Source of the DNA: Elusimicrobiota bacterium
GTDB lineage: Bacteria > Elusimicrobiota > Elusimicrobia > F11
DNA: 64,000 nt
Reading direction: 5' to 3'
Assembly (NCBI GenBank): GCA_022072025.1
Contig: JAJVIP010000009.1
Coordinates: 1 to 64,000, forward strand
Position numbers and translations under genes: made by a program. The notes beneath the pieces were generated by a model. It saw only the letters and a list, made by a program, of their open reading frames with translations. It did not search any database and was not told the DNA's origin. The stretch's first letter is position 1. Each line of letters starts with the position of its first letter. This document shows positions 1-64,000 of the stretch, in pieces.

Positions 1-7
1 CCGCTGT

Positions 8-1198
8 GTGCTGCTTACGTCCGTTTTTTGTTCCCATAATGCGCATCGTATCTCCTTGGGCGGGAGCTGTCATCTAAAGTCTCGAATTCACTCTTATGCC
101 ACTGTCCGGTTTATGGGGAGTGTTATACTTGTCTTCTGGGATTCGCCGGCTTTTATCGTGTTTTTTCTCGGAGTGATGGCCGTGTTTTCGGTATTTTTTA
201 CGATTGGATTTTTTCGCCGGACATCCGCACTCATTCTGTGGTACGGATGGGCGTGTCTTTTCGGCAGAAATAATTTAATCAGCAACCCTTCCATCCCTTA
301 CGTAGGGTTGATGCTGCTGCTAACATTACTTATTCCGCTTGGCGAACCCTTCTCCGTAACCCGTCCTAAGAAGACCTCCCCTTGGTATTTTCCATCGGCG
401 GTGTATTGGGTGGCGTGGTTTCTTTTGGCGGCCGGCTATACCTTTAGCGGCATCGTCAAACTCCAAAGCCCGAGTTGGGTTGATGGGTCCGCGATGGTTC
501 ACCTGGTCGACAATCCTTTGGCAAGACCAAACTTCATCAGAACAGTTTTCCTGAGCTTACCGACCTCGATGACGTCTCTGGCTACATGGGCTTCTCTTGC
601 CGGAGAAATCTTATTTTTGCCGTTGAGCATTCATCGACGCACGAGAATGGTGGCGTGGTTGTGGTTACTCGGCATGCACCTGGGGATTCTCTCAATGGTG
701 AACTTTGCCGACCTCACGTTTGGCATGATCATGATTCACTTCTTTACTTTTGATCCTGAATGGTTGCCCGCGATGTCAAACAGGAGGGGGAAACTACTGG
801 TTTTATTTGACGGGGTTTGCGGGCTCTGCGATCGGACGATTCAGATGCTATTGGAAGAAGATAGGTTTCAAGTGCTGAAATTTGCACCCCTTCAAGGATC
901 AACGGCTGCGGCGGTCTTCACGAGGCATCCCGAAGTTAAGGCAGGCCCTCAAAGCCTTATCTTCGTGAAAAATTATGGCGAGGCCAGCGAGTGCGTCTTT
1001 GTTCAATCTGAAGGCGTCCTTCGAATTTTCGACGCCTTGGGTGGGTTTTGGAGGGTTGTTTCTTGGTTAAGAGTGATCCCGGGCGCAATGCGTAATGTGG
1101 TTTATGCGTGGATCGCTAGGAACAGGTATAAGTGGTTCGGTCAATACGATGAGTGTCAAATTCCATCTGCGGAGACCAGAGCTCAGTTTCTTCCGTAG
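8..1198 (+). CDS. HTTM-like membrane protein fused to DCC (DUF393) thiol oxidoreductase domain, 5' end probably outside window
   Basis: The N-terminal ~250 residues hold several hydrophobic segments and resemble HTTM/VKGC-like or DoxX-like membrane domains. From about residue 260 the protein turns into a DCC-family domain with FDGVCGLC, the CxxC-type motif that names the family (thiol-disulfide oxidoreductase DCC, DUF393). The two modules are known neighbours or fusions in bacteria; the substrate is unknown. The frame is open to the first base of the window, and the first usable start is a GTG at 8, so the true start may lie upstream. It converges with the hydroxylase gene and ends one base before that gene's stop. 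The redox role is inferred from the motif. Confidence 0.7.
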   Translation: MLLTSVFCSHNAHRISLGGSCHLKSRIHSYATVRFMGSVILVFWDSPAFIVFFLGVMAVFSVFFTIGFFRRTSALILWYGWACLFGRNNLISNPSIPYVGLMLLLTLLIPLGEPFSVTRPKKTSPWYFPSAVYWVAWFLLAAGYTFSGIVKLQSPSWVDGSAMVHLVDNPLARPNFIRTVFLSLPTSMTSLATWASLAGEILFLPLSIHRRTRMVAWLWLLGMHLGILSMVNFADLTFGMIMIHFFTFDPEWLPAMSNRRGKLLVLFDGVCGLCDRTIQMLLEEDRFQVLKFAPLQGSTAAAVFTRHPEVKAGPQSLIFVKNYGEASECVFVQSEGVLRIFDALGGFWRVVSWLRVIPGAMRNVVYAWIARNRYKWFGQYDECQIPSAETRAQFLP

Positions 1199-1199
1199 G

Positions 1200-2030
1200 T
1201 TAACTTTGTTCCTCTTTTGATTTCTCTCTCTCACGCGATTCCGTACAAGCCCATCGTTTGCTGCAGCCAATACAAGTTGGAAGGAAATGCAGAGGAGAAA
1301 TATTTTCGATGTCTTTCTTGTGAATGTCTCGGAAAGCCAAAATATCTTCGAAGCGATCCTCCCGCCAATCATCGAATCCGCAAGTTGCATTGAATCGAAC
1401 CGGATTTTCAAATGTCTTAAAAAGAATGTCCCATATAGGGAGATCGGCGAAATTATTGGTGTGATGTTTGTATTGGTGATGCACGCGGTGGGAATCTGGT
1501 CTTTGGATAATAAACCCCAGCCACTGGGGCGTGTTGATGTTCCAGTGATAGAAGTACTCTGCGACGGCGGTTAGAAGGGTGTAATACGCCCCTGCTGTAA
1601 TCGAACATCCGAAAAGAAGATACACGATGGCCGCACTCAAAATGGAATTGATGGTGATTTCAACGGGGTGTTTGTAGAAAGACGTAAGAAGCTCTATTCG
1701 ACGAGGCGAATGATGAAGTTGGTGGCATAGGAGCCAAAAAAATTGCGATTCATGGCGAATGCGGTGCCACCAATAATAAATGAAGGTAGAGACGAAGTAG
1801 GCAATCAAGGCTGACGGCCAGTCACCCATTCGATCCTTGAGGTGGAAAAGGGAGACGGATCCGAACCATCGGTCCCATGTGACTCCTGCCAAAATAATGA
1901 TTCCCAGTTGAATAGCGTTGCAGAAAATAACTCTCGCCCACCAAGCCCGAACCTTTGGGAGGTCCATTGCGGGCCAAAACTTTTCAACAATGTAAAAACC
2001 AGTTGCGATAAGAATTAGTAGCCAAATCAT
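1200..2030 (-). CDS. Sterol desaturase / fatty acid hydroxylase family membrane protein
   Basis: This 276-residue membrane protein has the histidine clusters of the FA_hydroxylase superfamily in order: WHRIRH, HQLHH and HRVHH, which ligate a di-iron centre. Members hydroxylate or desaturate lipids or sterols in the membrane; the substrate cannot be read from sequence. The frame is open to 2186, but the ATG at 2030 begins a clean hydrophobic N-terminus (MIWLLILIATGF), and an AAGGGGTG lies upstream of it. The residues coded further upstream are basic and uninformative, and the regulatory dyad at 2096 would fall inside them. I therefore prefer 2030. Confidence 0.8.
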   Translation of the reverse strand: MIWLLILIATGFYIVEKFWPAMDLPKVRAWWARVIFCNAIQLGIIILAGVTWDRWFGSVSLFHLKDRMGDWPSALIAYFVSTFIYYWWHRIRHESQFFWLLCHQLHHSPRRIELLTSFYKHPVEITINSILSAAIVYLLFGCSITAGAYYTLLTAVAEYFYHWNINTPQWLGFIIQRPDSHRVHHQYKHHTNNFADLPIWDILFKTFENPVRFNATCGFDDWREDRFEDILAFRDIHKKDIENISPLHFLPTCIGCSKRWACTESREREKSKEEQS

Positions 2031-2095
2031 AAATGACGAATTTTTCACCCCTTTGGTGAGGGTCTTGCCCCGAAGAAGAACCCTTGGCTGATCTA

Positions 2096-2111
2096 TTGGC
2101 CCAAAGTCCAA
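2096..2111. promoter_or_regulatory. Dyad operator TTGGCC-CAAA-GTCCAA (box 1)
   Basis: The 16-bp imperfect dyad lies in the divergent region between the hydroxylase gene (start 2030) and the sulfatase gene (start 2235). One half-site carries GGCC instead of GGAC. It belongs to a set of eight similar sites in this window, so a common regulator is likely. The box is followed by ATATCGG, as is box 5. Confidence 0.65.
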
Positions 2112-2234
2112 TATCGGGAATTTTAAACATGTCCTAGCATTAATGCCAATTCGATTGCGTTTGAAAAGACTATTGAGGCATTTCACTCATGCCCAGATCA
2201 AATTGTCTTGCGCAAGAATGGGGAGGACATGATT

Positions 2235-4046
2235 ATGACAACCACTCGTTCCAAAAACTTCCTTACCGCCAGCTTAATTGGCGTTATCACAACAAGCGTG
2301 GGCTCTCCTCCCGTCGTCACCGCGACGAACAAACCGGTCAAGCGACCGAACATCGTTATCATTCTGGGAGACGACCTCGGGTACTCGGATTTGGGCTGTT
2401 TCGGCAGCGAGTTGAAAACACCCAACTTTGATGCGCTTGCGAAAGAAGGCCTGCGCTTTACGCAATTTTACACGCATGCGACCAGTTCACCCACGCGGTC
2501 GCTGTTGCTCACCGGCGTTGACACGCATATAAATGGGATGGGCAATATGGATGAGTGGACGGCCCCGAACCAAATGGGAAAGCCGGGTTACGAGGGCTTC
2601 ATAAATGACCGCGTCACCACACTTCCCCAACTCTTGAAAGACACCGGCTACCACACCTATATGGCCGGAAAATGGCACATGGGAAAAGCGCCCAACCGTA
2701 TTCCCGCAGCGCGAGGATTTGAACGGGACTTTTCGCTTTTAGACGGTGCCGGGAGCTATTGGGACATGTTGAATTTTACTGCTTCCACGCCCCTCTCCAC
2801 TTTTACCGAGGATGGAAAATACCTTCGGAAACTTCCCAAAAAATATTACGCCACAAAAACTTACACCGACAAAATGATCAGTTTTATTGAATCGAACCGC
2901 GGTGATGGGAAACCCTTTTTCGCTTTCCTGTCCCATCAGGCTCCCCATGATCCTTATCATCTCCCTCGTAACTGGCGCAACCGCCACGTGGGAGAATACG
3001 ACAAAGGCTGGGACGCGGTGCGCGAGGCCCGCCTCAAACGCCAAGTTGAGCTCGGGATTATGCCAGTGGGAACAGAGTTGGCCGAACGGATTTGGTTTTT
3101 GCCCGATCCCAATTTGCTGGCACCGGCTTCTCGCGCCATCCTTGGTAAAAAAATGGAGCTTTACGCGGGCATGGTGGAAAATATGGACCACCATGTTGGG
3201 CGACTCATTGATTACTTAAAAAAGATCGGCGAATACGACAACACGATCTTCATCGTCTTTGGAGACAACGGCGCGGAGGGAACGGACCTTTTTCAAATGA
3301 TTGCTGGAACTTCTGGCACTCGTGATTTTCTTTTTTCCGCCGGCCAATGGTCACAAACACATCCCAACGCCTGGGGTGATCCCCACACCTATATCGGATA
3401 CGGCCCGATGTGGGCGCAGGTGTCGATGACGCCCTTCAGCCAATACAAAGGGTACATGGCTGAGGGTGGAATCCGGAATGGCCTTATCGTGAGCGGCCCG
3501 GTTATTAAGCAGAAAAAAGGAAGCGTTAACAATAACGGGTTTTTGCATGTAGCGGATATCATGCCGACGCTTTTGGAGGTGGCCGGCGCAAAATACCCCA
3601 AAACCATCAACGGACAGGAAAGTCCACCTTTGCTCGGGAAATCGTGGGTCAAATTTCTTTCCGGCGAGGAAGCTTCCCCGCGATCAAATCAGGATTACAT
3701 GGGATGGGAGGTGTTCGGGAACCGCGCGATTCGCCAGGGCGATTGGAAATTGCGGTGGCAATACAAACCTTTCGGAACGGAAGAGTGGGAATTGTTTAAT
3801 GTGGTGAAGGATCCCGCCGAGCGTCATGATCTGGCCGCCAAAGAGCCCGCAAAAGTCAAGGCACTGATATCGCTTTGGGACGATTATGTCCGTGACAACA
3901 ACGTCATTCTTCCCAACCGTGTGATCGCTGAGGGCATGGTGAAAAAACTGCCAGACCGTTACCCAGTGGAATCGGGTTATCCGCCTCTCATCTACAAAAA
4001 ACAATTCGTGCCGCCATCGGACATGATGGCCGATCCGAAGAGGTAA
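2235..4046 (+). CDS. Ser-type arylsulfatase, exported
   Basis: A sulfate-ester hydrolase of the alkaline-phosphatase superfamily. The metal-binding motif GDDLGYSDLG follows a signal-like N-terminus. The FGly motif reads S-S-P-T-R with the modified residue at Ser84 (codon 2484-2486), then SLLLTG. Ser-type enzymes depend on a radical-SAM maturase (anSME) rather than oxygen-dependent FGE, and one is encoded at 9857. Size (about 600 aa) and C-terminal EWELFNVVKDPAE fit arylsulfatases. The start was set at the ATG at 2235, eight bases after GGAGG; ATGs at 2208 and 2229 are alternatives. A barrel gene follows six bases downstream, suggesting an operon. The natural sulfate ester is unknown. Confidence 0.9.
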   Translation: MTTTRSKNFLTASLIGVITTSVGSPPVVTATNKPVKRPNIVIILGDDLGYSDLGCFGSELKTPNFDALAKEGLRFTQFYTHATSSPTRSLLLTGVDTHINGMGNMDEWTAPNQMGKPGYEGFINDRVTTLPQLLKDTGYHTYMAGKWHMGKAPNRIPAARGFERDFSLLDGAGSYWDMLNFTASTPLSTFTEDGKYLRKLPKKYYATKTYTDKMISFIESNRGDGKPFFAFLSHQAPHDPYHLPRNWRNRHVGEYDKGWDAVREARLKRQVELGIMPVGTELAERIWFLPDPNLLAPASRAILGKKMELYAGMVENMDHHVGRLIDYLKKIGEYDNTIFIVFGDNGAEGTDLFQMIAGTSGTRDFLFSAGQWSQTHPNAWGDPHTYIGYGPMWAQVSMTPFSQYKGYMAEGGIRNGLIVSGPVIKQKKGSVNNNGFLHVADIMPTLLEVAGAKYPKTINGQESPPLLGKSWVKFLSGEEASPRSNQDYMGWEVFGNRAIRQGDWKLRWQYKPFGTEEWELFNVVKDPAERHDLAAKEPAKVKALISLWDDYVRDNNVILPNRVIAEGMVKKLPDRYPVESGYPPLIYKKQFVPPSDMMADPKR

Positions 4047-4052
4047 TTTCCA

Positions 4053-5042
4053 ATGAAAATGAAACTGAATTTGATGATCCATTTGAAAGCAGGCTTTACC
4101 GTCATGCTGATGTTCTTTCCGATGATGGCGCAGGCCCTCGTGCCGCCGCGTTTCTACTGGAAAAGCCTCGCTGGAGCCAATGCCGTTCCGGTGATTTCTC
4201 AAAATTTAAGCGGCAACGCCAACCCCATCGATCCGGCGCACGTCGTTTCGGCGAACACGAATTTTGAGGCCCATATTAATGTGGTTGGGTTCGCGAAGAT
4301 GTTGCCGGTATTGGGCCGAACGGCCACCGTCGCTCTTTTGCAGCCCATGGGACGAATCTCCAGCAACGCCACCGTCGCCGGACTCACCACATTCGAGGAC
4401 GCTTCCGGATATGGGGATCCGATGATCGAGATCGGGATGAATATCATCGGCCCCAAGGCCATTAAGAATATCCCCGATATATTGCGTTATGAACCCAAGT
4501 TTTCGCTGGATCTTATTATGGATGTGGCGGCCCCACTCGGTGAGTACGACAGCGACCAGGCGCTGAATCTCGGCCAGAACCGTTGGTACGGTCGTGTGGG
4601 TGCGCCCATTGTCTGGCAAATTGGCGCGTGGGTCCCGGGTCGACGCACCACGTTCGAGTTGCTTCCCTCCGTTTGGCTGTTTGGCGACAACAACAATTAC
4701 GTTAACGGGAAAACATTGGAAACCGATCCGATGTATCAATGGGAAGCTCATGTGACGCGCGATTTCACGGAAAATTTTTGGTTTTCAATCGACGGAACTC
4801 AGATGACTGGAGGCAAGTCTCATGTGAACGGGGTGGCGGCGGGTGAATCGCTCAACAACCTGGGCGTGGGTTTGACGCTTGGCTATCAGCTCAATGATAA
4901 CCTCTCTCTGACCACCGCGTACATGTCCACCATCAACGACAGCTCTCCCACCGATCTCAAGATGGACGGGGTTACTTTCTCTTTCACTTATGGATGGCAC
5001 AAGATTGTGGAAGGGCAGAAGAGGTTGATAACTGGACACTAA
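4053..5042 (+). CDS. Outer-membrane beta-barrel, MetA-pathway/transporter-like
   Basis: This 329-residue exported protein has a signal peptide ending near AQA and alternating aromatic/polar strands. It resembles the 'MetA-pathway of phenol degradation' or putative-transporter barrels. A paralogue lies at 31107, sharing the pattern LGxYDxxxxxNxGxNRW and the FNG/VNGK region. It follows the sulfatase by six bases and is probably cotranscribed, so it may pass substrate or product across the outer membrane. Function is inferred from fold and context only. Confidence 0.7.
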   Translation: MKMKLNLMIHLKAGFTVMLMFFPMMAQALVPPRFYWKSLAGANAVPVISQNLSGNANPIDPAHVVSANTNFEAHINVVGFAKMLPVLGRTATVALLQPMGRISSNATVAGLTTFEDASGYGDPMIEIGMNIIGPKAIKNIPDILRYEPKFSLDLIMDVAAPLGEYDSDQALNLGQNRWYGRVGAPIVWQIGAWVPGRRTTFELLPSVWLFGDNNNYVNGKTLETDPMYQWEAHVTRDFTENFWFSIDGTQMTGGKSHVNGVAAGESLNNLGVGLTLGYQLNDNLSLTTAYMSTINDSSPTDLKMDGVTFSFTYGWHKIVEGQKRLITGH

Positions 5043-5071
5043 AACTGAACTACTTCAAAAGGGAGGTATTT

Positions 5072-5737
5072 ATGAGATGGGAATACACACAGCCAAAATT
5101 AGTCTTACGGATTGGAGCCATGTTTTTAATGGTTGCGATTTTTCCGATCAAGGTGGTACAGGCTGATGTCAAAGGGCCAGGCAGTTTTGGGTTTAATTTG
5201 AACTATGCTCCTGGAGCGGGTGACACCTCAGATACGCTTGACGATGGATGGGGTTTCGGAATGGATTTGGGGTATCGTAAAGAATCCAGCCTCTTGGGTG
5301 TTCGGTTAGATTTGGTCCATAATAGTTTTGAGTTTTCTGACAGCGCTCTCAATCAATATTATCTGGTCAACGATGGTTTCGTGAGTGTGTGGGGTATTGA
5401 CGCCAGTGTGGTTTTGGCACCGCCCAATGCGGATAAGATTCGCCCCTATATCCAATTTGGTCCCGGCTTTTATTACGAATATGCCGAAGCCTATCGGGTA
5501 ACCAATAACGGTCCAGTCGTGTGTGATCCTTGGTTTGGTTGCTATGAAACGGGAACCGCTCAGTCCATTGAGGAGGAGACGACCTGGCGGCTGGGGTGGG
5601 TTGGTGGTTTTGGTCTCAATATTGAAAATGCTCGCGGCGGAGCCTTGTTCCTACAAGTTCAATATCATCTCGTAAATAATTCCAAGCGAGACCTTGAGTT
5701 TGTTCCGATTTCGATTGGGTATAGACAAAGCTTTTAG
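5072..5737 (+). CDS. Outer-membrane beta-barrel protein of unknown function
   Basis: This 221-residue protein has an N-terminal hydrophobic signal (LVLRIGAMFLMVAIF) and glycine/aromatic-rich strands such as GSFGFNLNYAPG, ending in YRQSF. A terminal aromatic residue is typical of BAM-assembled barrels. The start ATG at 5072 follows a clear GGGAGG; the in-frame codons before it overlap the previous gene. It is the third gene of the sulfatase operon. It has no recognisable enzymatic motif. Confidence 0.65.
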   Translation: MRWEYTQPKLVLRIGAMFLMVAIFPIKVVQADVKGPGSFGFNLNYAPGAGDTSDTLDDGWGFGMDLGYRKESSLLGVRLDLVHNSFEFSDSALNQYYLVNDGFVSVWGIDASVVLAPPNADKIRPYIQFGPGFYYEYAEAYRVTNNGPVVCDPWFGCYETGTAQSIEEETTWRLGWVGGFGLNIENARGGALFLQVQYHLVNNSKRDLEFVPISIGYRQSF

Positions 5738-5768
5738 AAGTGATCTCGAAATGTTCTGACGAGAAGCC

Positions 5769-5795
5769 GTCATCCCCGCGAAAGCGGGGATCCAG
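5769..5795. repeat. REP-type palindrome (GTCATCCCCGCG...)
   Basis: The stretch pairs CCCCGC with GCGGGG around a GAAA loop and ends in ATCCAG, the common REP-like hairpin of many bacterial genomes. It sits right after the barrel gene and abuts the inverted-repeat element that begins at 5796. A similar hairpin occurs at 27251. Confidence 0.7.
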
Positions 5796-5925
5796 TTAGA
5801 CTCGTATGCTGAATGCCAAGCATGGTGACCTCCAGGATAAGTGTGCTGTTTAAAACACCACATTGTACCGAGCTTCGATGTCAGAGGCATTGAGGCCCTG
5901 CTTGGCATTCAGCATACGAGTCTAA
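5796..5925. mobile_element. 130-bp MITE-like element with 27-bp perfect terminal inverted repeats
   Basis: The left end TTAGACTCGTATGCTGAATG (continuing to 5822) is repeated as its exact reverse complement at 5899-5925. The 76 bp between hold no gene. This is the shape of a non-autonomous transposable element. I see no second copy in the window and no clear target duplication. It precedes the AAA ATPase gene, which interrupts the sulfatase region. Confidence 0.7.
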
Positions 5926-5990
5926 ATTGACACGGTTTTTAACCAGTGCGTTAAATTGACCTTTATTCTTAAATTAACTATGGTTTATTT

Positions 5991-7223
5991 ATGCAAGGAC
6001 AAAGTAAACAATATGCCAGGAATTTGCTTGTATCACTTCAGAACATTCTCAAGAAGAAACAGCCCACCCTCATTTTGGGTCCGCGTCAAGTCGGCAAGAC
6101 AACCTTGGTTCGAGAATGCCTTGCCGGCCATCCCGGCTCCCTGACGTTGCAGTTGCAGAATCCTGAGACAAGAATTGAATTTGAAAAAGATCCCGCTCTT
6201 TTAATCCGACAGCTCGAAGCGCGCCCCCCCAAGGGGCCGGTGTTTATAGATGAGGCGCAGAAGGTTCCCGAATTGTTCGACGCCGTCCAAAAGTTAATTG
6301 ATGAAAAAACCGCCACATTTATTTTAACGGGGTCCTCGGCTCGAAAACTGAAAAGAAAAGGGACCAACCTTGTCCCTGGCCGCGTCAAATATTTCCAGAT
6401 GGATCCTCTTTGCTGGAACGAATTTGGCTGGATAAAAGAATCTTCGATTAAAGAATTGGCGATAAAAAACATGCCGGCCCCTGATAATTACTCCTTGCGC
6501 GAATCGCTGGTGTTCGGCTCTCTTCCGGGCATCGCGTCCTTGCCAGATGACACAGATCGCAGGGAATTTCTAAAGTCTTATGCGCATATCTATTTGGAGG
6601 AGGAAATCAGGGCGGAGGCGCTGGCTCGCAAAATCGGCCCGTTTTCTAAATTTCTCGAACTGGCGGCACAGGAATCGGGGACGTCTCCCAACCTTTATAA
6701 ATTTTCGATGGAAGCCGGGGTGAGCGCGCCCACGATCAAGGAATTTTTCAATATTTTAGAGGAAACATTGGTCATTGAGCGAGTGGAGTCCTACACCAAA
6801 AACCCAAGAAAACGAATCCTTTCAACGCCGCGTTACTATTTTTTCGATTTGGGGGTCCGCAATGCGTTGGCCCGGCTTCCGTTGGAAGAGGGTTTGATCA
6901 ATACGCAAAAAGGGGTTTTGTTTGAGCACGCCGTCATGCTTGAGCTGATGAGGCGCGTTCGAGCTTTGGGCAGCAGTTATAAAGTTCGATATTGGCGAAC
7001 CTCGGGGGGAGCGGAAGTCGATTGCGTCATCGATACGGGGAGGGCGGCGATTCCCATTGAAATTAAAGCCTCCGCCCATGTCAGTTTGTCCGATGTCGCG
7101 GGTCTGGCCAGTTTCCTAGAAGATTATAAGGCCGTGTCCAAGGAAGGATTCGTCATTACCAATGGAAGCCACCCCGAAAAAATTTCCCCAAATATCACGG
7201 CCATTCCCTGGAATTATCTTTGA
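5991..7223 (+). CDS. AAA_14 / DUF4143 family ATPase
   Basis: This 410-residue protein starts with an AAA_14 ATPase domain: Walker A GPRQVGKTT near residue 27 and Walker B PVFIDEAQK near residue 80, then sensor region FILTGSSARKL. The C-terminal third is DUF4143 and ends with the EVDCVID...IEIKAS pattern, which resembles a PD-(D/E)XK nuclease-like core. Such proteins are common as solitary, variably present genes of unclear role. No strong ribosome-binding site precedes the ATG at 5991. It stands alone between two sulfatase operons and next to a MITE, so it looks like an insertion. Confidence 0.85.
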   Translation: MQGQSKQYARNLLVSLQNILKKKQPTLILGPRQVGKTTLVRECLAGHPGSLTLQLQNPETRIEFEKDPALLIRQLEARPPKGPVFIDEAQKVPELFDAVQKLIDEKTATFILTGSSARKLKRKGTNLVPGRVKYFQMDPLCWNEFGWIKESSIKELAIKNMPAPDNYSLRESLVFGSLPGIASLPDDTDRREFLKSYAHIYLEEEIRAEALARKIGPFSKFLELAAQESGTSPNLYKFSMEAGVSAPTIKEFFNILEETLVIERVESYTKNPRKRILSTPRYYFFDLGVRNALARLPLEEGLINTQKGVLFEHAVMLELMRRVRALGSSYKVRYWRTSGGAEVDCVIDTGRAAIPIEIKASAHVSLSDVAGLASFLEDYKAVSKEGFVITNGSHPEKISPNITAIPWNYL

Positions 7224-7338
7224 ACTTGCCACCCGGTTCAGATCTTTAGATATAAAGGGGGGTGTTCGTGAAATGTCAAATACCACCTCCGGTATCCTCC
7301 TGCCTTACCCTCCTTTACCCTCCTGTTATGGGTTTTCA

Positions 7339-7354
7339 TTGGACCAAAGTCCAA
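7339..7354. promoter_or_regulatory. Dyad operator TTGGAC-CAAA-GTCCAA (box 2)
   Basis: A perfect 6-4-6 dyad in the 235-bp gap before the second sulfatase gene, about 105 bp upstream of its ATG. It probably controls the sulfatase-anSME-sulfatase-exchanger operon. Nothing else is evident in this gap. Confidence 0.75.
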
Positions 7355-7458
7355 TTGGAGGCCCACTGGCCTGGGATGTAAAATTCGCGTCAAAACCGGT
7401 TGGATAATTTGTTGAGGATCCGGTTTTCCTGAAGCACAAGGACAAGGAGACTCAATAT

Positions 7459-9849
7459 ATGAATGACAATAAAAAATCTTTCAACCGCCTAACGACCTGT
7501 GTATCGGTCGGCGCATTGATCCTGGGAAATGGTGGCCCATCTTACGCTGAAAAATCGGAATCACCCACCTCCATAGATCGGACAGTGCTTCCCCTCCAGG
7601 AACCCACTTATCCGACCACGAATGTTCTCGATGTTCGCCATGCCACACCGCCGGCTCATTTTAATGTCAAAGCGCCTGCCGGCGCTCCGAATGTGTTGAT
7701 CGTGCTCATCGACGACCTGGGGTTCGCGGGAACCAGCGCGTTTGGGGGGCCTGTGCAGACGGAAACCTTCGACCGAATCTCCAAAGAGGGTTTGCGATAT
7801 AACAACTTCCACACCTGCGCTGTCTCATCTCCGACGCGCGCGGCCCTTAAAAGCGGACGCAATCATCATGTGAACAACATGGGGGCCATCATTGAGACCG
7901 GAACGGCATTCCCTGGGAACACCGGTCAAATTCCCAACAGCGTGGCGCCACTGGCGGAGATGCTGCGCTTGAATGGCTACGGCACCGGCGCGTTTGGCAA
8001 GTGTCACGAGCTGGCGGCCTGGGAAGCCAGTCAATCGGGGCCGTTTGATCGCTGGCCGACCCATCAAGGTTTTGACAAGTTCTATGGGTTCTTGGGCGGT
8101 GAAACCAACCAATGGGCGCCATTTATTTACGATGGAACCACCGCCGTCGATCTCCCAGAAGACCCCAACTACCATTTCATGGCGGACATGACCGACAAGG
8201 CCATTTCGTGGATGAAATTTCAAAAGGCGCTTCAGCCGGAAAAACCTTTTTTTATGTATTTTGCGCCGGGGGCGACGCACGCGCCGCATCATGTTCCCAA
8301 GGAATGGATCGCTAAACAGAAGGGCAAGTTTAACCAAGGCTGGGACAAGTTACGCGAAGAAATTCTGGCTCGCCAAATTAAACTTGGAATCGTGCCCAAA
8401 GGGACAAAACTCGCACCCAAACCAGACGCCATCCCAGACTGGAACAAATTAACGGACAACGAGAAAAAGTTGTTCGCCCACCAGTTCGAAGTGTTCGCCG
8501 CATTTGTCGATTACACGGACGATCAGATCGGACGATTGGTCAACGCCGTCGAAGAAACCGGTCAGCTCGACAACACCATGCTCGTCTTCATCTACGGCGA
8601 CAACGGCGCGAGCGCGGAAGGCGGTCGCAATGGCATGTTCAGCGAGATGACCTACTTCAATGGCGTTCAGGAAAAAGTGGAAGACATGATTAAGGTCATG
8701 GACAAATGGGGAGGGCCTGAGACGTATCCTCACCAAGCTGCTGGATGGGCGGTGGCGTTGGATACCCCCTACTCTTGGACCAAACAGGTCGGCTCCGATC
8801 CCGGCGGCACCAAGGTTGGTATGGCCATTCGCTGGCCCAAAGGCATCAAAGCCAAAAATGAGATTCGGTCTCAGTTCAGCCATGTGATTGATATTGCTCC
8901 AACGATTTTGGAAGCCGCGGGACTTCCTGAACCAAAAATCGTGAATGGAACTCCCCAGCGCCCGATGGACGGGATCAGTATGCTTTACAGCTTCAATGAT
9001 GCCAAGGCGAAGGAACGGCATACCACGCAGTATTTCGAGATGTTTGGTAACCGCGCGATATATCAGGAGGGGTGGTACGCAAGAACCATTCACCGGGCTC
9101 CGTGGGAAACCCAGCCGCGCCGGCCTCTCGCCGACGATATTTGGGAGCTCTATGATTTGCGAACTGACTTTAGTCTGGTCAAGGATCTTTCAAAAAAATA
9201 TCCGGAGAAATTAGCGGCGCTGAAAGATCTCTTTATGAAAGAGGCGGAGAAGAATTACGCGTTGCCCATTGATGATCGGGTGATGGAGCGGATCATCGCC
9301 GCCAACGTGGGACGACCCGATCTCATGGCCGGTCGCACCTCGATGACGCTCGGGGAGGGCATGATGGGAATGACGGAAAATGTCTTTCTCAACATTAAAA
9401 ACCGATCCAAAACGATCACGGCGGAAATCGAAGTGCCGGAGCGGGGGGGGAACGGTATCGTGATGGTGCAAGGGGGGCGATTTGGAGGATGGGCCCTTTA
9501 CCTCAAAGACGGCATCCCAGCCTATGATTACAACTTCCTTGGCCTGGAGCATTACACCGTGGCGGCAAAGGAAAAACTCAAACCCGGCAAGGCCTTGATC
9601 AAGTTCGACTTCGCGTATGATGGGGGAGGCATTGGCAAGGGCGGCCTGGGAAGGCTTTACGTGAATAATCAAAAGGTGGCGGAAGGCCGGATTGAGAGAA
9701 CCCAGCCGGCGATTTTCTCAGCGGATGAAACCGCTGATGTGGGAATCGATCTCGCTTCTCCGGTGGTTGAGTCCATCGGAGCTGAGCGGGTTTCCAAATT
9801 CACCGGGAAAATTAACAAAGTTACTGTCGAGGTTTCTCCTGGTCAATAA
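7459..9849 (+). CDS. Large Ser-type arylsulfatase, exported
   Basis: A 796-residue sulfatase of the long arylsulfatase class. A signal peptide (residues ~1-30) precedes the metal motif LIDDLGFAG. The FGly motif is V-S-S-P-T-R with the modifiable residue at Ser123; long arylsulfatases usually carry Cys here, so the Ser is worth noting and points to the adjacent anSME. The core region includes THAPHHVPKEW. A C-terminal beta domain of ~150 residues (ENVFLNIKNRS onward) is typical of this length class. An AAGGAG precedes the ATG. The anSME gene begins seven bases after the stop, so enzyme and maturase are made together. Confidence 0.92.
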   Translation: MNDNKKSFNRLTTCVSVGALILGNGGPSYAEKSESPTSIDRTVLPLQEPTYPTTNVLDVRHATPPAHFNVKAPAGAPNVLIVLIDDLGFAGTSAFGGPVQTETFDRISKEGLRYNNFHTCAVSSPTRAALKSGRNHHVNNMGAIIETGTAFPGNTGQIPNSVAPLAEMLRLNGYGTGAFGKCHELAAWEASQSGPFDRWPTHQGFDKFYGFLGGETNQWAPFIYDGTTAVDLPEDPNYHFMADMTDKAISWMKFQKALQPEKPFFMYFAPGATHAPHHVPKEWIAKQKGKFNQGWDKLREEILARQIKLGIVPKGTKLAPKPDAIPDWNKLTDNEKKLFAHQFEVFAAFVDYTDDQIGRLVNAVEETGQLDNTMLVFIYGDNGASAEGGRNGMFSEMTYFNGVQEKVEDMIKVMDKWGGPETYPHQAAGWAVALDTPYSWTKQVGSDPGGTKVGMAIRWPKGIKAKNEIRSQFSHVIDIAPTILEAAGLPEPKIVNGTPQRPMDGISMLYSFNDAKAKERHTTQYFEMFGNRAIYQEGWYARTIHRAPWETQPRRPLADDIWELYDLRTDFSLVKDLSKKYPEKLAALKDLFMKEAEKNYALPIDDRVMERIIAANVGRPDLMAGRTSMTLGEGMMGMTENVFLNIKNRSKTITAEIEVPERGGNGIVMVQGGRFGGWALYLKDGIPAYDYNFLGLEHYTVAAKEKLKPGKALIKFDFAYDGGGIGKGGLGRLYVNNQKVAEGRIERTQPAIFSADETADVGIDLASPVVESIGAERVSKFTGKINKVTVEVSPGQ

Positions 9850-9856
9850 ATACGAC

Positions 9857-11107
9857 ATGCCCTCTTTGTTGGGCTCGCTCGGCCAGCGGCGTTTTCATGT
9901 GATGGCCAAGCCCAACAGCTCTGTGTGCAATCTGGATTGCACTTATTGTTTTTACTTGAGCAAAGAGACCTTGCACGGAGGGCCTGGCGCCGGCCGGATG
10001 TCGGATGAAATCCTGGAACGATTCATTAAGCAATACATCGATGGGGTGACCGGCAACGAAGTGGTATTCACATGGCAGGGCGGTGAGCCGACGTTGCGCG
10101 GTATCGACTTTTATCGAAAAGTCGTTTCACTCCAACAGAAATACGCCAAGCCGAATCAACGAATAGAAAACGATCTCCAGACAAATGGCACGCTGCTCAA
10201 TGACGAGTGGTGTGTGTTCCTGAAAGAAAATCGTTGGTTGGTGGGACTCAGCATTGACGGTCCCCGCGAATTTCACGATCGCTATCGCATCACAAAAAAC
10301 CAGCAGCCCACGTTCGACAAAGTGTTTGCGGCCGCCAAATTGCTGCGGAAGCACGGGGTCCGCTTCAACACGCTCACCTGCGTCAACCGCTTCAATGCCA
10401 AGCACCCGAAAGAGGTGTACCACTTCTTACGTGACGAGCTGAAATCGAACACCATTCAGTTTATTCCGATTGTGGAGTACAAAAGTTTTGAGGCCCAGGC
10501 GCCGCACACGTGGGACGTGGAAAAGTTGCCCAGGGATGGAAGCCCCGAAGCGCGGCCGGGACATGCGAATTCCATTGTCACGGATTGGTCCGTTGATCCC
10601 TATGATTGGGGAGATTTTCTCATCTGGGTCTTTAATGAGTGGTACAAGAAGGATGTGGGAAAAGTGCTGGTGAATCATTTTGAAACGCTCGTCGCGCAGC
10701 ATCTGGGGGAACCGTCTCAGATGTGTGTTTACAACGAGTTCTGCGGAAAAGGGGTCGCCATTGAGCACGATGGGAGCGTCTATGCCTGCGACCATTTTGT
10801 TTATCCGGAATTTCGAACGGGCAATATTCAAGACCGCCCGCTTTCGGAGTTGGTGTTCTCCCCTACCCAAGTGAAATTTGGCTATGCAAAAAGCGAACAT
10901 TTGCCTCAATTTTGTCGGCAATGCCCGTACCTGAGGGATTGTTGGGGAGAATGTCCGAAAAATCGAATCATACGGACTGTCGATGGCGAGCCCGGGCTTA
11001 ACTATTTATGTCGGGGGCTGAAGAAATATTTCAAACACGCGTTACCCAAAGTTGAAAAGATTATTTCGAGATTGCCTTCGGGCCCATTAATATATGGAAT
11101 GAAATGA
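9857..11107 (+). CDS. Anaerobic sulfatase-maturating enzyme (radical SAM, SPASM)
   Basis: This 416-residue enzyme converts the active-site Ser or Cys of sulfatases to formylglycine, acting in the cytoplasm before export. The radical-SAM cluster motif CNLDCTYC begins at Cys24. The C-terminal SPASM region has CVYNEFCGKG, then CDHF, and CRQCPYLRDCWGEC, which ligate two auxiliary [4Fe-4S] clusters. FTWQGGEPTL is the SAM-binding GGEP motif. The chosen ATG at 9857 begins MPSLLGS; longer forms overlap the sulfatase. Its stop overlaps the next sulfatase start in ATGA, showing translational coupling. Three sulfatases in the window are its likely substrates. Confidence 0.95.
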   Translation: MPSLLGSLGQRRFHVMAKPNSSVCNLDCTYCFYLSKETLHGGPGAGRMSDEILERFIKQYIDGVTGNEVVFTWQGGEPTLRGIDFYRKVVSLQQKYAKPNQRIENDLQTNGTLLNDEWCVFLKENRWLVGLSIDGPREFHDRYRITKNQQPTFDKVFAAAKLLRKHGVRFNTLTCVNRFNAKHPKEVYHFLRDELKSNTIQFIPIVEYKSFEAQAPHTWDVEKLPRDGSPEARPGHANSIVTDWSVDPYDWGDFLIWVFNEWYKKDVGKVLVNHFETLVAQHLGEPSQMCVYNEFCGKGVAIEHDGSVYACDHFVYPEFRTGNIQDRPLSELVFSPTQVKFGYAKSEHLPQFCRQCPYLRDCWGECPKNRIIRTVDGEPGLNYLCRGLKKYFKHALPKVEKIISRLPSGPLIYGMK

Positions 11108-12540
11108 TGAAAAAAATAATTTTAAGACTGTTGGGGATTGTTGTTTATCTTGTTACCAGTAACAAAGATGCCTTTATTCATGCGGAAGTAAAAGTCGACA
11201 AACCCCATATCATTCACATTGTGGCGGATGATTTGGGCTGGAAAGATGTTGGCTTTAATGGAGCCAAGGATATCAAAACGCCGAACCTGGATGCGTTGGC
11301 GGCTGAAGGCGTCAAATTTTCACAATTTTATGTTCAGCCCATGTGCACTCCGACTCGCGCGGCCCTCATGACGGGTCGATACCCCTTTCGTTACGGGCTT
11401 CAGACCGGCGTCATTCCCTCGGTTTCTTCGTACGGTTTGGATACCACGGAATGGTTAATGCCGCAATGTTTGAAACAGGCGGGATATCAAACGGCCATCA
11501 TCGGAAAATGGCACCTGGGGCATGCGGACAAAAAATATTGGCCGAAACAACGGGGGTTTGATTACCAGTATGGAGCGATGATTGGGGAGTTGGATTATTT
11601 CACCCACAGTGAACAGGGCGTTTTGGACTGGTTCCGCAACAACGAACCCGTGAAAGAAGAAGGTTACACCACAACACTTTTAGGTAAAGATGCCGCCCGA
11701 TTGATTGAGGAGCATGACACGTCGCAACCGCTTTATATGTATCTGGCTTTTAACGCGCCGCATACACCTTACCAAGCGCCCAAAAATTATATTGATCGGT
11801 ACTCCAAAATCAAAGATCCCACCCGTCGAACTTATGCGGCGATGGTTTCCTGCCTTGATGATGAAATTGGGCGCGTAATCAAGGCGCTGGAAAAAAAGAA
11901 AATGCGTGAGAATACATTGATTCTTTTTCACAGCGACAACGGCGGAACGTATAACCCTTTATTCGCCGGTGTCATGGCGGATATGGCGAATGTCAAAATT
12001 CCTTGTGATAACGGCCCCTATCGAGAGGGGAAGGCGGCGCTTTATGAGGGTGGAACCCGAGTTTGCGCGTTGGCCAATTGGCCCGGCCGGATTAAACCGG
12101 GCGTTGTGGAGGGGCTGGTTCACGCCGTGGATTTATTCCCCACCTTGGCTCATCTTGCTGGAGCTTCCCTTTCCCAAGCCAAACCTCTGGATGGGCTGAA
12201 TATTTGGCCGGTCCTTTCACAGGGAGCGCCTTCTCCGCGCACCGAAATAATTTACAACATCGAGCCATTTCGAGGGGCGGTGCGCCAAGGAGATTGGAAA
12301 TTAATTTGGCGGACCACTCTTCCTTCCAGCGTGGAGCTCTATAACGTGGCTGACGATCCTTCCGAAAAGAAAAATTTGGCGGAATTAAATTTGGAGAAGG
12401 TAAGCGCTTTGCAGCACCGACTCAATTCCTTGGCGAAAGAAAGCGTCAAGCCACTTTTCCTCGTGGATCAATTCAAAGTCATCACCAAAGGCATGCATGG
12501 AGAACCACTTCTTCCCATCGACGAAGGTTTTAATCAATGA
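11104..12540 (+). CDS. Cys-type sulfatase, exported
   Basis: A 478-residue sulfatase resembling the arylsulfatase B/GALNS-type group. It has a signal peptide (LRLLGIVVYLVTS), metal motif VADDLGWKDVGFNG, and FGly motif MCTPTR with Cys81, followed by AALMTGRYPFRYGL. KWHLGH and HSDNGG are further active-site motifs. Unlike the two sulfatases upstream it is Cys-type, so it could use FGE or anSME; only anSME is seen here. The start overlaps the anSME stop. The substrate is unknown. Confidence 0.92.
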   Translation: MMKKIILRLLGIVVYLVTSNKDAFIHAEVKVDKPHIIHIVADDLGWKDVGFNGAKDIKTPNLDALAAEGVKFSQFYVQPMCTPTRAALMTGRYPFRYGLQTGVIPSVSSYGLDTTEWLMPQCLKQAGYQTAIIGKWHLGHADKKYWPKQRGFDYQYGAMIGELDYFTHSEQGVLDWFRNNEPVKEEGYTTTLLGKDAARLIEEHDTSQPLYMYLAFNAPHTPYQAPKNYIDRYSKIKDPTRRTYAAMVSCLDDEIGRVIKALEKKKMRENTLILFHSDNGGTYNPLFAGVMADMANVKIPCDNGPYREGKAALYEGGTRVCALANWPGRIKPGVVEGLVHAVDLFPTLAHLAGASLSQAKPLDGLNIWPVLSQGAPSPRTEIIYNIEPFRGAVRQGDWKLIWRTTLPSSVELYNVADDPSEKKNLAELNLEKVSALQHRLNSLAKESVKPLFLVDQFKVITKGMHGEPLLPIDEGFNQ

Positions 12541-12549
12541 ACCCTTGAC

Positions 12550-14241
12550 ATGATCTGGTTTGTCCAAACATTTCGATCGTACCCGGAATTGGCGCTATTT
12601 TTGACGCTGGCGCTTGGTTTTTGGTTGGGGAAATTGCGCATTGGTCAATTTGAACTGGGATCGGTCACCGGGACTCTTCTGGCCGGCATCTTGATTGGGC
12701 AGATGCGAATTGAAATCGATTCCCAAATGCGTTCTTTTTTCTTTTTGATGTTTTTATTTGCGGTCGGATATGGGGTGGGCCCTCAGTTTGTGCGCGGATT
12801 AAAAAAGGACGGAATTCCTCAGTTAATTTTTAGTGTGTCGCAATGTGGAGTGTCATTGGCGGTGGCCTATCTTTTGGCGCGTGTGTTGGGTTACGATTTG
12901 GGGCAAGCCGCTGGGGTTTTTGCAGGATCGCACACTGTCACCGCGGCGATGGGAGTGGCGGTGGATTCCATCGCTGGTCTGGCGTTGCCTATAAGTGAAA
13001 AAGAATTCGCGCTTAAGCATCTGCCAGTGGCCTATGCGGTGACCTACATTTTTGGAACGGCTGGAGCGGCTTGGTTTTTGTCGTCGATCGGCCCCAAAAT
13101 CCTCGGCGTGAACTTGCCAGCCGAATGTCAGAAAATGGAAATGAATACCAATAACAGTGATGGCGACTCCGGGTTTCTTTCCCTGGCGGAGCGGTTCGAT
13201 TTGCGAGCTTATCGCCTTGAAAATGAAAGGTTGCATGGAAAAACCATTGGTGAATTCGAAATTTTGTTTGGGCAAGCGCGGGTGTTTGTTGAATGTATGA
13301 GGCGGAAAGGCTCGGTTGTTCACTTCAACCTTTCAACGGTCCTTGAGCGGGGCGACATCCTCGGAGTGATGGCTCGACGTGAAATGCACTTGAACAACTC
13401 ACTCGACATCGGTCCAGAGGTGGCAGATCCAGATCTATTGGATGTGACAGTTGAAGTTCTGGAGGTGGTGGTGATTAATAAGGAGGTGGCGGGGATAACT
13501 TTGAAGGAATTGGCGTGGTCTCCTCTGGGGCGTTCCCAAACGCGGGGTGTGTTTTTACGAAAATTAGTCCGGGGGGGAATCGAAATTCCTATTTCTGAAG
13601 ATGTTGTCATTGATCGGGGTGATGTGTTTCAGCTCATTGGCTCAAAAGGCAATTTGGATCGAGTGGCTTCTTATCTTGGCTACGCCGATCGCCCGACCGA
13701 AATGACCGATATGATTTTTGTCGGGTCCGGCATTGTCATAGGCGGTTTGCTGGGGGCGATCACGTTGCGTGTGAACAATTTCCCCCTGCAATTGAGCACA
13801 AGTGTGGGCGCCTTATTGGCCGGATTGATATTTGGGTGGTTGCGCTCTGTTAAACGTACCTTTGGCCGTATCCCGGCGCCGGCGTTGTGGATTCTCCAGA
13901 ATTTGGGCCTCACCGCGTTTATTGCCGCGCTGGGTATCAGTGTGGGGCCCAGTTTTGTTGTTGGAATCAAAGAATCTGGGGTGAATATGTTTGTGGCTGG
14001 AATTTTTGCCTCCACGCTTCCGCTCATTTTTGGAATTCTGATGGGAAAATATGTTTTTAAGTTTCATCCCGCCATCACGCTGGGGGCCACGGCGGGCGCC
14101 CAAACCAGTTCCGCCTCCTTGGCGATGATTCAAAACGCGGCCAACAGCAAAGTCCCCGCCATGGGGTACTCCGTTCCCTACGCAGTGGCCAATATTTTAC
14201 TCACCTTGTGGGGAGCGGTGATTGTTTGGCTCCTGTCGTAA
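12550..14241 (+). CDS. AspT/YidE-type membrane exchanger with two RCK_C domains
   Basis: This 563-residue membrane protein has an N-terminal block of about six helices (1-190), a cytoplasmic middle with two TrkA-C/RCK_C-like modules (~200-375), and a second helix block (~385-563). That order is the aspartate:alanine exchanger (AAE, AspT/YidE/YbjL) layout. The glycine-rich FAGSHTVTAAMG and TLGATAGAQTSSASL segments are the repeated family motifs in the two halves. It starts nine bases after the sulfatase. Family members exchange dicarboxylates or amino acids; a role in moving a desulfation product or anion is only inferred from the operon. Confidence 0.85.
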   Translation: MIWFVQTFRSYPELALFLTLALGFWLGKLRIGQFELGSVTGTLLAGILIGQMRIEIDSQMRSFFFLMFLFAVGYGVGPQFVRGLKKDGIPQLIFSVSQCGVSLAVAYLLARVLGYDLGQAAGVFAGSHTVTAAMGVAVDSIAGLALPISEKEFALKHLPVAYAVTYIFGTAGAAWFLSSIGPKILGVNLPAECQKMEMNTNNSDGDSGFLSLAERFDLRAYRLENERLHGKTIGEFEILFGQARVFVECMRRKGSVVHFNLSTVLERGDILGVMARREMHLNNSLDIGPEVADPDLLDVTVEVLEVVVINKEVAGITLKELAWSPLGRSQTRGVFLRKLVRGGIEIPISEDVVIDRGDVFQLIGSKGNLDRVASYLGYADRPTEMTDMIFVGSGIVIGGLLGAITLRVNNFPLQLSTSVGALLAGLIFGWLRSVKRTFGRIPAPALWILQNLGLTAFIAALGISVGPSFVVGIKESGVNMFVAGIFASTLPLIFGILMGKYVFKFHPAITLGATAGAQTSSASLAMIQNAANSKVPAMGYSVPYAVANILLTLWGAVIVWLLS

Positions 14242-14322
14242 TCGTTGGCCGGGACGACGATTTCGTACTTTATTTTCTGCGTTTGTATTAGGTGAAAGCC
14301 AATTTGGCTGAAAGGAGAAATT

Positions 14323-16653
14323 TTGATGAACAGTCCCGGCGAAAAAAATCAACCCAAACACGCCTGTTGCGAATTAAAGCATCAAAATCAGTCTAAAACC
14401 GCTGATCCTCAATCCGCAAAGACTCCTGACTATATTTGCCCAATGCACCCGGAAGTCCAGCAGATTGGGCCTGGGGCCTGTCCCAAATGTGGAATGTCTC
14501 TCGAACCGCAATCTTTGACCTCAACCGAGTCAACAACAGAATATGTGTGCCCCATGCATCCCGACGTGGGGAGGGACCATCCGGGAAGTTGCCCCAAGTG
14601 CGGGATGGCGTTGGAGCCGCGCGTGGCTTCGTCGATTCAGGAAGAAAACCCTGAGCTTCAGGATATGAATAGGCGGTTTAAGGGGAGTCTATTCTTGTCG
14701 ATTCCTTTGGTTTTTGCAGCGATGGCCGATATGATTCCAGGACAACCTTTGCAGCACCAGTTTTCAGGAAAGGTTTTGAACTGGATTCAATTGGCCCTGG
14801 CCACTCCTGTTGTTTTTTGGGGTGGGGCGCCGTTTTTTAAGCGAGGGTGGGAGTCCATAAAAAACCGAAGCCTTAATATGTTCACGTTGGTCGCGATCGG
14901 CACCGGGGCCGCCTACGTCTATAGTGTTATAGCCACCCTTTTTCCTCAGATTTTTCCCACTGCTTACCAGACTCACGGAGGAGGCGTCGCGGTTTATTTT
15001 GAAGCGGCGTCTGTTATCCTGACTCTCGTTTTATTGGGACAGGTTTTGGAGCTGCGCGCGCGCATCCAGACGTCAAGTGCGATCAAAGCACTCCTGGGGC
15101 TCGCTCCGAAAACCGCTCGTCTCATACTGAGCGATGGATCCGAAAGGGACGTTCCACTCGAGACCGTTAAGGTCGCCGACCGCCTCCGCGTTCGCCCTGG
15201 CGAGAAAATACCGGTCGATGGTCTTGTTCTGGAAGGTCGGAGTTCCATTGACGAATCCATGGTGACGGGCGAACCGATACCGGTCGAGAAAAATAAAGAC
15301 GATAAGGTGACAGGTGGAACCGTCAATGGATCCGGCAGTTTTTTAATGCAGGCTTGTCGTGTCGGCAGTGAAACGCTGCTTGCCCAAATCGTTCGGATGG
15401 TCGGCGAAGCGCAGAGAAGCCGGGCGCCTATTCAGCGTCTTGCCGACGTGATCTCCTCTATCTTTGTTCCGATGGTCATCCTGACTGCTTTGGCGTCCTT
15501 CATTATTTGGGGTCTTGTGGGACCCGAGCCTCGATGGGGTTATGCGCTGGTTAATGCCGTCGCGGTTTTAATCATCGCGTGCCCATGCGCGTTGGGCTTG
15601 GCTACACCGATGTCGATCATGGTGGGAACGGGACGAGGCGCGACCGCTGGAGTGTTGGTCAAGAACGCGGAAGCGCTTGAGATGATGGAGAAGGTTGATA
15701 CTGTCGTGGTCGACAAGACCGGCACATTGACTGTGGGTAAGCCGCGCGTCACTTCACTCGTCAGCCTGAATGGATTTGGCGAAAGCGAACTGCTGAGAAT
15801 AGCGGCGAGCCTGGAGCGTGGCAGTGAACATCCCTTGGCGACCGCCATCGTTTATGCGGCCCAAGAAAAGAGCCTGTCGCTTTCTCCTGTTCAAGACTTT
15901 CAGTCGATCACGGGCAAAGGAGTCTCCGGGGTTATCGAGAACAGGCGGGTTGCGCTTGGGAACTCGTCTCTTGTTGAGCAATTGGGAATCAAAGGGGACT
16001 ATTCCCTTGAGAAAGCCGAAGCCATGCGGATGGAGGGACAAACGGCGATGTTTATCGTCATTGAGAATAGGGTGGTCGGGATTTTGGGGGTGGCTGATCC
16101 AATCAAGGAAACGTCAAAAGAAGCGGTGCAAGCCCTCCATAAGAAAGGAATCCGTGTGGTGATGTTGACGGGAGATAACCACACGACGGCCCTCTCCGTC
16201 GCGAAAAAATTGGGAATTGATGAGGTGGAAGCGGAAACACTTCCCGAACAAAAGATCGAGGTGGTCAAACGTCTGCAGCAGAAGGGACGTGTGGTGGCGA
16301 TGGCTGGAGACGGCATTAACGACGCGCCCGCATTAGCGCAAGCGAATGTCGGGATTGCGATGGGAACCGGGACCGATGTGGCGATGGAAAGCGCGCGCGT
16401 GACGTTGGTGAAAGGCGATCTACGCGGGATTGTCCGGGCTTATAACTTGAGCCGGGCGACCATGCGAAATATTAAGCAAAACCTCTTCTTTGCCTTCATC
16501 TACAATCTCATCGGTGTGCCGGTGGCAGCGGGAATTCTTTATCCATTAACGGGAATGTTGCTGAGTCCCATGATCGCGGCGGCCGCCATGACTTTCAGTT
16601 CCGTTTCTGTCATCAGCAACGCCCTGCGCTTGAGGTCCGTAAACCTGGACTAA
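14323..16653 (+). CDS. Copper-type heavy-metal P1B-ATPase with two N-terminal metal-binding (CPMHP) domains
   Basis: This 776-residue efflux pump has two heavy-metal-binding modules near residues 36-60 and 73-98, each with CPMHP...CPKCGM, instead of an HMA domain. A His/Cys-rich start (HACCELKHQ) precedes them. Catalytic motifs follow: TGEPIPVEK, the transmembrane [10 protein letters not shown] near 417, phosphorylated DKTGTLT near 463, SEHPLA, and [10 protein letters not shown]. The CPC signature points to Cu(I) or Ag(I). An AAAGGAG precedes the ATG. It may be its own unit after an 81-bp gap. Its stop borders the cassette array, so it may be the conserved chromosomal flank. Confidence 0.93.
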
Positions 16654-16856
16654 CCGGAATGATTCAGTTGAATCGTACCTAAAGGACCTGCACATTGAAG
16701 CACGGGGTCAAGTCTGAGTTTTGAGTCATTGCCAGGTTCAACAGGGAAGAGTCCCGATAAAATATAGAAATAGGTTTGCCCACAGTCGACTCAAAACTCA
16801 GACTTGACCCCGTGCCTCCGTGCCTTTTACCGCGGCTCCCGACTACTCGATTGGGC
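16650..16856 (-). other. attC-like site of the terminal cassette, with element A1 in its loop
   Basis: The gene-side core is ATTGGGC (plus strand 16850-16856), near-complementary to the core CCCCAAC at the cassette's 5' end (17609). The distal core is unclear; GACTAAC at 16650-16656, overlapping the ATPase stop, is the best candidate. Element A1 occupies the loop. This 208-bp gap holds no gene. Confidence 0.5.
16701..16814. mobile_element. MITE-like element A, copy 1
   Basis: A 114-bp element bounded by 27-bp perfect inverted repeats that begin CACGGGGTCAAGTCTGAG. The middle contains AGGTTCAACAGGGAAGAG and ATATAGAAATAGG. Copies 2 and 3 lie at 17842 and 21139. GGGGTCAAGTCTGAG ends are often seen beside Y1-type transposases, but none is encoded here. 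Confidence 0.8.
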
Positions 16857-16861
16857 ATCAA

Positions 16862-17602
16862 TTATGCCTCGCCATTATTTTCGTTCCGCCCGCTTATTTC
16901 ATACATCGCTTTTTTTATCGCGTCTCCTATTGGCAGCAGCCTGTTGATCTCCTTTTCGTCAGAGTCGCCTCGAAACACCGAAAATTCTTGAAGAAAATAA
17001 TAAGCACCGGCTTTTTCCCATCGGAATCGGCTTTGTGTTGCTAACGCGTCAAGAAGCGTCGGGTCTGGAGTTACCGGAGCGCCATCGCCTTTCCAATAAA
17101 CAGCGAAATGATCATTTAAAGCTTCAGGGGTTAGTCGTATCTCTTTCAAGCCGACCTTCCCTGCCTGAAGAGTAAAGCCGACATCAAAAATTTTAGTCAT
17201 CCATCCCTCGCCTTCTGATTTGGGGGCGTGCACGACTTGCCAGACCGCTCCGTCGTCTTTGGCGGGCCAAACCAAGACCCAACTGAAGCGACCTGATCCG
17301 TGCCGACTCCACTCCTCGATACGACACAAAACCGATGCATTGTCTCTCGTACTCAGGAAAGCTTCCCTAATTGCCACCGATCCAGCGCCCCTGGTGATTT
17401 TAATTTGCCTGACCGACTGACCAATGGAATTAAGGTGGGCTTCCAAGTTGGTATTGGAGGAAAATCCCTTGCCGCTCAAAAAGGATTCGAACAGCTGCCG
17501 CTTTTCAAGTTCTTTGATTTTGGCATCTTGATCGCTCCTGTGGAAAACGACCAGGAGAATCAGCACCAAAACCGTTATTCCCACCGCAACAAGCTCAATC
17601 AC
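16862..17602 (-). CDS. Cassette protein: membrane-anchored, coiled start, unknown function
   Basis: This 246-residue protein has one N-terminal membrane helix (VAVGITVLVLILLVVF), a short charged helix (KIKELEKRQLFESFL), then a soluble domain rich in W and mixed charge. I recognise no family. It is the last cassette of the array on the side facing the Cu-ATPase. Its 5' core CCCCAAC at 17609 (plus strand) and 3' core near 16850 frame it. A cytoplasmic or periplasmic soluble domain tethered to the membrane is all that can be inferred. Confidence 0.65.
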   Translation of the reverse strand: MIELVAVGITVLVLILLVVFHRSDQDAKIKELEKRQLFESFLSGKGFSSNTNLEAHLNSIGQSVRQIKITRGAGSVAIREAFLSTRDNASVLCRIEEWSRHGSGRFSWVLVWPAKDDGAVWQVVHAPKSEGEGWMTKIFDVGFTLQAGKVGLKEIRLTPEALNDHFAVYWKGDGAPVTPDPTLLDALATQSRFRWEKAGAYYFLQEFSVFRGDSDEKEINRLLPIGDAIKKAMYEISGRNENNGEA

Positions 17603-17841
17603 TCATCACCCCAACTGACGACATAATGGCTGCATCACGGCAGCCTTAGTAGAAGTGTGAATGAAGGGAGAGGAAACAGCCAGAGGAAAAAAGAGAGGCC
17701 TTCCGACCCTAAACACGTGAGTTCTCGGCGTGACGAAAAGGAAGGGCAAGGCGTGAATCGCGCAGGATGGAGGGGCACTGCATCTGAAAATCCAATTTTA
17801 GTGGTGTGAGAGCTGGGGGCTGCGGTTAACGTCCGGACGTC

Positions 17842-17953
17842 CGGGGTCAAGTCTGAGTTTTGAGTCATTGCCAGGTTCAACAGGGAAGAGTCCCGATAAA
17901 ATATAGAAATAGGATTGCCCGCAGTCGACTCAAAACTCAGACTTGACCCCGTG
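17842..17953. mobile_element. MITE-like element A, copy 2
   Basis: This copy has the same inverted ends (GGGGTCAAGTCTGAG outward) and middle as copy 1, with GGTTTG changed to GGATTG. The left outer base differs (TCCGGGG rather than CACGGGG). It lies inside an attC loop. Confidence 0.8.
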
Positions 17954-17961
17954 CAAGAAGA

Positions 17962-18130
17962 TGAAGAAGATGAATGGTTCTTAAAGGGGAGGTTTATCCG
18001 AATAGGTAATTGATGAACGAACAAAACTGAAATTTTCAAAACTTCTCAGTCCACTTCAGGCCGGACTTTCGCTTTTTTTCAGCGTTTTCGGCACATGCTA
18101 CCGTCGAGAAATGCATTATGTGGCGGGCTC
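17962..18130. repeat. Solo right end of IS1182-like element (copy 1)
   Basis: The stretch from ATGAATGGTTCTTAAAGG through TTCAGCGTTTTCGGCAC matches 23622-23785, which follows the transposase fragment there. A third copy of the distal part is at 24597-24700. The part near ATGCATTATGTGGCGGGC grades into the attC half-site. Confidence 0.65.
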
Positions 18131-18142
18131 TGCAGCCGCTGG

Positions 18143-18715
18143 TTAGATGTCTTGCTTAGGAACATGCGTCCCCTTTGAAAACAGCCTGGACCCAGAACGA
18201 GCCAGCAACGGTGTAATAAACTTGCTGAAAATCATCAAGACAGGGACTGCGACCACGATTCCGGCTATCGGAATGAGACACATGAAAACCCAACCAATAA
18301 TGAAGAAACTGTGGTCCAATCTTTCCTCAACCGTCTGCTTTAACATAACCTTGTCCAACCGGGTGCTCACTAAGAGATTCACCGGGTCACCCATGGTCCC
18401 TTCCGGCATTTTGTTGGTCAACGGAGACCGAAAGGTCTTCATTTGGCCATCGGCCTCGTAGTCAATCACCATTCTCCAATACATAACGTCCTTAACCATT
18501 GGCGTCGAGCGAGAGGTAGAGGATTGATAGCGTGTGGAACCGGACGTTTCTTGCCTCACCTCTGAGTCGATGCGCATGATTTTTCCAATAGCAGGACGAG
18601 CGTCGGAAACGAAGTCTTTGACCTTCGCCGACTGCACGCCGAACACCACCCATATGATCGCACCCCAGATCAATACCCAGACTGCGAAGAAATTGATCAT
18701 GCTCCTAATTTTCAT
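18143..18715 (-). CDS. Cassette protein: two-helix membrane protein, DUF3592-like
   Basis: This 190-residue protein has an N-terminal helix (FFAVWVLIWGAIIWVVFGV), an extracytoplasmic beta-rich middle with VMYWRMVIDYEADGQ, and a C-terminal helix (FIIGWVFMCLIPIAGIVVAV). That layout resembles DUF3592 proteins. The ATG at 18715, after AAAGAGAAGCT, is preferred over the longer frame that begins at 18775 inside element B1. The stop TAA sits within the attC core. The cassette cores at the two ends are complementary over ten bases (GTTAGATGTC). Function unknown. Confidence 0.7.
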   Translation of the reverse strand: MKIRSMINFFAVWVLIWGAIIWVVFGVQSAKVKDFVSDARPAIGKIMRIDSEVRQETSGSTRYQSSTSRSTPMVKDVMYWRMVIDYEADGQMKTFRSPLTNKMPEGTMGDPVNLLVSTRLDKVMLKQTVEERLDHSFFIIGWVFMCLIPIAGIVVAVPVLMIFSKFITPLLARSGSRLFSKGTHVPKQDI

Positions 18716-18738
18716 AGCTTCTCTTTGGCGGGTAGGAC

Positions 18739-18935
18739 ATCTAACGAGGCTGGTGATGGGTGCCGGAGTTGTCATTTGACATTAGCGGATGGCTCAAGCC
18801 AACTGTCAAGACTGGCTCCTTGAACGTGGCCGGGGCCACTTGAACCGGCAACAGTCCCCGAATGTCAAATGACAACTCCGGCACCGCATTCCCGCATTCC
18901 GCATTCATGACGGGCTCTGCATCCGCTTGTTCGGC
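18739..18935 (-). other. attC-like site with element B1 in its loop
   Basis: The cores are ATCTAAC (18739-18745), followed by GAGGCTGG, and GTTCGGC (18929-18935), preceded by GGGCTCTGCATCCGCTT. The loop consists almost wholly of element B1 plus a short GCATTCCCGCATTCCGCATT run. Confidence 0.75.
18756..18889. mobile_element. MITE-like element B, copy 1
   Basis: A 134-bp element with 24-bp perfect inverted repeats starting GGTGCCGGAGTTGTCATT, flanked by ATG on the left and GCAT on the right. Internal hairpins include GGCTCAAGCC and GTGGCCGGGGCCAC. Four copies with no difference that I can see occur in the array, all in the same orientation. Confidence 0.85.
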
Positions 18936-18936
18936 A

Positions 18937-19221
18937 TCAGATGCTTTTGAAATCAACGCCGCACCCGGGACAAAACTTGGGTCCTTTAATCATTCCTCCA
19001 TTCAGAATCATTGGAGCAAGATTCTTTTTACACTTTGGACACTTAAAAACCAACATGGCATAAACTACAGAGGACATGCTTATGACGTATCCCATTGATG
19101 TCATCAATTTAGAAATTGGCCCCGAGGTGATTGCGTAGGAACCAAAGACCAATGCCCCTCCAAATATAAAAACGCCCAAAAATTTTAGGTACCTGGGTTT
19201 AAGAGAATCTTGATAACTCAT
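18937..19221 (-). CDS. Cassette protein: two-helix membrane protein with C-terminal zinc ribbon
   Basis: This 94-residue protein has two hydrophobic segments (FLGVFIFGGALVFGSYAI and YVISMSSVVYAMLVF). They are followed by CPKC and, 23 residues later, CPGC, a CxxC pair that can bind zinc. The ATG at 19221 and the GTG just before it are both possible; GGGGGAG lies very close upstream. Cassette cores GTTCGGCATC and GATGCCGAAC frame it exactly. No family recognised. Confidence 0.65.
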   Translation of the reverse strand: MSYQDSLKPRYLKFLGVFIFGGALVFGSYAITSGPISKLMTSMGYVISMSSVVYAMLVFKCPKCKKNLAPMILNGGMIKGPKFCPGCGVDFKSI

Positions 19222-19242
19222 CACTCCCCCTAGATGCCGAAC

Positions 19243-19357
19243 GAGGCTGAAGAAAAAGTCTCTCCACAGCTCCTTCGTTTATGAAATTATTCTTTTTATG
19301 AATCATCAAACTTAGTGTGGCCTTTGTTTTAATGGAATTCCATTGAAATATTTTTTT
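19243..19357. repeat. Solo left end of IS1182-like element (copy 1)
   Basis: The sequence AAAGTCTCTCCACAGCTCCT through GGAATTCCATTGAAATATT closely matches 23226-23345, which there precedes the transposase fragment. Here no transposase follows; element B2 begins instead. Confidence 0.7.
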
Positions 19358-19370
19358 GATGGGTGCCGTG

Positions 19371-19504
19371 ATGGGTGCCGGAGTTGTCATTTGACATTAG
19401 CGGATGGCTCAAGCCAACTGTCAAGACTGGCTCCTTGAACGTGGCCGGGGCCACTTGAACCGGCAACAGTCCCCGAATGTCAAATGACAACTCCGGCACC
19501 GCAT
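19371..19504. mobile_element. MITE-like element B, copy 2
   Basis: This appears identical to copy 1 over 134 bp. It is preceded by a second, truncated copy of its own first bases (GATGGGTGCCGT at 19358-19370). The right end joins directly to a truncated transposase gene. Confidence 0.85.
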
Positions 19505-20487
19505 TGGATGTGGAGCACCAGCTTCTTGCAATTAGCGCTCGTCAACTCGATCAGCGATTGCGGCCTAAGAAACGCCTGTTCAAACGACGCTTCTACTCAA
19601 CGACACGCCCAGGTTCCCTTCTCAAACGCTTAATTCCGATCCGCACCTGGAAAGGCGATATTCATTCACCCGGTTTTCTTGAAATTGACCTCGTCGCCCA
19701 TTGCGGCTCTTCCTTGGCGGGGTACTTCCTTTACACGTTAACCGCCACAGATATCACCACCGGCTGGACCGAATGCCGCGCCGTTCACGGCAAAGGACAG
19801 TGCGCTGTCCTAGAAGCTCTGAAGGATATTCGCTCCGCTCTTCCCTTTCCACTTCGTGCCATCGATTCCGATAACGGAGAAGAGTTCATCAACTACCATC
19901 TCTATAACTTTTGCCTCCGCTCCCACATCGGCTTCACCCGCGGACGACCTTACAAGAAAGATGACAACGCTCACGTTGAACAGAAAAACTTCACCCACGT
20001 CCGCCGCATCTTCGGCTGGGACCGGTATGAATCAGACGAAGCCCTGAAAGCCATCAATGATCTCTACCGCAACGAGCTCCGCTTATTTCAGAACCTGTTC
20101 CAGCCCTCCGCCAAGCTCAAGCGGCGTACGCGCATTGGAACACGTCTTGTTCGAACTCACGATGTTCCCAAAACCCCTTTCGAGCGCGTCTTGGCTTTCG
20201 GAGGGCATAAATTTTACGCGGTCAAAGCCCTTCAAGAGCAGCAGGCCGCATTGGATCCCTTTGAGCTCTCCACAAAAATCGATAAAAAGCTGGATCGGAT
20301 CTTTCAGTTAACTTCAGAAACCTCGCGCCGTCCTCCGCCTCCGCTCGGTCCCACCAATTGGGCTCCTGACCACTTCCACGCTCCACTTAGTCCTAAACAA
20401 ATGCGTCGCGCCACAGGACAAGCTACGGCTTTCAGAAATGCCGCTCTTCTATCTCTCAAAAAGGAGGAACTCTCGGTTACTTCTTAA
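19505..20487 (+). pseudogene. DDE integrase-core transposase, N-terminus missing (ISNCY-like)
   Basis: About 325 codons remain. The catalytic triad is intact: Asp in FLEIDLVAHCG, Asp in IDSDNGEEF and Glu in DDNAHVEQKN. The pattern LTATDITTGWTE and RPYKKDDNAHVEQKN fits integrase-core transposases of the ISNCY-like type. The N-terminal DNA-binding part is absent because the frame starts inside element B2. It is the only long plus-strand gene in the array, so it is an invader and not a cassette. Confidence 0.8.
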
Positions 20488-20618
20488 CCTGCACAACAGG
20501 CTATTCAATGGTTACTTTCTTAGACTGCTTGACGCGGAAAGGATAATTTGGCTAGAAAAAGGTTCCGTCATGTATTTTTTTTCGAATGGGTATTGAAGGG
20601 AGGTTGTTGGATTCACCG

Positions 20619-21098
20619 TCAATGGTTTACATTATGACCCAGGCTCTGCGGTGATTGGCTGGAAAGCCGCCTTTCTTTTAAAAGTAACCAAATGCTTAAG
20701 CCAGCCGGAGTGAACGTAATGAAAGAAGGAACAATAAAGACAATTAAAAATGAGGATAAACCAGCCGGTTCGTTACCGGCAGACAAAGCTTGAATTAAAT
20801 AATAAAGGAAAACGATCGGAATAAGGATGGCGAAAAACAAGACGACTTGGAAAAAAGGAGTGTTCACAACTTTTCTCGCTGGTATAAGCCATGTGGCCGC
20901 AACTATAAATTTAACCATTGCTTCTAAAACTCTATTCATGATCTTAAAACCTTCAGGGTCTGGTGGTTTATCCCCAAGGAGGCCTAATATTTTCACTGGC
21001 AAGAACAGGCCACCAAGGCATCCAACCAACCAAAATGCTCCAGCGACATATAGGTACCATTGAACCCACGAACGTTCTTCGCTCATTTTTTTACCCAC
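20619..21098 (-). CDS. Cassette protein: four-helix membrane protein
   Basis: This 159-residue hydrophobic protein has about four helices (WYLYVAGAFWLVGCLGGLFL, AMVKFIVAATWLI, VVLFFAILIPIVFLYYLI, FLIVFIVPSFITF). MGKKMSEERS or the internal Met at 21086 starts it. The C-terminal ~15 residues (SSQSPQSLGHNVNH) are coded by the attC half-site, because the core has mutated so that no stop appears there. Its 5' core TTCCAAC (21106) is complementary to the 3' core apart from one base. No family recognised. Confidence 0.6.
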   Translation of the reverse strand: MGKKMSEERSWVQWYLYVAGAFWLVGCLGGLFLPVKILGLLGDKPPDPEGFKIMNRVLEAMVKFIVAATWLIPARKVVNTPFFQVVLFFAILIPIVFLYYLIQALSAGNEPAGLSSFLIVFIVPSFITFTPAGLSIWLLLKERRLSSQSPQSLGHNVNH

Positions 21099-21105
21099 TT
21101 AGGCT

Positions 21106-21250
21106 TTCCAACGAGGCTGTAGAAAAAACTCCGACGTCCGGGGTCAAGTCTGAGTTTTGAGTCATTGCCAGGTTCAACAGGGAAGAGTCCCGAGAAAATA
21201 TAGAAATAGGATTGCCCACAGTCGACTCAAAACTCAGACTTGACCCCGTC
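21106..21250 (-). other. attC-like half-site with element A3; gene-proximal core lost
   Basis: Core TTCCAAC (21106-21112) is followed by GAGGCTGTAGAAAAAACT. Element A3 then runs straight into the upstream gene, and no second core can be found. The missing half was probably removed or overwritten when A3 arrived. Confidence 0.55.
21139..21248. mobile_element. MITE-like element A, copy 3
   Basis: A 110-bp copy with the same inverted ends. Read on the minus strand, its right end supplies the last codons (DGVKSEF) and the TGA stop of the exported cassette protein at 21227. Confidence 0.8.
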
Positions 21251-21670
21251 CTCTTCTTCACTGGGTTCATTTAATAAGAAATCAACTGGTCGTTTGCAGA
21301 ATGCATAATTTGCGTCACAACACGGACGTGAAATAATCCCCTTCAAAATCGCGCCGTGCTTCATGCTCTTACAATAACCGCGTGTCCGCTTTTGCAATTT
21401 TCCCGTGTGGTCGCGAACCAGGGGTGGAAAAAACTTGTAGAAGAGAAACTGCTGTCCCTTCGCTGGAACCGATTGTAGTTCTGGCACAGTTCCCTTCATC
21501 TTAATTACATTCCGTATCTCACCACTGATAAAGACTTCCCCGGGCTCGTCCTCTTCGCACTGAATAACTTTCACTGCGGCAATGTATGAGGCGCTCGGGA
21601 GGCATTCAGCTAAAGCGAAGTGTGTAGATCCGATCAGAAAAAGAAGGGCAACAACCGAAGTGCTCCGCAT
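21227..21670 (-). CDS. Cassette protein: exported, Cys-rich, C-terminus replaced by MITE
   Basis: This 147-residue protein has a signal peptide (STSVVALLFLIGSTHFALA) and then a domain with six or more cysteines (ECLP, VIQCEE, GYCKSM, SRPCCDANYAFCKRP). Disulfide-bonded periplasmic or secreted protein is the reasonable guess. The ATG at 21670 follows AAAGGATAAGGAA and fits the signal peptide; longer frames run into element C1. The final seven codons come from element A3, so the original C-terminus has been lost. No family recognised. Confidence 0.65.
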   Translation of the reverse strand: MRSTSVVALLFLIGSTHFALAECLPSASYIAAVKVIQCEEDEPGEVFISGEIRNVIKMKGTVPELQSVPAKGQQFLFYKFFPPLVRDHTGKLQKRTRGYCKSMKHGAILKGIISRPCCDANYAFCKRPVDFLLNEPSEEEDGVKSEF

Positions 21671-21689
21671 TTCCTTATCCTTTGGCGAC

Positions 21690-21865
21690 ATAAAACGTAT
21701 AGAGCTCACGGGCGGCCCGCCGGCGGCGGGACGTCCCGTGCACAGACTGTCTCTTAACGATTGAAAAACGACGAAATAATAACGTGCGCGTTTTTTAAAG
21801 CGATACACTCGTTTTCCCTATGAAAATTGACATTACGAGACAGGCTCTGCAGCGATTGGTTATAT
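21690..21865 (-). other. attC-like site with element C1 in its loop
   Basis: The gene-side core is GTTATAT (21859-21865) beside CTCTGCAGCGATTG. The other core is less certain, ATAAAAC at 21690-21696. A GC-rich palindrome, CGGGCGGCCCGCCGGCGGCG, lies between that core and C1. Confidence 0.6.
21740..21850. mobile_element. MITE-like element C, copy 1
   Basis: A 111-bp element that begins GCACAGACTGTCTCTTAA and ends TTACGAGACAGGCTCTGC. The inverted CTGTCTCTTA ends resemble IS4/IS50 (Tn5-type) termini. A second copy lies at 24702. Confidence 0.7.
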
Positions 21866-21881
21866 CGCTCATTAGAAACAT

Positions 21882-22337
21882 TCATCCGCATTCGGGTAGG
21901 AAATCGGACCATGTCGCTTTAAATTCACCTTCATAACGGTCACCTTTCTCAGAAGTTAGATTGAATTCACCTTGAACGCTTGAGCTCGTTTCCACTTTTT
22001 GAAATGAGACCGTGCCATTCAGGGGTATTGGCGACCCGTGCAACGGGAAAAACCCTACAGCACCAACATTGGAAGTGTTATCAGGGAAAGTGAAAGAAAC
22101 AGGGCTCACAATTTTTGGTTCCTTCCAGATAGAAATGCGAATTTCAGCTTCTTTAGATTTTCCACCTACCTTCGCAGTCGGAATAGTGATAGAGAAAGCT
22201 GCACCGTCCCAAGGTGCACAAGCATGGGAAATGGTTGCCTCATACGATTTGGAAATTTTTTCACCCGAGAATGAAACGGCTGCCATAAGGATGATCAAGG
22301 AAGCGGCGTATTTATCGCGTGATTTACAATTTCTCAT
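21882..22337 (-). CDS. Cassette protein: exported beta-rich protein of unknown function
   Basis: This 151-residue protein has a signal-like start (YAASLIILMAAVSFSG) and a beta-rich body (SVQGEFNLTSEKGDRYEGEFKATW) that ends in a single Cys two residues from the end. The ATG at 22337 follows AAAGGAACAAC. The cassette ends match exactly: GTTATATCGC before the gene and GCGATATAAC after it. No family recognised. Confidence 0.65.
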   Translation of the reverse strand: MRNCKSRDKYAASLIILMAAVSFSGEKISKSYEATISHACAPWDGAAFSITIPTAKVGGKSKEAEIRISIWKEPKIVSPVSFTFPDNTSNVGAVGFFPLHGSPIPLNGTVSFQKVETSSSVQGEFNLTSEKGDRYEGEFKATWSDFLPECG

Positions 22338-22352
22338 GTTGTTCCTTTAGCG

Positions 22353-22758
22353 ATATAACATTGATTGACCAATATACTCGCTGGTCGTGCAGATTTTTGA
22401 ATTTTTTTGAGCATTGATTGAAACTTACTGGTTTTGGCGTGAATATCAATACTTTCCTGGATTACCAACATTGCACGGGGTCAAGCCTGGTGATGGGTGT
22501 GATGGGTGCCGGAGTTGTCATTTGACATTAGCGGATGGCTCAAGCCAACTGTCAAGACTGGCTCCTTGAACGTGGCCGGGGCCACTTGAACCGGCAACAG
22601 TCCCCGAATGTCAAATGACAACTCCGGCACCGCATTATTTCGATTGGTTTTTTCCGTTTCTTCGACGAATTTGGACTTATTCTACAGCGTCAACGTATGG
22701 AATTCGGCCGCACTACCGAGCCTCGCGAGGTAGTGTCGGCTGCAATGATTGATTAAAC
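22353..22758 (-). other. attC-like site with element B3 in its loop
   Basis: The cores are ATATAAC (22353-22359) and a degenerate ATTAAAC (22752-22758) beside GGCTGCAATGATTG. The loop holds 110 bp of AT-rich sequence, a fragment of an element-A end (CACGGGGTCAAG at 22474) and element B3. The rest of 22340-22712 shows no gene. Confidence 0.6.
22502..22635. mobile_element. MITE-like element B, copy 3
   Basis: This appears identical to the other B copies. It is preceded by an extra truncated end (TGATGGGTG) and, before that, a 12-bp scrap of an element-A end. Confidence 0.85.
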
Positions 22759-23204
22759 GACCGCTCCCTCGCAGCCGAGTCTCGAAAATACATGTACATA
22801 CCTAACGCCATGACTCCAAAAATTCCAGTTAACACGAAAAGTCCAAGAGTACGATTGGATAGCCAGAAACCAGAACCTTTATCTCCCATTAAGAACGTTA
22901 AAGAAGATCCTGTTCGCTTAGAATACAACCGAAGGAAAACGACCAATTGAAATATGTACAAGATTGGGGAAAGAACAGCGTTTATGGCTGCAGCGGGTTT
23001 ATTGACCTGGATAGACCGAGCGAATCTCCAAGTGACGACTATTGTAAATAACGCAACACCCAGAGTTAAAGCGCCAATGATCGCATGTCCGTTTTCATTG
23101 GTTCCCAAAATGCTCTTTAAGAATCGTATTCCCACAAGAATAAAGAAAGGCAATAGGTAAAACTGTTTCTCTTTTCTTGCCCGATCTATTTCTAGTTGGT
23201 CCAT
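22713..23204 (-). CDS. Cassette protein: multi-helix membrane protein with attC-coded tail
   Basis: This 163-residue protein has about four helices (FYLLPFFILVGIRF, IIGALTLGVALFTIVVTW, LSPILYIFQLVVFLRLY, LGLFVLTGIFGVMALGMYMYF). The ATG at 23204 follows CAGGGGGC and is preferred over the longer frame. The tail SFNQSLQPTLPREAR is coded by the attC half-site. Its 5' core GTTTAAC (23219, plus strand) and 3' core differ by one base. No family recognised. Confidence 0.65.
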   Translation of the reverse strand: MDQLEIDRARKEKQFYLLPFFILVGIRFLKSILGTNENGHAIIGALTLGVALFTIVVTWRFARSIQVNKPAAAINAVLSPILYIFQLVVFLRLYSKRTGSSLTFLMGDKGSGFWLSNRTLGLFVLTGIFGVMALGMYMYFRDSAARERSFNQSLQPTLPREAR

Positions 23205-23225
23205 ATAGCCCCCAGGGCGTTTAAC

Positions 23226-23345
23226 GAGGCTGTAGAAAAAGTCTCTCCACAGCTCCTTCATTTATGAAATTGTTCTTTTTATGAATCATCAAACTTAGTG
23301 TGATCTTTGTTTTATTGGAATTCCATTGAAATATTTTTTGAATTT
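23226..23345. repeat. Left end of IS1182-like element (copy 2)
   Basis: This matches 19243-19357. Here it leads, after a scrap of element-A end (TTGACCCCGTC at 23364), into the transposase fragment. Confidence 0.7.
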
Positions 23346-23389
23346 TGGTGTTTCGTTTATTCTTGACCCCGTCCTTCCCCGACTTATTC

Positions 23390-23637
23390 TACAGCAGGAC
23401 AAAGACCGGTTTGAAAAGCAGGTTCAGGAAAACCGACATATCTTCCAAAAGCGAAAAGAAAAAGCCGAACACCCGTTTGGGCACATCAAGCGAAATTTGG
23501 GAGTTCAGTCTTTTCTGCTTCGGGGACTCAAAGGCGTGAAAGCTGAGGCCGGACTCCTCGCCACCGTTTTCAACCTGACTCGCATGATCACAATTCTGGG
23601 CGTGGCGGGGCTTATTCAGAAGCTGAATGGTTCTTAA
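23390..23637 (+). pseudogene. IS1182-type transposase, C-terminal fragment
   Basis: About 82 codons remain. They include KRKEKAEHPFGHIKRNLG and FLLRGLKGVKAEAGLLATVFNLTRM, the conserved C-terminal signature of IS1182-type (DDE_Tnp_1_6) transposases. The catalytic N-terminal two thirds are gone. IS ends flank it on both sides, so it is an internally deleted element and not a cassette gene. Confidence 0.8.
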
Positions 23638-23785
23638 AGGCGAGGCTAATTCGAATAGGTAGTTGATGAGCGAACAAAACTGAAATTTTCAAAACATCTC
23701 ATTCAGCTTCAGGCCGGACTTTGACTTTTTTCAGCGTTTTCGGCACATTCTACCGTCGAGAAATGCATTATGTGACGGGCTCTGC
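23622..23785. repeat. Right end of IS1182-like element (copy 2)
   Basis: Starting at the transposase stop region, this matches 17962-18130 and partly 24597-24700. It contains CTGAAATTTTCAAAAC and GGCCGGACTTT and runs up to the attC core side. Confidence 0.65.
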
Positions 23786-23807
23786 AGCCGCTGGTTAGCT
23801 GGCCCTC

Positions 23808-24194
23808 CTATTTGTTCCACAACATAACAGAGCCACCGAAAAACAAAATTGTCACGATCGTATTGATTAACATTACCGACCAATACAACAACGGCTCTGT
23901 TTGGCGACGTATCGGTGTGTTTCTTCCTTTTAAGTGCGTTTCACCTTTTTGCGTATCGCGTAAAATCCAATTGGACAATAAAACTGCTGCAAGAATCGTG
24001 AGGACTGCATATGCCTTGTGAGGGGACCAAGCCATTTTTGCAGCGGTGTAAATAAGCAATCCGCCAATCACATAAGGCAAAACAAAAGTTTGACGATGAT
24101 GTCCTGTTTTCGAGATCACAAGCCTCAAGACTCGATTACCGAATATTAATATGGCTCCACCCAACACCCCATAGAAAACGGCCAGCTTATTCAT
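23808..24194 (-). CDS. Cassette protein: four-helix membrane protein
   Basis: This 128-residue hydrophobic protein has helices at LAVFYGVLGGAILIFG, FVLPYVIGGLLIYTAAKM, AVLTILAAVLLSNWIL and WSVMLINTIVTILFFGGSVML. The Met at 24194 (MNKLAVFYG) begins the first helix; the longer frame from 24296 runs through the attC core and is unlikely. Cassette cores GTTAGCTGGCC and GGCCAGCTAAC are exact complements. No family recognised. Confidence 0.65.
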   Translation of the reverse strand: MNKLAVFYGVLGGAILIFGNRVLRLVISKTGHHRQTFVLPYVIGGLLIYTAAKMAWSPHKAYAVLTILAAVLLSNWILRDTQKGETHLKGRNTPIRRQTEPLLYWSVMLINTIVTILFFGGSVMLWNK

Positions 24195-24218
24195 CCCACG
24201 ACCTCCAGGCCAGCTAAC

Positions 24219-24446
24219 GAATAGCGTTTTATCGATTGTGCGAAGCATGATGGATAAAACGTGTTGAACGAAGCCGCTTCGCGGCCTTCTTTTCAACGGT
24301 GCTATGGGAATTCTAATGGGTTAGAGGAACGGATTCAAGGAAAGAAACCAGGACGCTCGATGGATTTAATGGATTTAGGGTCCGGGTGACGAAGGCGGGA
24401 GTCAGCGCGAGGGGAATTTAACCCGCCGATCTGGGAAAAGAAGAAG
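24219..24446. repeat. Solo IS91-type terminal repeat, copy 1
   Basis: About 228 bp from GAATAGCGTTTTATCG to GAAAAGAAGAAGCC. It matches 25277-25495, where it adjoins an IS91-type transposase fragment. This copy has a 9-bp tandem ATGGATTTA duplication. It begins immediately after an attC core. Confidence 0.7.
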
Positions 24447-24460
24447 CCTGATGGGTGCCG

Positions 24461-24594
24461 ATGGGTGCCGGAGTTGTCATTTGACATTAGCGGATGGCTC
24501 AAGCCAACTGTCAAGACTGGCTCCTTGAACGTGGCCGGGGCCACTTGAACCGGCAACAGTCCCCGAATGTCAAATGACAACTCCGGCACCGCAT
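24461..24594. mobile_element. MITE-like element B, copy 4
   Basis: This appears identical to the other B copies and is preceded by a 10-bp duplicate of its first bases (ATGGGTGCCG, 24451-24460). It joins on the right to an IS1182-type end. Confidence 0.85.
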
Positions 24595-24701
24595 TGCTGA
24601 AATTTTCAAAAAATCTCATTCCACGTCAGGCCGGACTTTCACTTTTTTTCAGCGTTTTCGGCCCATGTTACCGTCAAGAAATGCATTATGTGACGGGCTC
24701 T

Positions 24702-24811
24702 GCACAGACTGTCTCTTAATGATTGAAAAACGACGAAATAATAACGTGCGCGTTTTTTAAAGCGATACACTCGTTTTCCCTATGAAAATTGACATTACGA
24801 GACAGGCTTGC
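24702..24811. mobile_element. MITE-like element C, copy 2
   Basis: This copy interrupts the attC sequence GGGCTCTGCA|GCCGCTGG, which is continuous elsewhere in the array. TGCA is found at both junctions. The inverted ends carry CTGTCTC. Confidence 0.75.
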
Positions 24812-24860
24812 AGCCGCTGGTTAGGCGGCCGCCCAGCTCCTCCTTTTTTAATCAAGTTAA

Positions 24861-25247
24861 TCACCGATTACCGATACGTCTGAATGTATAGCAACAGACA
24901 TCGGAATCCCCGCTATTTCGACTCTTTTGTGTCGTGGAAATATCCAACGTTCCTAGATACAGTGGCCGTACTTTCATATCGAGATGTGTGGGACAATTCA
25001 AATTGCGTTTATCATCTCGAGAAAAAAAGTTGGCTGAAGCAACCGAACGACACGGCTCCGCCCACAACATCGAAGTATGGTCCCAGGAAATTCTGAGCAG
25101 ACCCCCATCCGGCTCCTCAGACCAACGCGTTATCACTGCGTTCTCTGGAACAGATGCAGGAAGTCCTTTAGGCCGCGGAATCACTTGCTCGCCTGCAAGG
25201 AGAAATGAACTCAACATGAAAATGAGAAGGGGAACGAAAGCTCTCAC
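24861..25247 (-). CDS. Cassette protein: exported small protein of unknown function
   Basis: This 128-residue protein has a clear signal peptide (FVPLLIFMLSSFLLAGEQ) and a soluble body with several Cys and Trp residues (SMLWAEPC, NLNCPTH, DVCCYTF). The start ATG at 25247 follows GGAGGTAAAAGAG. Cassette cores GTTAGGCGGC and GCCGCCTAAC are exact complements. It is the most distal cassette still framed by cores. No family recognised. Confidence 0.65.
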   Translation of the reverse strand: MRAFVPLLIFMLSSFLLAGEQVIPRPKGLPASVPENAVITRWSEEPDGGLLRISWDHTSMLWAEPCRSVASANFFSRDDKRNLNCPTHLDMKVRPLYLGTLDISTTQKSRNSGDSDVCCYTFRRIGNR

Positions 25248-25276
25248 TCTTTTACCTCCATAGCATGCCGCCTAAC

Positions 25277-25495
25277 GAATAGCGTTTTATCGATTGTGCG
25301 AAGCATGATGGATAAAACGTGTTGAACGAAGCCGCTTCGCGGCCTTCTTTTCAACGGTGCTATGGGAATTCTAATGGGTTAGAGGAACGGATTCAAGGAA
25401 AGAAACCAGGACGCTCGATGGATTTAGGGTCCGGGTGACGAAGGCGGGAGTCAGCGCGAGGGGAATTTAACCCGCCGATCTGGGAAAAAAAGAAG
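25277..25495. repeat. IS91-type terminal repeat, copy 2 (joined to transposase)
   Basis: It begins right after the core GCCTAAC at 25270-25276. It matches the solo copy at 24219 and continues on the right into the 3' end of an IS91-type transposase gene read on the minus strand, as expected for the terminal end of a rolling-circle IS. Confidence 0.7.
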
Positions 25496-25571
25496 CCCGA
25501 ACCAAAGGAATCCACGCGCCTCCCTTGCAAGAGGTCGATCAACTCACGTTTGAAACAACCGACGCTGATTT

Positions 25572-25862
25572 TCACGAACTGTCCCAACCCTTCTTTGGAA
25601 TCTCGCCGGCGATGATCATGTTTCCCTTTTTGCAACAAGGGCAAAGGTCCAGATCGACGCCGGTTAACTCTTTGAACAACTCGCGCGTTGTCTTCGGCTC
25701 CGCCTCCGGCTCGGTTTCTTCCCCCTTGAGAAGCTCGCGGCAGCGAACCAAGTCGATCTTCTTGCTCTTGTTTGCGAGAAAGCCGATGTGACGAACCTTC
25801 ATGAAGGACGTCGGCAATGTGTGAAGAAGAAAACGGCGGATGAATTCCCCAGATGCACGGGG
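25572..25862 (-). pseudogene. IS91-family transposase, C-terminal fragment
   Basis: The readable part is FIRRFLLHTLPTSFMKVRHIGFLANKSKK, then a charged linker and LTGVDLDLCPCCKKGNM. The FMKVRHxGFLAN motif and the C-terminal CPxCxxG zinc-like pair are typical of IS91 transposases. The catalytic Y2 domain is absent; the sequence breaks near 25865 at CACGGGGTCA, again an element-A end. Acquisition by one-ended transposition or decay in place both fit. Confidence 0.75.
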
Positions 25863-25865
25863 TCA

Positions 25866-26263
25866 CTCATTAGCCTCCGCGGGGACCCAGCAAGAAATAG
25901 CTCTGGGAAGGGGGTTTAAAAAATCGCCTTATTAATTCCATTTTGCGCCACATTATGGAATCAATAACTCCATTTTGCAAGGCATCAATTTAAGACTGTC
26001 TCAATGGAATGAAATGATTGGTTTTGTTCGGTTTCGCGTCTCCTACACTTAATAATTGAAAACACGGACGCGGTACGCTTACAACTGTTTAGACGGATTC
26101 AAATAATCGCAAAGAAATTATTGCCGGTACGCCATTCCTCATTGAATCTACGACTCAAAACTCAGACTTGCCCCCCGTCCTCGTCCTCGATCCGTCACGT
26201 CATGGAGGAAACGAATTTATATTATGAGGGCTCTGTTGCAATTGAAAGGGGATCGAAAATTAA
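25866..26263. other. Non-coding border of the array, with element-A and element-C scraps
   Basis: There is no convincing gene. It contains two TCCATTTTGC-like repeats near 25945 and 25972, AGACTGTCTCAATGG (element-C-like end) at 25994, and a solo right end of element A at 26152-26178 with a mutated CCCCCCGTC terminus. The last 60 bp precede the methyltransferase gene. Confidence 0.5.
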
Positions 26264-27097
26264 ATGAAAAAAAAGAGTGCCTCCGAAACCAACTTTAAAA
26301 GAGCGGTTCAAGAAGCTTTTGATGAAGCTTCCATTGGCTATGACAAACCGGCGATGCGTTTCTTTGATAACAGCGCCGAGAATGTGGTCCGTCAACTATC
26401 TCTGAAGGGTGATGAACATGTTCTCGATGTGGCGACCGGTACTGGAAAAATAGCATTGGCCTTGGCGCGGCGGTTGAAGAGCGGTACGGTGACCGGAATT
26501 GATATGTCGACTGGAATGTTAGCGGTGGCTCGAAAAAAGGCGCGCGAGGCGGGTCTGAAAAATATTTCGTTCCAACAAGTGGAAGTCGATGCGGTCGCTT
26601 ATCCGCCCAAGAGCTTTGATGGGATGACCTGTGGCTTTGGCGTGCACTTTTGGTCAAACATGGAGAAGTCGCTGGCGCGCTTAATAGGAATGGTGAAAGA
26701 CAAGGGGTTCGTGTCCATCACGAGTTTTGCGAAAGGCTCCTTCGAACCTCATTCGGATCTTTGTTTGAAGCGATTTGCTCGTTATGGTGTGAAATTACCC
26801 GATTCCTACACCTGGGAGCGTCTTGATCATCCGGAAAAAAATAAAAAAATCCTTGAGGCGGTGGGATTGAAAAATATTCAGATGAAAAATAATCAGGTGG
26901 GTTACCATTTGAAGAGCGCCGAGGAATGGTGGGACTTGGTTCTTTTTACGGGATTCCGTGCCTTTTTGAATCAGCTGACGAAGGACCAGGTCGCTCGATT
27001 TAAAGAAGAATTTATGCGGGAAGTGAAATCCACCGCGACGGCGCAAGGAATATTATTAAACGTTGAGGTTATTACGGCTGTTGGTGTGGTGACATGA
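26264..27097 (+). CDS. Class I SAM-dependent methyltransferase (UbiE-like)
   Basis: This 277-residue cytoplasmic enzyme has the Rossmann SAM-binding motif I VLDVATGTGKIALALA near residue 50, an acidic motif II in VTGIDMSTGML, and a post-motif VDAVAYPPKSFDGMTCGFGVHF. Overall it resembles UbiE/Methyltransf_11 enzymes. The substrate cannot be told. It stands alone just past the cassette array and reads on the other strand, so I take it as the chromosomal flank and not a cassette. A GAAAGGGGATCG precedes the ATG. Confidence 0.85.
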   Translation: MKKKSASETNFKRAVQEAFDEASIGYDKPAMRFFDNSAENVVRQLSLKGDEHVLDVATGTGKIALALARRLKSGTVTGIDMSTGMLAVARKKAREAGLKNISFQQVEVDAVAYPPKSFDGMTCGFGVHFWSNMEKSLARLIGMVKDKGFVSITSFAKGSFEPHSDLCLKRFARYGVKLPDSYTWERLDHPEKNKKILEAVGLKNIQMKNNQVGYHLKSAEEWWDLVLFTGFRAFLNQLTKDQVARFKEEFMREVKSTATAQGILLNVEVITAVGVVT

Positions 27098-27120
27098 TCG
27101 CCACGGCGGGATGAGGGGCC

Positions 27121-27175
27121 AAAAGGAGTTTCCTGTTCCTCTCCCAGAGTCCCTCCTTTTTTTCTGTCCTGACGT
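27121..27175 (+). terminator. Possible terminator after the methyltransferase gene
   Basis: AAAAGGAG and CTCCTTTTTTT form an 8-bp stem ending in a T-run, but the loop is about 26 bases. The fit is weak. Confidence 0.3.
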
Positions 27176-27250
27176 TTTTTCTTCAAGCTCCATCAATCAT
27201 TTCTATTTAACCGGAATCCTGCAGTTGTTGTGGTCGTACCTAAAGGTACT

Positions 27251-27294
27251 GCAAACGACGCTGTCATTCCCGCCTTCGCGGGAATGACGTTTGC
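27251..27294. repeat. REP-type hairpin
   Basis: GCAAACG...GTCATTCCCG pairs with CGGGAATGAC GTTTGC around a CCTTCG loop. It follows a stretch (27208-27250) that resembles 16651-16688 and ends in GTACCTAAAGGTAC. Confidence 0.7.
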
Positions 27295-27377
27295 ATAAAA
27301 ATGTTTTGGTCATTATCGACGGTAAATTCGCTTCAATTGAAAAATTCAGGTTAAGGAAAAATAATGACTGCGACCCT

Positions 27378-28241
27378 TTAAAAGCGAACTTTGCCGTACA
27401 GTTGCAGGCCGGTGTATCGAAAGTCAACGTTTCCTTTTAAGTCCACGCCGGGGTAGTCTTCGTTTTTGTTTTCCAATCCAAGGCGCAGGGTGTCCACGCC
27501 CAACCCGACTGCGAAATGTTGGACAGGCAAGAATTCAACGGCCGCTCGCATTTGCAAGAGCTGACCCGTAAAATTTTCGTATTCAACATAAAAAAACTGG
27601 GACCCTGTTCTCAAATACCATCTGGGTGTAAGCGCTACGTCCATTCGAAGACCCAGGGCCGGAAGAGGGGCCGTAAATTTAAATTGCCCGTCTCCTTGTG
27701 CAAGTCCTGTCGCTGAAATTCCAAAGTCAATGGGCATCACATAGGCGCCGAACGAGGCGGCCAGATCGACGCGGTCATCCTGTAAAAAGGAATAACTATA
27801 AGCGGCCTCAATAATGTCGAGGTTAAAATGGCTTGTGACCTCTGTGCCGGCATTGATGGTAACGGTGTTGCCGTTACGATCCTTGATATCGAAGTCGGCG
27901 CCTACGCTCCGCTTCGCGTCGCGACGCAGCGCAAACCATGAGGCGTCCAGCCGATGTCGGCGACTTCGAGTGAACCGCCAATGCGTTTCAGCGCGAAGCA
28001 CGGTTGTTTGGCCTTCCAATCCCAACACGTCTTCAACGTCAAGCTCAAGTCCTATCCCCGATCCGACACGAACGCCGCTTTGTGTATCGGAAAGAAAAGC
28101 TCCGAGGCTCACACTGAATTTTTCCCACGGCTCCGGTTTCAGCGCGCTGGGGTTGGCCGGCATGGAGTCGGCATAGGCGTTGACGGTGGGCCACCAGAGA
28201 ACCGTTAATGCCACTATTAATGCTTTTTTATAGGTATTCAT
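27378..28241 (-). CDS. Outer-membrane beta-barrel protein
   Basis: This 287-residue exported protein has a signal peptide (ALIVALTVLWWPTVNAYA) and barrel-like strands through to a C-terminal LYGKVRF, ending in Phe as BAM substrates do. The family is not recognised; the ETHWRFTRSRRHRLDASWF and NVDFRYTGLQLYGKV pattern is seen in hypothetical barrels. The ATG at 28241 is preferred; an in-frame ATG at 28253 adds four residues. Box 3 lies 37 bp upstream. Confidence 0.65.
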   Translation of the reverse strand: MNTYKKALIVALTVLWWPTVNAYADSMPANPSALKPEPWEKFSVSLGAFLSDTQSGVRVGSGIGLELDVEDVLGLEGQTTVLRAETHWRFTRSRRHRLDASWFALRRDAKRSVGADFDIKDRNGNTVTINAGTEVTSHFNLDIIEAAYSYSFLQDDRVDLAASFGAYVMPIDFGISATGLAQGDGQFKFTAPLPALGLRMDVALTPRWYLRTGSQFFYVEYENFTGQLLQMRAAVEFLPVQHFAVGLGVDTLRLGLENKNEDYPGVDLKGNVDFRYTGLQLYGKVRF

Positions 28242-28277
28242 ATCTTGGATCATAAAGAACTCACTTCCGCGCGCCTA

Positions 28278-28293
28278 TTGGCCTTTGGTCCAA
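28278..28293. promoter_or_regulatory. Dyad operator TTGGCC-TTTG-GTCCAA (box 3)
   Basis: It lies in the divergent gap between the barrel gene (minus) and the GH63 gene (plus, 107 bp away). One half-site carries GGCC, as in box 1. It could serve both genes. Confidence 0.7.
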
Positions 28294-28399
28294 TAGACCC
28301 CTCTCCGACCTTTTCATAAATTGGTTTTTAATTTGAACAGTTCGTTAAGCTCTAAATTCTAAATCCTAAATATATGAATGGGCCGAAAGGAGAATCCTC

Positions 28400-31093
28400 A
28401 TGAATGCCGAACAAACCCGCCTGGAAGAAACCCGAACTCAGAAAAAAGCCTGGAAAATGTGGGGTCCCTACCTCAGTGAGCGCCAGTGGGGAACTGTCCG
28501 GGAGGACTATAGTGACAATGGGGACGCTTGGAATTATTTCCCACATGACCATGCTCGTTCGAGAGCGTACCATTGGGGAGAAGATGGATTGGCCGGTATC
28601 TCAGATGAAAAACAGCGGCTTTGTTTCGCATTGGCCTTGTGGAATGAAAAGGATCCCATCATAAAGGAACGCCTGTTTGGACTCACCAATTCTGAAGGAA
28701 ACCACGGCGAAGATGCTAAAGAGTATTATTTTTATTTGGATAGCACCCCGACGCATTCCTACATGAAGTATCTCTATAAATATCCTCAAGCGGCCTATCC
28801 CTATGATGATCTCGTCCGAACCAATCGCCAAAGATCCAAGTTGGAGGCGGAATACGAACTCTTGGATACCGGTGTTTTTAACGAGGACAAGTACTGGGAC
28901 GTGTTTGTGGAGTATGCCAAAGAAGGGCCCGATAATATTTTGGTGAAGATTACTGTCCATAATCGCGGATCCCAAGAAGCGTCCTTGCATGTGATCCCGC
29001 ATTTGTGGTTCCGCAATACCTGGTCTTGGGACAAGGGCGCCGCCAAACCGAATATGAAAATGGCCGCGTCTCCAAAAGGCACCAGCCTGATCGCCGCGAA
29101 ACAGAACGATATTGGGGATTATTTCTTTTACTGTGAGGGGGAGGTTCCCCTTCTTTTTACCGAAAACGAAACGAACGTCAACCGACTCTATGGTCAGGCC
29201 AATCAGTCTCCTTACGTCAAAGACAGCATCAACAATTATTTCATCAAGGGAGATAAATCCGCAGTAAACCCGGCAAGAACCGGTTCCAAAGCTGCGGCCG
29301 ATTATTTGGTGAAGGTTAAAGCGCGCAGTTCAAAAACGATCCGTTTGCGTCTCTCGAAAGAACCTCAGACCTCTCCTTTTGGTCCCGCGTTTGAAAAATC
29401 GTTTGAGGCCCGTCAAGCTGAAGCGGAGGAGTTTTATAACAACATCATCCCGAAGGGTTTAAGCGCGGATCAGAAAATGGTTTATCGCCAGGCCTTGGCC
29501 GGTATGCTCTGGAGTAAGCAGTATTTTTATTACGACGTAAAGAAGTGGTTAAAAGAACATGGGGATGATCCTTTCAAAGCGTCCAACCGAGCGGCCCGAA
29601 ATCGCGCGTGGTATCACATGGTTAATGACGATGTCATCTCCATGCCGGACAAATGGGAATATCCGTGGTATGCCGCTTGGGATTTGGCCTTTCACACCCA
29701 AGTGCTGGCTTTGGTGGACATCGATTTTGCAAAACAACAATTGGATCTCATGTTGGGGGAGGTTTATCTTCATCCCAACGGCCAAATTCCGGCCTATGAA
29801 TGGAATTTCGGAGATGTCAACCCTCCTGTTCATGCGGTATCCACGCTCACCATTTATCGGCTTGAAAAGGAGCGCACGGGAAAAGGCGATCTGGCCTTCT
29901 TAAAAGATTCTTTCAACAAGTTGTTAATGAATTTCACCTGGTGGGTCAATCGCAAAGACCGGAATGGAAAAAACGCCTTTGAAGGCGGATTTTTAGGGAT
30001 GGACAACATCGGTGTTTTCGATCGAAGTTCCCCTCTTCCCACAGGCGGTCATTTGGAACAAGCCGATGGAACAGCCTGGATGGCGCTTTTTTCACAGAAC
30101 ATGCTGGAAATTGCCTCTGAGCTGGCATTGCACGATCCGACCTATGAATCGATGGTGCTCAAATTTGCGGAGCATTTCCTATCCATTTCTGCCGCCATGG
30201 ATCAGCCGGGAGACCAAAACGACAAGATGTGGGACGATAAGGATGGGTTCTTTTACGACGTTCTTTGCCTGCCCAGTGGGCAGAACCATCGTCTCAAAAT
30301 TCGATCCATGGTGGGGTTCCTTCCCCTTTGCGCGGCCAGCCTGATCGAGCCGGAACTCCGGAATAAGTTTCCACGCGTCCTGGAGAGAATTCAACGCTAC
30401 TTTGAACGTCACCCCGAGGTGAAGGCCAATAATGCCGCCCTTGGCGTCAAGGGAGTTCAGGACCGCCGTATTCTCACCATTGTCGATGAAAAGAAATTAA
30501 GGAAGCTTTTGGCCTATCTTCTTGATGAAAATGAGTTTTTAAGCCCCTATGGCATCCGGGCGCTCTCAAAAATTCATGAAAAGAAACCCTATGTGTTTTA
30601 TGTGGGGGGGCAGGAATATCGTGTCGATTACGTGCCCGGTGATTCGAATACCGGCATGTTTGGGGGGAACTCAAATTGGCGCGGTCCCATCTGGATGCCC
30701 GTGAATCAACTCATTCTTCGAGCCTTGAGGCAGAATTACCTGTTTTACGGGGATTCGTTTAAGGTTGAATGTCCGACGGGTTCGGGAAAATTGATGACGC
30801 TCTATGAAGTGAGCGAGGAAATTTCACGTCGACTGGCGAACATCTTCCTTCGAGATAAAAATGGACGCCGGCCGGTTCATGGCCAATATGAAAAATTCCA
30901 ATCAGACCCTCATTGGAAAGATCTCATCCTCTATTACGAATATTTCCATGGCGACACCGGAGCGGGCATCGGGGCCAGTCACCAAACAGGCTGGACGGGT
31001 CTGGTGGCTCAATTCCTCCATGTCTTCGGTGCCGTTAGTCAAAAGGAATTCTTAAAAGAGGGGGCGGGGGCCGTTCTCAGAAGCGTGAGATAA
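28400..31093 (+). CDS. Glycoside hydrolase family 63-type glucosidase
   Basis: This 897-residue protein without a signal peptide resembles bacterial GH63 (MGH1-like) glucosidases related to processing alpha-glucosidase I. The catalytic (alpha/alpha)6 region includes YPWYAAWDLAFHTQ (general-acid Asp region) and NGQIPAYEWNFGDVNPP. Near the end is HGDTGAGIGASHQTGWTGLVA, the conserved C-terminal signature. It likely hydrolyses an alpha-glucoside such as glucosylglycerate or trehalose-like compounds in the cytoplasm; that substrate guess comes from the family. GGAGAATCCTC precedes the ATG. A barrel gene follows 13 bp downstream. Confidence 0.88.
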   Translation: MNAEQTRLEETRTQKKAWKMWGPYLSERQWGTVREDYSDNGDAWNYFPHDHARSRAYHWGEDGLAGISDEKQRLCFALALWNEKDPIIKERLFGLTNSEGNHGEDAKEYYFYLDSTPTHSYMKYLYKYPQAAYPYDDLVRTNRQRSKLEAEYELLDTGVFNEDKYWDVFVEYAKEGPDNILVKITVHNRGSQEASLHVIPHLWFRNTWSWDKGAAKPNMKMAASPKGTSLIAAKQNDIGDYFFYCEGEVPLLFTENETNVNRLYGQANQSPYVKDSINNYFIKGDKSAVNPARTGSKAAADYLVKVKARSSKTIRLRLSKEPQTSPFGPAFEKSFEARQAEAEEFYNNIIPKGLSADQKMVYRQALAGMLWSKQYFYYDVKKWLKEHGDDPFKASNRAARNRAWYHMVNDDVISMPDKWEYPWYAAWDLAFHTQVLALVDIDFAKQQLDLMLGEVYLHPNGQIPAYEWNFGDVNPPVHAVSTLTIYRLEKERTGKGDLAFLKDSFNKLLMNFTWWVNRKDRNGKNAFEGGFLGMDNIGVFDRSSPLPTGGHLEQADGTAWMALFSQNMLEIASELALHDPTYESMVLKFAEHFLSISAAMDQPGDQNDKMWDDKDGFFYDVLCLPSGQNHRLKIRSMVGFLPLCAASLIEPELRNKFPRVLERIQRYFERHPEVKANNAALGVKGVQDRRILTIVDEKKLRKLLAYLLDENEFLSPYGIRALSKIHEKKPYVFYVGGQEYRVDYVPGDSNTGMFGGNSNWRGPIWMPVNQLILRALRQNYLFYGDSFKVECPTGSGKLMTLYEVSEEISRRLANIFLRDKNGRRPVHGQYEKFQSDPHWKDLILYYEYFHGDTGAGIGASHQTGWTGLVAQFLHVFGAVSQKEFLKEGAGAVLRSVR

Positions 31094-31106
31094 TTGTCCC
31101 CTTTCA

Positions 31107-32039
31107 ATGAGGATTCTCAGACCAACTCGGCATTTTTCTGACTGGGTTGTTGGATGTCTGGTTTTTCTGTGGGCAGCCACGGGCGCAAGCGCGCAAGACC
31201 TCGAGCCGAGGGCTTATTCGAACACGCCGGTTGGGCTTAAATTCCTCATCGTTGGTTACGCCGCCACGGAGGGGAATGTCGCGTTTGATCCTTCGGTTCC
31301 CATCACCGACGCGCATCTGAATACACATTCCTCCGTTTTTGGATACGCACATTCATTGGGCGTGGGGGGGCGTTCCGCCAAGTTCGACGTGGTAATGCCC
31401 TATACGTGGCTTGATGGAGATGCTCTCGTTCAAGGTCAGAGGAAAGATCGGGTGGTGTCTGGGTTTGCCGATCCTTTATTTCGTTTTACTTATAATTTTT
31501 ATGGGGCCCCCGCGCTCAAAATGAAGGATTTCGCCCATTTCCGACAAAATTTCATCATGGGGTTCAGCGTGCGGGTATCACCCCCCCTCGGTCAATATGA
31601 CGAAACACGACTCGTTAACATTGGTACCAATCGTTGGGCCATAAAACCTGAGTTCGGAATGTCGAAGGCATGGGGGCCTTGGACAATCGAAGTGATGCCC
31701 AGTATCACGGTTTATACGAACAACACCGATTTTTTTAATGGGCAAAAGCTCACGCAAGAGCCGCTTTACGCCGTGCAGGGACATCTGATTCGAAGCCTGC
31801 GCCACGGTTTATGGGTGGCCATCAACTCCACTTACTTCACGGGAGCTCGGACCGCCACCAATGGCGTAAAGTCAGACAACAAGCAATCGAGCACCCGGAC
31901 GGGATTTACCTTGGCAATTCCAGTGGATAAGTCAAATTCGATAAAGCTTTATGGCAGCGCTGGAACCTCTACCCGCACCGGGAGTCGTTATAACGCCCTC
32001 GGCGCCGCCTGGCAGTTTCGTTGGGGAACCGAGTCTTAG
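31107..32039 (+). CDS. Outer-membrane beta-barrel, MetA-pathway/transporter-like (paralogue of 4053)
   Basis: A 310-residue exported barrel with signal WVVGCLVFLWAATGASA. It shares with the 4053 protein a PPLGQYDxxRLVNIGTNRW block and the FFNGQKLxxEPLY block, so the two are paralogues. Each stands directly after a hydrolase gene (sulfatase there, GH63 here), which suggests a general partnership of hydrolase and barrel. The function is inferred only. Confidence 0.68.
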   Translation: MRILRPTRHFSDWVVGCLVFLWAATGASAQDLEPRAYSNTPVGLKFLIVGYAATEGNVAFDPSVPITDAHLNTHSSVFGYAHSLGVGGRSAKFDVVMPYTWLDGDALVQGQRKDRVVSGFADPLFRFTYNFYGAPALKMKDFAHFRQNFIMGFSVRVSPPLGQYDETRLVNIGTNRWAIKPEFGMSKAWGPWTIEVMPSITVYTNNTDFFNGQKLTQEPLYAVQGHLIRSLRHGLWVAINSTYFTGARTATNGVKSDNKQSSTRTGFTLAIPVDKSNSIKLYGSAGTSTRTGSRYNALGAAWQFRWGTES

Positions 32040-32041
32040 AA

Positions 32042-32562
32042 TTCCGTTTTATAAGTACGGTAACGTATTTTTTCGTCGCCCCGGCATGCTTTTGGCCGGG
32101 GTCCAGGTTCTGACCGTGATAAACTTGCGCTCCCTTCCACAACGCTCTGCGTTATTTTTAACAAACAGAAAGGCGAGCAATATGAAAACTCCTTGCGTCT
32201 ATATTCTCACGAACAAACCGAATGGAACCTTTTATGTTGGTGTGACCTCCGACCCGCTAAAGCGTGTCTGGCAGCATCGAAGTGATTTTGTCAAAGGTTT
32301 CACCAATGAGCATCAGCTTCACCGGCTCGTATGGTACGAAGTACATGCAACAATGGAATCGGCCATCATCCGAGAAAAGGCCATTAAACGGTGGAAAAGG
32401 CTTTGGAAAAAACGGCTTATTGAAAAAAGAAATCCGCAGTGGAAGGATTTATTCAAAGAATTGGTCTGATCTCGGGGAACACCTGGGCCCCGGCCAAAAG
32501 ATCGCCGGGGCGACGGCGGACCGTTATTATTCCGCAATACGTTACCGTACTTATGAAACGGA
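32042..32562. mobile_element. GIY-YIG unit bounded by inverted repeats and REP arms
   Basis: The left outer arm TTCCGTTTTATAAGTACGG (to 32069) is matched in reverse at 32535-32562 with about two mismatches in 28. Inside each arm is a REP-like block: GTCGCCCCGGCATGC on the left (32075) and GCCGGGGCGAC on the right (to 32514), each beside an ACCTGG/CCAGGT block. Between them lies one gene, a GIY-YIG endonuclease. Gene-less versions of the same REP pair lie at 42771, 44782 and 58378. Confidence 0.75.
32182..32469 (+). CDS. GIY-YIG superfamily endonuclease (UPF0213/YhbQ-like)
   Basis: This 95-residue protein has the GIY-YIG core: YILTNKPNGTFYVGVT, then the catalytic Arg in DPLKRVWQH and the Glu in IIREKAIKRWKR. 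The length is that of stand-alone single-domain nucleases whose biological role is unsettled. The ATG at 32182 follows AGAAAGGCGAG. It is flanked on both sides by inverted REP arms, so it may be the nuclease that moves or maintains these repeats; that is inference. Confidence 0.88.
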   Translation: MKTPCVYILTNKPNGTFYVGVTSDPLKRVWQHRSDFVKGFTNEHQLHRLVWYEVHATMESAIIREKAIKRWKRLWKKRLIEKRNPQWKDLFKELV

Positions 32563-32665
32563 GTACTCAGAAATCTCTTGCACCCAGGCCATATGACGGG
32601 GCTCATATAGCGCCAAGACGAACCTTTGGTATAAGTGCCTCTAAGGCGTGATTTTGATAAAACAA

Positions 32666-34036
32666 ATGGGCGTTATGAATACCGATATCACTGAATCCAT
32701 AGAGTCAAATGACCTTTGTGAATCTAAGGCGCAATGCCACCATATTGATGACCGGGTTCAGTTCGAAGAACTCATTTCCAGTCTTGCCTCCCGTTTCATA
32801 ACTGTTACCAATTCTGACCTCTGTTCCGTCATAAAAGAAAGTCTCAAATTGATCGGAAGTTGCCTGAACGCCGAGTTGTGCAGAATTGGAATGCTTTCTG
32901 ATCAAGGAAAAAGAGCTCGAACGGCTTACAGTTGGCGATCTCCAAAGTTGGAAAGAAGATCTGTGCATAGATTTGACGAAGATCCCAGTGAAAAAGATTT
33001 TCCTTGGGCTGTCTCACAAATGCTTCAAGGAAAAGTGGCCGTTATGAAAAGCGTGGATGATCTGCCTGCTGAGGCTGCCATTGATAAAAAGTCCAGTTTG
33101 CGTCGAGGAGAGAAATCTTGGATTCTCGTTCCCCTCAAAAATGGAACTCGGACCATCGGTGGCTTGGCCATCACCAAACTCTCGGAGCCCTGCAACTGGC
33201 CGGACTTCGTCGTTCGCAGACTTCAGGTGGTTGGAGATATTTTGGGAAACACGTTGGCACGCGTTGAAGCGGAAGAATCGCTTAAGAAACAAGAAGAAGA
33301 GCAAGTTAAACTTCGCAGCATGATTTACCGCGCCACTCGGGTGTCCGCCATGGGAGAGATGACCGCGGCCATCTCTCATGAAATAAATCAACCGTTAACG
33401 GCCATCTTAACCAATGCTCAAGCCGCTCAGCGGTTTCTCGCCATGAAGACCCCTTCGCTTGATGAGTTTCGAGACATAACGCGTGACATTGTTAAAGATA
33501 TTAAGAGGGCCAAAGATGTAATTCTTAAGCTGAGGTCTTTGTTTCAGCAAGCGGACATTGAGTTGCTCCCCCTTGATTTAAATCCAGTCATTACCGAATT
33601 GATCCCGCTTTTTCAAAGCCAGACAGTGATACATCAAATTGAATTAAATACCGAACTTGAGTCCGGACTGCCCGTGGTGAAAGGGGATCGAATTCAGCTT
33701 CAACAAGTCCTGCTCAATCTCATTCTTAACGCCATCGATTCCATGAAGGGTTCGAACGCTCGTGAATTGAGAATTATTTCACATCGGAAGGGAGAGGACG
33801 TCTGTGTCAAAGTGTCCGATTCAGGGCCCGGGATCTCCAAAGAGAGTATGAAGAATTTATTTGATCCGTTTTTTACCACCAAAAAAGACGGGATGGGCAT
33901 GGGCCTCGCCATTAGCAAAGCCATTATCAAGGCCCATGGCGGACAAATTGGCGCTGAAAACAATCCGAAGCGGGGGGCGACGTTTTTTATAACCCTGCCA
34001 GCCTTGAGCCAAAACGTGAATGGCGTATCCACATGA
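32666..34036 (+). CDS. GAF-domain sensor histidine kinase (FixL/NtrY-type catalytic half)
   Basis: This cytoplasmic sensor kinase of ~456 residues has no membrane helix. A GAF-like domain (~20-190) carries the sensing part and a short coiled coil (EESLKKQEEEQVK) leads to HisKA: SHEINQPLTAILTNAQAA with the phosphorylated His near 237. HATPase follows, with N-box LLNLILNAIDSM, G1 DSGPGIS and G2 GMGMGLAISKAI. The HEINQPL type belongs to the FixL/DctB-like group paired with FixJ-type regulators. Starts at 32648 (GTG), 32666 and 32675 are possible. Its stop overlaps the regulator start in ATGA. The ligand of the GAF domain is unknown. Confidence 0.88.
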   Translation: MGVMNTDITESIESNDLCESKAQCHHIDDRVQFEELISSLASRFITVTNSDLCSVIKESLKLIGSCLNAELCRIGMLSDQGKRARTAYSWRSPKLERRSVHRFDEDPSEKDFPWAVSQMLQGKVAVMKSVDDLPAEAAIDKKSSLRRGEKSWILVPLKNGTRTIGGLAITKLSEPCNWPDFVVRRLQVVGDILGNTLARVEAEESLKKQEEEQVKLRSMIYRATRVSAMGEMTAAISHEINQPLTAILTNAQAAQRFLAMKTPSLDEFRDITRDIVKDIKRAKDVILKLRSLFQQADIELLPLDLNPVITELIPLFQSQTVIHQIELNTELESGLPVVKGDRIQLQQVLLNLILNAIDSMKGSNARELRIISHRKGEDVCVKVSDSGPGISKESMKNLFDPFFTTKKDGMGMGLAISKAIIKAHGGQIGAENNPKRGATFFITLPALSQNVNGVST

Positions 34037-34661
34037 CAATGAACCAAGCCATTGTTTACGTTGTAGATGATGATGTGTCCATCCGCACGAGTCTAGGGCG
34101 TCTTTTGCGTTCAGCGGGATATGCCGTTGAAACCTTTGCTTCCGCCAACGAATTTTTAGAGAAAAAAATAACGTGCATCATTGCTGTTTGGTTCTTGACC
34201 TGCGTATGCCGGGTTTAAATGGAATGGATCTCCAAGAGGAGCTTGCGAGGAGAGGTTTTTCATATTCAATCGTGTTCATTACCGGGCACGGGGATATCAA
34301 AACCAGTGTTCGGGCCATGAAAAACGGAGCCGTTGATTTTCTTTCAAAACCCTACGATCAACAAGAACTTTTGGATGCCGTCAAGCGGGCTTTGGCCCAG
34401 GACTCACAAGTGCACGAACATCAAAGAGTCCTTTCCAAAGTCAAACGTTCCCTCGGTAACTTAACTGAACGTGAAAATGAAGTGTTGCGTTGGGTTATCT
34501 CTGGTCGGCTCAATAAGCAGATTGCTTTCAGTTTGGGGGTCTCTGAAAAAACAATCAAGGTTCATCGTGGGAAGGTGATGGAGAAAATGAAGGCCTCCTC
34601 TGTCGCAGATCTTGTTCGTCTCGCCGAAATAGCCAATATCTCCCCGGTCCCCAAAAACTAA
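34033..34661 (+). pseudogene. FixJ-type response regulator, frameshifted in an A7 run
   Basis: Two overlapping frames together make one FixJ-family regulator. The first gives VYVVDDDVSIRTSLGRLL...ASANEFLEKK; the second continues with CCLVLDLRMPGLNG (phospho-acceptor Asp), VFITGHGDIKTSVRAMK, LSKPY and a C-terminal LuxR-type HTH (LTERENEVLRWVISGRLNKQIA). The junction is the run of seven A at 34162-34168; a -1 shift there restores the frame. It could be a sequencing or assembly error, a recent mutation, or programmed slippage on an A-AAA-AAA site. Apart from the shift every key residue is present. It is coupled to the kinase gene. Confidence 0.8.
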
Positions 34662-34691
34662 AACCTCATTTCTTTCAGCCCTGTTTTTCTT

Positions 34692-34707
34692 TTGGACTAA
34701 AGTCCAA
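34692..34707. promoter_or_regulatory. Dyad operator TTGGAC-TAAA-GTCCAA (box 4)
   Basis: A perfect dyad 80 bp before the lone receiver gene and 30 bp after the FixJ-type gene. The inner GGACTAAAGTCC is very close to known NarL/FixJ-family (DosR-type) sites. Confidence 0.78.
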
Positions 34708-34786
34708 TAGGCGCTCTTCCTCCCTTTTTTTACTATTGATGCATGCCCGACCATGAGAAAACCAATTATATTCTTGAGTTGAGTGT

Positions 34787-35197
34787 ATGAGTCAACCTGG
34801 AAAGTCGATATTTATCGTCGACGATGACGAATCCATCCGAAACTCTCTCCGCCGTCTTTTTTTGTCCGCAGGATATATGGCGGAGACGTTTTCAACGGGA
34901 ACAGGCTTCCTCGATTCCGTCCCGATGGAATCTCAAGGAACAGTCATTATGGATATTCATATGCCCGGGATGGATGGACTCCAAGTTCAGAACCGTTTGC
35001 GTGAATTTCGCTCGCCATTGAAAATAATTTTCATAACGGGACATGCGAAACCGGGCGATCGTGAAAAGGCGATGGCCAACGGAGCCTATGGCTTTTTAAT
35101 GAAACCTTTTGATGATCAATCTTTACTCAGCCTTATTCACAAAAGCCAAACTGCAACCCAAGATAATGAAAAAAAACCCGGAAACACTCTCCTATGA
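34787..35197 (+). CDS. Single-domain response regulator (FixJ-type receiver without output domain)
   Basis: This 136-residue protein has only a receiver domain: acidic pocket FIVDDDESIRNSL, phospho-acceptor in VIMDIHMPGMDG, Thr in IFITGHAK, and Lys in GFLMKPFDD. No DNA-binding domain follows. It is closely similar to the receiver of the frameshifted FixJ-type protein and may compete for phosphoryl groups from the same kinase, as FixT or phosphate-sink receivers do; this is inference. It has its own upstream dyad. Its end overlaps by six bases a small gene on the other strand. Confidence 0.88.
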   Translation: MSQPGKSIFIVDDDESIRNSLRRLFLSAGYMAETFSTGTGFLDSVPMESQGTVIMDIHMPGMDGLQVQNRLREFRSPLKIIFITGHAKPGDREKAMANGAYGFLMKPFDDQSLLSLIHKSQTATQDNEKKPGNTLL

Positions 35198-35368
35198 AGG
35201 TGTAAGGATCACAGGTGTAACAGCCGGCTCAATTTTCTCTGGAGTTGGTTCAGGTGCCTTTTGTTCTTGCTGGATTTCGGGTTTTGGCGTTGGTGTTTGA
35301 ACGGTTTTTGCTTGGAGTGTCAACCCCAAAATCCATAAAAATACGATATGCACTGCCGCGGAGATCAT
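35192..35368 (-). CDS. Mini membrane protein with TonB-like Pro-rich tail
   Basis: This 58-residue protein has one N-terminal helix (AAVHIVFLWILGLTLQA) and a tail rich in Pro, Glu and Lys (PTPKPEIQQEQKAPEPTPEK). That resembles the N-terminal third of TonB or TolA but without any C-terminal domain. A strong GGGAGGTGG lies ten bases before the ATG at 35368, which supports real translation. It converges with the receiver gene. It may be a relic of a TonB gene or a small membrane spacer protein. Confidence 0.6.
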   Translation of the reverse strand: MISAAVHIVFLWILGLTLQAKTVQTPTPKPEIQQEQKAPEPTPEKIEPAVTPVILTPS

Positions 35369-35467
35369 AAATACCACCTCCCTCAATTGCCCTTCTAATC
35401 TAATAAATCCGTTTGCCCGGTTATATGATGCTTGTCATATTGGATCTCTGCGTGTTTTCCTTACCCA

Positions 35468-35483
35468 TTGGACCAAAGTCCAA
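35468..35483. promoter_or_regulatory. Dyad operator TTGGAC-CAAA-GTCCAA (box 5)
   Basis: A perfect dyad between the mini protein gene (minus) and the Cys-rich protein gene, 36 bp before the latter's ATG. It is followed by TATCGG. Confidence 0.75.
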
Positions 35484-35518
35484 TATCGGTGCGCTCGTAA
35501 AGATTTCATGATCTCACA

Positions 35519-35893
35519 ATGAAAAAAATCGCGATGGGGGGAATGATCATCCTCTCCGTTATCACCTTCTTTTCAATTCCTGGATCTCCTGATACGGGCG
35601 ATCCAGCTCTCAAAGGGCCGTGCGAAATCGAATTGGAAACGTATTGCTCAAACCTCCAGCCGGGGGAAGGGCGGGTGTTTGATTGTTTGGACCGCCACGA
35701 TAAATTCCTCTCTCAAGAATGCAAAGAATACCTGAAGACGTGGTCGAAGGAATTAAAAAAACTGCAGAAGGATTGCGGGGACGACGCGTTTCAGTATTGC
35801 AGGGATGTCCGGGTCAGCTATCGGCGAATTCTTCATTGTCTCAAAGAGCATCGTAATGAGATATCTCACGCTTGCCGCACCTTGCTTCAATAG
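35519..35893 (+). CDS. Exported Cys-rich repeat (GLG1-type) protein
   Basis: This 124-residue protein has a signal peptide (GMIILSVITFFSIPGSP). Two copies of the Cys-rich repeat follow: CEIELETYCSNLQPGEGRVFDCL and CGDDAFQYCRDVRVSYRRILHCL. This is PF00839, the repeat of Golgi apparatus protein 1, seen in small periplasmic bacterial proteins of unknown role. The cysteines probably form disulfides. It has its own dyad upstream and a second dyad downstream, so it seems to be a single-gene unit of the putative regulon. Confidence 0.8.
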   Translation: MKKIAMGGMIILSVITFFSIPGSPDTGDPALKGPCEIELETYCSNLQPGEGRVFDCLDRHDKFLSQECKEYLKTWSKELKKLQKDCGDDAFQYCRDVRVSYRRILHCLKEHRNEISHACRTLLQ

Positions 35894-35907
35894 CCCTGAA
35901 TTCGTGA

Positions 35908-35923
35908 TTGGACCAAAGTCCAA
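35908..35923. promoter_or_regulatory. Dyad operator TTGGAC-CAAA-GTCCAA (box 6)
   Basis: A perfect dyad 74 bp upstream of the OmpA-family gene. It likely controls the envelope operon 35997-40112 or beyond. Confidence 0.75.
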
Positions 35924-35996
35924 TAGAAAAACATCCCCTTGTTAGGTCTGATAGACCCATTGTTTTTGTTGAACATCATTGATAAGGAGAATAATT

Positions 35997-36698
35997 ATGA
36001 AACGATTGATATTTCTTTTGGCGATCACCACCGGATTGTTGGGATGCGTCAGCACGAGCAAATATAAAAAGTTGGAGTCGGACAATAAGGCCCAGTTGGA
36101 GGCCTTGAGCGCCAAAAACCAAAATCTGGAAAAAGAATTGGCTGATGCGAAAAATGCCAATACAGCTCTTAACCAGCAAGCTGAAGACCTTCGGCGCGCC
36201 AGTGAACAAACACAAAATCAATACAGAAATGTCGTCGGTCAACTGCAACAAGAGGTTCAGGAAGGAAATTTAAAAGTGACCCAGTATCAGAATATGTTGA
36301 CTGTGGATGTGGCGGAACAGCTGTTCTTCGATTCCGGCAGCGCCACGCTGAAAAAAAGCGGCCAGAATGTTTTGAAAAAGGTGGCACAAGCCTTGGCTCA
36401 ATATAGCGATAAAGTTATTCGCGTTGTGGGACATACGGACAACATTCCCGTTTCAAAAAAATTCCAGAATATTTTCCCGACGAATTGGGAGCTTTCGGTT
36501 CTTCGCGCGACAAATGTGGTCCGGTATATGCAAGAGCAAGGCAATATCGAACCGGAACGATTGATTGCTTCGGGACGCGGGGAGTATGAGCCTGTTGCCC
36601 CCAACAATACCGTTGAAGGCCGTCAGAAGAATCGTCGCATCGAAATCATGTTGGTCGATAAAAGTATGATGGATGCGATTCGATCGAAACCACAATAA
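35997..36698 (+). CDS. OmpA-family lipoprotein with coiled coil
   Basis: This 233-residue protein has a lipoprotein signal with lipobox LLGC, then a coiled coil (~25-90: LESDNKAQLEALSAKNQN) and a C-terminal OmpA/MotB peptidoglycan-binding domain: LFFDSGSATLKKSGQ, VVGHTDNIPV, NWELSVLRATNVVRYM and GRGEYEPVAPN. It is likely anchored in the outer membrane and tied to the cell wall, like Pal/YiaD-type proteins. GGAGA precedes the ATG at 35997. It heads a run of five more envelope genes on the same strand. Confidence 0.92.
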   Translation: MKRLIFLLAITTGLLGCVSTSKYKKLESDNKAQLEALSAKNQNLEKELADAKNANTALNQQAEDLRRASEQTQNQYRNVVGQLQQEVQEGNLKVTQYQNMLTVDVAEQLFFDSGSATLKKSGQNVLKKVAQALAQYSDKVIRVVGHTDNIPVSKKFQNIFPTNWELSVLRATNVVRYMQEQGNIEPERLIASGRGEYEPVAPNNTVEGRQKNRRIEIMLVDKSMMDAIRSKPQ

Positions 36699-36712
36699 CC
36701 AGGAGATAGTCA

Positions 36713-37507
36713 ATGTCAGAGCGATCTAATTGGTGGGGGTTGTTTTTAGTGTTTGTTCTCGCGGGGGGGGGCCTGGCGGCGCCGTCGTTGGCAAACCTTG
36801 ATGACAATGCAGGCTGGGAATACCGCGTTCAAGCCGCTTTTGCTCCGTTGTCCATTGACGGTCGAGCGACCGTCAATGGACATTCGGCGTCTTTCGTGAC
36901 GGGGTCCAGTGACTTGATGGGTTTTGACACCAACGGAATAAAAATCCGTTTGGAGGCTTGGAGGGAGCATTGGGGCATTACGGCCGATAATACGATCGCT
37001 AATTTTTCAGCGGAATCACGGATTGACTCCGCGAACACCGTGAATCTTGATGGGCATGATTACAACACTGAATTGGGAGTGAATTATAGATTGGGGTCTG
37101 AGCGGTTGATATACGAAGCAATGGCGGGGGCGCGATTCGTGGCTCTCAAACAAGAATTGGATTATTCGTCCGGCGTTCATGAATCTGACAAGAAAAGATA
37201 TGTTGACCCCCTCGTTGGAGCGCGTGTCACGTGGATCATGACCAACTTATTGAGCGTGGACGTTCGCGGAAATGTGGGAGGGTTTGGAATTGGGTCCGCT
37301 TCGGAATTGACGTGGATGGTCATTCCTGAGCTCAATATCCACTTATCCAAATCAATTCTTGTCAATCTGGGCTATCGTCACCACGATATTCGAACCGAAG
37401 AGGAAGGCGGAGATACTTCCACTCAATTTGACGGACGTGTTTATGGACCCTTTCTTGGGATTGAGGTCCGCTTTACTGAACCATCGTCAGGAGGAGAAAA
37501 ACCGTGA
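36713..37507 (+). CDS. Outer-membrane beta-barrel protein
   Basis: A 264-residue exported barrel with signal GLFLVFVLAGGGLAAPSLA. It is similar in layout to the 39336 protein: both carry YVDPxLGxRxxxxL, a GGFxIGSASELxxxxxA/P segment and a region with NxLGGYRxxD/NLGYRHHDI. The two are paralogues. AGGAGA precedes the ATG. Function unknown. Confidence 0.7.
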   Translation: MSERSNWWGLFLVFVLAGGGLAAPSLANLDDNAGWEYRVQAAFAPLSIDGRATVNGHSASFVTGSSDLMGFDTNGIKIRLEAWREHWGITADNTIANFSAESRIDSANTVNLDGHDYNTELGVNYRLGSERLIYEAMAGARFVALKQELDYSSGVHESDKKRYVDPLVGARVTWIMTNLLSVDVRGNVGGFGIGSASELTWMVIPELNIHLSKSILVNLGYRHHDIRTEEEGGDTSTQFDGRVYGPFLGIEVRFTEPSSGGEKP

Positions 37508-38055
37508 AAATAGGGAAATGGTTTTTGGTGGCGGCGGTTTTGTCAGCCTGTGCGACCATGGGAAATGTCAGAACAGATTATGACGAAAAGGCCGACTTTG
37601 GAAAATTCAAAACCTACGCCTTTCTTGAAGCCAAGGAAATCAACGAGAGCGGACTTCTTTCGAACAATCTGATCCGGGAACGGGTGGAGGGGCTTCTTCG
37701 GGAAAATTTGGATGCTGAGGGACTTAAGTCTGTTTCGTTGGAGCAAAACCCTGACATGGTTATCCAATATTGGGTGGGCGTCAAAAACAAACAAGACATT
37801 GCCAGCATTCCGACAAACTCAACCTATTACGGGGCTTATTATCATGATCATTGGGGGACCTCCTATGACCGGTATGTGACGTACGACTACCGAGAGGGAA
37901 CCCTGATTGTTGATTTGATTGACCGTGAATCGAAGAACTTGGTGTGGCGGGCCTATTTGGTTCAGGTGTTGGAGGACAGCAAGGATAAAAACTTAGAAAC
38001 CGCTCGCCGTTCCTTGAAGAAGGCATTTGAAAATTATCCGCCCCAGGCAAAGTGA
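37504..38055 (+). CDS. DUF4136 lipoprotein
   Basis: This 183-residue protein has a short lipoprotein signal (FLVAAVLSAC). The DUF4136 pattern follows: DYDEKADFGKFKTYAFLE, a middle LLRENLDAEGLKSV, NPDMVIQYWVG and GTLIVDLIDRESKNLVWRAYL. DUF4136 proteins are small periplasmic lipoproteins of unknown role. It starts with GTG at 37504, overlapping the previous stop in GTGA, so it is translationally coupled. Confidence 0.88.
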   Translation: MKIGKWFLVAAVLSACATMGNVRTDYDEKADFGKFKTYAFLEAKEINESGLLSNNLIRERVEGLLRENLDAEGLKSVSLEQNPDMVIQYWVGVKNKQDIASIPTNSTYYGAYYHDHWGTSYDRYVTYDYREGTLIVDLIDRESKNLVWRAYLVQVLEDSKDKNLETARRSLKKAFENYPPQAK

Positions 38056-38063
38056 GGAAACCT

Positions 38064-38714
38064 ATGAAATATCGAAATATAAATATTCTTTTATCCACTG
38101 CGGCCCTCGTGGTTTGTTTCTCGTTGGGATACGCGGCCAAAAAGAAAAACGTTTCCCCGTTTCTTGGGGATCTTTCCGGGTTCAAGAGGAGCAAAGAGAG
38201 AAAATCCCTTCTCGTTGACCGGCACCCGACAAAGCGGGCCATCAATTATCCAAAAATGATGTTTGAGCCTGTCGTCATCCTTCAGAGCGAACACTCCCAC
38301 TACGATCAGCTTTCATTGGAGGATAAAGCGGCTCTTTCTGACCTGTTTCGTTCCTTCGCCATTGAAACCTTCAATCCAATCGTTGACATTTCCGATGTTC
38401 CGGGCGAAGGCGTTCTGAATGTTCGGTGCGCGATACGAGGTTTGAAGCGAGGGAATTACTATATGGATTCTGGCGGAACCAAGGCGGTTCCCCAGGACTC
38501 AAAAAAACCGGCTGGTACATTGGAGGTCGAGGCCATCGATTCGGTGACGAAAGAACGAATCATCGCCTTGCTTGACGAAGTCTCGCCGGAGAAATTGGCA
38601 GCATCCGAAGACGAAGAAATTGTTCCGAAGGTCAGTGGCATTTTCAAAGAGTGGATTGAAATGCTTAAAAATAAATTTCAGCAAGAAAAAATTCTTTCGA
38701 ATCTTCCAAAGTAA
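38064..38714 (+). CDS. Exported DUF3313-like protein
   Basis: This 216-residue protein has a signal peptide (LLSTAALVVCFSLGYA). The YPKMMFEPVVI...LSLEDKAALSDLFRSFAIETF...GVLNVRCAIRGL region resembles DUF3313, a family often encoded beside DUF4136 lipoproteins. GAGGAAACCT precedes the ATG at 38064, which I prefer over the GTG at 38052. The family call is by pattern and is less certain. Confidence 0.6.
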   Translation: MKYRNINILLSTAALVVCFSLGYAAKKKNVSPFLGDLSGFKRSKERKSLLVDRHPTKRAINYPKMMFEPVVILQSEHSHYDQLSLEDKAALSDLFRSFAIETFNPIVDISDVPGEGVLNVRCAIRGLKRGNYYMDSGGTKAVPQDSKKPAGTLEVEAIDSVTKERIIALLDEVSPEKLAASEDEEIVPKVSGIFKEWIEMLKNKFQQEKILSNLPK

Positions 38715-38729
38715 ATTGGATCTGAAGTC

Positions 38730-39323
38730 ATGAAAAAAAGACTGCTCATTGGGATTTTCCCGCTTTTGATGGCGGGTCCAATAAGCGCGGGAGGTTTTGA
38801 AGTGGCGCCTTTCTATGGCGTTCGTTTCGGGGGGCAATTGCAAGACACCGCAACCGGAGATTCCATTAATTTTGATCCGGCCGCCGCGGTTGGCGCGACC
38901 GTTAACATGCCTCTGCCAGGATTGCAGGAGAAACTCGAATTTCTCTATAGCCACCAAGAGACGGGTTTTAATGTTCCTGGGTTCACTTCTTCCGTAAATG
39001 TGAGGGTGGACGAATGGCAGGTTGGGTTGCTGCGCGAATATGAATACGAACCCTATCGACCGTTTCTGGTGGGCACGTTGGGAGCGACGAACTTGTCTTT
39101 TTCAGGGGGATTGGAAGACACAACTCTTTTCTCCGTTGGTTTGGGAGGCGGTGTGAAATATTTTCCCACCGAAAGAATTGGGTTTCGCCTCGATGCGCGG
39201 GGCTACGTTTCGTTTGTAGAAGGGAGTGGGGCCATTGCCTGTTCCGGTGGTTGCGTCGTGGGTTATCAGGGGTCCGTCTTCATGCAGGGTGAAATCCTGC
39301 CCAGCATTGTTGTTATTTTTTAG
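38730..39323 (+). CDS. Small outer-membrane beta-barrel protein
   Basis: This 197-residue exported protein has signal LIGIFPLLMAGPISA, followed by an eight-stranded-barrel-like body (FEVAPFYGVRFGGQL, YRPFLVGTLGATNLSF, ERIGFRLDARGYVSF), ending in IVVIF with terminal Phe. A near-terminal CSGGC may form a disulfide in a loop. It belongs to the same run of envelope genes. Family not recognised. Confidence 0.7.
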   Translation: MKKRLLIGIFPLLMAGPISAGGFEVAPFYGVRFGGQLQDTATGDSINFDPAAAVGATVNMPLPGLQEKLEFLYSHQETGFNVPGFTSSVNVRVDEWQVGLLREYEYEPYRPFLVGTLGATNLSFSGGLEDTTLFSVGLGGGVKYFPTERIGFRLDARGYVSFVEGSGAIACSGGCVVGYQGSVFMQGEILPSIVVIF

Positions 39324-39335
39324 GAGGTCGTTTTT

Positions 39336-40112
39336 ATGAAAACACATAGGTTGAAAGCTTTTGCGATCATCGTCACTCTTATCAGCTTTCAACAGCTGGT
39401 TGTACTCGCGGATGATTTGACTGGCGGTCTTCGCTTGGAATATTGGACCTATGGGGTGACTGGCAATGTAACTGTCGAAGGGTCTTCCGCAGACCTTGAC
39501 GACACGAGCAAGGTGATCAATGGGAATAATCACGGCTTCACCATTGGCGGGGAACGGCGCTTCGACAATTGGGGCCTGATGATGGATCTTTTCTTCGGAA
39601 AACAGAATACGAGTCAACAGCTCTCCAGTTCTCAGAGTGTTCAGTGGGATTTTGAAAGCGCGATCTTTACGGGGGGAGCGTATCTTTCTTTTCTTGATAC
39701 AGACTTCGATGGTAGCGATCGAAATTTACAGCTGGACGGGTTGGCGGGAATTCGAGGGTATTCCAACAGCTATAAGCTTCAGTTTGAACCTTATGACCCC
39801 AACAACGATAGGGACCGGTCGGACTACGTGAACTGGGTGGATCCGTATTTGGGAATGAGAATCAAATCAGCTTTAAGTGAGAAATGGGCCGTTGAGCTTT
39901 ACGGCGATGCCGGAGGTTTCGCTATCGGTTCTGCGTCAGAACTCTCGGTTCTCGCGCACGCCGCCATTGTTTGGTCCGTCACGCCTGGTTTGAATATTTT
40001 GGGCGGTTATCGCCTCTTCGATTTGGAGTCCGCGGAACCAAGCGGAGATCGTCCCACCCAGCTTGATATCCAAATGCGCGGCTTCACGTTGGGGATTGAA
40101 GGAAAATTCTAA
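39336..40112 (+). CDS. Outer-membrane beta-barrel protein, paralogue of 36713
   Basis: A 258-residue exported barrel. It shares with the 36713 protein VDPYLGMRIKSAL, GGFAIGSASELSVLAHAAI and GGYRLFDLESAE, and ends in EGKF. AGGAGG precedes the ATG. It is the last gene of the run before the first 270-bp repeat. Confidence 0.7.
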   Translation: MKTHRLKAFAIIVTLISFQQLVVLADDLTGGLRLEYWTYGVTGNVTVEGSSADLDDTSKVINGNNHGFTIGGERRFDNWGLMMDLFFGKQNTSQQLSSSQSVQWDFESAIFTGGAYLSFLDTDFDGSDRNLQLDGLAGIRGYSNSYKLQFEPYDPNNDRDRSDYVNWVDPYLGMRIKSALSEKWAVELYGDAGGFAIGSASELSVLAHAAIVWSVTPGLNILGGYRLFDLESAEPSGDRPTQLDIQMRGFTLGIEGKF

Positions 40113-40170
40113 AAAATTCCATTGAGAGAGAGCGGGGAGGAAACCCCTTGGATGGCGGTTAACCCGCACC

Positions 40171-40440
40171 ATGAAACGGAATCGTAGGATCTTGTTTTTA
40201 TACGAAGAAATGTTTGAAGGTCGCCGTCGCCCCGGCCTCGTTTTTAAGTGGGGTGATTGTTGGCAAGTGGATAAGCCGGGGCCCAGTCGTTCCGGCAGAA
40301 GGTGTGATGGACACACCTCACCCTCCGGAGAGGCTGGGTCCCGGCTTATACTCTTCTTGGCGTACACATCCTTTAAAAAATGGGCCGGGACGACGGCCAT
40401 GTTTGATCCCTTGTTGGGTTGCAGCGGAGCCACGCTATGA
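40171..40440 (+). repeat. 270-bp repeat R, copy 1, with open 89-codon frame ending in ATGA
   Basis: It begins ATGAAACGG and ends ACGCTATGA, where the TGA closes an 89-codon frame and the ATG starts the AsmA-like gene. Copies at 48683 and 51248 have the same length and the same end arrangement. Inside are REP-like blocks GTCGCCCCGGCC and GGCCGGGACGACGGCC. The product would be rich in Arg, Gly, Ser and Pro and differs from copy to copy at many residues, so real coding is doubtful. It fills the 40113-40436 gap. Confidence 0.8.
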
Positions 40441-42740
40441 AAACTTCGCCATTAAAGTCGATTTTTAATTTTCGCGTTGTTTTAATTTTAATTGCAACAA
40501 CGGCCCTTGGGTTTGGGGTGTTTTTATATCTCGCTTGGACAAAAGTGGAAGCGCGAATCAAAAGTCCTGGGTTCAAGACGGGAATGGAAAAAAGGATTTC
40601 AATCGCGACGGGTGCGGAAACGCGGATCGGCTTAATCGCAGGGCACTTGGGACTAAGACCCTGGATGTCAGCTCATGATGTTTCATTGGTTTTTCCAGAA
40701 GACGTCCTTCGAATGAATGCGGTTCAACTGAGATTCGACTTAAAAATATTGCCTTTGTTGAAAGGGGATATCGTTTTCTCCCGCATCGGCCTTGATCGTC
40801 CCAAAATAATTTATCGACAACCCAAACGAGGCGATCCCTATGGCCTTCCAATTATCTTTTCTCAAAAATCCTCCCATATCCAATCCATGCGGATCGAAGC
40901 GCTTTCTCTTAAAGAAGGCCGGGTGACCATTGTTGATTCAAGCACCTCTTCGATTCCCGTGGTTGAATTAGAAGCGAATGCCTCCACACGCTTTTCTCCC
41001 AAGACCAAAACCTACGACCTCCGTTTAAATGGAAAATTTTCCACCATGGGCGCGACCGGTCCCTTCGAAGTGAAGGGCGAACTTTTTCCAACTCTTGAAT
41101 GGAAAATGAACGTGCTTCTAAAAAATCCCGTGTCGAGAGGTTCCAGCGCGCCGCTGCCTCTACGGATTGATGCGGTGGTTCTCAGTTCAGGTCCGATGGT
41201 CATTGCGGCCGATTGGAAATCTTCTTTGTCGCCGGCCACCGCCGAAATCCGAATGGCCCAATGGCGTGATTCAAATTACACATTTCGAATAAACATATGG
41301 GGTGGTACAGTAACTGGGAACGGGTCCTGGAAAATGCGCGCCACGCCTCGCTCTCCCGTGTTTTTCAGCATTCGGGCGCAGGGCGATAAACTGCGGGTGG
41401 AAAATATTCTCGCTTTAACAGTTTCGACCGTGCCCTGGACCGGAGGGTTTAATTTTGATTTGGCTCTCAACGATTTTCCTGTGTATCAAATTGGGCGATG
41501 GAATACTGTCGCTGCCTTGGATTCCCTTTCGAAATCGCGTTCCGCCAACCTCGAGATTCGCGGCGATGCCTCTTTCCAAGAAAAATCTCCGCTGAAAGAC
41601 ATCGTTGGAACATTGCGGATGGACCCGGCTGGGCGGGTCTTCATCGCAGGTCTCGAGGTAAATTGGGAGGGCGGCGGACTTACCGGTGGCGCCTCTTTGC
41701 CTCATATCTCCCGGAGCAAAGCGACTGGGCCCCTGGATGTGGCGATGACCATTAATAATTTGGATTTGACGTTTTTGCCCGGTCTCGCCAAGAGGCTAAA
41801 TCTCTCAAGGGGGAAAATGAGCGCGGACATAAAATGGAGCGCGAATCCGATCGATCGGGGAATGTTTCAGGCCTTTGCGCCCAACGTCGCTTGGAGCGTG
41901 GATGGACGTTTCCAAGAACTCATGTGGCGAAACATTCCGTTTGATGATGTTGGGGGTCGTGTGAATTGGGATCAGTCAGAGGTCCAACTGGAAAATATTC
42001 GCGGTTCTGTCTCCAGCGGAACGTTTCTTGTAAGCGGCTCATTATCGAACCGTATGCCGGATGGATTCCACCGATTCGCCTCCTCTGCCACAATCACCAA
42101 TATCGAGGTCGAGCCGTTCATGTTTGAAATTTCCACCAATCCTATTTTGCGAAGAGGGCGATGGTCGTCAAAGGTGAGTTTGGCGGGTCATTTGAAGCCA
42201 TGGGATCCGGACAGTCTCTCGGGTCACCTCAGTCTGGCCGGTCGCAAAGGCCGCATCCGAGCGGGCTCCTTTTCGCTCGCATTGCTTAATCGGCTCAATC
42301 TAAAGTCGCTTATTGATTCGATGACGGGGCGTTTGGAAAGTGGATTTCCTTTTGAGGTTATCGACGCCACTGGCTCGATCGGAGGAGGGCGTATCACTTT
42401 TAATAACCCCGTTTGTTTCAAATCGCCCCATCTAGAAATAGTCTACACCGGCTGGGCCGGCGCAGATTTAAAATCGGCTGAAGGCGTTATGGCTGTAAAT
42501 CCGTTGGTGGGAACACGCAACTTATTGACGGCCATTCCCGGAGTTTCAACTCTCATGTTGGGCCCGAACGGAGAATTATTGCCGTTGATCGTTGATGTGA
42601 ATTATAAACAAGGACGCCTTGACACCAAATTTCGTTCCATCCAGACGTTGGCGGACCTGCCGATGCGCATCATTGGCAACGTGATTCGTTTGCCGGCCTC
42701 CCTCTTTGGCGGAAGAAAAAAGTCGCCGGCTTCTGAATAA
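40437..42740 (+). CDS. AsmA/YhdP-like envelope protein
   Basis: This 767-residue protein has one N-terminal membrane helix (VVLILIATTALGFGVFLYLAW) and a long beta-rich body, the layout of AsmA-like proteins. The N-terminal AsmA pattern is seen in VQLRFDLKILPLLKGDIVFSRIGLDRPKI; the C-terminal part has ENIRGSVSSGTFLVSGSLSN and ANPVCF/IVYTGWAGADLK-like repeats. Such proteins bridge the periplasm and are linked to phospholipid transport and outer-membrane assembly. Its start ATG is shared with the end of repeat R1, and no other start codon with a good ribosome site is visible. Confidence 0.75.
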   Translation: MKTSPLKSIFNFRVVLILIATTALGFGVFLYLAWTKVEARIKSPGFKTGMEKRISIATGAETRIGLIAGHLGLRPWMSAHDVSLVFPEDVLRMNAVQLRFDLKILPLLKGDIVFSRIGLDRPKIIYRQPKRGDPYGLPIIFSQKSSHIQSMRIEALSLKEGRVTIVDSSTSSIPVVELEANASTRFSPKTKTYDLRLNGKFSTMGATGPFEVKGELFPTLEWKMNVLLKNPVSRGSSAPLPLRIDAVVLSSGPMVIAADWKSSLSPATAEIRMAQWRDSNYTFRINIWGGTVTGNGSWKMRATPRSPVFFSIRAQGDKLRVENILALTVSTVPWTGGFNFDLALNDFPVYQIGRWNTVAALDSLSKSRSANLEIRGDASFQEKSPLKDIVGTLRMDPAGRVFIAGLEVNWEGGGLTGGASLPHISRSKATGPLDVAMTINNLDLTFLPGLAKRLNLSRGKMSADIKWSANPIDRGMFQAFAPNVAWSVDGRFQELMWRNIPFDDVGGRVNWDQSEVQLENIRGSVSSGTFLVSGSLSNRMPDGFHRFASSATITNIEVEPFMFEISTNPILRRGRWSSKVSLAGHLKPWDPDSLSGHLSLAGRKGRIRAGSFSLALLNRLNLKSLIDSMTGRLESGFPFEVIDATGSIGGGRITFNNPVCFKSPHLEIVYTGWAGADLKSAEGVMAVNPLVGTRNLLTAIPGVSTLMLGPNGELLPLIVDVNYKQGRLDTKFRSIQTLADLPMRIIGNVIRLPASLFGGRKKSPASE

Positions 42741-42770
42741 TACAAACGAAGAAAATAAATTTACAAAATC

Positions 42771-42918
42771 GTCGTCCCGGCACGCTTCTTGGCCGTACCG
42801 ATACATTGATTTACATAATGCCGGTACGTACCGACCAAGATCATTGTGGAACGGTACGGGACCCAGGTTCTGATCTCGACGAAAACCTGGACCCCGGCCA
42901 AAGGCTTGCCGGGGCGAC
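42771..42918. repeat. Gene-less REP pair (expanded)
   Basis: Left arm GTCGTCCCGGCACGCTTCTT and right arm GGCTTGCCGGGGCGAC face each other, with ACCCAGG and ACCTGGACC inside. An extra 60 bp with GCCGGTACGTACCG lies between. It resembles the arms of the GIY-YIG unit without the gene. The gap to 43104 also has a GTACCTTTAGGTAC palindrome (42935) and a GCGGCAAAGCCGC hairpin (43054). Confidence 0.7.
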
Positions 42919-43104
42919 AGCGTTTTGTGCAGTACCTTTAGGTACGAACTTTTCAAATGCCGCATCACTTAAGTCGTTTGTTTTAGTTCCAAGGAGACAC
43001 GGGTCACATCCCACGCCATATCGATTGATATGATGGCATCACAACAATGGTCGCGGCAAAGCCGCGCTTTAATGTCGGAATTTTATCGTGTGTAAGGAGG
43101 ATTT

Positions 43105-43572
43105 ATGCAGAGTTTAAAATGGATTATTGTCGCGGCTCTCATCGTCATGATTCCAGTTATGGGGCAAGCCATGTCCACGCCTGGAGAAGGGGAGTTAAAC
43201 CGAGCGGTGATCGAAGTTCAACGCAAGGCCATCGTTGAAAAGAACATGCAAATGGACGCGGCAACGGCCGCTCTATTTTGGCCGATCTATGAAGAATATG
43301 TGGAGGCCATGAGAAAACCCTCTGAGAAGGCCACCGCGCTGTTGACCAATTACGTTGGAAATTGGATGACTCTTTCCGAAGAAACAGCCAAGGAACTTCT
43401 TGATGAATTTTTTAGCGTTAAACAAGAACAACTCAAGGTGAAGAAATCTTTTGTCGGAAAGTTCTTAAAAAAACTTCCGCCCAAGATCGTGGCTCGATTT
43501 TTTCAAATAGAAAATAAGTTGGAGGCCATTGTCGCCGTTGAATTGGCCCAGAAAGTTCCCTTGGTTCGTTGA
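43105..43572 (+). CDS. Exported helical protein of unknown function
   Basis: This 155-residue protein has a signal peptide (WIIVAALIVMIPVMGQA) and a wholly helical, charged body with many Lys and Glu. It carries no cysteines and resembles small periplasmic Spy/CpxP-like proteins in size and helicity only. An AAGGAGG precedes the ATG. Its stop overlaps the next gene's TTG start (TTGA), so the two are coupled. Confidence 0.65.
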   Translation: MQSLKWIIVAALIVMIPVMGQAMSTPGEGELNRAVIEVQRKAIVEKNMQMDAATAALFWPIYEEYVEAMRKPSEKATALLTNYVGNWMTLSEETAKELLDEFFSVKQEQLKVKKSFVGKFLKKLPPKIVARFFQIENKLEAIVAVELAQKVPLVR

Positions 43573-44729
43573 AAAATCACCTATCCCTTGCTTTTTTATT
43601 TGTTGTTTTATTCGCGCGAACAGCAAGGAGCGCGGAAATTTCCGGCCCCCCCATTGAAGACAACAATTATCGTTTGGATTTAAGACAAGGCCCCATTATT
43701 GGATCGGCCAAACAAGTGGCGTTGGGGGGCGCCTACATTGGATTGGCGGAAGGCATCATGGCGCTTAATTCCAATCCGGCCGGCGTGGCCTTTCGGACGG
43801 CGCGATCAAAAAAGAAATTTGACTGGGATTGGACCGCGGGCGTGAATGATTTGAAAAGTAATGACTTTGACAACAACGGTTTTTCTCCTCCCAATTACGC
43901 GGGTCATCGTATTAGAAGCCTCGGAATCATGGGGCAATACGGGGCGTGGGGAGTGGGCATCCTTTCCAATGGTGAATTGCTGAAGTTGGAAAACTCTTCC
44001 AATCCAGACGATGAGTATGTGTTAAATGCCACCTCGTTCGCCTTGGGCCGGCAGTTGATGGATGAACAGCTCACGCTTGGGATTGGTCTGCGCGCAACGA
44101 TAATCAAACTTCGGACCACGAGTTTTGACGCCACGCTTGGAAAAATTTCAGGTGTCGGGTGGGACGTCGGCGGAATTTGGAACCCCAAACACAGCGGATT
44201 TCGTTTCGGAGCTTCTTTCGCGTCTTCAATTCGTTCAGCGCAGTCATTGAATACAACAAGTACATCGCCCGTCACCGTGAATGGGTTGATTATTCCCAGT
44301 GATGCCACCTTGCCATGGCAGTTTGGTGTGGGGGCGTCCTATCGCTCGAAGTCCGCGCCCTTTTGGAAAAGCCGTCCTTGGCTTTTGGCGGGAGATCTGG
44401 TTTTTATTGGAGCCAGTGACAATGCCGTTGGCGTTGAATCCGTCTTGGCCCAAAAGAAACAGACTGTGGGCGCTGAAACAACTCTCAGCGTTCGGATAGG
44501 TACCGAAGTAGAAGCGTTACCAGGGCGGTTGCGACTTCGGTTGGGGAGCTATTACGAGCCGTCCTTTTATTCGTCCAGCGATAGCCGCACGCATTTGACC
44601 GGCGGAGCGGAACTTCGCTTATTTCATACCCGAATTTGGGGGGAGTATGATTGGGGTTTCACCTATACCATCGACTCGGCTCGCGACTACCTCAACAACT
44701 TTGTTTCCATCGGTTTCTGGTATTACTGA
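43569..44729 (+). CDS. FadL/PorV-like outer-membrane protein
   Basis: This 386-residue exported protein has signal LAFLFVVLFARTARS. The early block ALGGAYIGLAEGIMALNSNPAGVAF is the hallmark of UPF0164/PorV and FadL-like barrels (GGAxxAxAxxxxALxxNPAGLA). The C-terminal half continues as strands, ending in GFWYY. It starts with TTG at 43569 overlapping the previous stop; no better start is visible. It may carry hydrophobic compounds or assist surface-protein export, as relatives do. Confidence 0.75.
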   Translation: MKNHLSLAFLFVVLFARTARSAEISGPPIEDNNYRLDLRQGPIIGSAKQVALGGAYIGLAEGIMALNSNPAGVAFRTARSKKKFDWDWTAGVNDLKSNDFDNNGFSPPNYAGHRIRSLGIMGQYGAWGVGILSNGELLKLENSSNPDDEYVLNATSFALGRQLMDEQLTLGIGLRATIIKLRTTSFDATLGKISGVGWDVGGIWNPKHSGFRFGASFASSIRSAQSLNTTSTSPVTVNGLIIPSDATLPWQFGVGASYRSKSAPFWKSRPWLLAGDLVFIGASDNAVGVESVLAQKKQTVGAETTLSVRIGTEVEALPGRLRLRLGSYYEPSFYSSSDSRTHLTGGAELRLFHTRIWGEYDWGFTYTIDSARDYLNNFVSIGFWYY

Positions 44730-44781
44730 CGAACTAATTGCAATGCGGATTAGTTAAGAGATCCTCCGTCGACGATTGGTC

Positions 44782-44866
44782 GTCATCCCGGCACGCTTCT
44801 TGGCCGGGATCCAGGTTTTGACCGAGGCTACACCTGGGCCCCGGCCAAACGGCATGCCGGGGCGAC
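44782..44866. repeat. Gene-less REP pair
   Basis: The 85-bp unit has left arm GTCATCCCGGCACGCTTCTT and right arm GGCATGCCGGGGCGAC with facing CCAGGT and ACCTGG blocks. It is the miniature form of the GIY-YIG unit arms. It lies between convergent genes. Confidence 0.75.
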
Positions 44867-44933
44867 GACTTCTTCTGACATCGGAATGGCCAAGATTATG
44901 GACGGTAATCCCCTTAACTAAACCGCATTGAGG

Positions 44934-45584
44934 TTAATGTCGGGGCGCAATCAGCCCTTTGTCGGACAGGTCACGGCCCATCGCTCTGGCCAATGACGCG
45001 ACCAAATCAGTCACGGAGTGGGGATCAAACGTTTCGGACTCTGCGGACCAAATTAATTCACCCTCTGGCGAAAAAATCTTTGTTTGCATGATAACGACCC
45101 TTGAATTGAGAAGATAGCCGGGCGTATAGACGGTGTTGTACATATCCTGATAGTCATTATCGAAGGATCCGTTGTAAGGGTTGGAGGGGGTCGAAGGTCG
45201 CTCGGTTTTGGTGCCGGAGACATAATCGGTTTTCAGGTCAACTCTCAAAAGTCGCGACACCAAGACGGCATCAAAACCTTTTCCTTTGATGGCCGCTTTG
45301 ACCGATTCTTTTCCCACGCCCATCTTGGGGGGGAGAACCTCCCATCCGGTCGCCGCTTCTCCGCCGCCCTTGCGGATCACGCTCGCAAAGGCGTTCTCGA
45401 AAGCCTTCTGTTTTTCGATCTGCTCCGAGAGTCCGATCACGAGAATTTTTTTGAGTGGCGCACGCTCGAAATTTCGATCGTACCAAACAGATTTCAACTG
45501 GGAATTCTCTGCGGCATATGAAACCGTGCAAGAATGAACTGCATTTAAAACCAGCATCACAGCCAACAACAGTCTTTTTATCAT
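44934..45584 (-). CDS. Exported protein of unknown function
   Basis: This 216-residue protein has a signal peptide (LLLAVMLVLNAVHSCTVSYA). Its body (APLKKILVIGLSEQIEKQKAFENAFASVI, then FDAVLVSRLLRVDLKTDYV and LNSRVVIMQTKIFSPEGELIWSAESETF) is similar in shape to small lipoproteins of the DUF4136/DUF4410 type, but I cannot assign it. It is divergent from the porin operon and shares dyad box 7, 36 bp before its ATG. Confidence 0.65.
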   Translation of the reverse strand: MIKRLLLAVMLVLNAVHSCTVSYAAENSQLKSVWYDRNFERAPLKKILVIGLSEQIEKQKAFENAFASVIRKGGGEAATGWEVLPPKMGVGKESVKAAIKGKGFDAVLVSRLLRVDLKTDYVSGTKTERPSTPSNPYNGSFDNDYQDMYNTVYTPGYLLNSRVVIMQTKIFSPEGELIWSAESETFDPHSVTDLVASLARAMGRDLSDKGLIAPRH

Positions 45585-45619
45585 ACGTTTGATTTATCAA
45601 ATGTTCAGTAATTTCTTAA

Positions 45620-45635
45620 TTGGACCAAGGTCCAA
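45620..45635. promoter_or_regulatory. Dyad operator TTGGACCAAGGTCCAA (box 7)
   Basis: A perfect extended dyad (7-bp arms) in the divergent gap; 66 bp before the porin ATG and 36 bp before the minus-strand gene. It likely drives the 10-kb operon that follows. Confidence 0.75.
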
Positions 45636-45701
45636 TAGACGTTGTTTCGCGGAAACCATCTAATCTCCCTATAAAATTATTTATGTAGGAGGACCCGCCT
45701 T

Positions 45702-46904
45702 ATGCATTCCACTGTTCTGAAACGCTTGTCTTTCGCATTTCTTTTTTTGATTTGCGCAACGACCCAGCGCCTGGCCCAAGCCGACCCCTCGTTTGAAGTC
45801 TATGGGTTCGCCATGTTGGATTACATTCAAGACTTTAACCGTGTTAATCCCGCGTGGGAGGCCACGCTCCGACCGAGCCGAATTCCCACAACGGAAGGAC
45901 TTTATGGAAGTGACGGTCAGGCCATTGTTTCCGCTCGACAGAGCCGCTTGGGGGTACAGGCAACGCTCCCCACCGAAAAAGGTGACGTTTACACCAAGTT
46001 CGAATTTGATTTGTTCGGCGTTGGGGTCGACGAAGGCCAGACCACCATTCGACTCCGACATGCCTATGGCCAATTTGGTCCCATCTTGGCCGGTCAGACC
46101 AATTCCCTTTTCATGGACGGGGACATTTTTCCCAACACCATCGATTACTGGGGTCCGTCGGGAATGGTTTTTTACCGGACACCCCAATTGCGATGGACCC
46201 AAGGATCCGACAAGACCAAATTTTCTTTGGGTATCGAGGTTCCCGGTACCGATGTTGATACGGGCCAAATTCGAAATTTGGACCCCGCCTTGGGTTCTTC
46301 GATTAAAGGCGACGAAAAATATCCGGACTTTACCGCTCAACTTCGTCGCAACGGCGGGTGGGGACATGTGCAAGCGGCCGGTATTTTGCGCTACCTCGGT
46401 TATGATACCCCGGGGGCTGTGGACAACGAACCCAATGGAAATGAAACCGGTTGGGGTCTTGACCTCACCTCGGTGGTTAACGTCCGCAAAAAAGACGCTC
46501 TTCGTGTCGGTGTTGTGTTCGGAGAAGGAATCGCCAGTTACATGAACGACGGGGGCATGGATTTGGCCCCAAAAGGATCCACGTCGACCATGATCAGTGC
46601 GGCCGCTGTTCCCCTGGTGGGTGTGTCCGCTTATTACGACCTTTGGTGGAGCGATAAATTCTCCAGTTCCATCGGCTATAGTTTCACGCAGGTGGACAAC
46701 ACCGACTTCCAAGCCGGGGACGCGTTCCACCTGGGACAATATGCCTCAGCCAACCTTCTTTATTATCCGACGAAGAACGTGTTCTACGGCGCGGAATATC
46801 TGTTCGGCCGACGCGAGGATAACAACGGAAAATCTGGGCAAGATCAACGCATTCAGTTCTCGGCGCATTACAAATTCTCGTCGAAAGACTTTTCAAACAA
46901 TTAA
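45702..46904 (+). CDS. DcaP-like outer-membrane porin
   Basis: This 400-residue exported porin has a signal peptide, then FEVYGFAMLDYIQDFN as first strand. The IRLRHAYGQFGPILAGQTNSLFMDGDIFPNTIDYWGPSG block is the DcaP/trimeric-porin signature. The C-terminal GAEYLFGRREDNNGKSG...QRIQFSAHYKF ends the barrel. DcaP porins admit anionic or small carboxylic compounds. GTAGGAGG precedes the ATG. It is the first gene of the operon that continues with glutaminase, so amide or amino-acid uptake is a reasonable inference. Confidence 0.85.
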   Translation: MHSTVLKRLSFAFLFLICATTQRLAQADPSFEVYGFAMLDYIQDFNRVNPAWEATLRPSRIPTTEGLYGSDGQAIVSARQSRLGVQATLPTEKGDVYTKFEFDLFGVGVDEGQTTIRLRHAYGQFGPILAGQTNSLFMDGDIFPNTIDYWGPSGMVFYRTPQLRWTQGSDKTKFSLGIEVPGTDVDTGQIRNLDPALGSSIKGDEKYPDFTAQLRRNGGWGHVQAAGILRYLGYDTPGAVDNEPNGNETGWGLDLTSVVNVRKKDALRVGVVFGEGIASYMNDGGMDLAPKGSTSTMISAAAVPLVGVSAYYDLWWSDKFSSSIGYSFTQVDNTDFQAGDAFHLGQYASANLLYYPTKNVFYGAEYLFGRREDNNGKSGQDQRIQFSAHYKFSSKDFSNN

Positions 46905-46934
46905 CAAGTAAGGATGATTAAGGAGGAACCAAAT

Positions 46935-47966
46935 ATGTTGATGAAATTTGATTCAGGAAGAGGGGCGATTAGAAGTCTGGTCGCCATTGTGTTCATGCTG
47001 GCAACGGCCACGTCTTTCGCGGCTGATCTCAAGAAAACGGAGGTCGACGCCGCCCTCAACCAGGCTTACACGAAATACAAAGGATTGCAGGAAGGGAAAA
47101 ACGCCGACTACATTCCCGCCTTGGCCAAAGTGCCGTCGCAGTATTTCGGCATCGCGTTGGTGACTGTGGACGGCAAGGTGTACACCATAGGGGATATAGA
47201 TAAATTGTTTTCAATTCAGTCCATTTCCAAAGTGTTCACGATGGCGCAAGTCATGCAGGAGTCCGGAGAGGATGTAATTGAAAAGGGCGTTGGCGTTGAT
47301 GCCACCGGGCAGGTTTTCAACTCGATTGTGGCTGTTGAGCAATACCGCGGCCATGAGATGAACCCGCTGGTCAACCCTGGCGCGATCACCACCACCAGCA
47401 ACGTCAAAGGAGCGACGGCGGATGAAGTGTGGGCCAAGATTCTCGGTATTCACAGCGATTGCGCGGGCCGTCCCTTGGAGGTCAATCAAGAGGTTTACAA
47501 ATCCGAGGCTGACACCAATCAGCGCAACCGCGCCATTGGTGCGCTCATGTACGCTTATGGCCTCATTAAAGAAAAACACGAACAGGCTGTTGACCTCTAT
47601 ACGCGCCAATGCTCCATCAATGTGAACGCCAAAGACTTGGGGATGATGGCCGCAACCTTGGCCAATGGCGGCAAGAACCCCGTTACGAAAAAACAGGTGA
47701 TCGATCAAAAACATATCCCGGGCATTCTGGCTGTCATGTCGACGGCAGGACTCTATGACGATTCTGGAAAATGGCTGTTTATGACCGGGCTTCCCGGTAA
47801 AAGCGGCGTGGGAGGCGGTATTATTGCCGTGTCCCCAGGAAAATTCGGTATTGCCGCCTTTTCGCCACCGCTGGATGCGGCGGGAAACAGCGTGCGGGCT
47901 CAGAAAGCGATCACCGATATCTCGAAGAGACTCAACGGTAATCCGTACAAAATTGCACCGAAGTAA
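46935..47966 (+). CDS. glsA: Glutaminase A, exported
   Basis: This serine-dependent beta-lactamase-fold glutaminase hydrolyses glutamine to glutamate and ammonia. The SxxK catalytic motif is SISK near residues 96-99; family blocks include YIPALAKVPSQYFGIALV, NPLVNPGAI, NQRNRAIGALMYAYG and GLPGKSGVGGGI. It is 343 residues long, near the usual ~310 plus a signal peptide (SLVAIVFMLATATSFA), so this form acts in the periplasm, which is less usual than the cytoplasmic enzyme. Start ATG at 46935 follows AAGGAGGAACCAA; the frame is open a little upstream (46914). Confidence 0.93.
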   Translation: MLMKFDSGRGAIRSLVAIVFMLATATSFAADLKKTEVDAALNQAYTKYKGLQEGKNADYIPALAKVPSQYFGIALVTVDGKVYTIGDIDKLFSIQSISKVFTMAQVMQESGEDVIEKGVGVDATGQVFNSIVAVEQYRGHEMNPLVNPGAITTTSNVKGATADEVWAKILGIHSDCAGRPLEVNQEVYKSEADTNQRNRAIGALMYAYGLIKEKHEQAVDLYTRQCSINVNAKDLGMMAATLANGGKNPVTKKQVIDQKHIPGILAVMSTAGLYDDSGKWLFMTGLPGKSGVGGGIIAVSPGKFGIAAFSPPLDAAGNSVRAQKAITDISKRLNGNPYKIAPK

Positions 47967-47981
47967 CAGAGCATCAAATCG

Positions 47982-48686
47982 ATGCGAAAATGTCGGCGAC
48001 AATGGACCTTGTTCCCCCTTGGCCTATTTGTCGCCGGCATTTTTTCCCCGGGCCGTTTATTAGCGGAACTGAGAGTCGCACCAGAAATGGCGCTCTATAT
48101 CACGCACAACAGCAACTTGCGAAGTCGGTTTGTGGCCAACGGAACGTGGAAAGAAGAAGTGGAAGAATTCACAAGCGCGGGGTTTGAGTATGATCTCGAT
48201 ATCGGTTTGCTCTCATTTTTTCGGCGTTATGTTTTCAAAGATCCCAATGCTGAAAAGTCCAAGAGAATAAGCGTGAGGTTGGGCTACGCCTATTTGCCTG
48301 ACCTGGTATCTGGGGATCCGGACCTGGATGAAGAACGGGCTTTGGGGGAGGTGACGTTTCGTTTCCCATTGGGACAGGCTTGGCTGTTAACCGATCGAAA
48401 CCGAGGGGAACTTCGATTTATTGGCGACGTGGAATCCACTCGTTACCGCAACCGTCTCCGCCTGGAGCGCAATGTGGCGATCAGCCGATTCCGAATTACC
48501 CCTTACGCCAATGCTGAAGCCTTTTTCGAGAGCATTACCGATGAATGGAACCAGGTTGACGGAACCGTGGGCGCCGAGTTTCCGTGGCACTACCAAACAA
48601 TTTTGGAATTTTATTGCACTTGGCAATTCACTCGAAATCTGGAGGATGATCAGATCTTTGGGGTGACCTTGCAGAAACATTTATGA
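47982..48686 (+). CDS. DUF2490 exported barrel-like protein
   Basis: This 234-residue protein has a signal (LGLFVAGIFSPGRLLA). Strands such as ISVRLGYAYLPDLVSG and FRFPLGQAWLLTDRNRGELRFIGD, then YRNRLRLERNV, fit DUF2490. Such proteins are small outer-membrane barrels of unknown function. It lies 15 bp after glutaminase. Its stop overlaps the start of repeat R2 (ATGA). Confidence 0.72.
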   Translation: MRKCRRQWTLFPLGLFVAGIFSPGRLLAELRVAPEMALYITHNSNLRSRFVANGTWKEEVEEFTSAGFEYDLDIGLLSFFRRYVFKDPNAEKSKRISVRLGYAYLPDLVSGDPDLDEERALGEVTFRFPLGQAWLLTDRNRGELRFIGDVESTRYRNRLRLERNVAISRFRITPYANAEAFFESITDEWNQVDGTVGAEFPWHYQTILEFYCTWQFTRNLEDDQIFGVTLQKHL

Positions 48687-48952
48687 AATGGAAACGTGGG
48701 ATCTTGTTTTTAAACGAAGAAATATTTGAAGGTCGCCGTCGCCCCGGCCTCGCCTTTAAGGGGAGTGATTGTTGGCAAGTGGATAAGCCGGGGCCCAGTC
48801 GTTCCGGTAGAAGGTGTGATGGGATCACCTCCCCCTCCGGAGAGGCTGGGTCCCGGCTTATGCTCTTCTCGACGCGCACAACTTTTAAAAAATGGGCCGG
48901 GACGACGGCCATGCCTGATCCCTTGTTGGGTTGCCGCGGTGCCGCGCTATGA
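48683..48952 (+). repeat. 270-bp repeat R, copy 2, coupled on both sides by ATGA
   Basis: The repeat's ATG overlaps the DUF2490 stop and its TGA overlaps the next gene's ATG, so the 89-codon frame would be read as a linking cistron. ATGAAA occurs at both edges, as expected if the element inserted at an ATGAAA start and duplicated it. Otherwise as for copy 1. Confidence 0.82.
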
Positions 48953-49824
48953 AATTTAAAAAAAATATTTATTGCGCGCTTTTTTGTGTAAGCACCGCAC
49001 TCTATTGTTGGGGCGCCGATCCGATCCCATTGTCCATCATGACTCAGGACTATCCTCACACGCGGTCCATCGTGAATGGCGCTATTGAGATTCCGGAATG
49101 TCGAATCAGTTACGCCACCGCCACTCTCTCCCAGATTGAGCAAAAAATTGAACAGGGCTCGGCCGGAGACATTGTTGAAGTTGATTTCGCGGCATTCTTA
49201 AAACGTTTTTCCAGCGAAGAAACTCATGATTGGGTGTTGGTCCCGGTCTATCTATGGCGCGCGTTTCCGCATCGGCACATTGTCGCGAAAAGCGACGGCT
49301 CCCTGGCGGTTAATGTGTCCGGTGCCTCCGTGCGGGTCTGGGCGCGAGGTATTGTTGAATCGTCTTCGACTTTTGTAGCGGGGAGTGTGAGTTGGGACCC
49401 AACCATTCCCTCCTCCACCGAGGCGGTTAAACCTTATTTCCCTGATTCAAAAACCGCTGAACAAAATTATTTCCATGATACGCGGATATTTCCCGTCATG
49501 ACGGTCTTGGCCGTGCGTAAGGAGTTGGTTGAGGCCAACCCCTGGTTGCCGGAGGCCATTTTTATCGCGTTTTCAGAGGCAAAGACTCAAGCCTTGGAGG
49601 GAAATAGTCTTCCGCTCCCCTGGGGAGAACCATATCGCGATGAAACCCTTGAGTTGATGAAGAAAAATTATTGGTCTTACGGCGTTAGAAACAACCCGAA
49701 AACATTGGGCGCTTTTTTTAAATATGTTCAGGAACAGGGCCTCACTCAAAAAGAGTTATCACCTGAGGAAGTGTTTGCGTCGGAGATCTTGCAGCTCATT
49801 GATGAGAAAGGGGCCAAAAATTGA
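48949..49824 (+). CDS. 4,5-dihydroxyphthalate decarboxylase-like (PBP2-fold) exported protein
   Basis: A 291-residue protein with a signal peptide (IYCALFCVSTALYCWGA) and a type 2 periplasmic-binding fold. It matches the pattern of 4,5-dihydroxyphthalate decarboxylases: ALxRxFSSEETHDWVLVPVYLWRAFPHRHIVAK, VRVWARGIV, FPVMTVLAVRKELVEANPWLPEAIFIAF, then NYWSYGVRNNPKTLGAFFKYVQEQGL. The cytoplasmic enzyme removes CO2 from dihydroxyphthalate; the exported form here may instead bind an aromatic acid. The start is fused to repeat R2; the frame extends to 48931 but with no better start. Confidence 0.78.
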   Translation: MKFKKNIYCALFCVSTALYCWGADPIPLSIMTQDYPHTRSIVNGAIEIPECRISYATATLSQIEQKIEQGSAGDIVEVDFAAFLKRFSSEETHDWVLVPVYLWRAFPHRHIVAKSDGSLAVNVSGASVRVWARGIVESSSTFVAGSVSWDPTIPSSTEAVKPYFPDSKTAEQNYFHDTRIFPVMTVLAVRKELVEANPWLPEAIFIAFSEAKTQALEGNSLPLPWGEPYRDETLELMKKNYWSYGVRNNPKTLGAFFKYVQEQGLTQKELSPEEVFASEILQLIDEKGAKN

Positions 49825-51185
49825 AGTTTAAGAAGATATCAAGTTCGGCCCTATTTTTTGTGTTGGTGGGGAGTTCACTGATTCGGCAGGTAGGGGCTGA
49901 GGTGACGATGGACCAGGTTCGCGAGGAAGTTCAACGGCAAATTCAGGAAACAACCTCAAGGGCACATGAGGTTCCAGCCGCTCCAGATCAAAGCAAGATT
50001 GATTTCACCTCCGGAAACGGAATATCTCTCGTGCAATCAACGAATGGTGAGATGAAATTGACGCTGTATATGATGATGCGTTACCTCAATCAATTGCCAG
50101 CGACACAAACTTATAGCGATCATCTCGGAAACACCCGGAATATCGACACGGCAAATTTCTTTTCTGTGCCCCATCGGGTCCTCATGAGTCTTATGGGATG
50201 GGTCTATGATCGGCGGTTGCTTTACCAGGCGACCTATTGGACGGTGAACGCCACAGATAAAGTGGCGATCATTGGCAATATCGCGTGGGTGTTCAATAGA
50301 AAAGTTGCGATTTTTGCCGGTGTTGGATCCCTACCAGGAATTCGGACATTGACTTATTCCCACCCCAATTGGTTGGGAACGGACCGAAACATGGCGGAAG
50401 AATTTTTTCGTCCCGGATTTACGCAAGGCGTTTGGGTGACTGGCGAGGCGCTCCCGGGATTGAACTACAACGTGATGTTGGGCAACAACCTCACCACGCT
50501 CAATGTCAACGCGACTGAGGATTCACGGGATTTTGCGGCGAGTGGAAGCATTTGGTGGATGCCCACAACACAAGAATTTGGACCCAGAAGCGGAAATGGT
50601 GACTTCGAAAATCATCAGCAACTCGCGACCCGGTTTGGGATGGCGTATACGCAGGCCAAACAGAACCGCGCCACATCGACAACCAATCAGGCGCCTGACT
50701 CCACTCAGATCCGAATGGCCGACAGTCTTCTGCCATTTGAATCCGGAGCACTTGCCACTGGCGTGACGGTTGAGAACGTGAAGTATCAAATGGCCGCCAC
50801 TGATGCCGGATTCAAATATCGAGGATGGCATGTGCAAGGCGAGGGGTATCTGCGTAAGTTAAGCGATTTTGAAGCCAATGGGCCACTGCCCATCAATTCC
50901 GTTGTCGACACCGGTTTTTTTGTTCATGTGGCGAAAATGCTGAAGCCAAAAAAACTCGAGGGATATATCAGCACGGCGTTTGTTTTTGGAGACAAAGACG
51001 CCGGTTACAGCGATAGTCGAGAGTTGATCGAAGGCGTAAACTGGTACATGTTCGAAACCCGCAATTGCCGCATGAATTTCCACGCAATCCAAATTGACCG
51101 CTCGCCCACGTCCTCCGTTTTCGGCTATTACGTCGGTGGCCAAAAAGGGACGATCCTTTCGGCATCGTGGTTGATTAATTTCTAG
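49821..51185 (+). CDS. Large outer-membrane porin with N-terminal coiled coil
   Basis: This 454-residue exported protein has signal ALFFVLVGSSLIRQVGA, a short coiled coil (DQVREEVQRQIQETTSRA) and a barrel. The porin at 54690 is a paralogue: both have LFxYxRYLNQ, YSDxLG..., GWxxDxRxLYxxTYWT, GxGSLPG, WLGxDRNxxxEFFRPxxTxGV, and YNVMLGNNLxxLNV. This resembles OprP/O-type porins with an N-terminal trimerisation helix. Its TTG start overlaps the previous stop. It may supply substrate to the amidohydrolase that follows. Confidence 0.75.
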   Translation: MKFKKISSSALFFVLVGSSLIRQVGAEVTMDQVREEVQRQIQETTSRAHEVPAAPDQSKIDFTSGNGISLVQSTNGEMKLTLYMMMRYLNQLPATQTYSDHLGNTRNIDTANFFSVPHRVLMSLMGWVYDRRLLYQATYWTVNATDKVAIIGNIAWVFNRKVAIFAGVGSLPGIRTLTYSHPNWLGTDRNMAEEFFRPGFTQGVWVTGEALPGLNYNVMLGNNLTTLNVNATEDSRDFAASGSIWWMPTTQEFGPRSGNGDFENHQQLATRFGMAYTQAKQNRATSTTNQAPDSTQIRMADSLLPFESGALATGVTVENVKYQMAATDAGFKYRGWHVQGEGYLRKLSDFEANGPLPINSVVDTGFFVHVAKMLKPKKLEGYISTAFVFGDKDAGYSDSRELIEGVNWYMFETRNCRMNFHAIQIDRSPTSSVFGYYVGGQKGTILSASWLINF

Positions 51186-51247
51186 GGAGGCATATGATGA
51201 CATTACGATTTCTCGTTTTTTCACCTTGGTTGCACTGGGGCTGGGCT

Positions 51248-51517
51248 ATGAAATGGAATCGTGGGACCTTGTTTTTATACGAAGAAATTTTAGAAGGTCG
51301 CCGTCGCCCCGGCCTCGCTTTTAAGGGGAGTGATTGTTGGCAAGTGGATAAGCCGGGGCCCAGTCGTTCCGGCAGAAGGTGTGATGGGATCACCTCACCC
51401 TCCGGAGAGGCTGGGTCCCGGCTTATCCTCTTCTCGACGCACACATCCTTTAAAAGATGGGCCGGGACGACGGCCATGCTTGATCCCTTGTTGGGTTGCG
51501 GTGGAGCTGCGCTATGA
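51248..51517 (+). repeat. 270-bp repeat R, copy 3
   Basis: It begins ATGAAATGG within a longer open frame that starts at 51194 after GGGAGGCAT, and ends GCGCTATGA, overlapping the amidohydrolase ATG. Length and frame equal copies 1 and 2. The upstream ribosome site is the strongest of the three, so this copy might be translated (107 codons). Otherwise as for copy 1. Confidence 0.82.
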
Positions 51518-52587
51518 ATCGAAAAAACAAATATATCATTGCGCTGGTCGCTGTGTTGGCGACAGTTCCCCTTTGTGTCCACGCGGCGAAAAAAGGAACT
51601 TACGAATTCAACGATGCTCATTTCCATCTCACGAACTACATCCAGGAAGGAACGGATATTCACGATTTCCTCAAGATCATGGGTGATAAAGTCGGCCGGG
51701 TGGCGTTGTTCGGGATTCCACTTCAACAACAGTGGTCGTACCGTGTGATGGGAGACAAAGCTCCCACGTATTATTTGGACACCGACAGCCCTCTGTACTA
51801 TTACTCTTTCACCGATGCCGTGATCGCGACAGCCTATCTCTCGCTACCCAAGAAAGATCGCGCCCGTTTTGATCCGATGATCACCGGATTCAACCCAACA
51901 GACATGTACGCGGCGGATCACATAAGGCGGGTCTTGAAAACTTTTCCGGGCGTATTCGTTGGTATCGGCGAGTTCACAATTCACAAAGAGTTTGTGTCTT
52001 CGAAAATCAGCGGGGACGTAGCGAGTTTAAACGATCCGGCGCTGGACCGAATTTTTGATTTGGCCGCAGAGGCAGGGCTCGTGATTATTTTCCACAACGA
52101 CGCCGATCGCCCTTTCGCTAAGAAGGGGGCGGAGCCGGCCTTTCTTGAATCAGCCAAAGCGCTTTTCAAACGCCATCCAGGCGCCACCACCATTTGGGCG
52201 CATACCGGGACAGGAAGAGTCGTCCATCCGATGACCAACCATGCCGCAATGTTAGAGGAAATTTTATTGGACCCCGCGTATTCCCATGTGTATTTCGATA
52301 TTTCCTGGGATGAAGTGGCGAAATACATCACCGCATCTCCCGAATCGTTGGACATCACGGCAAAATTGATCAGTCGTTATCCGGACCGGTTCTTATTTGG
52401 AACCGACGAAGTGGCCCCCAAAACCCAAGAGGCGTACACCAAGGTTTTCAATATGTACCAGCCCTTGTTTGATCGATTGTCTCCCGACGTAAGGGAAAAG
52501 TTGTTGAAAATAAATTACGAACGCATCTTCGACGCCGCGCGGAAAAAGGTTCGGATGTGGGAAGCGGCTCAAACGAAAGGAGGATAA
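51514..52587 (+). CDS. Exported amidohydrolase (Amidohydro_2 family)
   Basis: A 357-residue metal-dependent TIM-barrel hydrolase or decarboxylase with a signal peptide (ALVAVLATVPLCVHA). Motifs: DAHFHLTNY (first His pair), a mid-barrel GIGEFTIHKEFV, VIIFHNDAD, TIWAHTGTG and FGTDEVAPK, with the last Asp at the barrel's end. Amidohydro_2 includes decarboxylases of aromatic acids. Being next to the decarboxylase-like protein it may form an aromatic-acid module, although both are exported here. It shares its start with repeat R3. Confidence 0.82.
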   Translation: MNRKNKYIIALVAVLATVPLCVHAAKKGTYEFNDAHFHLTNYIQEGTDIHDFLKIMGDKVGRVALFGIPLQQQWSYRVMGDKAPTYYLDTDSPLYYYSFTDAVIATAYLSLPKKDRARFDPMITGFNPTDMYAADHIRRVLKTFPGVFVGIGEFTIHKEFVSSKISGDVASLNDPALDRIFDLAAEAGLVIIFHNDADRPFAKKGAEPAFLESAKALFKRHPGATTIWAHTGTGRVVHPMTNHAAMLEEILLDPAYSHVYFDISWDEVAKYITASPESLDITAKLISRYPDRFLFGTDEVAPKTQEAYTKVFNMYQPLFDRLSPDVREKLLKINYERIFDAARKKVRMWEAAQTKGG

Positions 52588-52591
52588 GCCG

Positions 52592-53110
52592 ATGAAAAAA
52601 AATCGATTAACAGTTTTCCTGGTCGCTGGCCTTGCGATTCAATTTTTTATTCTGCCAAGTACAATCAGATGTGAAGAGAAGAAAACAAATGAAGAAAACC
52701 CCGTCGGTCGAATTTACGGTACACCTATTGGGTCTGATCTTCTTGTCAATGTTTCACCATATTTGGGGATGAATTTAAAATATGTGATTGAAGTTTATTT
52801 GGTATCGAACGAAGCGAAAGATCGGGTGGGGGCGCATGTTTCTGCCTGCGTTTATCTCCCCGGAAGCGATCGAGCGCGATGCGATGACCTAACCTTTGCC
52901 TTGCCACAATTGACAATGGATCGCGAGAAAAAAACCGTGATGTTAAAAGATCAGGTGGTCGCGAAAATAGGCAACTATCCTCATTGGGCGCAGATTCAAA
53001 ACCCTTTCAAACTCAGCTATGAGATAGAGACACAAAAAACGGATACAGGTTTTGAGCAAAATGAAATCCGACGTGTAAAAGTTTATTTGGAAAATGTCCT
53101 CGCGCAATGA
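52592..53110 (+). CDS. Exported protein of unknown function
   Basis: This 172-residue protein has a signal peptide (FLVAGLAIQFFILPSTIRC). A beta-rich body with two cysteines (SACVYLPGSDRARCDD) follows. AAAGGAGG lies eight bases before the ATG and overlaps the amidohydrolase stop region. The next gene starts in the overlapping ATGA. No family recognised. Confidence 0.68.
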   Translation: MKKNRLTVFLVAGLAIQFFILPSTIRCEEKKTNEENPVGRIYGTPIGSDLLVNVSPYLGMNLKYVIEVYLVSNEAKDRVGAHVSACVYLPGSDRARCDDLTFALPQLTMDREKKTVMLKDQVVAKIGNYPHWAQIQNPFKLSYEIETQKTDTGFEQNEIRRVKVYLENVLAQ

Positions 53111-54693
53111 AGGAGCGTCGACCCTCGATGCCATTCGTCTGCCGATGGTCAACTATTGTTTTCTTTTTCTTCGCGGGGTGCGCGACCCTTCCTAAAGATT
53201 TTAACGCCACGCCCTCCACCGCCCCGTCACGGGAAGAGAAAACCACGCTCCGTGAGATATTCAAGCCCGACAGCGAGGCCCACCCTGGCCAATCGGGTTT
53301 TGTGCTGCTCAACACCGGCCGTGATGCCTTTCTATCCCGGATTGCTTTGACTGAAACGGCAGAACGTGGCATCGACGCCCAGTATTTCATTTGGAATGGG
53401 GATCGGTGTGGCACCATTCTCATGCAGAGATTGGTGAAGGCGGCCGACCGTGGCGTGCGCGTCCGGCTTTTGTTGGATGATTTGACCACCCACGGAAAAG
53501 ATTTGGCGATGGTGGCGCTCAACCAACATCCCAATATTGAAATCCGACTTTTTAATCCGCTGGGGCGCCGGTACTATCTCGGGCTTTTTCGAACAATGTC
53601 TCTCGCATTTCATGCGGGGCGGATGACCAACCGCATGCACAATAAAATCTTCGCGGTCGATAACCAGATAGCGATTCTCGGCGGGCGAAACATCGGCGAC
53701 GAATATTTTGGTTTAGATAAGCGTTCAAATTTTCGAGACATGGACCTTCTAATCATCGGGAAAGATGTGGGGGATATCTCGTCTGCTTTTGATGGATATT
53801 GGAACAGTCCATGGTCCATTCCTTATGAGGTCTACAAAAAGAAAGTGCTTTCCGATAAATCGTTAAAGAAAAAAATGGAAAAGCTTGAGAAAGAGTTTGT
53901 TCAAAAGGAAAAAAATTTCCCTTATCCCCTGGATTGGAGCCGTGAAGCGGTGCTAAAAATTCTGGGGGACAACCGCTCGGCGTTTGTATGGGGAAAATCA
54001 GAGGTGGTTTGCGATCCTCCCGACAAGGCGTGGAAAAAAGCGAAGCGCGGCGAAAGCAAATCGGAAGTACTAAACACCCTCATAGACGTCGGCCAAGCCG
54101 CCAAGAAAGATATGCTGATTATTTCGCCTTATTTAATTATTTCCGATGAGGCGGTTAAGAAATTCGGGCAAACCGTTCAGCGCGGCGTATCAGTTCGTAT
54201 TCTCACAAACTCCCTCAAATCCACCGATGCGGTTCCCGTGGTCGCCATGTACCGGACTTTTCGAAAGGATTTGATGAAACAAGGGCCTCAACTTTACGAG
54301 ATGCGGCCGGATGCCGGCTCCCGCGCTCTCTACTCGCTGGACCCAATGATGAAAAAACGCATGAGCCTCCACGCCAAGGCGGTGGTGTACGACCAGGAAA
54401 CGGTGTTTATCGGGACCTTCAATATTGATCCGCGATCGGAGTATCTCAATACCGAGGTGGGCCTGCTGGTTTACAGCCCGGAGTTCGCCAAAAAAGTTAC
54501 AGAGGCCATCCAATTTGATTTGTTGCCCGAGAACAGTTACCGGTTGCGGGTCACACCCAAAGGAAAGGATGTGGAATGGGTTTGTGTGGAAAAGGGAAAA
54601 GAAAAGATTTATTCAACCGATCCCCATGCCGGCCCATGGATTCGTTTTGAGGCTTGGTTTTTGTCATTGCTCCCCATCAAGAACCAACTATGA
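53107..54693 (+). CDS. Phospholipase D-family lipoprotein (ClsC/YmdC-like)
   Basis: This 528-residue protein has a lipobox (FFFAGCATLP) and two HKD motifs: HNKIFAVDNQIAILGGRN near residue 178 and HAKAVVYDQETVFIGTFN near residue 421. The length and double HKD match cardiolipin synthase C/YmdC-type enzymes. It may transfer or hydrolyse phosphatidyl groups at the outer leaflet of the inner membrane or the inner side of the outer membrane. It is coupled to both neighbours by ATGA overlaps. Confidence 0.87.
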   Translation: MKERRPSMPFVCRWSTIVFFFFAGCATLPKDFNATPSTAPSREEKTTLREIFKPDSEAHPGQSGFVLLNTGRDAFLSRIALTETAERGIDAQYFIWNGDRCGTILMQRLVKAADRGVRVRLLLDDLTTHGKDLAMVALNQHPNIEIRLFNPLGRRYYLGLFRTMSLAFHAGRMTNRMHNKIFAVDNQIAILGGRNIGDEYFGLDKRSNFRDMDLLIIGKDVGDISSAFDGYWNSPWSIPYEVYKKKVLSDKSLKKKMEKLEKEFVQKEKNFPYPLDWSREAVLKILGDNRSAFVWGKSEVVCDPPDKAWKKAKRGESKSEVLNTLIDVGQAAKKDMLIISPYLIISDEAVKKFGQTVQRGVSVRILTNSLKSTDAVPVVAMYRTFRKDLMKQGPQLYEMRPDAGSRALYSLDPMMKKRMSLHAKAVVYDQETVFIGTFNIDPRSEYLNTEVGLLVYSPEFAKKVTEAIQFDLLPENSYRLRVTPKGKDVEWVCVEKGKEKIYSTDPHAGPWIRFEAWFLSLLPIKNQL

Positions 54694-56051
54694 TGAAATT
54701 TTCCGCTCTTTGTCTGTCCGGTCTTCTGTTGTTCCCCGCTTTTCCGAACGGTGCTGCGGAGCCTCAACCAACGGAGGAACGATTGCTTCAAATGGAAAAG
54801 CGCATCGAACAACTGGAGGCGGAACAATCAAGAGGCCGTTCAAAAACCAGTAACCCCATGGGAAACTACACCCCCCGCAGGGGATTCCAAGTGGCCGACA
54901 CACCGAGTGGTGATCTTAATATTCGGCTCTTTGCCTACGTACGGTATCTCAATCAGAAAAGCCTGGATAACTCATACACGGATTCTTTTGGAACAACCAG
55001 CCCGGTTCAGCAGCGCCAGGACATCATGTTTCAGAAAACTGTGGTTTATTTTTTGGGCTGGTTCCTAGATCCCAAATTTCGTTACTTGACCTATGTGTGG
55101 ACCTCAAACACGAGCCAAGGCCAGGGCGCTCAGGTCGTGGTGGCCGGTAAAGTGATGTACAAGTTCAACGACTACTTCACTTTCGGTGGCGGCACCGATT
55201 CTCTTCCGGGCGCGCGCAGTACTGAAGGCAATTTCCCTTATTGGTTGGGAGTGGACAATCGTCTCATCTCGGATGAGTATTTTCGACCCTCTTACACGAT
55301 GGGCGTTTTTGCCAATGGGAAAGTTGTCGACCGTCTCGCCTATTCCGTCATGCTCGGCAACAACCTCAGTCAACTGGGCGTCGATGCCGGCCAACTGGAC
55401 AACGGACTTAACACGATTTCCAGCGCATTGATCTGGATGCCCACGACCGGAGAGTTTGGGACGGGCTCGGGTTTTGGCGATTTCCAGAATCACAAAAAAT
55501 TGGCCAGTCGAATCGGCGTGCACTACACGCAAAGCGATGAAAATTTTCAAGGGCAGCCGAACACCGATGCCTTTGAAAACGTTCAGATCCGTCTTTCAGA
55601 CGGCAACTCCATATTCGAACCCAATCTTTTTGGACCGGGAGTTCGAGTGACAGATGCTCTGTACCACATGTCGTCTCTTGATGCCGGACTTAAATACCAT
55701 GGATTCACTCTCGAGGGCGAGACCTATTGGAGATGGATTGATGATTTGCGCGGATCCGGAACAAGTGGAATTGGCCAACTGAAGGACACCGGATTTCAGC
55801 TCCAGGGTTCGGCCATGCTCATGCCGCAAGTCCTCCAGCTATATGCCTCCGGCTCAAAAGTTTTCGGACAGTACGGGGACCCATGGGATACGCGGCTTGG
55901 GATCAATTGGTATCCATGGAAAAAAGAGGAAATGCGTTGGAATTTTGAATACATCGAGCTCTACAAATCGCCGGTGGGAGGGGCCAGTCTGCCGTATGTT
56001 GTCGGAGGAACGGGACCCGTTTTCCATTCCAATTTTATGATCACGTTTTGA
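54690..56051 (+). CDS. Large outer-membrane porin with N-terminal coiled coil, paralogue of 49821
   Basis: A 453-residue exported barrel with signal ALCLSGLLLFPAFPNGAA and a coiled coil (EERLLQMEKRIEQLEAEQS). It shares long blocks with the 49821 porin (YLNQKSLDNSYTDSFGT, GGGTDSLPGARS, YSVMLGNNLSQLGVD, WMPTTGEFG). Ends in HSNFMITF with terminal Phe. It is the last gene of the 10-kb operon; its ATGATG start overlaps the PLD stop. Confidence 0.76.
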   Translation: MMKFSALCLSGLLLFPAFPNGAAEPQPTEERLLQMEKRIEQLEAEQSRGRSKTSNPMGNYTPRRGFQVADTPSGDLNIRLFAYVRYLNQKSLDNSYTDSFGTTSPVQQRQDIMFQKTVVYFLGWFLDPKFRYLTYVWTSNTSQGQGAQVVVAGKVMYKFNDYFTFGGGTDSLPGARSTEGNFPYWLGVDNRLISDEYFRPSYTMGVFANGKVVDRLAYSVMLGNNLSQLGVDAGQLDNGLNTISSALIWMPTTGEFGTGSGFGDFQNHKKLASRIGVHYTQSDENFQGQPNTDAFENVQIRLSDGNSIFEPNLFGPGVRVTDALYHMSSLDAGLKYHGFTLEGETYWRWIDDLRGSGTSGIGQLKDTGFQLQGSAMLMPQVLQLYASGSKVFGQYGDPWDTRLGINWYPWKKEEMRWNFEYIELYKSPVGGASLPYVVGGTGPVFHSNFMITF

Positions 56052-56230
56052 GGCGACGTTAATGACCGTTAACCTCATTTCGAGGAGCTTGGTGGTTGCT
56101 AGGCATTGACTATTGGGCGCAGTTGCCATCGCCGTGGTGTTGCGACCGGTGTCGACGGCCGAAGAGGAAGGGAAGTGTTTGGGGGGATGGTCTTGAATCT
56201 CCCACATAAATTCCAGAAGACCCTGAAATG

Positions 56231-56246
56231 TTGGACCAAAGTCCTA
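56231..56246. promoter_or_regulatory. Dyad operator TTGGAC-CAAA-GTCCTA (box 8)
   Basis: One mismatch in the right half-site. It lies 40 bp before the MscS gene. The preceding 150 bp of the gap show nothing else that I recognise. Confidence 0.65.
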
Positions 56247-56285
56247 TATCCGGATATTCTCTAATTCAATAAAAGTTTTCTGTAT

Positions 56286-57914
56286 ATGAAAAAGTGGATT
56301 GTTTCAATCTCTATCGTATTGATTGGCTGGGCAGGCGTTGCGGTGATAGGCGCCGCAGACAAGACCGGATTCCCCCCGAACGAAAATGGTTCCGATGCCA
56401 TCGCAACAGTGGATGTTCAATTGGATGGCCAACCGCTTTTTCGGGTTCGCGGAATGTCCGGTTTTTCGGCGGAGAAACGCGCAAAGGCGATTGAATCTCG
56501 AATTAAAACCGCCGCGAAAAATGTCGCGGTGTCATCCGCGTCTATCAATGTGGTTGAACGAGTTGATCGCACCGACCTTGTTGCGGGTGAAATGTTTATA
56601 GCGAGCCTGTTGGATGCAGATGCAGAGACCGAAAATATTCCCCGGTCTATCATGGCTGAACGAGCTCGAATAAATATTGTTAACGCGATTGCACGCTATC
56701 GCCATGACCGGAGCAGTAAGATATTGTTGCGTCGAACGTTTGTGGCTCTGGCTGCCACCGTTGGTTTTATCTTTCTGTTGTTCGGAATCGGGAAAATTTA
56801 CCGTTGGCTTCTTGTAGTCGCTGAACGAAACGTTAAAACCCGCATGGACTCATTGGAGGCACGGTCCTCCCACGTGATTGAGTCTCGACCCTTGTGGACG
56901 GCCATTGTGGGGATCTTGAGCGCCCTCAGGGTCATTACGGTGGCAGTTCTGATCTATTTTTATTTGAACCTTGTTTTGGGTCTTTTTCCTTGGACGCGTC
57001 CAGTGGCTGTACAGCTTTTCTCCATTTTTATTGCCCCGCTTCGGACACTGGGCCACAAATTTATTGCGGCATTGCCAGACCTCGCGTTTTTGGTTGTTTT
57101 CACCATCATCATTCGTTATGTCTTGAAAATCACGCGTCTCTTCTTTGCGGGGATTGATCACAAAACCATTCAGTTTAAGGATTTTGATCCTGAACTGGCG
57201 TGGCCCACCTATCGAATCACCCGGTTCCTCATTATCTGTTTTGCGGTGGTGGTGGCCTATCCTTACATTCCCGGTTCCAATTCCGATGCCTTTAAAGGGG
57301 TATCACTCTTTATCGGGGTCTTATTTTCATTGGGATCGACGTCTCTCATCGCCAACCTGGTGGCCAGCATCGCCCTCACCTATCGCCGGGCTTTCAGAGT
57401 GGGCGACATCATCAAAGTCACCGACGTGATGGGGCTTGTGACGGAGATGCGAATGCAGGCCACCCATTTGCGAACGCTTCATAACGAAACAATCGTGATT
57501 CCCAATTCCATTATTGTGAACAGCCATGTCATCAATTTCAGCACGCTGGCAAAAAATGGGGGCTTGGTCCTGCATACGACGGTTGGAATTGGCTATGAAA
57601 CACCTTGGCGTCAGGTGCAAGCGTTGCTTTTGATGGCCGCGGACCGAACATCCGGTTTATTGAAAGACAGAAAACCCTTTGTTCGTCAACTGGCCCTGGA
57701 CACATTTTGTGTTCAGTATGAGCTGGGTGTGTATTGCGATGCCCCATTGGACATGCCATGGGTTTACACCAACTTGCACAAGAATATTTTGGATGTGTTC
57801 AATGAATACGGAGTCCAAATTATGACGCCAGCCTACGAGGGCGACCCGCAGACCCCGAAAATTGTTCCCAAAGACCAGGTACACGCCGCTCCCGCTGATA
57901 AGTTAAATGCTTAA
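56286..57914 (+). CDS. MscS-family mechanosensitive channel
   Basis: This 542-residue protein has an N-terminal signal or helix, a periplasmic region (~30-130), four or more helices (e.g. LVVFTIIIRYVLKIT) and the MscS fold: pore-lining helix with SLGSTSLIANLVASIALTY and the beta domain RRAFRVGDIIKVTDVMGLVTEMRMQATHLRTLHNETIVIPNSI. Its longer N-terminus resembles the larger MscS paralogues, not E. coli MscS (286 aa). It releases osmolytes on membrane tension. It overlaps the next gene by eight bases. Confidence 0.9.
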   Translation: MKKWIVSISIVLIGWAGVAVIGAADKTGFPPNENGSDAIATVDVQLDGQPLFRVRGMSGFSAEKRAKAIESRIKTAAKNVAVSSASINVVERVDRTDLVAGEMFIASLLDADAETENIPRSIMAERARINIVNAIARYRHDRSSKILLRRTFVALAATVGFIFLLFGIGKIYRWLLVVAERNVKTRMDSLEARSSHVIESRPLWTAIVGILSALRVITVAVLIYFYLNLVLGLFPWTRPVAVQLFSIFIAPLRTLGHKFIAALPDLAFLVVFTIIIRYVLKITRLFFAGIDHKTIQFKDFDPELAWPTYRITRFLIICFAVVVAYPYIPGSNSDAFKGVSLFIGVLFSLGSTSLIANLVASIALTYRRAFRVGDIIKVTDVMGLVTEMRMQATHLRTLHNETIVIPNSIIVNSHVINFSTLAKNGGLVLHTTVGIGYETPWRQVQALLLMAADRTSGLLKDRKPFVRQLALDTFCVQYELGVYCDAPLDMPWVYTNLHKNILDVFNEYGVQIMTPAYEGDPQTPKIVPKDQVHAAPADKLNA

Positions 57915-58329
57915 GTATTGGATTTCTTTTGGGCTCCAATCCTTGGGCACACTCATCGTTCTGTGGAGAGGAGTCCCCTTTTATCGAAGCTTTCTTTCTG
58001 GAGAACTGGATCCGGGAAGTAAAAATCTTCTTTGGTCAATATTGGTCATCCTGCTTATTCAACCGGCGTATTGGTGGGCGCGCAAGCGCGCGCCCAACCC
58101 GGGTGCGAAGAGTCAAGGCAAGACGGTGTTGGGCCATACCATCCTGTTTCTCAGTCGATTGATTTTTGTTTTTATCGGCAGTTTGTTTACGGCGGTGTTT
58201 TATATGGACATGGCGGATATTCATTTGTCGGGAAGAATCATTCTTCTCATTGCCATTCTTTTCTCGACATTCTGCTACACGCTGGAACTTGAGCGCCTTG
58301 GAAAATTGCTTATCGATGGATCCAATTAA
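57907..58329 (+). CDS. Small membrane protein of unknown function
   Basis: This 140-residue protein has four predicted helices (FGLQSLGTLIVLW, LLWSILVILLIQPAYWW, LFLSRLIFVFIGSLFTAVFY, IILLIAILFSTFCYTLEL). No family recognised. Its start overlaps the MscS stop, so it is cotranslated and may assist the channel. Confidence 0.68.
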   Translation: MLKYWISFGLQSLGTLIVLWRGVPFYRSFLSGELDPGSKNLLWSILVILLIQPAYWWARKRAPNPGAKSQGKTVLGHTILFLSRLIFVFIGSLFTAVFYMDMADIHLSGRIILLIAILFSTFCYTLELERLGKLLIDGSN

Positions 58330-58377
58330 AATAGACTTTCTATTACAGACGTAAAAAAAGAGACATTGAACAACCCT

Positions 58378-58465
58378 GTCGCCCCGGCATGCTTTTGGCC
58401 GGGGCCCAGGTTTTCATCTAAGAAAAAACCTGGATCCCGGCCAAGAAGATTGCCGGGAAGACGAC
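58378..58465. repeat. Gene-less REP pair
   Basis: The 88-bp unit has left arm GTCGCCCCGGCATGCTTTTG and right arm GATTGCCGGGAAGACGAC with facing CCCAGGT and ACCTGG blocks. The left arm is identical in its first twenty bases to that of the GIY-YIG unit. Confidence 0.75.
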
Positions 58466-58511
58466 TTTGTAACTCTATTGTCTTTGTTGATATTAATTAA
58501 AAGGTGCCCCG

Positions 58512-60305
58512 ATTAAATTAAATCGCTCTATCAATGCGCTTCCCTTTATCCGATTTTCATTCGGATTCCGTCTGTTGGAGGGACTCATATTCGCGCCCTT
58601 GACCGCTATGGTGGGGCAGGTGTTGCGCGGTCAGGTGGTGGTGGATTCAACCGCGATCGTTGGTTTCTTTTTATCTCCTCGCGGTTTTTCAGCTTTTCTC
58701 ATCAGCGCCACGATATTTCTCACCGTGCGTTTATTGGAGAACGCGGGTCTCTCTGTTCTGGTGGCTGGCCAAGCGACGGGGGCTCGTCTTTCGGCTTGGA
58801 CGGCCTTCAAACACACCCTGGCACGATCGGTCTCTCTCCTTCGCGCCACACTGTTCATCTTGGTTTCTGGTCTTGCTCTCTTAACGCCTCTCGCTTTGAT
58901 GGCGGGTTTTCTGGCGCGTCGACTATTGTCTCAACACGACATTAACTATTACCTCAACGCCAAACCGCCTGAATTCGTACAAGCGGCCATCCTATTGGCG
59001 GCAATGGCCTTGATAACAGTTGGGTTCGCAATGTGGTTTGCGATTCGTTGGCGGTGGGTGATTCAGGTTTTAATGTTCGAGTCCATCCATGGGATTGACG
59101 CTTTTCGCCGGAGCGCGGCATTGGCGCAGCCGGTGTGGTTTTCCATTGCTTGGCGCTGGGCCGCCTTGGGTGGGGTTAATTTGATTTTGGGTTCAGCCGC
59201 GGCTTGGATAGGACGGCTCATTTTACCGATGGCGCTCGGCCTCATGGGGAAGGGAGCTTTGTCACTGGGATTTGTCCTGGGAGGGCTCTGGGTGCTGCAA
59301 GGAGTCATTGGATCCTTTTCAACGCTGGTGGGTTCCGTTTTGGAAGCCCAGATCTTTACTCGTTTTTACCTTCGTTTATCTGGTCGGCCGATCAACCTCG
59401 CGCACCCAGACCTTGCACCCATGGGAGCCGCCAAGCAGATGAATTGGTGGATCAAAATCTCCAGTTGGATCCTTCTCAGCCTCATCGGCGGCATATTGGG
59501 ATCCATATGGGGAACCAGCGCGCTATTTTCGGAACGTCCCCTTCTCGTGATCGCGCACCGGGCGTCTCTTCACGACGCGCCGGAAAACACGGTGCCGGCC
59601 ATCCTCCAAGCCATTCAAGATGGGGCCGACGTGGCCGAAATTGATGTTCAGTTGAGCCGAGACGGTGTGGTGGTGTTGGCCCACGACAGCGATTTTTCCC
59701 GAACAGCCGGCGTGGCGAAACGTATTTCAGAATTAAATTGGAACGAGATTCGTCGACTTGACGTCGGTGGTTCATTTCCAGAAAAGTTCCATGGAACACG
59801 TCCCGCGCGTCTTGAAGAAATCCTTCAAGTGGCGCGAGGACGTATACGTCTCAATATTGAACTGAAGCATTATGCCCCTGTCGATGGTCGGTTGGAAGAA
59901 AGCGTGGTGCGACTTGTTGAAAAGATGGCCGTTCTGAAGGAAATTGAAATTCAATCACTTGAGTATGAAGCGCTTGAGATGGTGCGCCGCTTAAACTCAG
60001 GCATCTCCCTAGGTTATCTCTTGTCGGTGAATGCGCGTCAGCCGGAAAAATTGCAGGTGGACTTCTTAAGTGTGCAGATGTCTCGGGTGGACGCCCGTTT
60101 TCTTCGTCGTGCTCATAGAAAAGGCCAAAAAGTTTATGTGTGGACGGTTGATGAAAAACCTCAAATGGAGAAAGCCTTGGCCTTGGGGGTGGATGGTCTC
60201 ATCACAAATCGATCAGACCTGGCCTCCGCTTTCGTGAAAGAGTGGGAGTCCCTCTCCGCCCAAGAAAAAGCGCTAAGACGCCTCAAATTCTGGCTGGAGC
60301 GCTGA
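58512..60305 (+). CDS. Glycerophosphodiester phosphodiesterase with N-terminal membrane domain; start possibly ATT
   Basis: The N-terminal ~330 residues form a multi-helix domain (GPDPase_memb type). The C-terminal part is a GDPD TIM barrel: IAHRASLHDAPENT (catalytic His), AEIDVQLSRDGVVVLAHDSDFSR (metal-binding Glu/Asp, second His) and LNIELKHY. It hydrolyses glycerophosphodiesters or anionic teichoic-like polymers. No ATG/GTG start fits; the TTG at 58575 cuts into the first helix (LPFIRFSFGFRLLEGLIFAP). The frame is open from 58497, and AAGGTG then stands five bases before an ATT at 58512, so a rare ATT start is possible; TTG 58575 is the conventional alternative. Confidence 0.82.
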   Translation: MKLNRSINALPFIRFSFGFRLLEGLIFAPLTAMVGQVLRGQVVVDSTAIVGFFLSPRGFSAFLISATIFLTVRLLENAGLSVLVAGQATGARLSAWTAFKHTLARSVSLLRATLFILVSGLALLTPLALMAGFLARRLLSQHDINYYLNAKPPEFVQAAILLAAMALITVGFAMWFAIRWRWVIQVLMFESIHGIDAFRRSAALAQPVWFSIAWRWAALGGVNLILGSAAAWIGRLILPMALGLMGKGALSLGFVLGGLWVLQGVIGSFSTLVGSVLEAQIFTRFYLRLSGRPINLAHPDLAPMGAAKQMNWWIKISSWILLSLIGGILGSIWGTSALFSERPLLVIAHRASLHDAPENTVPAILQAIQDGADVAEIDVQLSRDGVVVLAHDSDFSRTAGVAKRISELNWNEIRRLDVGGSFPEKFHGTRPARLEEILQVARGRIRLNIELKHYAPVDGRLEESVVRLVEKMAVLKEIEIQSLEYEALEMVRRLNSGISLGYLLSVNARQPEKLQVDFLSVQMSRVDARFLRRAHRKGQKVYVWTVDEKPQMEKALALGVDGLITNRSDLASAFVKEWESLSAQEKALRRLKFWLER

Positions 60306-60311
60306 TGTCGT

Positions 60312-61592
60312 TTAAATCCAAATCTGTAGGCGGCACTGAAAGAACTGTGTGTGACCTTTCGTGTTGAAGCGATCGAGTGTGCCATAGCCGTAATTCGCTT
60401 CAGCTCGGAAAATATCCGTGAGATACCATATTACTCCGGGAGTGGTTCGCCAGAACCGACCGCCGTTCACACTGCCGCCATCAAGATCAATGTAAGATTG
60501 CTTTAACAAAATTTCCCAGGCTCCTGGGCCGCCATTGTTAAGAGGACGAGACGGTAATATCCTTTTGAAGAAACCGCCCACCGTGTTGTAGCCCCGCACT
60601 TCTCCTGTGATCAGCCAGGATGCCATCACTTCTCCACCGTGGAACAGAGGATTGTCTGTTTTTGGTGAATCGAGCTCCTGATACCAATATTCATGTCCAA
60701 AAAATAAGGAACCGGTTCGGTAATACGCTTCCCATCCGGCCATCTTTGTGTGGCTGACGTCAATTTTTCCTGTATCGACAAAATAAGGGGAGGGAAATGC
60801 TTCGGGCCGCGACCTTGTTTGAAGTTTTCCCTTATTAACCGTGCCATAGCGTCCCATGACACCGAGATGAAGAAGCCGCCCGCTGGACTCTGAAAGAATG
60901 GGCAAGAGGGCAATACGAGTGACGAATTGGTTATCGTACCATGAGAATGTTTGCCCCTCGGATAATTTGTCGCCATAATATCCAATGTTCCAAAGGATTT
61001 TCTGTTTCGGAAGGAATCCAAGCCACTTTATACCATCGGCGAGAATCGGCATGGTCGCGTCATTAATCGTGGAACGCTCCATGGCGAGACCCGTGTACCC
61101 CGTCATCACTTTGCTTTGCGAAAACCCTTCTTTTGTACGGCCGATGAAGAGGTGACTGTGAATTTCCGGTACGGCCACCATGACGCCCGTCTCTCGTATG
61201 AGCCATGAATGAGTTGGCGCGTCGTACATAATTCCGCTGGTCCAGGTGATTTGTCGCTTGGTTTGAAAGCGTCCCTTGAGGAGAAACCGAAAGTCCCGCA
61301 GTTTCGGCTGAGATTCAACTGAGATTTGGCTCTTGCTCTCATCGTCTTGCGAGAACCCCGCATACTCGTAAAGAAGACCCGCTCCGTACCGTAAAGTGGA
61401 CAAGGGACCTTCGTATTCGTTCCACTTCACGAATTGTCGTGTTGCGTTCTCCGCTTCTGATTCGCCGGCTTCTATGGTTGTTTCGATTGTTGGGTTCGGT
61501 GTTGAGGGCGGGTGATCCAGGCCACGGGCTAGGCCTGGGGATCCCAGGCCTAGCAGTGATGCAAGTAAAACAAGATTTAACTTACGAAACAT
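60312..61592 (-). CDS. Outer-membrane porin, OprP-like
   Basis: This 426-residue exported porin has signal LVLLASLLGLGSPGLA. It fits phosphate-selective porin O/P-type barrels: FRFLLKGRFQTKRQITWTSGIMYD, IHSHLFIGRTKEGFSQSKVMTGY and ERSTINDATMPI, and the C-terminal FRAEANYGYGTLDRF...FFQCRLQIWI. Its ATG is two bases after the asparaginase stop, so the two are coexpressed; anion or amino-acid uptake is inferred. It converges with the GDPD gene. Confidence 0.8.
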   Translation of the reverse strand: MFRKLNLVLLASLLGLGSPGLARGLDHPPSTPNPTIETTIEAGESEAENATRQFVKWNEYEGPLSTLRYGAGLLYEYAGFSQDDESKSQISVESQPKLRDFRFLLKGRFQTKRQITWTSGIMYDAPTHSWLIRETGVMVAVPEIHSHLFIGRTKEGFSQSKVMTGYTGLAMERSTINDATMPILADGIKWLGFLPKQKILWNIGYYGDKLSEGQTFSWYDNQFVTRIALLPILSESSGRLLHLGVMGRYGTVNKGKLQTRSRPEAFPSPYFVDTGKIDVSHTKMAGWEAYYRTGSLFFGHEYWYQELDSPKTDNPLFHGGEVMASWLITGEVRGYNTVGGFFKRILPSRPLNNGGPGAWEILLKQSYIDLDGGSVNGGRFWRTTPGVIWYLTDIFRAEANYGYGTLDRFNTKGHTQFFQCRLQIWI

Positions 61593-61594
61593 TC

Positions 61595-62656
61595 TTAGTA
61601 GCGATTAAAATAATCCTGGATTTTCATTTTATCGTTGGTCTTAAGAAGCGCGAGTTGCAGCAAAACGCGCGCTTTGGTTGGGATCAACTGCATCGCCGCC
61701 ACCGTTCCAAACTCATCGTCATTGAGTTCGATATTGCGGCGAATAATGCCGCCATTGGTCCGGGAAGCTCTGACGACAATCACGCCTTTTTTGACCACCT
61801 CTTTGACAGCTTGGGCGGCTGGCGCTGTCATGTTGCCGTCGCCAACACCCGCGATGATGAGTCCCTTCGCACCGCTTTTGACCGCTGAGGTGATCACATC
61901 CGGAGACATGTTCGCATGCGCGTAGATAATGTCCACTCGGGGCAGCGCGTTTACTTTGTCGATGGAGAACTCACTCATTTTTGTGTGAACTTGGGCGGGG
62001 CTTCGGTACCAGACATCGGAACCGAACAAAACCGCGCCAATGAGGCCCGCTTCGCCGGACTTGAAAGTGGCGACATCAGTGGAGTGCGTTTTCACGATGT
62101 CGTGCGCCGAATGGATGTCATCGTCTGTGGCCACCAACACGCCACGCCCTTTGGCATTCGGGTCGGCGGCGATCGCGACAGCGTTGTAGATGTTGAGCGG
62201 TCCATCGGCGCTCATCGCGGTCGAGGGACGCATGGATCCCGTCAAAACCACCGGCTTGTCGCTTTTGACCACGAGATGAAGAAAGTAGGACGTTTCTTCC
62301 ATGGTGTCGGTGCCATGCGTAATGGCCACGCCAAAGACGTCGGGTTTGGCGAGTATTTCGTTCACGCGTTTACCAAGTTTCAACCAAACTTCGTCGTTCA
62401 TGTCTTGGCTGCCGATGCTGGCAATTTGTTCGCCGGTGACTTGCGCCACGTCTTTCAACTGGGGAACGGCATTGATGAGAATATCCACGCCAACAGCGCC
62501 CGATTTGTAGCCAGCGTCCGTTTGCGAGGCCGCCGCTCCGGCAATGGTCCCGCCGGTGGCAACGATGACGACTTTTGGTTTGTCCGCGGCTTGCGCAAAG
62601 GCCGTGCTGAAAAGCGCGAGCGCCCCCATGAGACTTAGAATTTTTAATGACTTCAT
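61595..62656 (-). CDS. ansB: Type II L-asparaginase, exported
   Basis: This periplasmic enzyme hydrolyses asparagine to aspartate and ammonia. The 353 residues include a signal (LMGALALFSTAFAQA) and both active-site motifs: ATGGTIAG with nucleophilic Thr and ITHGTDTMEET with the second Thr-Asp; then MRPSTAMSADGPLNIYNAV and ARASRTNGGII-type end. The signal peptide marks type II, high-affinity. AAAGGAGAAAAAT precedes the ATG. It is between aspartase (upstream) and a porin, forming an asparagine-use operon. Confidence 0.94.
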   Translation of the reverse strand: MKSLKILSLMGALALFSTAFAQAADKPKVVIVATGGTIAGAAASQTDAGYKSGAVGVDILINAVPQLKDVAQVTGEQIASIGSQDMNDEVWLKLGKRVNEILAKPDVFGVAITHGTDTMEETSYFLHLVVKSDKPVVLTGSMRPSTAMSADGPLNIYNAVAIAADPNAKGRGVLVATDDDIHSAHDIVKTHSTDVATFKSGEAGLIGAVLFGSDVWYRSPAQVHTKMSEFSIDKVNALPRVDIIYAHANMSPDVITSAVKSGAKGLIIAGVGDGNMTAPAAQAVKEVVKKGVIVVRASRTNGGIIRRNIELNDDEFGTVAAMQLIPTKARVLLQLALLKTNDKMKIQDYFNRY

Positions 62657-62684
62657 ATATTTTTCTCCTTTATATGCGTGTTGA

Positions 62685-64000
62685 TTAATTGTTCGGGTAC
62701 TGCTTTGGGTCCAGATTGGTCAGTTTGATGGGGTCCAATAGATCAGCAATTTGCTTTTCGGTTAAGAGCTTCTTCTCGCGGATGACCTCGAGGACGCCCT
62801 TGCCGCTTTTGTAGGCCTCGGCGGCCAGCTCCGTTGCTTTTTCATAACCCAAAACAGGATTCAACGCGGTGACGATTCCGACGGTGGTCTCCATGTAACG
62901 AGACAAAATCTTTTCATTGACGGTAATACCGTCAATGCATTTGGTGCGAAACGCCTTGGATGTGTTGAAGAGGAGCGCTTGGGATTCTATGACCGTGATG
63001 CCAGCCAGCGGCTCGTAGGCATTGAGTTGAAGTTGTCCGCTATGAGCAGCCAGAGTCAGCGCGGTGTCATTCCCGATGACGCGGAAGGCGACAATGCCCA
63101 TCACTTCAGGCATGACCGGATTGACTTTGCCCGGCATGATAGAAGATCCGGGCTGCAGAGCCGGCAAGTTGATTTCGGCCAATCCTGCGCGCGGACCGGA
63201 GGTGAGAAGGATCAAATCGCTGGAGATCTTCGAGAGTTTGATCGCCAAGCTTTTGAGGGCTCCAGAATAGACCACAAAACCCTGTTGATCCCACGTCGCC
63301 GCGAGCATGTCCTTGGCGGGAACGATTGGTTTGCCGGTCAGTTTGGCCAGATGCGCCGCGCACTTCTCCGCATATCCTTTCGGCACATTGATTCCTGTTC
63401 CGATGGCCGTGGCGCCCATGTTGACGGCATAGAGGTATTTTTCCGCGTCCTTGAGCAATTGAATTTCGCTTTCAAGGGAGGCGGCGAAGGCGTGGAATTC
63501 TTGGCCGACGGTCATGGGAACCGCGTCCTGAAGTTCCGTGCGTCCCATTTTCACGATCTTCAAATAGGCATTGCCCTTGGTTCGGAACGAGGCCACCAGC
63601 TTCTGGAGTTCTTCAATCAGCTTGTTATTGCGCAGAAGAAACGCCACCTTAATCGCGGTCGGATAGGAATCATTGGTGGACTGTGACATGTTCAGGTCGT
63701 CATGCGGCTCAATAAACTGATACTCACCTTTTTTGTGGCCGCTCAATTCCAGAGCGATGTTGGCCAGCACTTCATTGGCGTTCATGTTTGTGGACGTACC
63801 GGCTCCGCCTTGATACCAGTCGACCAGGAATTGGTCGTGATACTTGCCTTCACGCACGGCCTTGCACGCTTTTTCAATGGCCGCAAGTCTTTCCGGTTTC
63901 ATGGCGCCCACTTCGGTGTTGGCTCGGGCCGCGGCCAGCTTAACGATGGCCCAGGCCTCGACAAAACCGGGGTAGTGATTAATGGGAATGCCGGAAAGTT
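62685..64000 (-). CDS. aspA: Aspartate ammonia-lyase, 5' end beyond window
   Basis: This enzyme deaminates aspartate to fumarate and ammonia. The window holds about 438 codons; the frame stays open past 63911 to the window edge with the expected FPINHYPGFVEAWAIVKLAAARANTEVGA. Motifs: GGAGTSTNMNANEV, SQSTNDSYPTAIKV and the superfamily signature GSSIMPGKVNPVMPE. The VNPV form favours aspartase over fumarase C (VNPTQ). Missing N-terminus is about 30 residues by the usual ~470 length. It lies 28 bp upstream of asparaginase in one operon. Confidence 0.92.
   Translation of the reverse strand, partial: LSGIPINHYPGFVEAWAIVKLAAARANTEVGAMKPERLAAIEKACKAVREGKYHDQFLVDWYQGGAGTSTNMNANEVLANIALELSGHKKGEYQFIEPHDDLNMSQSTNDSYPTAIKVAFLLRNNKLIEELQKLVASFRTKGNAYLKIVKMGRTELQDAVPMTVGQEFHAFAASLESEIQLLKDAEKYLYAVNMGATAIGTGINVPKGYAEKCAAHLAKLTGKPIVPAKDMLAATWDQQGFVVYSGALKSLAIKLSKISSDLILLTSGPRAGLAEINLPALQPGSSIMPGKVNPVMPEVMGIVAFRVIGNDTALTLAAHSGQLQLNAYEPLAGITVIESQALLFNTSKAFRTKCIDGITVNEKILSRYMETTVGIVTALNPVLGYEKATELAAEAYKSGKGVLEVIREKKLLTEKQIADLLDPIKLTNLDPKQYPNN

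Follow-up and report, generated by a model that had tools for sequence, protein, structure and literature searches.

Operons offer mobile DNA little room, since most insertions disrupt a gene or have polar effects on the operon. How, then, can a repeat of 270 nt stand directly before three genes of an Elusimicrobiota bacterium and run into each of their start codons? The window, that is the whole stretch of DNA analysed here (64,000 nt), comprises bases 1-64000 of contig 9 of a 3.64-Mb genome in 43 contigs. The original prediction, made from these letters, had proposed an element that inserts at ATGAAA start codons, where it would restore the start and leave the operon translationally coupled. 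The repeat family appears to solve the problem of operon entry by exploiting the overlap of stop and start codons, and we consider it probable that it is a modular, non-autonomous mobile element which enters at start codons and is retained via translational coupling.

Three repeats in the window and their neighbour genes

The features around the three repeats are listed below.

40171-40440, + strand: copy 1, family A; leader ORF of 89 codons, from ATGAAA to TGA
40437-42740, + strand: downstream gene 1, start codon from the right end of copy 1; AsmA/YhdP-like, with a weak Pfam match below the cut-off
47982-48686, + strand: DUF2490 gene, its TGA stop formed at the left junction of copy 2 (ATGA)
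48683-48952, + strand: copy 2, family A leader ORF; ATGA overlap at each side
48949-49824, + strand: downstream gene 2, 291 aa, no Pfam family; start codon from copy 2
51194-51251, + strand: core-less mini element, a type-C-like left end joined straight to a right end
51248-51517, + strand: copy 3, family A leader ORF, sitting at the ATG of the mini element
51300-51474, no strand assigned: palindromic core of copy 3, matching its own reverse complement at 72% and resembling a CGTC-type REP head-to-head dimer (cf. PMC3733652)
51490-51517, + strand: right-end module of copy 3; small hairpin GCGGY-GGA-GCTGC with the Shine-Dalgarno-like motif GGAG, then GCT and ATG
51514-52587, + strand: downstream gene 3, amidohydrolase (PF04909); start codon from copy 3

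As had been described, the copies at 40171, 48683 and 51248 are each 270 nt long without indels, begin with ATGAAA and end with GCTATGA. This length includes the rebuilt ATGA; the DNA added between the two ATGs amounts to 266 nt (40173-40438 in copy 1, if the cut is TAT^G). An 89-codon ORF is present in every copy, with its TGA overlapping the ATG of the next gene, and the predicted upstream coupling of copy 2 was likewise found, the left ATGA also providing the stop of the DUF2490 gene. The labels given to the downstream genes fared unevenly: the amidohydrolase is supported by Pfam, the AsmA-like assignment is weak, and the "decarboxylase-like" gene has no Pfam match at E<=0.01. ATGAAA at both edges is true of copies 1 and 2 and not of copy 3, which ends in ATGAAT. 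Within the mini element, the left-end model described below matches 51194-51224 and the right-end model 51226-51251; its frame continues in frame into copy 3, forming a 107-codon ORF from 51194. Rfam gave no match on window positions 39000-53000.

Other repeats are also present in the window. A cluster at 16697-25500 contains a 117-nt palindromic repeat (CGGGGTCAAGTCTGAGTTTTGAGTC...CTCAGACTTGACCCCG) at 16697, 17836 and 21133, and a 143-nt repeat with four copies between 18748 and 24595. A 30-nt, inversely symmetric motif around TTGGACCAAAGTCCAATAT, possibly an operator, occurs four times (2088, 34684, 35460 and 56223).

Family A across the genome

A total of 24 full-length family A copies and a few partial ones were found genome-wide, with 86-100% identity to copy 3 over 269-270 aligned nt and no internal indel in any of the 24. 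Beyond the window, the analysis covered the loci to which searches pointed. In 22 of the 24, a real gene (at least 70 codons) starts at the right-edge ATG, where about 3 are expected by chance. Within the window, ORFs of 70 or more codons begin at 21 of the 168 YTATG sites, which gives this placement P=3e-18; under a laxer null of 24%, P=5e-12. Copy L020 ends on a 21-codon ORF, which overlaps a dehydrogenase E1 alpha-like gene by ATGA, and L017 lies about 50 codons ahead of an RND gene and so not directly at a gene start. The target genes include prfC, transaldolase, ubiX, methionine sulfoxide reductase, cytochrome oxidase subunit IV, ABC ATPases and RND transporters; target names beyond the Pfam-tested ones are our reading of the sequences.

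The leader frame is open to at least codon 85 in all 24 copies. In L012 and L024 the leader stops at codon 86, 8 nt before the ATG; the base after the ATG is T and the overlapping TGA is missing. A family A copy that lost exactly 90 nt (C7:149708-149887) is still in frame and still has its ATGA; the gene behind it has 467 codons. Had the copies been random in length and frame and away from starts, this would have spoken against the original prediction; the collected full-length copies are instead of 270 nt and mostly at gene starts.

Insertion at start codons and the junctions

Orthologues of ubiX, tal, hisI, ilvE, gatC, hypC and hisD in sister genera of the family have the same start codon and no element before it, except that one of the two hisD orthologues starts two codons earlier. 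The start of HypC is not in doubt because the protein begins MCLAIPG. Since the orthologues of these seven target genes share the start codon without the element, the elements are insertions. The check in relatives that had been named thus shows, in other genera, these genes without the element. In sister genera ubiX follows directly after the preceding gene; here the preceding gene ends in the left-junction TGA, as expected if the empty site was CTAT joined to GA. Eight family A copies have an upstream frame that stops at +4 in the left-junction ATGA, seven of these being long gene frames and one, before L016, a type-B leader.

The left flank of family A has T at -1 in 22 of 24 copies, and Y at -2 in 22 of 24, against T in 20 of 44 for the long-ORF background. 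Most copies of types B and C, which are introduced below, have TAT or a near variant directly before their first base. After the right ATG comes A in 19, T in 3 and G in 2 of the 24 family A copies; because this base varies, at most ATG is common to both edges. The proposed target duplication of ATGAAA at a gene start is therefore abandoned. The three junction types fit YTAT^G. At -1 and -2, the left junction does not vary together with the right one (L008, for example, has C vs T, and L018 has G vs A), and thus the T is not duplicated. A 3-nt duplication of ATG may apply to family A as its edges read, and would leave types B and C without an account. Across the three types, a cut at YTAT^G without consistent duplication of the target seems to describe the junctions best, as we infer from the aligned ends. 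The left end (ATGATGACATCG or GAAATGGAATCG) and the right end CGCTAT are not inverted copies of each other, and the palindrome is confined to the core.

A modular class with different cores and common ends

By searching for the right-end pattern, the same right end was found with different interiors. In this genome, a left-end model of 45 positions matched about 58 left ends (E<0.01), and a right-end model of 28 positions matched 32 right ends (E<0.02). Type B has TAT followed by the left end AGTATGAAATCTCAATTTCATGTTAATTTG, and the core GTCGCCCCGGCATG...GGGGCGAC. Type C has YTAT followed by ATGATGACATCGCAATTTCTTG, and the core GTCATCCCGAG...CAGAATGAC. The right ends of the class read GCGGAGAATCCGCGCTAT or GCGGCGGAGYTGCGCTAT, each followed by G. 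Such ends and interiors make up a modular class: this genome has three of its cores, and a sister genus has a fourth. On inspection, cores A, B and D start with a CGTC(G/A)(C/T)CCCG-like sequence and end in its reverse complement, and the type-C core starts with GTCATCCCGAG; the cores match their own reverse strand.

Outside family A, 21 members stand at start codons with an open leader. Their lengths are 162, 168, 171, 198, 261, 264 and 267 nt, all multiples of 3, and their targets are hisD, gatC, purE, a nifS-like gene, hypC, ilvE, an ilvE-like gene, proA, hisI, an MFS transporter, lipoproteins and others. One start-site member, C7:235892 (161 nt, before a HAD gene), has a broken frame. The idea of one constant, frame-preserving length is accordingly right for family A, and outside it only the multiple of 3 is kept at start sites, with the exception of that frame-broken copy. 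Members without a gene are mostly truncated or frame-broken (C18:60772, C30:37889, C11:30214, C15:100288, C10:302490); C27:2791 has an open frame though no gene lies behind it, and C27:35652 has an open frame with a gene 27 nt further downstream. Elements are also found in tandem. At C5:134278-134741, a type B element (C5:134278, one of the 21) ends in the ATG of family A copy L016, which is its next ORF, and the second tandem lies in the window, where the mini element ends in the ATG of copy 3 (51194-51517).

Core-only B-type CGTC palindromes, without end modules and off start codons, occur in the window at 42770-42919, 44780-44867, 32075-32515 and 58378-58463, and position 42748 may hold a decayed left end (CGAAGAAAA). 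Elsewhere, a core-A palindrome (L038, C11:148473-148650) is located within a long open frame, close to the N-terminal end, and resembles an RPE-like in-frame insertion.

The resemblance of the cores to head-to-head dimers of CGTC REPs (PMC3733652), and the existence of core-only copies off start codons, could suggest ordinary REP/BIME repeats that lie upstream of genes by chance and carry chance ORFs. However, 22 of 24 family A copies stand exactly at a start codon (P about 1e-12 to 1e-18), the ends are conserved independently of the core, and the depletion of stops reported below is confined to one frame. Published REPs occur in intergenic regions, for the most part close to 3' ends, or within genes; where the flanking genes are co-directed, they are found close to the 3' end of the upstream gene and at varying distance to the downstream gene (PMC3733652). 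We regard this explanation as very improbable.

Selection on the leader frame

A total of 170 distinct changes from the consensus were scored in codons 2-85 of family A and compared with expectations under the same base-change spectrum; counted against the consensus and not on a tree, these changes allow for shared ancestry only in part. Synonymous changes number 47 (43 expected) and nonsynonymous changes 122 (119 expected), and there is one apparent nonsense change where 7.9 are expected (P=0.0009). This apparent TTA to TAA change is really GAA in both copies, so that no stop has been gained in codons 2-85. An earlier, weaker version of the test, which included the last codons, gave 2 vs 8.4 (P=0.0085). 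In the five other frames, observed and expected stops are 7/6.8, 7/6.4, 5/4.3, 4/7.7 and 7/5.1, none significantly depleted; the mild deficit of 4 vs 7.7 (P=0.08) belongs to the antisense frame that is open in the consensus. Open frames at starts (44/1) compared with those away from starts (4/8) give Fisher P=2.5e-6, a comparison with some circularity, since a truncated copy is unable to lie at a start.

The constant-length open frame in 24 copies could point to a conserved gene family for a small protein of 89 aa, duplicated many times. Yet both synonymous and nonsynonymous changes are at the neutral expectation, other class members encode unrelated peptides from other cores, and the peptide has no supported Pfam family, its best match being below the cut-off. 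The conserved-protein reading of the leader is rejected on the codon tests, and such a gene family is scarcely credible. This agrees with the original prediction, which had noted many amino-acid changes against a conserved protein and yet an unbroken frame: the changes are neutral in kind and indels are absent from all 24 copies. As far as the substitutions can tell, selection in family A keeps the frame open and does not act on the peptide. Such a loss of stops alongside freely changing amino acids would be expected if ribosomes had to translate the frame to get to the next gene, and not if a peptide were conserved; it indirectly supports a dependence of downstream translation on that of the leader.

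Leader RNA, proposed coupling and proposed mechanism

The leader stop is at +4 relative to the ATG in most start-site copies, the exceptions to a nearby stop being C7:235892 (-55) and L017 (+157). At ATGT and ATGG junctions, L017 excepted, it lies at -8, +7, +10, +13 or +37. The leader RNA is predicted to form a giant hairpin, followed by a small hairpin with GGAG right before the ATG, and the consensus folds have predicted energies of -134.6 (A), -96.9 (B) and -53.4 (C) kcal/mol. A Shine-Dalgarno-like motif precedes the leader ATG in only 7 of 24 family A copies, against 12% at random positions, so that support for initiation at the leader ATG is weak.

We propose that a modular, non-autonomous, palindromic mobile element would enter at start codons, between YTAT and G. 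Its first bases would preserve a stop or provide a start; in family A these bases are GA, so that TAT joined to GA would remain ATGA. At the other side the element would end in GCTAT, and the G of the host gene would complete a new ATG. The leader ORF would start at the old start codon in family A, or at the element's own ATG in types B and C, and its frame would cross the hairpin core. Translating ribosomes would open the leader hairpin and finish on or near the rebuilt ATG, mostly at ATGA, and the host gene would then be read by termination-reinitiation, to which the GGAG motif in the right end may contribute. The host gene would thereby come to need ribosomes across the hairpin, and this lock-in would purge stops and frameshifts while the peptide drifts. 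In ATGA gene pairs, premature stops in the upstream gene abolish translation of the downstream gene (PMC6728339), and selection for an open leader frame would therefore follow.

The very stable predicted leader RNA, the SD-like motif in a small hairpin before the ATG, the conserved ends and the dozens of copies might instead indicate a leader owned by the host: a domesticated hairpin, acting as translational attenuator or RNA-stability element, which was copied before genes as useful and is no tolerated parasite. The same frame-only selection is compatible with it. On the other hand, the targets share no common theme (hisD, hypC, prfC, the dehydrogenase E1 gene, RND pumps, ABC transporters), the cores are freely swapped, sister genera do without the element at the compared genes, and tandem insertions are found at C5:134278-134741 and window 51194-51517. 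A host-owned leader is unlikely, if the most serious of the rivals.

A mobile element retained by coupling remains the preferred reading. Most of the original prediction is kept in it, namely the position at gene starts, the absence of any stop before codon 86 and the element-free relatives. ATGAAA as the target is given up. The sequence itself shows the start-codon position, the insertion relative to sister genera, the modular ends and cores, the ATGA junctions and an open frame depleted of stops but free in its amino acids; transposition, the YTAT^G cut, translation of the leader, coupling as the cause of the selection and a mover of Y1/RAYT type are inferred.

Candidate mover and distribution

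Three Y1/RAYT genes are present in the genome, and a mover of this type could have transposed the element. No element was found within about 1 kb of the three genes, and the element has no linked transposase. The genome's Y1 proteins include those encoded at C15:68515 and C5:117776. On one contig, two RAYT-like genes for Y1 transposases (L048 and L049; C15:68515 and C15:76438), with translations that look identical, lie 8 kb apart.

No match to the element was found in phages, viral contigs or GTDB-220 genome contigs, and in 60 relatives no family A DNA was found but one 35-nt stretch. Four right ends (E<0.001) were found in a genome from another genus of the family (G001; completeness 71%, contamination 14%). 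Two of them belong to intact leaders with a fourth core (CGTCATTCCCGCGAAAGCGGGAATCCAG), a third has a nested repeat by which the frame is broken, and the last is decayed; neither the hemN leader nor one nested copy has an intact leader. Among 235 genomes of the class, the right-end model gave only three matches beyond the family, in two genomes of family f3 and none at a gene start. These TTGGATTGCGGCGRRRCCGCGCTATG-like sequences (L200 and L203 in G014, L201 in G026) fit the right-end model and start no gene. The nearest named relative of the genome's own transaldolase, at 55%, is a Candidatus Omnitrophica MAG, which is weak evidence for a placement in Omnitrophota.

As the genome is in 43 contigs, an artefact of assembly or binning may be asked for. 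Each copy has its own flanks and private substitutions, though, the junctions coincide exactly with gene starts, and another genome has these ends with a different core; we give an artefact hardly any weight.

Such leaders would constitute a natural record of selection for translation as such, in which stops are removed and amino acids drift, and translational coupling becomes testable from sequence. It is predicted that many odd "hypothetical proteins" in the lineage are translated leaders. For gene callers, this is a warning that such a leader ORF is not a conserved protein.

Comparison with known systems

Rickettsia palindromic elements (RPEs; Ogata et al. 2000, cited in PMC10969869) are the closest example of frame-compatible palindromic mobile DNA. 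They are similar in being short, palindromic, mobile-like DNA that host genes tolerate because reading frames stay open, with several families per genome. RPEs lie inside ORFs and are translated within the host protein, whereas the element here lies exactly at the start codon with a separate leader ORF, which ends at ATGA or nearby in another frame, and the host protein is unchanged and starts at the ancestral codon.

Like CGTC-tagged REPs (PMC3733652), the cores contain CGTC...GACG-tagged palindromes head to head, as seen by inspection, and no dedicated transposase has been found for either. The element differs from them in its conserved non-palindromic end modules (leader start on the left, SD-hairpin-ATG on the right) and in its site, as REP location is unrelated to start codons. 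With IS200/IS605-type elements and RAYT-mobilised REPs (PMC8266576) it would share a fixed short left target without consistent duplication, and it has hairpins near the ends and a right end resembling the target (GCTAT^G), but it is without a linked transposase; the cuts reported for TnpAREP are at CT or CA (PMC8266576).

In termination-reinitiation at ATGA overlaps (PMC6728339), as here, the stop of the upstream frame overlaps the next start, and early upstream stops are expected to silence the downstream gene. The leader stops lie within reinitiation distance, mostly at +4 and else from -8 to +37 (excluding C7:235892 and L017). The known cases are pairs of host genes, whereas here an inserted element, present in many copies, takes the upstream place. 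Small palindromic repeats holding open frames are also known from ERIC and other MITEs with ORFs (PMC10969869). They are not described as start-codon-specific, and in the searched text of that review "start codon" has 0 matches and frame-only selection does not appear; classical MITEs have terminal inverted repeats at both ends, while only the core is palindromic here. No precedent for start-codon-specific elements with frame-only selection was found in the open-licence PMC papers searched.

The element may be placed among the palindromic, non-autonomous mobile elements, and there is a fair chance that its start-codon niche deserves a class of its own. We lean towards such a separate class of mobile DNA, which would split TAT from G, restore the previous stop and the next start, carry a translated, coupled leader and be hard to lose as the host gene depends on it, with palindromic REPs of several families serving as interchangeable cores within constant ends.
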